Shown here piece after piece: positions 1 to 20,668 of a DNA stretch of 20,668 nt; within the stretch, counting starts at the first letter, position 1; every line of letters begins with the position of its first letter. The notes beneath the pieces are model-generated. The model worked only from the letters and a program-made list of their open reading frames with translations. It was not told the DNA's origin and searched no databases. Source of the stretch: a virus; the IMG/VR virus record IMGVR_UViG_3300025543_000277, positions 1-20,668 of that record; one strand, written 5' to 3'. A program made the position numbers and the translations under genes.

Positions 1-1
1 C

Positions 2-1156
2 AAGTCGCAGTTCGACGGTATACTGAGTAGTGAGAAACTGTACGTCATCGACGGTGTTGTTGATGTAGGTAACATCTCTATCGTTGTGCCTGAAGGTGGT
101 TTGAACCTAGCTGGCCTAGGCTTCGGTATTTCAAAGCTTCTCAGCACAGAGAATAACTTCACACTGTTTGTTGATGATGGGGTAACCTACTCAGGTGATC
201 TATTCCTAACTGACATAGATATAACAACCTCAGGTACAGGTTCTAAAGTATTTGAGCTAGATAACAACGAGAACTTCAACGCTGTTGAGTGGAACACAGT
301 TAACTTTATTAACTGCACGTCACTAGGCTCCCTTACAGGCTACCGTCAAGGTCTGAGCCGGAACGTAGCTTGGATTAACTGCTTAGACGGACTCACAATG
401 GCAGGTAACTGGTCCGGTGGTTGGGCGGCGATTGACAGCATTCTTCTCGGAGCACCTATGACCACAGGGGTTCTGTTTAAGGCTGGCGCTGGTCTGGTCA
501 TCGGTGGCTCGTTTAGGTCTAATGTGAACATACTAAACCTAGGAACCAGTGGCGGTATCTTCTGTGACTTCGCACCTAGTAACATTACGCTAGACACAGG
601 GTTTGCCTTAGACAGTGTGCGTGCTAACCCTGCCGCTAACAACCTACCTAACATGCCCTCAACATCAGTGAAGGCTCTTATTACAAACAGCCCAGGTTTG
701 GGTAACACATACCCAGGGGCTACCGCAACGCCTGGAGCAGACTCAGAGGTAGTTGTTACAGTAGTAGACACTCTCTACCAGTTGACAGGGTCTATGACTC
801 TTGCCGACTCGTACTGGTTCAGCTTAGCAAATACAAACGGAATTAAACTTGACAGCACGAACGAGTTAGAAGTTGAAGTTATAGGAACCCTCTCCTTCTC
901 AGGTAGCAACAACAACGAGATGGTTGTTCAACTTAGACAGTATGACTCTAGTGCGGCTACCTACGTTAACATAGGGCCTGAGTACAGAACAACACTTAAC
1001 GGTGGTCCTGCTGGTGGTCGAGCAGAGAACGTAACCTTCCATGCTTTAGCTTTACTGGCGCAAGATGACCGAGTAGAAGTCTGGGTAAAGAACATAACTG
1101 GAACAGGGAATATCACCCTTGTAGCTGGTGGTCAATTCAAAGTCCTAGCACGATAA
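2..1156 (+). CDS. Virion surface/appendage protein, 5' end outside the window
   Basis: The frame is open from base 2, so the true start lies to the left of the window. A GTG at 86 is in frame but has no good ribosome site and is not the likely start. About 384 codons are visible. The protein is rich in Gly, Ser, Thr and Asn with short beta-prone segments, and has almost no charged helical stretches. This suits a beta-helix or stacked-beta appendage. The last 130 residues or so (from TPGADSEVVVTV on) look like a compact beta-sandwich, of the kind that ends many phage fibre and decoration proteins. It lies directly before the adaptor gene, where T7-like phages have the capsid gene or an added decoration gene. 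A head-decoration/head-fibre or tail-appendage role is inferred; no family was recognised. Confidence 0.6.
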   Translation, partial: KSQFDGILSSEKLYVIDGVVDVGNISIVVPEGGLNLAGLGFGISKLLSTENNFTLFVDDGVTYSGDLFLTDIDITTSGTGSKVFELDNNENFNAVEWNTVNFINCTSLGSLTGYRQGLSRNVAWINCLDGLTMAGNWSGGWAAIDSILLGAPMTTGVLFKAGAGLVIGGSFRSNVNILNLGTSGGIFCDFAPSNITLDTGFALDSVRANPAANNLPNMPSTSVKALITNSPGLGNTYPGATATPGADSEVVVTVVDTLYQLTGSMTLADSYWFSLANTNGIKLDSTNELEVEVIGTLSFSGSNNNEMVVQLRQYDSSAATYVNIGPEYRTTLNGGPAGGRAENVTFHALALLAQDDRVEVWVKNITGTGNITLVAGGQFKVLAR

Positions 1157-1171
1157 ACCTAAGGAATACAA

Positions 1172-1903
1172 ATGGCATACGATTATCTTGGACTAGTGAA
1201 CGATGTGTGTGGTCGAGTCAATGAGACTCCCCTCACGTCTGCTAACTTCAACAACGCTGTAGGGTTCTACTCCACAGCCAAAGAAGCTGTGAACTCTGCT
1301 ATTCGGGACATGAACCAACAGGCATTCCAGTGGCCCTTTAACCACACAGACTATGACGAGACACTGGTAGCTGGTCAATCACGCTATGCTTACCAAGCAG
1401 ACACCAAGGCTGTTGACTTCGATACATTCCGTATCCGTAGGAGCGACACCTTTAACAATAGTACTACTCACCTTAAGTTTATGGACTACGACGAGTACGT
1501 TGAACGGTTCATTGATGCTGAGTATGACTCAACTAACGAGAGTATCAGAGAGGTACCCAAGTATGTATTCCGAGCACCAAACCAAGAGTACGGCGTCTAC
1601 CCTGTCCCTAAAGAAGCCTACACACTTAGCTATGAGTATTACGCTCTTCCTACTGACCTGTCAGCTAATACTGATGTCCCCTCTGCCCCGGTAGCTTTTC
1701 GACATGTGGTTGTCGATGGAGCGATGTACTATGTCTATCACTTCCGTGGAGACACAGAGACTGCTGACCGTCTACAAGCTAAGTTCATCAACGGTATCGA
1801 GCGGATGAGAACTATCTACATCAACAACAACTACGACTATGTCCGTGATACACGGGTAGGTCAACGTAGTCCCTACGGTTCTAATACACTGAGGCTAACC
1901 TAA
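1172..1903 (+). CDS. Tail tubular protein A / adaptor (T7 gp11-like)
   Basis: A 243-residue protein with the N-terminal layout of short-tailed phage adaptor proteins: MAYDYLGLVNDVCGRVNE, then a helical section containing AIRDMNQQAFQWPFN, then a section rich in Tyr, Asp and Arg. In T7 the homologous gp11 forms a ring that joins the portal to the tail nozzle. The start ATG has an AAGGA ribosome site (1161-1165). Its TAA stop shares one base with the ATG of the next gene, the gp12-like nozzle, and this gp11-gp12 order is the standard one in T7-like phages. The assignment rests on remembered family sequence pattern, length and gene order. A generic virion protein of the same location is the alternative. 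Confidence 0.75.
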   Translation: MAYDYLGLVNDVCGRVNETPLTSANFNNAVGFYSTAKEAVNSAIRDMNQQAFQWPFNHTDYDETLVAGQSRYAYQADTKAVDFDTFRIRRSDTFNNSTTHLKFMDYDEYVERFIDAEYDSTNESIREVPKYVFRAPNQEYGVYPVPKEAYTLSYEYYALPTDLSANTDVPSAPVAFRHVVVDGAMYYVYHFRGDTETADRLQAKFINGIERMRTIYINNNYDYVRDTRVGQRSPYGSNTLRLT

Positions 1904-3867
1904 TGCCTACACGCTGGGAAACATTCCCTATTGAACTCTCTGGTGGTCTTGTCTCTAACCTGTCTCGATTGCAGCAGGGACTAAAGCAACCTGGGTCTGC
2001 AAGGGTACTGCAGAACTTCGAGCCATCCGTTAAGGGTGGCTATCGGCGTATTAATGGGTTTACTAAGTACGATGACGCTATTGTACCACCTTACGGTTCA
2101 CCACTAGTACAGGGTTCAGGACAGTCAGGAACAAGTGTTATTGTCTCCGGTCTCTACGAGACTCCTGTAGCAGGTGACACACTCACTGTAGCAGGGGTTA
2201 CAGGGACGTACACTGTCTCTGGTGTAACCTACTCAGCTACGAACAAGGAAGCCACTCTAACCATCACCCCAGCCCTGGACTCAAGCCCAGGTGACAAGGC
2301 GGTAGTAACCTTTACCTCAGGACAATCCCGTGTCGAGGGTATCTTCTACTCTGCTGCGGACACAGCTACCTTCGCCCTTCGTGGTGGAGCTATCTGGAAG
2401 AGCTCTGGTTCAGGTTGGACCTTGGTCAGTGTACAAGACCTAGGGTCACCTCTGGTTAATGGTGGTGGTCAGACAGGTACTACTATTGCTGTCGATGCTC
2501 TTGGAGCTGTACCAGCAGTTGGTGATACATTCAGTATCGCTGGGGTTGAGTTAGTCTACACAGTACTTACAGCACCAACTGTAACTGCTACTGCGGCTAC
2601 TGTCTCTATCTACCCAGCTTTGGATTCCTCACCTGCGGATAACGCAGCTATTACATTCCTTGGTTCTTCTCACACAGGTGGGACTAAGGCTAGGTTCACA
2701 CAGTTCAACTTCGACGGTACCTTTAAGACAGCTATGGTGGATAACGCCAACAACCCTGCTGTGTTCACTGGCAGTACGTACAAAGTTCTACAAGGGACAT
2801 CAGACATCACAGGTGCTTCTTATGTCGAAGAGTTCAAAGACTTCTTATTCTTCGCTACAGCAGACCTGGTAGCTTACACCGCTCCTTTCGATGAGGACGA
2901 CTTTACACCAGCTAATGGTGCTGGTAGCTACCGGCTACCGTCTAACTGCACAGGATTGATCACATTCAGAGAACAGCTAATCAACTTCTCCGAGACAGAC
3001 ATCAGACGCCTAACAGGTACTAGTGGAGCAGACTTCTCCCTTACATCTATTGCAGATGACCTTGGGTGTGTTAACGGTGATACCGTACAGGAGGTTGGTG
3101 GTGACGTACTCTTCCTAGGCCCTGACGGTGTACGCTTCCTAGGTGCTACTGAACGTATCGGTGACTTTAACTTGTCATTGGCTTCACGTCAGATTCAAAC
3201 AGACTTTACTTCTTTCATTGAAGTTTCTGCAGACTATTGCACGAACATCATCAGAGAGAAGAACCAGTACCGTATCTTTAAATATAAGACAGACACACTC
3301 AAGGGTGTTGCGCAAGGTTACATTGGTACACAATTCCTAGATCAGAACGGGCAGAGTGTTAACTGGAGCGCCACTAGAGGTATCAAAGCTTATAGAGCTG
3401 CATCAACCTATGTAGGGGATAGAGAGATTTCTTTGTTCTCTAACGATGATGAGTACGTTTACCGTATGGAGTCTGGCTCTACGTTTGACGGTGAGCCTAT
3501 TACATCAGAGTACTACACACCTTTCATGGCTGTTAACGACCCATCTATTAGGAAGACTGCGTACTCGGTAGATACCTACTTCGATCCTGAGGGGGCTACG
3601 ACAGGGGTGCTAACTCTTAAATACGACTTCAACGAACCTAAGAAGATTCAACCTAACGCTGTCACACTGGATGGTGGCGGTGCCTTCTCTACCTGGGGCA
3701 CTATGGTCTGGGGTTCAGGTTCTTATGGTGGTCTGCCAGACACGGTGCTGAAGAACAATGTTACAGGTTCGTTCTTCACAGTAAGCTTACAATACGAGTT
3801 CGATGGTGGGGAACCATTCGTACTAGACACAGCACTCTTAGAGTACTCAACAGAGGATAGAAAATAA
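1903..3867 (+). CDS. Tail tubular protein B / tail nozzle (T7 gp12-like)
   Basis: A 654-residue protein whose N-terminus (ETFPIELSGGLVSNLSRLQQG followed by a GSARVLQNFEPSVKGGYRRI-type segment) matches the pattern of podovirus nozzle proteins, which form the hexameric end of the tail tube. The fold expected is a beta-propeller platform, and later segments such as DDLGCVNGDTVQEVGGDVLF and GVRFLGATERIGDFN are typical of it. Two copies of a roughly 75-residue domain are inserted at about residues 65-140 and 181-254. It starts on an ATG that overlaps the adaptor stop by one base, with GAGG upstream, and ends on a TAA overlapping the tail-fibre ATG, so all three are translationally coupled. Length is somewhat below T7 gp12 (about 790 residues). 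Confidence 0.8.
   Translation: MPTRWETFPIELSGGLVSNLSRLQQGLKQPGSARVLQNFEPSVKGGYRRINGFTKYDDAIVPPYGSPLVQGSGQSGTSVIVSGLYETPVAGDTLTVAGVTGTYTVSGVTYSATNKEATLTITPALDSSPGDKAVVTFTSGQSRVEGIFYSAADTATFALRGGAIWKSSGSGWTLVSVQDLGSPLVNGGGQTGTTIAVDALGAVPAVGDTFSIAGVELVYTVLTAPTVTATAATVSIYPALDSSPADNAAITFLGSSHTGGTKARFTQFNFDGTFKTAMVDNANNPAVFTGSTYKVLQGTSDITGASYVEEFKDFLFFATADLVAYTAPFDEDDFTPANGAGSYRLPSNCTGLITFREQLINFSETDIRRLTGTSGADFSLTSIADDLGCVNGDTVQEVGGDVLFLGPDGVRFLGATERIGDFNLSLASRQIQTDFTSFIEVSADYCTNIIREKNQYRIFKYKTDTLKGVAQGYIGTQFLDQNGQSVNWSATRGIKAYRAASTYVGDREISLFSNDDEYVYRMESGSTFDGEPITSEYYTPFMAVNDPSIRKTAYSVDTYFDPEGATTGVLTLKYDFNEPKKIQPNAVTLDGGGAFSTWGTMVWGSGSYGGLPDTVLKNNVTGSFFTVSLQYEFDGGEPFVLDTALLEYSTEDRK
2095..2322 (+). 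repeat. First copy of duplicated domain in the nozzle protein
   Basis: Residues about 65-140 of the nozzle protein start with GSPLVQGSGQSGTSV and continue with VAGDTLTVAGVTGTYTV and ITPALDSSPGDKAVVTF. The same order of motifs recurs about 116 residues later. The pattern suggests a small Ig-like or beta-sandwich domain. Confidence 0.7.
2443..2664 (+). repeat. Second copy of duplicated domain in the nozzle protein
   Basis: Residues about 181-254 repeat the first copy: GSPLVNGGGQTGTTI, then VGDTFSIAGVELVYTV, then IYPALDSSPADNAAITF. The two copies are diverged at DNA level, so the duplication is not recent. Confidence 0.7.
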
Positions 3868-5621
3868 TGGGCCAAGGGTACATTCGTAACGACACAGCTA
3901 ACAACATTGCTGACGGTAACGTAGCAGATGCTGCGGATATTGACGGTGAGTTCGATGCTATTGTAGACGCTTTTCATGAGACTACAGGACACACGCACGG
4001 TGGTGGTGGTGCCGAAGGAGCTCCGATTACTGTCGTAGGGCCTACCCAGGAGTACCTAGGTGACGGCACATCCTTCTACCCTAAGTTAGATGCAACCTAC
4101 GACTTGGGTAAGATATCGTCTTCGTTTAACCTTGCTTACTTGGAAGGTCTTAACTTAGCTGGAACAACTATTACAGCTACCGCCACTGAACTTAACTACG
4201 TAGGTGGTGTTACTAGCGCCATTCAAACCCAGCTTAACAATAAGCAGCCGCTAGACTCTGACTTGACTGCCATTGCAGCTCTTGCTAAAACAGATGGTAA
4301 CTTTATTGTAGGTAACGGTACAGCTTGGGTGACCGAGTCCGGCGCTACTGTTCGTTCCTCCCTGGGCCTAGGCACTGCTGCAACAACGGCAAGCACAGAC
4401 TATGCCACGGCAGCACAAGGCTCTCTCGCAGATTCAGCCACCCAACCAGGAGACAACATATCGACCTTGGTCAACAACTCTAACTTTGTTGCTAGTGGTG
4501 CCAACATTTCTGTTTTTACTAACGACTCTAACTATATCTCCATCGACAGTACAACCCTTACAGGGACAACACAGAGTCTAAACGTAGGGTCTTTTAACCT
4601 TTTTGATGCAGCTATCACAGCGGACACAACACTTTCCTTCGCGTCTGTTCCGACAGAAGCTAGGTGGACTTACACAGTTACACCACCAAAGCTAGCGCCA
4701 GACCCAACCACCCTAAGCGGCCCTATAGCTTCGTCTGGTCTTGTAACGAACCCAGATACTCTGCACTTTACTTCAGACGGCAAACACCTCTTTACGTGTA
4801 AAACCGGTCTTGGGACTGTGTACTCCTTTCCCTTAGGGATTCCTTGGGATATTACGACTTTAAAAAGATTTGGATTGAGCTTCAACTCAAGCGGCTCAGC
4901 TACAAACCCACACGGTATCCAGGTTAAACCTGACGGTTCTCGAGCTTTTGTTGCTTGTGAGTCCACTGGAGCAATTTACCAATACGATATGAGCACAAAC
5001 TTTGATGCAAGCTCTATGTCATATAGCTCTATTTCTTTAACGTACAGCGGAGACACAGGAGCAGCTTCTGCAAGAGATATTGTAGTTAAACCTGATGGTC
5101 TTACACTTCTTTTGTTTACACTTGGCGATGTATGGGAGTACACTCTCTCTACAGCTTGGGACCTATCAACAGCTTCCTACTCAACAAACACCTTTGACTT
5201 TGGTGCTTTAGGACCTGATGCCCAGGACGTACATATGGACCCTGATGGAGATTGGATTTTAATGTTAGATGCAACCTCGGAAAGCCTGCACAAATTAACA
5301 CTTAGTACATCTTGGGATGTGTCCACTATTGCGTACAGCTCGAGTGACATAGGTTACTTCGGAAATGCAAATGAAACAGCCGGCTCTGGTTTATCGTTAA
5401 AAACTGGCGGTCAAGAGATTGTGTACTTTGCTGGTGAAACCCTAGACAGCGTTGAGTCCTACCACCTTAAGAATACATTTGATATAACACTACCATCTTC
5501 TGTAGCAGGTAAGTTGAGCACACCTATTTACTACCCGAAGAGAGGTACCTTTGAGTTCTACACAGCGGATGGTGGTACAACTGTAAAGCTTATTGGTGAG
5601 ACGTACACAGAGATAGAGTAA
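3867..5621 (+). CDS. Tail fibre with beta-propeller-like receptor-binding head
   Basis: A 584-residue modular fibre. Residues 1-60 (MGQGYIRNDTANNIADGN through GHTHGGGGAEGAP) match the virion-attachment end seen in many marine podovirus fibres. The H42-x-H44 pair could bind a metal in a trimer. Residues about 105-140 contain the common fibre motif TELNYVGGVTSAIQTQL, and residues 160-260 are a Ser/Thr/Asn-rich shaft. From about residue 290 there are five repeats spaced roughly 50 residues apart, each with a [VMF]-x-x-DG turn and a strand ending in [VI]-Y-x-[YF] or WEYTL, then W/F-D-[ILVA]-S/T. This is the pattern of a lactonase/WD-like beta-propeller. The head probably binds the host receptor. 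The start overlaps the nozzle stop by one base. Codon use in the propeller part differs from its neighbours. Confidence 0.8.
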   Translation: MGQGYIRNDTANNIADGNVADAADIDGEFDAIVDAFHETTGHTHGGGGAEGAPITVVGPTQEYLGDGTSFYPKLDATYDLGKISSSFNLAYLEGLNLAGTTITATATELNYVGGVTSAIQTQLNNKQPLDSDLTAIAALAKTDGNFIVGNGTAWVTESGATVRSSLGLGTAATTASTDYATAAQGSLADSATQPGDNISTLVNNSNFVASGANISVFTNDSNYISIDSTTLTGTTQSLNVGSFNLFDAAITADTTLSFASVPTEARWTYTVTPPKLAPDPTTLSGPIASSGLVTNPDTLHFTSDGKHLFTCKTGLGTVYSFPLGIPWDITTLKRFGLSFNSSGSATNPHGIQVKPDGSRAFVACESTGAIYQYDMSTNFDASSMSYSSISLTYSGDTGAASARDIVVKPDGLTLLLFTLGDVWEYTLSTAWDLSTASYSTNTFDFGALGPDAQDVHMDPDGDWILMLDATSESLHKLTLSTSWDVSTIAYSSSDIGYFGNANETAGSGLSLKTGGQEIVYFAGETLDSVESYHLKNTFDITLPSSVAGKLSTPIYYPKRGTFEFYTADGGTTVKLIGETYTEIE

Positions 5622-5649
5622 CCAGAGGTGTTACCTGTAAGGAGTTAGA

Positions 5650-6012
5650 ATGAACCTGAGTAAATTTATAGAAGAGTTCAACTGGGAGTCTGATGGCTTT
5701 GTTGACAGTTACCACATCCTTAAAGAAGGTGAGAGTGGGGACTGTGATGACTTTGCATCTACCGTGAGCTACATCGAGAGTGGTTCGAGTAAGACTAGGA
5801 TGTTCTTTAATATCCTCACAGGTAAGCACAGGTTCTACTGGTGCCGTTCACCTCGGGGCGAAGCGCACGCTATCCTAAGGGTTAAGGGTAAAGGGTACAT
5901 TGATAACATCTTCCCGACCTACAGAAACAAACCTGAAGGACACACCAAAGTTGTGTACTTGTTCTGGGTCCCTTTCCTAAAACTACTCATTGGTATGATT
6001 GACAAGACCTGA
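5650..6012 (+). CDS. Transglutaminase-like cysteine-protease-fold protein, probable C-terminal membrane segment
   Basis: A 120-residue protein with the three landmarks of the bacterial transglutaminase-like cysteine proteinase (BTLCP) group in the right order: Cys32 in GESGDCDDFAS, His73 in GEAHAILRV, and Asp85 in KGYIDNIFP. The family fold is a small papain-like domain that cuts or transfers at amide bonds. Residues 101-117 (VVYLFWVPFLKLLIGMI) are hydrophobic and could anchor the C-terminus in a membrane. The start has a clear GTAAGGAG ribosome site. The stop TGA overlaps the ATG of the acyltransferase-like gene (TGATG), so the two are coupled. The motif match is seen in the sequence. The activity and target (virion protein, host envelope protein or peptidoglycan peptide) are inference. 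An amidase of related fold is the main alternative. Confidence 0.6.
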   Translation: MNLSKFIEEFNWESDGFVDSYHILKEGESGDCDDFASTVSYIESGSSKTRMFFNILTGKHRFYWCRSPRGEAHAILRVKGKGYIDNIFPTYRNKPEGHTKVVYLFWVPFLKLLIGMIDKT

Positions 6013-6431
6013 TGATCGTTGACTACAACAAAGCTTTAGATGACGCCAGGTTCTTGTTCCTAAGAAGTGAACACCACAAGAACTTTGATTCTAATGAAAT
6101 CTACTCTTACCTAGTTTTACCTTGCAAAAAGAATGCAATCAGGTTATACTACCGTGAGGGTAAACCTATTGGTCTTGTCACTTGGTGCTGGTTAACACCG
6201 GAGAAGGCTAAAGACTTTGTAAACTTTGAGTGTCTGCTTCTAGAGTCCGACTACGAGAAGAGAGAAGGTACTGAGCTTTGGGGCCTAGACTTTATTACTC
6301 CATACGGTGATGCACGTAAGGTCTTCTCATTGATCAAAGAAGAGTACAAGAATGTTTATGGTGAAGAAACCAAAGTTAAATGGCGGAGAGCCAAGGACCC
6401 CTTGAAAGTACATGAGAGAAAACTATGTTAA
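6012..6431 (+). CDS. RTX-toxin-activating lysine acyltransferase-like protein (HlyC family)
   Basis: A 139-residue protein resembling HlyC/ApxC, the enzymes that move a fatty acyl chain from acyl carrier protein to lysines of RTX toxins. SEHHKNF (residues 19-25) lines up with the HlyC catalytic histidine segment SPLHRNW, placing His22 against HlyC His23. KPIGLVTWCWLT (51-62) matches the RPVAYCSWA strand. ELWGLDFITPYGD (88-100) matches WFIDWIAPFGD, placing Asp93 against catalytic Asp92. VKWRRAKDPLKVHERKL corresponds to the HlyC VDPKTHVGKVSEF strand. The protein is about 30 residues shorter than HlyC at the C-terminus. It starts on the TGATG overlap with the protease-like gene and its last codons overlap the start of the downstream ejection gene. 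No RTX repeat protein is visible nearby, so the substrate is unknown and may be a virion protein. Confidence 0.7.
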   Translation: MIVDYNKALDDARFLFLRSEHHKNFDSNEIYSYLVLPCKKNAIRLYYREGKPIGLVTWCWLTPEKAKDFVNFECLLLESDYEKREGTELWGLDFITPYGDARKVFSLIKEEYKNVYGEETKVKWRRAKDPLKVHERKLC

Positions 6432-8014
6432 ATAACATGAAATGGAAAAACCCAGGGATCACCTTTATCTCCGGTGGTGGTGGTTCTGGTGGTAGTACTG
6501 GTTGGCCTAGTGGTGGTTGGCCTAGTGGTGGTTCTGGTGGTTCTACTACAACGACCACACCTACAGAGACGCCTGTCTTTACCTCCAACATGGAACAGTT
6601 AGCTGGTCAAACATTCCCTACTCAAGAAGCACTAGATGCTGCTGAGGGCGCTATCAATACACAGACCACTATCACAGCTAACCAAACACAGTCTGATGCT
6701 ATTGCTGCCGATCCTAACGCTGCTCTTACTCAGGGTCAAGCTAACATTGCTAACTGGGAATCACAGATCGCTAACCTTACTACACAGGTTGGAGAAGACC
6801 CAGGTCTACAGGCTGAGATTGATCGACTAGCTGGTCTTATCCAAGGTGAACAGACTAAGGTTACACAAGCACAGAGGCTCTCCAGTGTAGCTACAGGTAG
6901 CGCACAGAGGGACATGGCTGCTAATGCTATCTCTAACCCTAGCGCCCTCATCGAACAAGCACAGGTGGAGACAACGCAGGTAACCCCTGATCAACTGATT
7001 GCTGCTGGTACAGGTGATGCCGGTGCTGCTGCTCAGGCTGGTGTGTCCACTGTCCAAGATACAGCTACTGCACAGACCCCTGCTAGACAGGAAGCTACAA
7101 CCTACGATGCAGCTACTATCAACGATCAGGTACAGAACGTAACAGACGACCTTCAGGCTGCTACTGCACAAGCCTCAGATAAGGCCACAGTACGTGGTCA
7201 GTTGGCTATGCTGATGGAAGACTTCGAGGGTGGTGAGACTCCTCCTTGGGCCTCAGGACCTATGCGTCAGGCTATGCAGATGATGCAGTCCCGTGGTATG
7301 GGTGCCTCCAGTATTGCTGGTGCTGCTGTCGTACAGGCTGCTATGGAGAGTGCTATCAGCATTGCTTCACAGGATGCTAACATTAACGCACAGTTCGAGA
7401 TGAAGAACCTCGACAATGCACAACAGACTACAATCTTTAAGACACAGCAACGACTAGCTGGTTTGTTCTCTGATCAAGCTGCAGTCAATGCTTCTGCTCA
7501 GTTTAACGCTACTAGTGAGAACCAAACTAACCAGTTCTTCTCCAACCTAGAGCAACAGTCCTCACAGTTTAATGCTAACCAGATAAACGCTATTCGTCAG
7601 TTCAACTCTGGACAGACAAACGCTGTATCACAGTTCAACACACAGATGCGTAACCAGAGGGATCAGTTCAACGCACAGAACTCTCTTGTCATCTCTCAGG
7701 CTAATGCTCAGTGGCGTCAGTCTATTGCTACAACAGCTACAGCTACACAGAACATGGCTAACATGGAGTACACTAAGAATGCTAACGCAATCACAGGTGC
7801 TGCTCTAGACCAGTTGTGGCAGCGTGAGCGTGACCTTATGGATTATGCATTTACTTCTTCAGAGAGTTCACTAGACAGAGCCAACGCACTGGTTGTACAA
7901 CGTCTAGCTATCTCGGCTAGTGCTGAGGCAGCAAAGATTATACAGAAAGCTAATGAAGACGCTACTAAGGGTGCCTTCTGGGGTGAAGTCTTCACAAGTA
8001 TTGCAGGGATTTAA
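6425..8014 (+). CDS. DNA-ejection / internal virion protein with Gly-rich head and hendecad repeats (gp14-like position)
   Basis: A 529-residue protein in the place of T7 gp14. The N-terminus (MLNNMKWKNPGITFISG) leads into a Gly/Ser/Trp/Pro linker (residues about 16-46) containing GWPSG twice, followed by a long region rich in Ala, Gln and Thr. A central section has many Met residues (about 270-310), typical of membrane-active ejection proteins. Residues 359-435 form seven exact 11-residue repeats beginning with Q-[FA]-[NF]. This predicts a right-handed coiled coil. The C-terminus (AKIIQKANEDATKGAFWGEVF) is an amphipathic helix. The start at 6425 overlaps the acyltransferase stop; an in-frame ATG at 6437 is possible but has no better ribosome site. 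A role in the channel through the cell envelope is inferred from position and composition. Confidence 0.65.
   Translation: MLNNMKWKNPGITFISGGGGSGGSTGWPSGGWPSGGSGGSTTTTTPTETPVFTSNMEQLAGQTFPTQEALDAAEGAINTQTTITANQTQSDAIAADPNAALTQGQANIANWESQIANLTTQVGEDPGLQAEIDRLAGLIQGEQTKVTQAQRLSSVATGSAQRDMAANAISNPSALIEQAQVETTQVTPDQLIAAGTGDAGAAAQAGVSTVQDTATAQTPARQEATTYDAATINDQVQNVTDDLQAATAQASDKATVRGQLAMLMEDFEGGETPPWASGPMRQAMQMMQSRGMGASSIAGAAVVQAAMESAISIASQDANINAQFEMKNLDNAQQTTIFKTQQRLAGLFSDQAAVNASAQFNATSENQTNQFFSNLEQQSSQFNANQINAIRQFNSGQTNAVSQFNTQMRNQRDQFNAQNSLVISQANAQWRQSIATTATATQNMANMEYTKNANAITGAALDQLWQRERDLMDYAFTSSESSLDRANALVVQRLAISASAEAAKIIQKANEDATKGAFWGEVFTSIAGI
6500..6529 (+). repeat. 15-base tandem repeat encoding GWPSG
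   Basis: The unit ggttggcctagtggt occurs twice in direct tandem, encoding GWPSG twice within the Gly-rich linker of the ejection protein. The surrounding ggtggt and ggttct units are degenerate extensions. Slippage of such a tract could change linker length. Confidence 0.75.
7499..7729 (+). repeat. Seven consecutive 11-residue (33-base) hendecad repeats
   Basis: The units are QFNATSENQTN, QFFSNLEQQSS, QFNANQINAIR, QFNSGQTNAVS, QFNTQMRNQRD, QFNAQNSLVIS and QANAQWRQSIA, each exactly 11 residues. The regular Q-F-N at the start of each unit gives a hendecad phase. The preceding residues can be read in the same period with one three-residue shift. DNA identity between units is low, so the repeat is maintained at protein level. 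Confidence 0.85.
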
Positions 8015-8017
8015 GAT

Positions 8018-8773
8018 ATGATTGAAGACAGCATCATCCAATTCAGAGCTAAGCGTAAGCGAGAGCAGGACCGCCTAGGTACTAGGGCTAAGACACAGCA
8101 ACGTCTAGGTCTAGCCCAGCGAGAAGCACAGAACACCCAAGGTGACATCCGTGCCGCACAGCGAAACATTGACGAAGCGACAGCACCAGAGTATGATCCA
8201 GCTACAAAGGTTAATGCCTGGGCTGATGAACTTCAGGCTCTCCGTCAGGAACGGTCTGCCCGTGCAGACAAAGAGGTTTCAACTACAACAGCTATGGACG
8301 AGAACCCATTAGCTTCTCCTCGGCCACAGACATTCACGGACACTGTAAATGGCGAGACAGGTGCACGTCTTGTAGAGGACCTACAGGCAGAGCTAGGGCT
8401 TACTAAAGAACAGGCTGCTGGTCTTGTAGGTAACCTTCATGTAGAGACTGGTGGCTTCGAGTTTATGCAGGAGATTGATCCTATTGTTCCTGGTTCAAGA
8501 GGTGGTCTTGGGTTTGCCCAGTGGACTGGCCCTCGTCGTGTAGCTTTCGAGAACTGGGCTGAAGAGAACGGTATGGATACAAGAAGCTATGAGGCCAACA
8601 AAGGGTTTCTTCTCTACGAGATTAACGAGACCAATGAAGGAAGATTCATGGACGACCTAAGGGCAGCACAGTCAGCAGAAGACGCTGCTATGGTTGTATC
8701 AAGTAAGTTCCTTCGTCCAGGAATCCCACACAATGAACGTAGAGTTGCAGTAGCTCAACAGTATTCGAGGTAA
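8018..8773 (+). CDS. Virion-associated tail lysozyme (phage tail lysozyme family)
   Basis: A 251-residue protein with two parts. Residues 1-85 are strongly charged and helical (many Arg, Gln, Glu), likely for docking to other virion proteins. Residues about 112-251 match the phage tail lysozyme family (Phage_lysozyme2 type): LGLTKEQAAGLVGNLHVETG, then GGLGFAQWTGPRRVAFENWA, then FLLYEINET. Glu143 in HVETGGF is the candidate catalytic acid and GFAQW (165-169) lines the substrate cleft. The expected job is local cutting of peptidoglycan while DNA is injected. In T7 the muralytic activity is a domain of the large protein gp16; here it is a separate gene among the ejection genes. The start ATG follows the previous stop by three bases, with a weak AGGGA site. 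Confidence 0.8.
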   Translation: MIEDSIIQFRAKRKREQDRLGTRAKTQQRLGLAQREAQNTQGDIRAAQRNIDEATAPEYDPATKVNAWADELQALRQERSARADKEVSTTTAMDENPLASPRPQTFTDTVNGETGARLVEDLQAELGLTKEQAAGLVGNLHVETGGFEFMQEIDPIVPGSRGGLGFAQWTGPRRVAFENWAEENGMDTRSYEANKGFLLYEINETNEGRFMDDLRAAQSAEDAAMVVSSKFLRPGIPHNERRVAVAQQYSR

Positions 8774-8776
8774 GTG

Positions 8777-9280
8777 ATGGCTATCGACGCACCAATCCCA
8801 GGGCAATCCCTGACAAATGAACCACGTAACCACCCTTGGGAGAGACCTCCTGAGACTGTTGATCCTGATGAAGCTATTGCTCACCACCTCACACGTATGT
8901 CTGACCCTAAGGTCTTGAATAGTGTCCTTGATGCTATCTCAGAGGGTTTCCCTGTGTCTTTCATTACTGAGATGATGTTGACTGGTGCCGTAGCTAAAGG
9001 TATCCATAGTATCGACGTCTCTATGATGGTTGCTCCTGTGATCCAAGACTACATCGTAGAAGTTCTTGAAGAAGAAGGTGTAGACTTTAAGGAGTTCTTC
9101 TCCGATGACGGTGACGAGGACATTCAGAAAACTATGGCTATCTCTCAAGCTATCTCTGGTGCTAAAGAATCTATGGGTATGCCTATGGAAGAAGAGCCAG
9201 AAGAAGATGAGATGATGGAAGAAGAAGAGATGCCAGAGGAGACACCTAAGCGTGGTCTCATGGCTAGAGAGGGTATGTAA
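8777..9280 (+). CDS. Acidic virion-region protein with PGQSL..PR..PWE motif
   Basis: A 167-residue protein. I choose the ATG at 8777 rather than the GTG at 8774, because GAGG (8767-8770) is then at a normal distance of six bases. The N-terminal IDAPIPGQSLTNEPRNHPWE is followed by a helical section (about residues 30-115). I remember this kind of N-terminal motif from conserved uncharacterised proteins of marine cyanophages and podophages, but cannot confirm it here. The C-terminal 40 residues are extremely acidic and rich in Met, ending with the basic KRGLMAREGM. It sits between the lysozyme and a coiled-coil virion gene, and its TAA overlaps the next ATG by one base. A structural or assembly (scaffold-like) role is possible; function is unknown. 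Confidence 0.65.
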   Translation: MAIDAPIPGQSLTNEPRNHPWERPPETVDPDEAIAHHLTRMSDPKVLNSVLDAISEGFPVSFITEMMLTGAVAKGIHSIDVSMMVAPVIQDYIVEVLEEEGVDFKEFFSDDGDEDIQKTMAISQAISGAKESMGMPMEEEPEEDEMMEEEEMPEETPKRGLMAREGM

Positions 9281-10608
9281 TGAGCTTTGCCAGTGGATTC
9301 TACGGACGTGTTGCAGACAACATGCGAGACAAGAAACAGTTTATCCGCCAGCGGGTAGAAGAAGACCGTCTATACCTCCGTCAACAGGGGCTTCAACGTC
9401 AAGCTGCTGTTACTGAGCAGAGAACTAGGTACCAGCAGGCTACCGAGCAGTTGATGCGTATCCAAGGTGTCGATAAGGACCGTGTACTAGCTGCGCTAGA
9501 AGCAGACCCTGATGGTATTCTTGATCTAGCTGGTCGTGACTTTACTAACGGTTCCCAGATCAACACAGTCCTGGAAATCTACGGTGACACAGAAGCTTCA
9601 GGAAGTCTCACAGATATTCTTGGTAAGGTTATGCCTACCTTCTCTGCACTTCCTGCTGATGCTGATCCCACGACTGTACGTCGTGCAGGTCTTGCCGGAT
9701 GGCTTGGTCTTGATACAGAGACAGAGCTTAATGAACAGGTGTACGGTGCACAGATTGTTGGCGGTATGACTGGTGATCAAATCCTTGCAAGCATGAATAT
9801 CCCTGTCACTGCACAGGGTACTGGTTCTCGTGGTATGAACTACGAGGGTGTAGAAGATACAGACTTGACTTCAGCACAACGCCAAGCACACTTCAATGAT
9901 ATGGTCCCAGAGTACGACGCTATGCTTGAGGCGGAGATAACTAGAGTCCAACAGTCTGACCTAGAGCCAGATGAGAAGATGAAGCAGGTTAAAGAGCTTC
10001 GTGATCTTAGTACAGGTCCTGTTGACACACGTCTACAGAAACTGTTGGAGAAGTTTGGTCCAACAGATAACTCTAAAGCATTCTTTGAGAGGTTTGGAGA
10101 GAATCTCTTTAGCCCAGGTATGGCTCGGTTCTTCTCCACCACACAAGAAGATAATACTCAGGACCCTAATGTTATTACTACGACTGAACTACCAGAGGCT
10201 GGCACAGCAGAGCTACCTAAGCTTGAAGCTGACAGTGATGAAGCTGCGGTTAGAAAGGCTAACGCTTTCTGGGCAGACCCTATCAACGATGGTGTTGACG
10301 AGATAGTTACAGTCATTGATGGGGAAGAAATTCCTATGAGCAGACCTTTCGGGGCTGCTTCATACGAGACGACGGCAACCAGAGCTAACACGGATTCAGG
10401 ATCAGTGGTCTACGAGGAGTACACTGTACGGGCTTCACCTATTAAGGATGCTGAAGCTATTATTCAGAACCAGTCAATGAGTAATGCTGAGAAAGCTCAG
10501 CAGCTTGCCTTGATCCAAAAGTATCTGATGACCACAGAACAAACACCTGATGTTGTAAGTGACTTAGAGTTTATTACACCGTACCTTGAGAACTTCCTTG
10601 AAGGATAA
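9280..10608 (+). CDS. Internal virion protein, coiled-coil N-terminus (gp15-like position)
   Basis: A 442-residue protein in the T7 gp15 position, directly before the giant ejection protein. Residues about 5-75 are a highly charged coiled-coil-like helix (RVADNMRDKKQFIRQRVEED, then repeated RQQGLQRQ-type segments). The middle is helical with Asp-Pro-Asp-Gly turns (ALEADPDGILDLAG). Residues about 285-385 look less ordered and acidic, and the last 50 (SNAEKAQQLALIQKYLMTTE) are helical again. The ATG overlaps the previous stop (TAATG), with GAGAGGG as ribosome site; the next gene begins three bases after the stop. Membership of the ejectosome is inferred from order and composition. No enzymatic motif is visible. 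Confidence 0.6.
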   Translation: MSFASGFYGRVADNMRDKKQFIRQRVEEDRLYLRQQGLQRQAAVTEQRTRYQQATEQLMRIQGVDKDRVLAALEADPDGILDLAGRDFTNGSQINTVLEIYGDTEASGSLTDILGKVMPTFSALPADADPTTVRRAGLAGWLGLDTETELNEQVYGAQIVGGMTGDQILASMNIPVTAQGTGSRGMNYEGVEDTDLTSAQRQAHFNDMVPEYDAMLEAEITRVQQSDLEPDEKMKQVKELRDLSTGPVDTRLQKLLEKFGPTDNSKAFFERFGENLFSPGMARFFSTTQEDNTQDPNVITTTELPEAGTAELPKLEADSDEAAVRKANAFWADPINDGVDEIVTVIDGEEIPMSRPFGAASYETTATRANTDSGSVVYEEYTVRASPIKDAEAIIQNQSMSNAEKAQQLALIQKYLMTTEQTPDVVSDLEFITPYLENFLEG

Positions 10609-10611
10609 TCA

Positions 10612-13600
10612 ATGTTAACCTCAGCAGAACAGATCGCTCAGTATCGGGCACAACAAACCTCAGGAAGTCCTTCAACACAGATAGGTTTACAAAGAGACCC
10701 ACCTAAGGGTGTCTCTGACCTCCTAGATGATGAACCTTTCTCTGTCATTGCTAAGTACATGGAAGACCGCGCTGGTATGACTGAGCGCGACTACTCCCGT
10801 GAGGAAATCAGGGATGCTTATGTCAACTCTATGCGTGGTTTCAATGCAGGTAACTCTGTTGATGTCGTTCAAGAGATGTCGTACCTGTACCGTGGTGATG
10901 GTGAAGAACTAACACAACGTAGGAACACCGCTGCTGGTGCCTATGACCTATGGGATTCCCTTGATGGCGCGTTCACAGACTCCACCTTCGGTGAGAAGGT
11001 TGATGCTGTTGGTGACTATGCCCGTGCTATTATCCTCGACCCAGTAAACATTGTATCACTTGGTATTGGTAAAGCCGGTGCTGCCGCAGCTACCCGTGGT
11101 TCTACTCAAGCTCTTAAAGTACTGGCACAACAGGCTGGCAAGACAGCAGGACAAGAAGCTGCTAAACGTGGTGCTAACAAAGCTGCTGTCGCTTTAGCTG
11201 AGAAGGCTGCTTCACAGAGAGCGCTTCAACTGTCTATGCAGGCACCTGCTGGTCGAGAGATTGCTCGTCGTGGTGGTATCGCTGATATACTTAGTACTGG
11301 TGCTGCTGATGTAGCCACAGGTGTAGGTGTTGACGCTGGTATGCAGAAGGTAGACCGTATGACAGGACGTGCTGAGGAGTACAGTGCTGCTCAGGGTGCT
11401 TTGTCTGGTGTCGGTGGTATCCTTGGTGCTGGTGCTGCTGGAGCTATGCTTGCACGTAAGGGTAGTAACCAACTCGCTAACACAACCACAGAGTGGGTTC
11501 GTAGTAACGAGATGGCTGATGCTGCCGCTAAGCGGTTTGTAGATGAAGAGGGTAAGGTGAAGGCTAAGGCTGTTGCTGATGCACTCGACATTAAGAAAGC
11601 TAAGGCAGCACTGAAGGAGTTCCTTACACCGTTCCAAGAGTATGTAGAGCAAGGTCGTTTCCTTCGGGAGTCACAGGACCCTGCATCTGAACTATATGAA
11701 CAGGCTACGACTGAAGCATTCTTACAGTTCACCCGTCAAGCCCTTACTGAGGGTGGTATACCTATCGACCGTCTTGCTGCTGCTCAAGGACAAAGACGTA
11801 GTGGTTGGTTGATTGATGTTCTTGAAGACGAGAGTTTTCCTGACGAGATTAAAGACAGTTTACAGGATGCGCTGGACTTCTATATTGATCGTATACCTGG
11901 GGGTAAGCAAGTAAAGCTTGGTAGTTGGTTACGTGAGAACGCACTGAGTGCTAGTGATGCTGGTCGTACACTTAGAGCACAACGTATGGCCTACGATATG
12001 GTCAAGGTTATGAAGGAAGACCCTAAAGGTTTGACAGGGGACAAAGCCCTGATGCAAGCTCTTGCAGATGCACCTTCTGATGCAGCTAAGGAAGCGGTCA
12101 AAGAGAGTAAGATCGCCGCCTTCCAACACACCTACATTCGTATGCTTGTTACTAACCCTGCTACTACAGCACTAAACGTAATGGGTTGGGGTCAAGCCTC
12201 AGCACTACAAAGCTCTGCGGATATACTCCGTGGTACTCTCTACGGTGGTGCTGCTGTACTCAATGGATTGGTTGGTCGTAAGGACAGCTACACTAAGTTT
12301 GCTAAGAAGGCTACCCTTATGGCTGGTCTTCAGAGACAGAAGTTCCGCAACCTTGCTGACCCATTCGGTACTCAAGAAGAAGTACTAGACTACCTGACGT
12401 ACAGACCAGAGGCACAAGATGCACTGTTTCGGTACCTTGCTGGTGGTGTAGAGTCCGAAGATGTTATGAAGGAACTTAACCTGCTACCTGGTGAGAAGAT
12501 TACTAAGTCTGGTCTTAAGAAAGCCTTTGATGGTCTTCAGGTTGCCTACGGTGTGTCTGCTCAGGACATGTTGACTAAGACACAAGAGTTTGCATACTCA
12601 CTAGACAAGAACATCCGCCTTAAGTACGGTATGTCTTGGGCTGACTTCATGCGTCAAGACGACATTGCTGATATCCTTATGGACCCTAAGCGTTCTAAGT
12701 ACACAGACTACCTAGAGGTAGAAGGTGGAGCTGTAGAGGCTGCTCTTGGTAACGTCTATGCACGTAAGTACGGCCCTAAGCCTGGCGACCCTAAGAGTAT
12801 GCTTAAGTTTGTTGCGGGTACTATCGAGGATGCCCGTAACGTGCCTATCCTTGGTGCTCTTGTACCTTTCGGACAGTTCTTCAACAACACTGTTGCCTTC
12901 ATGTACGACTACTCAGGTGCTAACCTCGTCCTTAGTCCTTTCTTCAAAGGGTACAAGAACGTGGAAGACCCTATGGAGTTGTTTACTAAGGCTGCTGTTG
13001 GTTGGTCTGCCTTTGCTTGGGCTACATCCGAAGAGGAACAGAACCTTGAGGATGGCCTAGCTTGGCACGAGTCTCGTGGTCCTGATGGTCAGGTAGTGAC
13101 ACGTATGTACGACTACCCTCTGTCATTCTGGAAGATGGTTGGTCGTATCGGTGCCCACATCAAACGGGATGGTGCTGTGCCTGTAGGTCTGTTCGAAGAC
13201 TTCATGCAGAAGTTTGCAGGTCAAGACGTGTTCCAGAACCTAGGTGAAGCTGCTGGTGCTGTGCAAATAGCTGTGCAGGACATGGCCTCAGGGGAGCCTG
13301 GTGCTACTCTGGAAGCTGTAGCTAATGCTCTCGGTGCTGCTTCAAGTATGTATGCCTCAGGTATGACACGCTTTGTAGACCCAGTTAACACAGCTCTAGC
13401 CTTTGCTGAGGGTGAGAACTACATCGAACCTACACGTAACATCGGTAACAAGCAACTCAACAACGCTCTACGTTACACTGACCAAATCTTTGATAGCCTT
13501 ATCGGTCTGGAGAATATACCTGGCACTGAAGGCTACCGTGTGGAAAAGGAAAGTGCTACGACAGACAGAGACGTGGGTGCTGGTATGGAGCGTGTGTTTG

Positions 13601-14103
13601 GTGTACGTTCAGTATCCCCTGCAAGTAACATCCAAAGGTTGTTTAACGATGTTGGTCGTCCTCAATGGCAGACTGAAATGAGAGTAGGTAACCCAGAAGC
13701 ACAGAACATTGTCAACGAGTACGTCTTCCCATACCTTGAGATGATGGCTACAGCTTTGTTTGAAGCTGGTACATGGGAGACACTAGACCTCAAGACCAAG
13801 CAGAGAACACTAGATAAGTTGCTAGGTAGTGATGGGGCTAGGGGTGCTGTGAGAGACATGCTCAAAGCACAGGCTCCAGGGTCTGACCTTAAGAAGGCTG
13901 ACCTTATCTGGCAAGTAACTGGTCTACGGTCCAGAGGTAAGGACAACTACATGAGAACACTTGCTGACTTCAACATAAACGAAGAAGACTTAGCAGACAT
14001 GGACGAGGGACAACTTGAAGTACTCATCTGGTTTATTAAAGAGAACGCAGATGCAGGTGGTGACTACGTAGGTAGTATCCTTGACGATGCTCTAGGTCGA
14101 TAA
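10612..14103 (+). CDS. Giant DNA-ejection / internal core protein (gp16-like position)
   Basis: At 1163 residues this is the largest gene in the window and lies at the end of the late operon, where T7-like phages carry gp16, the protein injected into the cell to pull in DNA. Residues 154-200 are Ala/Lys rich. Residues about 222-282 are Gly/Ala rich with a nearly uncharged stretch (LSGVGGILGAGAAGAML) that could insert in a membrane. Later parts are long helices with scattered aromatic segments such as PILGALVPFGQFFNNTVAFM (about 745-765). No transglycosylase motif like that of T7 gp16 is seen, which fits with the separate lysozyme gene upstream. The start ATG has AAGGA six bases upstream. The TAA lies inside a leftward terminator. 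Confidence 0.65.
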   Translation: MLTSAEQIAQYRAQQTSGSPSTQIGLQRDPPKGVSDLLDDEPFSVIAKYMEDRAGMTERDYSREEIRDAYVNSMRGFNAGNSVDVVQEMSYLYRGDGEELTQRRNTAAGAYDLWDSLDGAFTDSTFGEKVDAVGDYARAIILDPVNIVSLGIGKAGAAAATRGSTQALKVLAQQAGKTAGQEAAKRGANKAAVALAEKAASQRALQLSMQAPAGREIARRGGIADILSTGAADVATGVGVDAGMQKVDRMTGRAEEYSAAQGALSGVGGILGAGAAGAMLARKGSNQLANTTTEWVRSNEMADAAAKRFVDEEGKVKAKAVADALDIKKAKAALKEFLTPFQEYVEQGRFLRESQDPASELYEQATTEAFLQFTRQALTEGGIPIDRLAAAQGQRRSGWLIDVLEDESFPDEIKDSLQDALDFYIDRIPGGKQVKLGSWLRENALSASDAGRTLRAQRMAYDMVKVMKEDPKGLTGDKALMQALADAPSDAAKEAVKESKIAAFQHTYIRMLVTNPATTALNVMGWGQASALQSSADILRGTLYGGAAVLNGLVGRKDSYTKFAKKATLMAGLQRQKFRNLADPFGTQEEVLDYLTYRPEAQDALFRYLAGGVESEDVMKELNLLPGEKITKSGLKKAFDGLQVAYGVSAQDMLTKTQEFAYSLDKNIRLKYGMSWADFMRQDDIADILMDPKRSKYTDYLEVEGGAVEAALGNVYARKYGPKPGDPKSMLKFVAGTIEDARNVPILGALVPFGQFFNNTVAFMYDYSGANLVLSPFFKGYKNVEDPMELFTKAAVGWSAFAWATSEEEQNLEDGLAWHESRGPDGQVVTRMYDYPLSFWKMVGRIGAHIKRDGAVPVGLFEDFMQKFAGQDVFQNLGEAAGAVQIAVQDMASGEPGATLEAVANALGAASSMYASGMTRFVDPVNTALAFAEGENYIEPTRNIGNKQLNNALRYTDQIFDSLIGLENIPGTEGYRVEKESATTDRDVGAGMERVFGVRSVSPASNIQRLFNDVGRPQWQTEMRVGNPEAQNIVNEYVFPYLEMMATALFEAGTWETLDLKTKQRTLDKLLGSDGARGAVRDMLKAQAPGSDLKKADLIWQVTGLRSRGKDNYMRTLADFNINEEDLADMDEGQLEVLIWFIKENADAGGDYVGSILDDALGR

Positions 14104-14136
14104 GAAAAGAGGGGAGAACCTTTCGGAACTCCCCTC
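14102..14136 (-). terminator. Intrinsic terminator of the leftward operon
   Basis: Read on the minus strand, GAGGGGAG and CTCCCCTC form an 8 bp GC-rich stem. A TT/TT mismatch and two more GC pairs follow, closed by a GAAA loop. TTTTCTT comes immediately after the stem. It lies 4 bases past the last minus-strand gene and overlaps the stop codon of the convergent ejection-protein gene. On the plus strand no T-run follows the hairpin directly. Confidence 0.85.
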
Positions 14137-14139
14137 GTA

Positions 14140-14367
14140 TTACTCATCTGTTTTTAACATGAGGTCAGCCCATAGGTTGGCCTCTTTTTTTATGTCCAGC
14201 ATTTGGTGTGGACTGATACTCCCTGGAGTTCTTGCTAACAGCCCACCCAGGGCGACACCACAATAGTAGTCATGGGCTGTCATATTAACTCGTGGCCTAC
14301 CCTTTGGCGGTGCCTGTGGTTTGGGGTCAGGGACCTTAGGGGTGAGTTGTTGCTTCTTCCTTGGCAT
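14140..14367 (-). CDS. Small basic/proline-rich protein, unknown function
   Basis: A 75-residue protein, the last gene of the leftward half. Residues 1-30 are basic and proline rich (MPRKKQQLTPKVPDPKPQAP, then GRPRVN), resembling a disordered, nucleic-acid-binding tail. Residues 31-75 form a short helical domain (MTAHDYYCGVALGGLLART, LDIKKEANLWADLMLK). Its ATG shares one base with the stop of the upstream gene, so it is probably translated by coupling. The rightward late terminator is embedded in its 3' third. I do not recognise a family. Confidence 0.6.
   Translation of the reverse strand: MPRKKQQLTPKVPDPKPQAPPKGRPRVNMTAHDYYCGVALGGLLARTPGSISPHQMLDIKKEANLWADLMLKTDE
14161..14191 (+). terminator. 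Intrinsic terminator of the rightward late operon, inside a minus-strand gene
   Basis: gaggtcagcc (14161-14170) and ggttggcctc (14175-14184) pair over all 10 positions, two of them G-T wobbles, around a 4-base cata loop. Seven T residues follow (14185-14191). This is a textbook rightward terminator 58 bases after the last late gene. On the other strand it codes for the DIKKEANLWADL segment of the 75-residue protein. Confidence 0.85.
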
Positions 14368-14552
14368 TAGTTCACCAGGTTTAGTGAGGGCTGTCGGCTA
14401 TTACTACCTGCCTCAGCCATCTCTTTGGTGAGCAGTCCCTCCAGCTCCACAAGGGTGCTTACAAGGTTGGTGTTGTCTAGTCCAGGTAGTCCAGAGCTAA
14501 CCAAGGTTTCAAAGATTTGGTATCGTACATTCATTTGTTGTTCAGGTGTCAT
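14367..14552 (-). CDS. Small protein, unknown function
   Basis: A 61-residue protein (MTPEQQMNVRYQIFETLVSS, later VSTLVELEGLLTKEMAEAG), mostly helical, with no recognised domain. It is the first gene after a strong promoter (-10 at 14576-14581). The short leader carries AAGGAG seven bases before the ATG, so strong expression is expected. It overlaps the downstream gene by one base (TAATG). Confidence 0.6.
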   Translation of the reverse strand: MTPEQQMNVRYQIFETLVSSGLPGLDNTNLVSTLVELEGLLTKEMAEAGSNSRQPSLNLVN

Positions 14553-14575
14553 TCAGTTCTCCTTCTAATACGTTA

Positions 14576-14604
14576 ATAGTAAAGCAATCTAAGGTTGTTG
14601 TCAA
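14576..14604 (-). promoter_or_regulatory. Sigma70-type promoter P1
   Basis: On the minus strand: TTGACA at 14604-14599, a 17-base spacer, then TACTAT at 14581-14576. The -35 is a perfect match and the -10 differs from TATAAT at one or two positions. The TGA of the -35 is also the stop codon of the 62-residue gene. The leader to the next ATG is only about 17-20 bases and holds the ribosome site. Confidence 0.85.
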
Positions 14605-14789
14605 GCAGGTTCACCCCAAGTAATGCACCTGTAAGCTGCTACACCTTGTAGGCTGTTGTTAAGGGCTTCCTCTGCGCTAATGCGGTCTTGGTAACAAACT
14701 TCCACTGTAGGGTACGAGATACTGCTAGGGACTGTAACACACTCTGTAGGATTCGCGTATAGGCACACGAGGGCTACTGCTGTAATCAT
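14601..14789 (-). CDS. Small protein with hydrophobic N-terminus and four Cys, possibly exported
   Basis: A 62-residue protein. The first 12 residues (MITAVALVCLYA) are hydrophobic, and Cys9, Cys17, Cys33 and a later Cys (in YRCITW) could form disulphides in the periplasm. There is no strongly basic N-terminus, so this is only a weak signal-peptide candidate. Its ATG overlaps the stop of the DUF3310 gene (ATGA). Its own stop forms part of the -35 box of promoter P1. No family was recognised. Confidence 0.5.
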   Translation of the reverse strand: MITAVALVCLYANPTECVTVPSSISYPTVEVCYQDRISAEEALNNSLQGVAAYRCITWGEPA

Positions 14790-15055
14790 TTGTGAATCTC
14801 CTTCAGTGTTTCGTTAGCCCACTCTAAGTACTGGGCAGCTTTGCTTAGGTCTTCAGTTGGGTTTCCTTTATACATTGCTCGGTGGTTGTACTTCATTACG
14901 TTACCCCGACAGTAGGCTACGAAGCCTTCCTTACCCAGTACTTGTCGGATGTAGTCGATGCACTCAATACCCTCCCCGTGATTGTAGTGTGCTGGTTTAC
15001 TTACTGCGTTGTAGTCCATACCTACACCTTTCTTTACACTGTCTAGTGCTGTCAT
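14786..15055 (-). CDS. DUF3310 family protein
   Basis: An 89-residue protein matching DUF3310, widespread in T7-like and other phages: VSKPAHYNHGEGIECIDYI, then FVAYCRGNVMKYNHRAMYKG and EDLSKAAQYLEWAN. Members are often labelled nucleotide kinase on weak grounds, but no P-loop is present here and the function is unknown. The conserved HYN, GN..KY and EDL.KA..YL motifs are all intact. It has a GAGGAG ribosome site and overlaps both neighbours by four bases (ATGA). Its place with phoH and nrdJ suggests a role in nucleotide or replication metabolism, which is inference. Confidence 0.8.
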   Translation of the reverse strand: MTALDSVKKGVGMDYNAVSKPAHYNHGEGIECIDYIRQVLGKEGFVAYCRGNVMKYNHRAMYKGNPTEDLSKAAQYLEWANETLKEIHK

Positions 15056-15240
15056 TCTGTCTCCTCAAATATAACTTGTTTCGCTGAGTAACCTGTCTTA
15101 GTCTCTTTGACATACCAGTCACCACCCTCGGTATACTTGATAGCCATCTTGTCTAGGGCGGGCCTCTTAGATAGTTCTCGTATAGCATCTACTCCTGCTT
15201 CTAGGTTGTCTGGCACAGTGCACTCAATAATGTAACGCAC
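15052..15240 (-). CDS. 63-residue protein with GTG start, unknown function
   Basis: I place the start at the GTG in TAGTG (15240-15238), overlapping the phoH stop by one base. A very strong AAGGAGGGG lies just upstream at a normal distance. An in-frame ATG at 15273 would add residues (GRSVHQGGG) that merely translate the ribosome site itself. The product begins VRYIIECTVPDNLEAGVDAI (first residue Met in the cell) and ends with YSAKQVIFEETE. It looks like a small alpha/beta protein in which YIIECTV and GDWYVKETK are strands and a helix (AIRELSK) lies between. No family was recognised. It is coupled to phoH. Confidence 0.65.
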   Translation of the reverse strand: MRYIIECTVPDNLEAGVDAIRELSKRPALDKMAIKYTEGGDWYVKETKTGYSAKQVIFEETE

Positions 15241-15941
15241 TAGACCCCCTCCTTGATGAACACTTCTACCCACATCTTGGTCAACGCACTACGAACAATA
15301 TCGTTCACGTTAAACTCTACGATGGGTACAGGTAGGTCATACTTCTCAATGAATGACAAGATAGTAGACAAACCGTCAGTACCCTTGAGGTCTGACTGCA
15401 TGATGTCACCATTGAGTACAATCTTAGAACCTTCACCCACACGGGTGAGTAGCATCTTGAGTTGATCGAAGGAGATGTTCTGTGTCTCATCGACAATGAT
15501 AAAGGCATCCTTGAATGAACGACCCCGCATCATAGCCATAGGTGCAATCTCGATGTTACCATTCTTGATACCTGTCTCCACCACACCCTTACCTAGGTGC
15601 TCCTCTAGTACGTCAAGGACAGGCAATGCCCAGGGTTCTGTCTTCTCACGTAGGTCACCCTTGAGGAAGCCGATACCGTCACCCACAGCTACGTGTGGTC
15701 GTGTGATGATGATACGTTTGATCTTCTTCTCGTGGTATAGGGATGCAGCTAGGCTAGCCACTACGTAGGTCTTACCAGTACCTGATGGGCCGAAGCAAAC
15801 AACCTGCGCCTCCTGACCTAGGATAGCCTTGATGTATACACCTTGCTTCTCTGTCTTGGGGAGGATACTGATAGACTTCTTCCTCTCATCGAACTTAGTA
15901 GGTTGACGAGTGGTCTTTACCTTAGCTCTTTGCTGTACCAT
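15240..15941 (-). CDS. phoH: PhoH-like P-loop ATPase
   Basis: A 233-residue phage PhoH. Walker A is GPSGTGKT at 51-58, Walker B is DAFIIVDETQN (about 145-155), and the LNGDIMQSD segment (176-184) is the conserved motif after Walker B. TRPHVAVGDGIGFLKGDLRE and MMRGRSF are also family signatures. PhoH proteins are ATPases related to the N-terminal half of RecD/superfamily 1 helicases. They are very common in marine phages and are often counted as auxiliary metabolic genes linked to phosphate stress, although the role is unsettled. It is the first gene after promoter P2 but has an unusually long leader of about 100 bases. The ribosome site AAAGGT is moderate. Confidence 0.92.
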   Translation of the reverse strand: MVQQRAKVKTTRQPTKFDERKKSISILPKTEKQGVYIKAILGQEAQVVCFGPSGTGKTYVVASLAASLYHEKKIKRIIITRPHVAVGDGIGFLKGDLREKTEPWALPVLDVLEEHLGKGVVETGIKNGNIEIAPMAMMRGRSFKDAFIIVDETQNISFDQLKMLLTRVGEGSKIVLNGDIMQSDLKGTDGLSTILSFIEKYDLPVPIVEFNVNDIVRSALTKMWVEVFIKEGV

Positions 15942-16048
15942 GTGTTACCTTTGTAGTTAAATTGGGTGAGCAGTTTATACACATACTCAGGTGTTACCTA
16001 GGTTGCAACTTCCGCCTGGTATTAGCACCTACGGCTAGGTATACTGTA
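15942..16048 (-). promoter_or_regulatory. Long, possibly structured phoH leader
   Basis: About 100 bases separate promoter P2 from the phoH ATG. The other two promoters have leaders of fewer than 25 bases. On the minus strand AGGTG (16030-16026) can pair with CACCT (15993-15989), TACC (16021-16018) with GGTA (15998-15995), and AGG (16017-16015) with CCT (16002-16000). An alternative small hairpin, ACCTA-GCCG-TAGGT (16040-16027), competes for the same bases. AGGTAACAC occurs twice: once in the hairpin (15999-15991) and once over the ribosome site (15950-15942). A regulatory role is inference. Confidence 0.35.
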
Positions 16049-16077
16049 ATAGTAAAGTAGTTAGGACTCTATGTCAA
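16049..16077 (-). promoter_or_regulatory. Sigma70-type promoter P2 (phoH unit)
   Basis: On the minus strand: TTGACA at 16077-16072, a 17-base spacer, then TACTAT at 16054-16049. The arrangement and both hexamers are identical to P1. It overlaps the last codons and stop of the 80-residue gene upstream. Confidence 0.85.
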
Positions 16078-16303
16078 GGTGGTCCTTATACTTTTCGATT
16101 GCCTCAAGTACTTTCTCAACAGAGGGGTATGGGTATATGTACCTAGTGTACTGTAGCCCAGCACTATCCCACTGACCGAGTTCAAAGACACCGAGGTGTA
16201 TTTTAAGCTGATACTTATAACAACCATCTTCTTCCCACGTAGCGATGAACTCCGCAGGGGAAACATAGGTCTTAGTCTCAGTAGGTGTGTACTTTACCTG
16301 CAT
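16061..16303 (-). CDS. Small protein, unknown function
   Basis: An 80-residue protein rich in Tyr (MQVKYTPTETKTYVSPAEFI, later LQYTRYIYPYPSVEKVLEAI). The predicted pattern is several strands followed by a C-terminal helix (VEKVLEAIEKYKDHL). It starts 15 bases after the nrdJ stop with GGAG about nine bases upstream, so it belongs to the nrdJ transcript. Promoter P2 lies across its 3' end. No family was recognised. Confidence 0.6.
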   Translation of the reverse strand: MQVKYTPTETKTYVSPAEFIATWEEDGCYKYQLKIHLGVFELGQWDSAGLQYTRYIYPYPSVEKVLEAIEKYKDHLDIES

Positions 16304-16317
16304 TATTTACAACTCCA

Positions 16318-18087
16318 TTACTCGCAAGAACGAATTAACTGTCCTGAGTTCTCATCGAACTTAAGTTCACAGGCACCACCTTCCTCGATCTGTCCCTCCT
16401 CTGTAGCAGTAAGCACAGAGCCAGTCACATCGTTAGGACGGTACGTAGTACAGCCCTTACAGCCCATGTCGTAGGCATCCATGTAGACCTGCTTGAAGTC
16501 ATCGAAGTTGATGTCCTCTGGTACGTTGATAGTCTTAGAGATAGAGCTATCAATCCACCGCTGTGCTGCAGCTTGCATACGGACGTGAGCACTAGGCTCC
16601 AGTGTCTGAGCAGTAACGAAGCTAGCAGGTAGCTTAACACCTGTGTTGTCCCGCTTCCACTTGGTTACACCGTAGTCTTCTACAACCTGTGTGATCTTAG
16701 AGCCATCCTTCTGCATAACCTTACGCTCATAGCTGAGTGCAAAGATAGGTTCGATACCCGAGGATACGTTACCTGCATACAGGGAGATAGTTCCTGTAGG
16801 TGCAATGGATGTGAGTAAGGCGTTACGAATACCGTGCTCTGCTACCTGTTCACGGATGTGCTTAGGCATACGCTTCATGTTACCTGAGGCTAGGAAACCC
16901 TCAGCATCAAACATTGGGAAGGCACCCTTCTCCTTAGCAAGATCAATAGAAGCCTGATAGGACGTAACAGCAATGAACTTCATCACCTTGTCTGTCCACT
17001 TAACAGCTTCGTCTGAACCGTATACGACACCACCAAGAGCCAGTGCGTCAGCTAGACCTGTGACACCTAGGCCAATACGACGTTTATTCTCAGCTTCTTC
17101 CTGTTGCTGTGGCAGTGGGAACTTAGAGACATCGACCACGTTGTCCATCATACGTACAGCCAGACGGATAGTAGATTCCAGGCTACGCCAGTTGATAGAG
17201 TAGTCATCCTGTAGCATGGCTACCATGTTGATAGAGCCTAACAGACAGGCACCATAGGGTGGTAGAGGTTGCTCACCGCATGGGTTGGTAGCAGCAATGG
17301 TCTCACAGTAGTTGAGGTTGTTCATGTCGTTGATACGATCAATGAAGATAACCCCAGGCTCAGCGTAGTGGTAGGTGGAGGACATGATCTTGTCCCACAA
17401 TGACTTAGCATTGATTGTCTTGTACACCTTACCATCAAACTTAAGGTCGAACTTAAGGTTGTTCTTCACTGCCCGCATGAACTCATCAGTGATAAGCACA
17501 GACATGTTGAACATACGTAGACGTAATGGGTCACGTTTAGCCTCAATGAACTTCTCTACGTCTGGGTGGTCACACCGCATGGTAGCCATCATAGCGCCAC
17601 GGCGTGTACCAGCAGACATAATGGTACGACATGATGCATCCCATACATCCATGAAGGACAGAGGACCAGAGCTATCAGAGGCCACACCCTTAACCTCAGC
17701 ACCCTGTGGGCGTAGGGTAGAGAAGTCATAACCGATACCACCACCTTGCTGCATGGTAAGGACAGCTTCTTTAAGACCGTCATAGATACCAGGAAGACTA
17801 TCATCAATAGTCCCCATTACAAAGCAGTTGAAGAGGGTTACCTTACGATCACCTGTACCAGCACCTGCATTGATACGTCCAGCAGGGATAAACTTGAAGG
17901 ACTCAAGGGCTTCATAGAAAGCCTTACCCCATGTCTCTGGGTCCTCCTCACAGGAAGCTAGGTGATTAGCGACACGCTCCCATGTGTCGTGTACTGTCAG
18001 GTCAATGGGTGTGCCATCGTACTCTTTCAGTCTATATTTCATGTCCCACATTTCTTCTGCAATGGGTGTTCGGAAGATGTTACTCAT
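16318..18087 (-). CDS. nrdJ: Adenosylcobalamin-dependent (class II) ribonucleotide reductase
   Basis: A 589-residue reductase that makes deoxyribonucleotides for phage DNA. Key residues are visible: Cys88 (LFNCFV) and Cys281 (PPYGACLLGSIN) as the active-site redox pair, and Asn268, Cys270 and Glu272 in TNPCGEQP as the radical site. The 11-residue gap between thiyl Cys and second redox Cys matches NrdJ. QQGGGIGYDFSTLRP, GLGVTGLADALALGG, APTGTISL and KGCTTYRPN are further NrdJ signatures. There is no N-terminal ATP cone, and the C-terminus lacks the usual CxxC tail, ending in RSCE with another Cys at 572 (CEL). It is shorter than typical bacterial NrdJ of about 700 residues or more. Class II enzymes need B12 but no oxygen. 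The ribosome site is AAAGGAAA. No separate small subunit is expected or seen. Confidence 0.92.
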   Translation of the reverse strand: MSNIFRTPIAEEMWDMKYRLKEYDGTPIDLTVHDTWERVANHLASCEEDPETWGKAFYEALESFKFIPAGRINAGAGTGDRKVTLFNCFVMGTIDDSLPGIYDGLKEAVLTMQQGGGIGYDFSTLRPQGAEVKGVASDSSGPLSFMDVWDASCRTIMSAGTRRGAMMATMRCDHPDVEKFIEAKRDPLRLRMFNMSVLITDEFMRAVKNNLKFDLKFDGKVYKTINAKSLWDKIMSSTYHYAEPGVIFIDRINDMNNLNYCETIAATNPCGEQPLPPYGACLLGSINMVAMLQDDYSINWRSLESTIRLAVRMMDNVVDVSKFPLPQQQEEAENKRRIGLGVTGLADALALGGVVYGSDEAVKWTDKVMKFIAVTSYQASIDLAKEKGAFPMFDAEGFLASGNMKRMPKHIREQVAEHGIRNALLTSIAPTGTISLYAGNVSSGIEPIFALSYERKVMQKDGSKITQVVEDYGVTKWKRDNTGVKLPASFVTAQTLEPSAHVRMQAAAQRWIDSSISKTINVPEDINFDDFKQVYMDAYDMGCKGCTTYRPNDVTGSVLTATEEGQIEEGGACELKFDENSGQLIRSCE

Positions 18088-18097
18088 TTAGTTTCCT

Positions 18098-18376
18098 TTA
18101 TTCTTGAAGTTCACGTACACGGAAGAAGGAGGAAAACTCCTGGCAATCCTTCATTAGCTTCCTTGCGTAGTAAGCAGGGTAATTGTTGTTAACCTTAAAT
18201 CGATCCCCGTCAGTTTCAATATCGGCATACCACCGTATACGCTCAAAGATAGCCTTAGCTGAGTACGTATTGTAGCCTCTATCTAGAGCTTCTTTAGCAA
18301 ACCTGTGGAATAGTTGATAGACATGTGGGTTTATTTCGTCGTAGGTTTGGAACTTATCTTCAAGTGCTTTGGTCAT
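18098..18376 (-). CDS. Conserved phage protein of the IFERIRW type, unknown function
   Basis: A 92-residue protein with the layout of a small protein family I remember from many phages and prophages: NPHVYQLFHRFAKEALDRG, then SAKAIFERIRWYADIET, then FKVNNNYPAYYARKLMKDC and FFRVREL at the end. No biochemical function is known to me. It overlaps mazG by four bases (ATGA) and lies 10 bases before nrdJ, so it is part of the nucleotide-metabolism unit. The ribosome site is GAGGAT. Confidence 0.7.
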   Translation of the reverse strand: MTKALEDKFQTYDEINPHVYQLFHRFAKEALDRGYNTYSAKAIFERIRWYADIETDGDRFKVNNNYPAYYARKLMKDCQEFSSFFRVRELQE

Positions 18377-18741
18377 ACTAAATCCTCTAGGGCAATCTTC
18401 GGAAAGTCTAAGTTCTTCACGACTTTTCCATCTTCTCGGTACTTGATAGTACCATCTTCTTGGTACATACGCCCCATGTTATTCTCATGGACACGTTTGA
18501 CTGCTTCGTTAAGGTCCCAACCCTTGGAGTTAGCGTAACCAAAGATAACGTACACTAGGTCAGCTAGTTCCTTAAGCTCTGCTGGAGGTAGATTAGCAGG
18601 TTTACCATCCACCTGTAAGCCGAGTGCCGCAGCGTACCACTCGATGTACTCCTCGACAATAAGCTTGGCACCCATAGCAGGGTTCTTGTCTTGCTTAGCT
18701 GCGAAGCGGTAATCTTCCACCATCTGTAAAATGTTCATCAT
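18373..18741 (-). CDS. mazG: MazG-like nucleotide pyrophosphohydrolase
   Basis: A 122-residue all-alpha NTP pyrophosphohydrolase of the MazG / phosphoribosyl-ATP pyrophosphohydrolase superfamily. The metal-binding motifs are E30-E31-x-x-E34 in VEEYIEWYAA and E58-x-x-D61 in KELADLVYVIFGYA. The C-terminal KRVHENNMGRM segment and the DGTIKYREDGKVVKN loop are typical of the phage forms. It is expected to cleave an NTP or dNTP (or a related nucleotide) to the monophosphate and pyrophosphate, tuning the nucleotide pool beside nrdJ. The ATG at 18741 is preferred over the one three bases on because AAAGGAG is eight bases away. The start overlaps the previous stop (ATGA). Confidence 0.85.
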   Translation of the reverse strand: MMNILQMVEDYRFAAKQDKNPAMGAKLIVEEYIEWYAAALGLQVDGKPANLPPAELKELADLVYVIFGYANSKGWDLNEAVKRVHENNMGRMYQEDGTIKYREDGKVVKNLDFPKIALEDLV

Positions 18742-18905
18742 TTGTTGTACTCCTTTGGGGTGAAAAATAAAGAGACGGAACTCCTGTTCTCCTGCATCTT
18801 GAAGTTACATTCCCAACCCTCGTCAATGTTAGGGTAATATTGGAAACTTAACTTAGCATGTGGGTGACATTGCTTAAGCTTCTTACGTAGTTCTTTTACT
18901 GTCAT
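18738..18905 (-). CDS. Small 55-residue protein, unknown function
   Basis: ATG at 18905 to TGA at 18738-18740. The product begins MTVKELRKKLKQCHPHAKLS and ends SVSLFFTPKEYNK. The opening TVKEL..KLK followed by a strand is common in small phage proteins. Its start overlaps the upstream 53-residue gene (ATGA) and its stop overlaps the mazG ATG (ATGA). The upstream GGAGAAG serves as ribosome site. The perfect fit between two ATGA junctions is the main evidence that it is real. Confidence 0.75.
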   Translation of the reverse strand: MTVKELRKKLKQCHPHAKLSFQYYPNIDEGWECNFKMQENRSSVSLFFTPKEYNK

Positions 18906-19063
18906 GTCTTCTCCAGTTCAATATAGGTCAAGCTAACGTCATCAATGTCATGGAAGGCTAGCTTGATCATGTCCATTAGGACCTCAAGTGTTGCCTCTTC
19001 GTGACACTCCATGAACCCAGCATCAGGGTCAATCGTTAGGTTTAGGTTTACTTCAATATCCAT
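18902..19063 (-). CDS. Small 53-residue acidic protein, unknown function
   Basis: ATG at 19063 to TGA at 18902-18904. The product begins MDIEVNLNLTIDPDAGFMEC and ends DDVSLTYIELEKT. It is acidic, with a likely strand-helix-strand layout. It is the first gene after promoter P3, with a strong GGAGG five bases upstream of the ATG. It overlaps the next small gene by four bases. Confidence 0.75.
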   Translation of the reverse strand: MDIEVNLNLTIDPDAGFMECHEEATLEVLMDMIKLAFHDIDDVSLTYIELEKT

Positions 19064-19087
19064 GTTACCTCCAAGCAAAGACGGGTA

Positions 19088-19115
19088 GTTATACTCATTG
19101 TGTTACGGGTGTCAA
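19088..19115 (-). promoter_or_regulatory. Sigma70-type promoter P3
   Basis: On the minus strand: TTGACA at 19115-19110, a 16-base spacer, then TATAAC at 19093-19088. The TGA of the -35 box is also the stop codon of the metallophosphoesterase gene, as in P1. The leader to the next ATG is about 18 bases. It should drive the small genes, mazG and nrdJ. Confidence 0.75.
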
Positions 19116-19906
19116 CCATAAGTTTTCTCCAGTGTATCCATGCTTACAAACTGCGGCTCATACATACCGTCAGCTACTTCACGCTTGATTACCACACCCT
19201 TCCACCAGCCGAGGTTACTTTGTCCCGCCCAGCTTTCTTCTTTTCCTTTATAGCAACCAACGACAAGACCCGCAAGGCCATTAGTACGCGAATCATCCGC
19301 CATATACAGAGACCTAAGATGGGTGTGACCGCAAGTTGAAGATACATGACGTTTACCGAGGAGGCCATAAGCATGGTGAATACCAGCCATAGCACGACCA
19401 GAGTTACCAGGAGCAAAGTAGTGAGCGTAGTCCACACCATCATAATTAGCGACGCTGGGGGCAGAGTTTTCGTACTGGTGGTACTCGTCGAACCAGCGGT
19501 TTGTTTGAAGATGTGAGAAGGATATCCCGTATGACGATCCCTCAAGTCGTGGGTCAACGGATACAGCCGTTTGGATTCGATGTTCATGGTTCCCTTCAAA
19601 CCCGATCCACGTAGGCTTACCTTTTCGGTGATATCTAAATTGGTGACGGAGCCTCTCTTGGGAATCGTTGTAGGAGTTGATGTCTTCTTCATAGTTAGCT
19701 CCCATAATCAGGGCAGGTTTACCCTTGTCGTACATGTTAAGGCTACGCATATCAGCGCCATCACCTAGGTCAATGCACATGTCTGGTCGAACATCGTAGA
19801 TAAGTTTACCTAACCAGTCGAACCGCTTGTTGTCTGCTGATGGATCGGCATGTGCACAACTCCATACGATGACCGTGCGGCTTTGGCCTGTTTTACTTAT
19901 GTTCAT
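19112..19906 (-). CDS. Calcineurin-like metallophosphoesterase
   Basis: A 264-residue protein with the motif series of metallophosphoesterases: GD at 48-49 in DLGDGAD, GNHE at 105-108, HH at 177-178 and GHTH at 193-196. The first motif, normally D-x-H, reads C17-A-H19 (VWSCAHAD), so the usual first metal-binding Asp is replaced by Cys. The enzyme family hydrolyses phosphomonoesters or phosphodiesters with two metals. Phage members are common next to replication genes, but their substrate is not established. The start lies within the 3' end of the HNH gene (14-base overlap) with GGAG eight bases upstream. Its stop TGA is part of promoter P3. Confidence 0.8.
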   Translation of the reverse strand: MNISKTGQSRTVIVWSCAHADPSADNKRFDWLGKLIYDVRPDMCIDLGDGADMRSLNMYDKGKPALIMGANYEEDINSYNDSQERLRHQFRYHRKGKPTWIGFEGNHEHRIQTAVSVDPRLEGSSYGISFSHLQTNRWFDEYHQYENSAPSVANYDGVDYAHYFAPGNSGRAMAGIHHAYGLLGKRHVSSTCGHTHLRSLYMADDSRTNGLAGLVVGCYKGKEESWAGQSNLGWWKGVVIKREVADGMYEPQFVSMDTLEKTYG

Positions 19907-20408
19907 TTAAGTACTCCTTCATTTTATCAAGGATACTAACGTCCTCTTTAATGTTTCCCAAGGCAACGTTGCAATGGTGGCATAAAGCACCCCTTACTTT
20001 ACCTGTGGTATGGCAGTGGTCTATATGCATAGAATTCTGTAGGTGATCCCCGTTGGTGCCGCAGATGGCGCAGGGTGACTGGCGTAGTTCCTTTACCTCT
20101 TCGATAGAAATGTTGTAAGCCTTTGCTGCTACACGTAGCCTGATAAGCTCTTTATTATCCGCGTAGTACTGAGAAGAATACTCCACCAACCTGTCTTGGT
20201 TTCTATAGTAGTACTCCTTTTTATTGTCTCGCATTTTGTCGATATTGTTATAGTAGTACTTAGCTGATGACTCTTTACGTGTACCTCTAGTGGAACTATT
20301 ACGACAGTCTTTACATGAACCTCTTAGTCTAACCCCGTACCCGTTGTCAAATGTAGAGAAACCTTCCGAGGGTTTGGTCTCACCACATTTAGTACAGGTC
20401 TTACCCAT
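19893..20408 (-). CDS. HNH / recombination endonuclease VII-like nuclease
   Basis: A 171-residue nuclease. The N-terminal zinc finger uses C5-x2-C8 and C32-x2-C35. The middle (about 50-95) has degenerate repeats of the KYYYNNIDK / KEYYYRNQDRL / QYYADNKEL kind, typical of DNA-contacting helices in mobile phage HNH enzymes. The C-terminal endonuclease VII-like domain carries zinc Cys at C113, C116, C143 and C146, with HIDHCHTTGKVRG (128-140) as the active site, including Asp130, His131 and His133. It probably cuts DNA, either as a free-standing homing endonuclease or as a junction resolvase. It starts on an ATG with GGAGG upstream. It overlaps the membrane-protein gene by 8 bases and the phosphoesterase gene by 14 bases. 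Confidence 0.85.
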   Translation of the reverse strand: MGKTCTKCGETKPSEGFSTFDNGYGVRLRGSCKDCRNSSTRGTRKESSAKYYYNNIDKMRDNKKEYYYRNQDRLVEYSSQYYADNKELIRLRVAAKAYNISIEEVKELRQSPCAICGTNGDHLQNSMHIDHCHTTGKVRGALCHHCNVALGNIKEDVSILDKMKEYLNEHK

Positions 20409-20595
20409 CGTTCTTACCTCCGTCTGTAAAGATCAGGTACATAGTGTAGGCCAACACTAGAGGCCAGAGTAGTACCGCTGTTGGTATCTCACCAACTTCA
20501 AGATCGTCTTCATCGTCCATCCAGAACGCAGCGATAGCGAGTCCCAGTCCAATGATAAGGTACACTAGCACCCATGATAGAATGTATACTGTCAT
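20401..20595 (-). CDS. Small membrane protein with two transmembrane segments
   Basis: A 64-residue protein. Residues 4-25 (YILSWVLVYLIIGLGLAIAA region) and about 40-56 (AVLLWPLVLAYTMYLIF) are long enough to span a membrane. They are joined by an acidic loop (MDDEDDLEVGE). The size and two-helix layout resemble small holins, but it lies in the early/middle half far from lysis genes, so I do not call it one. Its ATG overlaps the stop of the gene at the right edge (ATGA), with GGAGAG upstream. Its stop overlaps the HNH start. Confidence 0.65.
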   Translation of the reverse strand: MTVYILSWVLVYLIIGLGLAIAAFWMDDEDDLEVGEIPTAVLLWPLVLAYTMYLIFTDGGKNDG

Positions 20596-20668
20596 TTAGT
20601 CTCTCCTTTAATGCGGTAGGCTTCAAGCTCAAAGTAGTAGTCCAGATCAATGATAGCCAAGGGTTTCT
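20592..20668 (-). CDS. C-terminal end of an unknown gene cut by the window edge
   Basis: A minus-strand frame is open from the window edge to TGA at 20592-20594. It encodes KPLAIIDLDYYFELEAYRIK and then GETK before the stop. It overlaps the next ATG by four bases in the ATGA style used throughout this half, which supports it being coding. Only 24 codons are visible, too few to name a family. Confidence 0.6.
   Translation of the reverse strand, partial: KPLAIIDLDYYFELEAYRIKGETK

Follow-up and report, generated by a model that had tools for sequence, protein, structure and literature searches.

A predicted five-bladed beta-propeller nested in the C-terminal sandwich of a putative podophage tail fibre

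What does the tail fibre of this virus carry at its far end, and did that part come from elsewhere? Which cells a phage can attach to depends largely on the tips of its tail fibres, and in uncultured marine phages most of these heads lack annotation. The window, meaning the whole stretch of DNA analysed, is a 20,668-base virus record, within which we studied an open reading frame at 3867..5621 (+ strand) encoding a tail fibre of 584 aa. A preliminary description had seen five repeats of about 50 residues with PDG/SDG turns in the last half of this fibre, taken them for a beta-propeller-like head with its own codon usage at 4734-5621, and proposed that a receptor-binding propeller was swapped in from another source and sets the host range.

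Two tail genes precede the fibre on the + strand. The first, at 1172..1903, encodes the tail adaptor (Pfam SU10_adaptor, E = 4e-20; phrog_10775, tail protein). The second, directly 5′ of the fibre at 1903..3867, probably encodes a tail nozzle of the tubular B type (phrog_5107, E = 5e-45), a name given from gene order and relatives; along its whole length, its product shares 46% identity with the tail structure protein of phage CRP-345. The N-terminus of the fibre matches the annotated tail fibre proteins of phages CRP-603, CRP-345 and CRP-207. Its anchor (aa 1-95, 3867..4151) is kept in all relatives that have this tail backbone, at 51-89% identity in those with other heads, and is followed by a shaft (aa 96-228, 4152..4550) inside which identity to the relatives ends. 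A conserved N-terminal anchor and a gene directly after the nozzle, both found here, characterize the nozzle-attached fibre of HMO-2011/CRP-type podophages. The tail and internal genes of the window resemble those of phages CRP-345, CRP-603, CRP-207, CRP-9 and HMO-2011, and its host is likely a member of the Rhodobacteraceae.

The repeats proved genuine, with a period of 52: their anchor positions fall at aa 319, 371, 423, 475 and 530 (nt 4821-5454), at spacings of 52, 52, 52 and 55, and the ungapped self-match of the fibre at lag 52 scores 151, against 47 for the best of 1000 shuffles. The expectation of a bladed fold was likewise borne out by structure prediction and PDB matches. Searching with the head, phmmer matched propellers in the PDB, and a 37-sequence profile matched the YVTN propeller 1l0q (E = 4e-17). 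AlphaFold2, run on aa 229-584 with the 37-sequence alignment, gave a model (pLDDT 87.2, pTM 0.82) in which the strands fall into five groups of about four. Its PDB matches in Foldseek were again propellers, and its top viral match was a hypothetical protein of Lentibacter phage vB_LenP_ICBM2. The fixed insert size (about 260 aa) and the five blades are compatible with a closed ring, judging by lengths and predicted strands. On this modelling, aa ~276-535 (4692..5471) is a five-bladed beta-propeller; the span first proposed overlaps it, beginning slightly late and taking in half of a further C-terminal domain.

That domain is a beta-sandwich, and the propeller sits in one of its loops, between a first half at aa 229-274 (4551..4688) and a second at aa 536-584 (5472..5618). 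In our alignment A2 the propeller is flanked on both sides by conserved sequence, with the motif LDxSTGNYFxxTLTANTTxxFxNxPxG on the N-terminal side and TxPxSVxWxxGxAP...FxTxDGGTTYxG on the C-terminal side, and the model places strands in the first half. A search of 7005 ORFs for the two halves yielded 80 sandwiches, whose slots hold either 0-24 aa (36 sandwiches) or 250-289 aa (44 sandwiches), with no intermediate size among the 80. The empty sandwich modelled alone gave pLDDT 89.6 and pTM 0.81, and a profile built from empty sandwiches only matches the window fibre at aa 229-260 and 540-572. Since the AlphaFold2 model of the tip is a monomer and comes without pairwise error estimates, contact between the two halves is argued from the folded empty homologue and from sequence. 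The stop codon follows 3-9 residues after the sandwich in nearly all cases.

A mixed alignment (A1) had diverged too far to serve as seed for a scan of the collection. A scan that took the sandwich subtype of the window, and not the propeller, as its seed found 46 closed domains (the window's own gene accounts for two of them), every one with a propeller of 256-282 aa. It found no empty member of this subtype, in which the cassette may be fixed; one candidate for such an empty slot, L394, was rejected for a reading-frame break in its first blade. Among phage records, the joined flanks of the window matched only ICBM2, where the slot is filled. The PDB holds no convincing match to the empty form (best E 0.096, to TSP4 of CBA120), and Pfam gave one weak match only on 32 sandwich members. 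A limited word search of the literature found no description of the sandwich or of an empty or filled slot, and the nested cassette with its two states appears to be undescribed.

We think it likely that the 584-aa protein is the nozzle-attached fibre of a marine HMO-2011/CRP-type podophage, and that its sandwich tip with the inserted propeller binds, most likely, the host surface. The anchor would bind the nozzle or the adaptor, and the shaft (aa ~96-228) would project the tip (aa 229-584) outward from a fibre that presumably assembles as a trimer. The sandwich would cap the fibre and its loop would display the propeller at the fibre end, as suggested by the place of the propeller in a loop of the C-terminal sandwich. 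There the propeller would contact a host surface structure, probably a glycan. By analogy, binding is the most likely role, as propellers are known in receptor-binding proteins or candidates for them, such as phi11 Gp45, PRD1 P2 and phiKZ gp131C (PMC4901313).

An enzyme domain that goes beyond binding and degrades host capsule or exopolysaccharide, either as a surface-polymer hydrolase or in the manner of a lactonase, would be another use for such a fold, and the nearest curated families are indeed propeller enzymes (Lactonase, SGL); the endosialidases of phages K1F and phi92 also carry trimeric propellers (PMC4901313). We consider it unlikely, because the family scores fall below the curated cut-off (15.9 against 21.7 bits for PF10282), the positions conserved among the blades seem to serve structure (DG turns, YxLSTAWDxST), and at the sequence level no catalytic motif was recognised in the fibre. 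The fibre was not assigned to PF10282, a 7-bladed lactonase family, on account of this score and of its five blades versus seven.

The fibre might also be a secondary or decoration fibre, with some other gene of the genome encoding the host-determining adhesin: the window covers 20.7 kb and is a fragment, the ORF at 2-1156, 5′ of the adaptor, encodes a phage-family protein without assigned function (phrog_16509), and ICBM2 has several fibre-related genes. This seems improbable to us, as an adsorption fibre usually follows right behind the nozzle and combines a conserved anchor with a variable tip, the pattern seen here.

Across the fibre, two contigs match the window at about 99.6% identity. 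In the other relatives by nozzle or internal proteins that were examined, the common part is the anchor or the anchor plus shaft, and neither sandwich nor propeller is detectable in their fibres. The common part runs from aa 1-95 up to aa 1-191 in L173-L178. Relative L007 is conserved over 2508-4062 and then again from 6009. Relative L006 has 92% nucleotide identity over 3867-4420 and is unrelated beyond, and where adaptor and nozzle matches could be detected in it, most are at about 65%; because the 92% island lies amid these, the anchor and shaft appear to have moved as a unit. This island, of 554 bases, opens exactly at the fibre start codon.

The last shared residue thus lies between aa 95 and 191, varying with the relative, so that identity breaks at about 4.15-4.44 kb. 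The sharp break anticipated at 4.6-4.75 kb is not seen, and a serial head swap at that place is rejected by the positions of the breaks. That whole heads have been exchanged on this backbone is well supported, because the closest isolate head is found in a phage of another family with no other structural gene in common. As for the proposal that the propeller was swapped in, the exchange itself holds (apart from the two near-identical contigs, no backbone relative examined has the head, and ICBM2 has the closest one among isolates), while the boundary and the codon argument fall away, and the nesting as a cassette had been missed. Selection on host range presumably lies behind such exchange. 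Fibre-tip mosaicism with variable break positions is known (PMC10386132), as are fibres common to distant phage families (PMC10579305) and HMO-2011/cobavirus recombination (PMC8528129); in Cobavirus, the tail-fibre region is described as variable, most of its proteins being confined to a single phage (PMC6775973).

The isolate with the closest head, ICBM2 (Zobellviridae, Cobavirinae), belongs to a different group, the cobaviruses, and it too infects Rhodobacteraceae. Its hypothetical protein gp51 carries a five-repeat propeller nested in a sandwich of the same subtype, and is 35% identical to the fibre over aa 230-578. It differs in being encoded by a 404-aa gene with a short, unlike N-terminus, not next to the nozzle and in another phage family. 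Besides the head (35%), ICBM2 and the window have in common a PhoH-like gene (63%) and, weakly, a ribonucleotide reductase, and no other structural gene. At 16318-18087 (- strand) the window encodes an adenosylcobalamin (B12)-dependent ribonucleotide reductase (NrdJ_Z, E = 3e-181).

The codon argument had been that phenylalanine codons after about 4680 are 12 TTT and 3 TTC, against 4 and 9 in the adaptor gene, and these hand counts are exact. The bias is real: 12/3 in the head compares with 86/154 over the window's other examined genes (Fisher p = 0.0015), and nowhere in the window does synonymous codon usage deviate more than in the head region and just after it. It starts upstream of the head, however, and spans the whole fibre. 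The first 271 codons of the fibre already have Phe 7/3 (p = 0.65 versus the head), a permutation search for a codon breakpoint inside the fibre found none (p = 0.77), and, taken as a whole, the fibre departs from the adaptor and nozzle combined (p = 1.5e-5). With no change-point at 4680 or elsewhere in the gene, codon composition was dropped as a sign of a swap of the head only.

At a finer level, the cassette itself moves between sandwiches in related loci, as read from DNA alignments. An empty 121-aa ORF (L287:6861-7223) is collinear with a filled 387-aa ORF (L114:2365-3525). Nucleotide identity is 97% on the near side of a net insert of about 800 bp and 86% beyond it, and the neighbouring sequence is conserved too; the difference may be a gain or a loss of the cassette. 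In a second pair (L315:4983-6056 and L309:304-1374) the propellers are mostly 91-98% identical in nucleotides (87-89% in two 15-residue bins) and the sandwich halves only 58-80% and 60-67%, the shifts falling at both junctions. Near-identical propellers in diverged sandwiches indicate that the cassette was itself exchanged. Over 666 pairs, sandwich and propeller identity are weakly correlated (rho 0.19); we claim exchange from the DNA-level breaks alone, because some high propeller identities between unlike sandwiches may reflect nothing more than consensus-like blades.

Blades within one protein are on average 44% identical and up to 71% (37 propellers compared), from which we infer that blades are also renewed. 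That renewal by repeat amplification in a fast-evolving propeller, with the sandwich held by constraint, accounts for everything without cassette exchange is quite doubtful: identities of up to 71% and the lift that consensus-like blades can give to unrelated propellers speak for it, but L315 and L309 have the reverse pattern and L287 and L114 differ by an entire insert. Returning to exchange of the cassette, the blades of the window are 22% identical, the most diverged among the 37 (57% in ICBM2 gp51), which fits long in-place divergence as well as import.

The same blades occur in cellular genome collections, in proteins of SAR11, archaea, Patescibacteria and Reichenbachiella. No sandwich half was detectable in these proteins; their loci were retrieved via the propeller, and the result shows no more than that propellers exist there without the sandwich. 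Proteins of about 700 aa with related blades recur in Pelagibacteraceae, sometimes two close together (L343-L373, mostly SAR11 genomes), and could have a link to whatever supplied the phage cassette. We offer tentatively, at somewhat less than even confidence, the wider view that the sandwich is a general socket at phage tail-fibre tips, in which five-bladed propellers related to repeats in marine bacterial and archaeal proteins are plugged in, removed and exchanged whole, independently of the rest of the fibre, as a second and finer level of head swapping.

Parts of this arrangement resemble known systems. Gp45 of Staphylococcus phage phi11 is a proven receptor-binding protein with a five-bladed propeller, four strands per blade, on a stem (PMC4901313). 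Gp45 and our fibre both have a five-bladed propeller, and the adsorption role of the fibre is suggested by gene position; in Gp45 the propeller stands in series between the stem and C-terminal tower domains, whereas that of the fibre is nested, and the host of phi11 is Gram-positive. No sequence match was seen between the two. In SU10/T7-type nozzles the chain runs from a beta-sandwich platform into a propeller and out again (PMC9509320), an analogy for the nesting only, as this is a different gene that lines the DNA channel, with seven blades in SU10; no test used here found kinship with the head. Roseobacter phages CRP-2, CRP-9, CRP-13 and CRP-738, which have related tail genes, encode proteins with the repeat motif of our fibre, but these are of about 1100-1250 aa with 8-13 repeats counted, and their N-terminus lacks the fibre anchor. 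The tail fibre gp140 of phage phi92 and its relatives have a C-terminal sandwich of the same family (about 36% identity) with the slot empty, in a short protein of 158 aa.

A recognisable end-cap with an empty or filled slot makes such heads findable and classifiable, and near-orthologous genes with and without the propeller are material for testing propeller binding. Exchange becomes visible at one domain loop, not only over a whole fibre end.

Downstream of the fibre, a 120-aa gene (5650..6012, + strand) has no match in Pfam, PHROG or NCBIfam and is present only in contigs near-identical to the window. In L007 its region is replaced along with the fibre, conservation resuming only at 6009, and it is possibly a fibre-specific partner.

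Positions 6012-6431, after the fibre and ahead of the internal virion proteins, encode an HlyC-like acyltransferase (RTX toxin acyltransferase family; PF02794, E = 2e-13), a predicted protein that may modify some virion protein. It is kept in L093 (96%), L007 and L176; a putative acyltransferase also lies at a similar location in CRP-738. Contig 3300021389_000190 (L093/L095) has internal virion genes at about 90% from 6013 and adaptor, nozzle and fibre at about 65-72%, a difference that points to exchange of the whole tail-tip block at 6013. Contig L005 is 99.6% identical up to 6518 and, after an unaligned gap, only 78% from 6689, a sharp break that adjoins the glycine-rich start of the gene at 6425-8014.

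Follow-up and report, generated by a model that had tools for sequence, protein, structure and literature searches.

Probable host-type promoters kept among viral relatives, and a widespread small RNA pseudoknot that may cap RNA 3' ends

Does host RNA polymerase read the early and middle genes of this virus, and what would the RNA made from its promoters carry? The window, which is the whole stretch of DNA that was analyzed (20,668 nucleotides, a 20.7-kb fragment), contains three close matches to host-type promoters. A first-pass annotation had given P1 and P2 identical hexamers and had placed them and P3 on the minus strand, and all boxes are found where it located them:

P1, 14576..14604, minus strand: TTGACA 14604-14599, 17 nt, TACTAT 14581-14576
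P2, 16049..16077, minus strand: TTGACA 16077-16072, 17 nt, TACTAT 16054-16049
P3, 19088..19115, minus strand: TTGACA 19115-19110, 16 nt, TATAAC 19093-19088

The same annotation had seen the TGA inside the -35 box of P1 and P3 as the stop codon of the preceding gene, and the ORF coordinates agree: the P1 TGA (14603-14601) ends an ORF at 14601-14789, and the P3 TGA (19114-19112) ends the metallophosphoesterase ORF at 19112-19906. The -35 box of P2 lies inside the 3' end of the ORF at 16061-16303, and likewise in the end of a coding sequence in P2 homologues; its transcript would start near 16042. The likeness between P1 and P2 exceeds the hexamers and takes in a common CTTTACTATTA-NN-GTAT, and support for P3 is weaker because it does not have the TACTATTA form.

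Counts within the window do not set these sites apart. The pattern TTGACA-N15-19-TAnnnT has 3 matches against 1.39 expected, a number reached by 18 of 100 shuffles, and the whole-window motif scan proposed in the first-pass annotation as a check returned 15 consensus promoter matches against 21.7 in shuffles, so the window alone gives no promoter excess. Nor is it quite right that the plus strand holds no comparable match, as had been claimed, since sites at 8169-8197 and 11859-11886 on that strand also score 10/12; plus-strand 15107-15137 fits the loose pattern TTGACA-N15-19-TAnnnT. Fusion to a stop codon occurs in two of the six minus-strand TTGACA hexamers in the window (P1 and P3) and in none of the eight on the plus strand (ORFs of at least 50 codons).

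The relatives tell more. In the window and 45 relatives together, all 25 occurrences of TTACTATTA are on the phoH strand, and TTGAC(A/G) lies exactly 17 nt upstream of this motif in 10 of 12 non-redundant sites; this strand split and fixed distance place P1 and P2 in a kept promoter form. In the same set TTGACA-N16-18-TAnnnT has 16 non-redundant sites on the phoH strand against 3, a scan whose shuffles came from a random walk that sometimes stops prematurely and may therefore understate the expected counts. The P1 site is also present in relatives L004 and L005, and P2 is kept in L004-L006; L016-L019 and L022 have it too, with TTGACG as the -35 box. The stop/-35 fusion is not general: P1 is the only fused site among the 16, its fusion is gone in L006 (where the site itself persists) and L012, and the P3 fusion is kept in only three near-identical relatives, L004-L006.

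That the likeness of P1, P2, and P3 is due to chance and none is a promoter is therefore a very unlikely reading: window counts within the range of shuffles suggest it, and for P1 and P2 the 25-to-0 split and the fixed spacing overturn it. It weighs more for P3, which is without the TACTATTA-type form. With TTGACA, 17 nt, and a -10 box, P1 and P2 resemble the sigma-70 promoters of bacteria (-35 TTGACA, 16-18 nt, TATAAT-like -10), matching 10 of 12 consensus letters at a distance that is fixed in relatives; the phage group here differs in having a TACTAT -10 box with unusually conserved neighbors (CT before, TA after). The proposal that host RNA polymerase reads the early and middle genes thus keeps its footing in the P1/P2 form, found on the phoH strand only, and loses the fusion as a principle. 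A host-type RNA polymerase reading the nucleotide-metabolism (phoH) arm would fit this form and is well supported by the relatives. All three are probably real but ordinary promoters, and alone they would be of ordinary interest.

The RNA that would be made from P2 is less ordinary. The features around it are as follows:

terminator-like hairpin, 14113..14134, minus strand: at the convergent junction of both gene arms
phoH-like gene, 15240..15941, minus strand: PHROG 170, E 2.6e-76; downstream of P2 and the pseudoknot
H-type RNA pseudoknot of 27 nt, 15968..15994 (15994-15968), minus strand: between P2 and phoH; sole copy in the window
hairpin, 15995..16041, minus strand: predicted by folding; starts at the expected P2 transcript start and abuts the pseudoknot
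ORF of 80 aa, 16061..16303, minus strand: upstream of the pseudoknot, with its stop 66 nt before stem 1; no PHROG family found
ribonucleotide reductase, 16318..18087, minus strand: DNA similarity to phage ribonucleotide reductases; Cobavirinae gene order

The pseudoknot behind P2 was absent from the first-pass annotation. In named relatives it lies directly behind the ribonucleotide reductase gene, and a bidirectional terminator is annotated in phages ICBM1 and ICBM2 at the place corresponding to 14113..14134. The hairpin at 15995..16041 is an optional module, being different in L006, similar in ICBM2, and missing in L004. The whole P2 leader folds no better than shuffles (z 0.77) under nested folding, which cannot show a knot.

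In the window copy, stem 1 pairs 15994-15991 with 15982-15979 (ACAC/GUGU), stem 2 pairs 15988-15984 with 15972-15968 (GAGUA/UGCUC), and the loops are CU, U, and AUAAAC, matching all 10 fixed positions of the consensus NNNC-CU-RNNYA-N-GNNN-NNAAAC-URNNY. The class thus described has a 4-bp stem 1 whose sequence is free but paired, a 5-bp stem 2, and the fixed loops CU and NNAAAC. The free stem-1 positions are paired in 141/141, 139/141, and 122/141 copies against 119.0, 59.3, and 62.0 when shuffled, other stem-1 registers reach a paired fraction of only 0.35-0.53, and stem 2 changes in step (19 alternative stem-2 sequences, where shuffled DNA gave 3). The variable stem-2 pair is U-G in 15 cases, U-A in 6, and C-A in none, which argues for RNA rather than DNA. 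These register, sequence, and variable-pair tests are the fair ones; a pair count over 130 sequences is circular, its rows having been picked for full pairing. Covariation in both stems shows that the pseudoknot forms as RNA, from the coding strand. A DnaA box (TGTGTATAA in the window copy) was rejected as an explanation, the letters varying freely so long as stem 1 pairs, as was, for the class in general, a further -35/-10 pair enclosing the element: in L008-L010, L014, and L042 a TTGACA stands 18 nt ahead of TATAAA, but nearly all of more than 100 further listed copies lack TTGACA there. Rfam 15 gave no family at the element in the stretches scanned, with covariance models that do not score pseudoknots and that a weak match could escape.

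Scans of viral contigs with three patterns returned at least 120 matches each, and the reversed form of one of the three, used as its control, returned none. Among the matches listed, 464 copies have all 10 fixed positions, and shuffled loci yielded 1 partial copy; a contig holds up to 6 copies, with differing stem-1 letters. Before counting, copies that were nearly identical to another or lay too close to the end of a contig were removed (372 reduced to 323; 376 kept in the other count). All 11 named phage records examined contain the element, having been picked by BLAST with it, and so give no measure of prevalence. ICBM1 and ICBM2, phages of Lentibacter SH36, have one copy each, a match was also obtained in ICBM3, and phages phiEF-1.1 and JNU_P7 carry the element as well. 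From these sequences the element is a single pseudoknot class in phages of many unrelated bacterial hosts. CRISPR arrays hold spacers against it, and it may be common enough for bacteria to have acquired several of them separately.

Most copies follow a gene. Among the matches listed, 235 of 333 viral copies have an ORF of 60 aa or longer that ends less than 60 nt upstream (the scan of upstream genes took in 83 of the 235 proteins), with a spacer mostly of 5-10 nt (mode 5), once of 4 nt, and never shorter; small bacterial genes have their stop codon within or against the knot. At 11 convergent junctions the element goes with the upstream gene only, and 2 of 5 divergent cases are without a same-strand ORF just upstream. 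Gene calling was crude, placing the element inside a called ORF in 62/323 cases (42 antisense) and, with ORFs of at least 100 aa, in 12/376. What lies behind the element varies: of 246 tRNA genes among the matches listed, 47 begin 3-14 nt behind a copy, and hammerhead-like cores lie within 120 nt behind it in 5 of 23 against 0.15 expected, with Rfam hammerhead scores of 50.5 and 41.2 bits for two in L407 and 34.2 for one in L255 (gathering score 48.5). By our reading, the distances from the copy to their cut sites downstream would be 6, 6, 13, 13, and 46 nt. A ribosome-binding site and start codon follow shortly after 115/333 viral copies, and 167/333 have no scored feature behind them, so that most copies are without a known 3'-end former; intrinsic terminators within 70 nt behind viral copies number 0/333 (0.4 in shuffles). 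An attenuator was rejected for the bacterial copies because the genes behind them differ from copy to copy: 9 of 10 proteins have Pfam families, and these are diverse. Of the 98/333 viral copies without a close upstream stop, 19 (7 in shuffles) are preceded by TATAAT at a distance of 20-95 nt, mostly in the order promoter, hairpins, pseudoknot, gene, and these look like 5' leaders, as in the window.

We tentatively prefer, at slightly less than an even chance, a combined reading in which P1 and P2 are host-type promoters and the P2 RNA carries a widespread pseudoknot serving as a compact 3'-end cap. The pseudoknot would immediately follow a stop codon or a short structured RNA, and the RNA downstream of it would be cleaved or decay, whether through a hammerhead ribozyme, RNase P acting on a tRNA, or cuts by other endonucleases. 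The upstream RNA would then have the pseudoknot as its final structure, and the knotted fold there would stop 3'-to-5' exonucleases. This protective role is an unproven best guess from position only, and for leader-like copies it must treat the RNA from promoter to pseudoknot as a small RNA. If true, a very small and very common phage RNA element has gone uncatalogued in the open-access literature; phage operons would own a general device that fixes or protects RNA ends and works in many hosts; phage mRNA 3' ends would become predictable from sequence; repeated targeting of the element by CRISPR arrays would be explained; and a compact part for RNA stabilization would be at hand.

A somewhat unlikely alternative is that the pseudoknot is a landing site for, or an obstacle to, a universal host RNA factor acting 5' or 3' on any carrier RNA, for example ribosomal protein S1, RNase E while scanning, or RNA polymerase in put-type antitermination. 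Its occurrence in phages of many unrelated hosts, both at 3' ends and in leaders, would suit such a factor, and it sits in stretches exposed to Rho-dependent termination, which threatens untranslated RNA behind stop codons and before tRNAs; leaders made of a promoter, two hairpins, and the pseudoknot also call put RNAs to mind. At the 11 convergent junctions, however, antitermination would be pointless, and the letters fixed in the loops could be there for tertiary folding and nothing else. Stop-codon readthrough or -1 frameshifting is highly improbable. The spacing of 5-10 nt behind the stop, with the single 4-nt spacer as its lower end, is similar to that of viral recoding pseudoknots, but at least 30 open codons follow the stop in 27 (frame 0), 26 (-1), and 21 (+1) of 220 upstream genes, no frame standing out, and many copies precede tRNAs or convergent genes.

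We also consider it improbable that the element is a small self-cleaving ribozyme parting upstream from downstream RNA. Its very strict unpaired letters (CU, AAAC) and host-independent spread would be in keeping with one; to our knowledge, however, no nucleolytic ribozyme is as small as 27 nt with two helices, hammerhead ribozymes directly behind it would make its cleavage redundant, and no Rfam ribozyme matched it in the stretches scanned. Its place between genes and tRNAs is like that of the theta ribozymes of gut phages (PMC10879173). We give very little credence to a decoy or mimic of a type III, ToxI-like RNA antitoxin directed against host defense, for which one could cite that ToxI is a pseudoknot and that phage PhiTE carries a pseudo-ToxI (PMC3475682), and that CRISPR spacers against the element imply that hosts meet it often. 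ToxI and pseudo-ToxI share the compact fold with the element and consist of tandemly repeated 36-nt toxin-binding units with no tie to stop codons, whereas the element occurs singly and is associated with stop codons and processing sites. It reaches at most 6 copies per contig, with different stem-1 letters, and matched no Rfam family in the stretches scanned.

The proposed cap would resemble exonuclease-resistant RNAs and REP-type 3' stabilizers in its mechanism, an exonuclease-halting fold, although folds and sequences differ. Both of these are folds that halt exonucleases, and known xrRNAs stop 5'-to-3' enzymes of eukaryotic hosts. Known ribozymes, riboswitches, and STAXI were rejected on the lack of an Rfam match in the stretches scanned together with the descriptions in PMC2864571 and PMC10879173. 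STAXI (Weinberg 2010), a pseudoknot motif that often has genes for DNA handling and integrases in its neighborhood, is described in the former as two or three tandem repeats with UUCG loops. Theta ribozymes, with the HDV fold, cleave at the 3' end of phage tRNAs according to the latter; they are likewise small structured RNAs beside phage tRNA genes, but the element has two helices only and precedes the tRNA 5' end, none of the 246 tRNA genes among the matches listed being followed by a copy within 20 nt of its 3' end, and an HDV-like theta ribozyme was therefore set aside. The gene 32 mRNA of T4 and T2 contains an H-type pseudoknot with two stacked stems (PMC3014915), and on the covariation of both its stems the element is likewise an H-type pseudoknot of phage mRNA. 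In T4-type phages that structure, upstream of gene 32, serves a single protein as its translational operator; instead of standing in an SSB leader, the window copy precedes phoH, and copies of the class, which has other fixed letters, mostly follow stop codons and have tRNAs, convergent genes, or any of many unrelated genes behind them.

The 20,668-bp virus record carries genes for endonuclease VII, a metallophosphoesterase, a MazG-like pyrophosphohydrolase, ribonucleotide reductase, PhoH, and a nucleotide-kinase-like protein on its minus arm and tail and other virion genes on its plus arm, with a terminator-like hairpin where the two arms converge. Its gene order is similar to that of the Cobavirinae (Zobellviridae) phages ICBM1, ICBM2, P12053L, and SIO1, near which we would place it. 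The minus arm holds the following features:

14576-14604, minus strand: P1, promoter-like site
16049-16077, minus strand: P2, promoter-like site
19088-19115, minus strand: P3, promoter-like site
15968-15994, minus strand: 27-nt H-type pseudoknot, between P2 and phoH

The three sites of the first-pass annotation are present with the hexamers and spacers it gave, and in P1 and P3 the TGA within TTGACA also serves as the stop codon of the ORF before it; its statement that the plus strand lacks a comparable match is not fully accurate, as two plus-strand sites score the same as P1 and P2. Taking the window alone, promoter-match counts are statistically unremarkable (3 matches to a loose pattern vs. 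1.39 expected; 15 consensus-scan hits vs. 21.7 in shuffles). Across the window and 45 related loci from a PhoH search, TTACTATTA is found 25 times on the phoH strand and never on the other. A −35 box lies exactly 17 nt before it in 10/12 nonredundant sites (TTGACA in 8, TTGACG in 2), and a start codon follows shortly 3' of most; not all of these sites count as independent, some being homologous places. Nonredundant TTGACA-N16-18-TAnnnT sites number 16 on the phoH strand vs. 3 on the other. L016-L019, in which PhoH is 73% identical, retain the P2 box and its surroundings. Because of this strand split, fixed spacing, and retention of P2, comparison of the sequences makes it very likely that P1 and P2 are promoters sharing a single form; P3 has a different form, kept only in near-identical relatives. 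Conservation of the proposed stop/−35 fusion is partial: it persists for P3 in L004-L006 and for P1 in L004 and L005, but not for P1 in L006 and L012, and in the P2 homologues of L016 and L022 the −35 letters fall, by our own reading, within the final codons of the gene upstream. We rate the promoters as ordinary.

Comparison of the 160 nt 5' of phoH revealed a block, ACACCTGAGTATGTGTATAAACTGCTCACC, that recurs at different places in relatives. Part of it was found in at least 120 stretches in an IMG/VR scan, as were patterns with parts of the loop freed in two scans (at least 120 stretches each), and the reversed form of one pattern was found nowhere in the whole collection. Covariation and position show the block to represent a class of RNA pseudoknot on the coding strand, tied to gene ends and cleavage sites. 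In stem 1, four letters 5' of CCT(G) pair with four loop letters; among the matches listed by a scan that did not fix the stem-1 letters, 141 nonredundant copies show the three variable pairs formed in 141, 139, and 122 cases, compared with 119.0, 59.3, and 62.0 for shuffled partners. A fifth position gives no pairing signal in these copies (65 vs. 63.7 shuffled), and shifted registers reach paired fractions of 0.35-0.53; counting pairs over 130 chosen rows is circular. Stem 2 also covaries, being mostly GAGCA/UGCUC and also GGGUA/UGCCC, GGACA/UGUCC, GACCA/UGGUC, GGCCA/UGGCC, and others, with nonstandard versions in 19 copies vs. 3 in shuffled DNA. A fixed-geometry search of the gathered loci gave, among the matches listed, 464 copies with all ten fixed letters and 10 with eight or nine (one in shuffled loci). 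The variable pyrimidine of stem 2 forms U-G in 15 cases and C-A in none, as expected for RNA of that strand, whereas at the outermost stem-1 pair A-C/C-A is about as common as G-U (8 vs. 9 and 11 vs. 4 in two scan sets), which marks this pair as loose and counts against the RNA-strand signal.

Named carriers include Cobavirinae, Erwinia phages, two crAss-like phages, Paracoccus phages, Lactobacillus phages, and a Christensenellales phage. In 11 whole phage records chosen for carrying the pseudoknot, each has 1 or 2 copies, and the reversed control has none in any. In 84,980 bacterial and archaeal genomes the pattern turned up in 71 stretches, whether phage, prophage, or chromosome, with stem 1 fully paired at 41/73 sites and two of the three free pairs formed at 28/73. 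Some copies lie in regions without annotated genes, of 1.5 kb in Erwinia phage Berlingot (L171, about 2910-4428) and 0.6 kb in crAss-like cr7_1 (L172, 2987-3617); in a related record (L481), two annotated tRNAs stand directly behind the pseudoknot. In ICBM2 (13051-13368 of the record; L167, 3484-3801), the annotated glutaredoxin gene start lies 5' of the pseudoknot and is probably wrong, since an alternative start 3' of it (MYTIITKNQCNFC) fits better.

Among the matches listed, 235/333 nonredundant viral copies lie less than 60 nt 3' of the stop codon that ends an ORF of 60 aa or more; the commonest spacer is 5 nt (35 cases), 4 nt occurs once, and none is shorter. Upstream proteins in viral contigs include phrog_1221 (unknown function; 23/83) and Hsp20 (12/83). 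Downstream, the 333 copies are followed by a ribosome-binding site and start within 60 nt (115), a tRNA within 20 nt (38), a hammerhead core (2), a promoter-like site (12, one counted under both headings), or no scored feature (167). Conversely, 47/246 tRNA genes in viral loci begin 3-14 nt 3' of a copy, and no copy lies in the first 20 nt 3' of any of the 246; tRNA-Asp accounts for 39 of the 47. Of the 23 hammerhead-core sites across all loci, five have a copy no more than 120 nt upstream vs. 0.15 expected. The Rfam hammerhead model finds two of the five in L407, a Polynucleobacter MAG contig, and one in L255, one exceeding the gathering score. The L407 pairs, 270 nt apart, are:

7271-7325, minus strand: pseudoknot and type III hammerhead
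7541-7595, minus strand: pseudoknot and type III hammerhead

The pseudoknot also occurs at 11 convergent junctions, where only the upstream gene can profit, and at 5 divergent ones, 3 with a same-strand ORF just upstream. A minority of copies follow a promoter and one or two hairpins, like P2 and its hairpin, and TATAAT lies 20-95 nt upstream of 19/98 copies without a close stop vs. 7 in shuffles. L062, L065, L072, L083, L093, L144, and others share a TATAAT promoter, two hairpins of shared form, the pseudoknot, and a gene, which in several begins MPxYDYKC; the stretch as far as the knot may represent a small RNA of its own.

Copies within CRISPR spacers occur in Ignavibacteria (CP054675; L464, L475) and Poribacterium (L473), in 4/97, 1/38, and 1/117 spacers, with one orientation to the repeat throughout. 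In Melioribacter (L416) the pseudoknot adjoins a single repeat copy. Repeats of this kind presumably end ATTGARAC in crRNA sense, in which case these spacers would yield crRNAs antisense to the pseudoknot RNA. In deltaproteobacterial, Aminicenantes, Omnitrophota, and other contigs (L411, L415, L417, L426, L428, L443, L448, L451, L454, L463, L469, L472), the pseudoknot ends small genes with neighbors unlike one another: a ribosome-binding site, a peptide of ~20 residues like MKRFMIPRTAHCDEGCRILS (our own translation) containing P-R-x-A-H-C-x-E-G-C or similar, a stop in or against the knot, and often a terminator.

After cleavage by RNase P or a hammerhead, the upstream RNA would end in the pseudoknot, and at the shortest spacers the knot would abut the terminating ribosome. 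For these reasons we tentatively propose, at close to an even chance, that it acts as a 3'-end cap halting 3'-to-5' exonucleases. The leader cases, and the majority of copies with no known end former behind them, stand against such a cap. The main rival, a universal binding or processing factor acting at the pseudoknot, we consider unlikely.

No Rfam 15 family matches the pseudoknot in the stretches searched, and searches of the open-access literature by topic and sequence letters turned up no description of it (including PMC2864571, PMC10879173, PMC12373285, PMC3088659, PMC3014915, and PMC3475682). Among phage pseudoknots the closest is that of gene 32, which differs from the present element in place and letters (PMC3014915), and on these grounds together we rate the RNA class as new.
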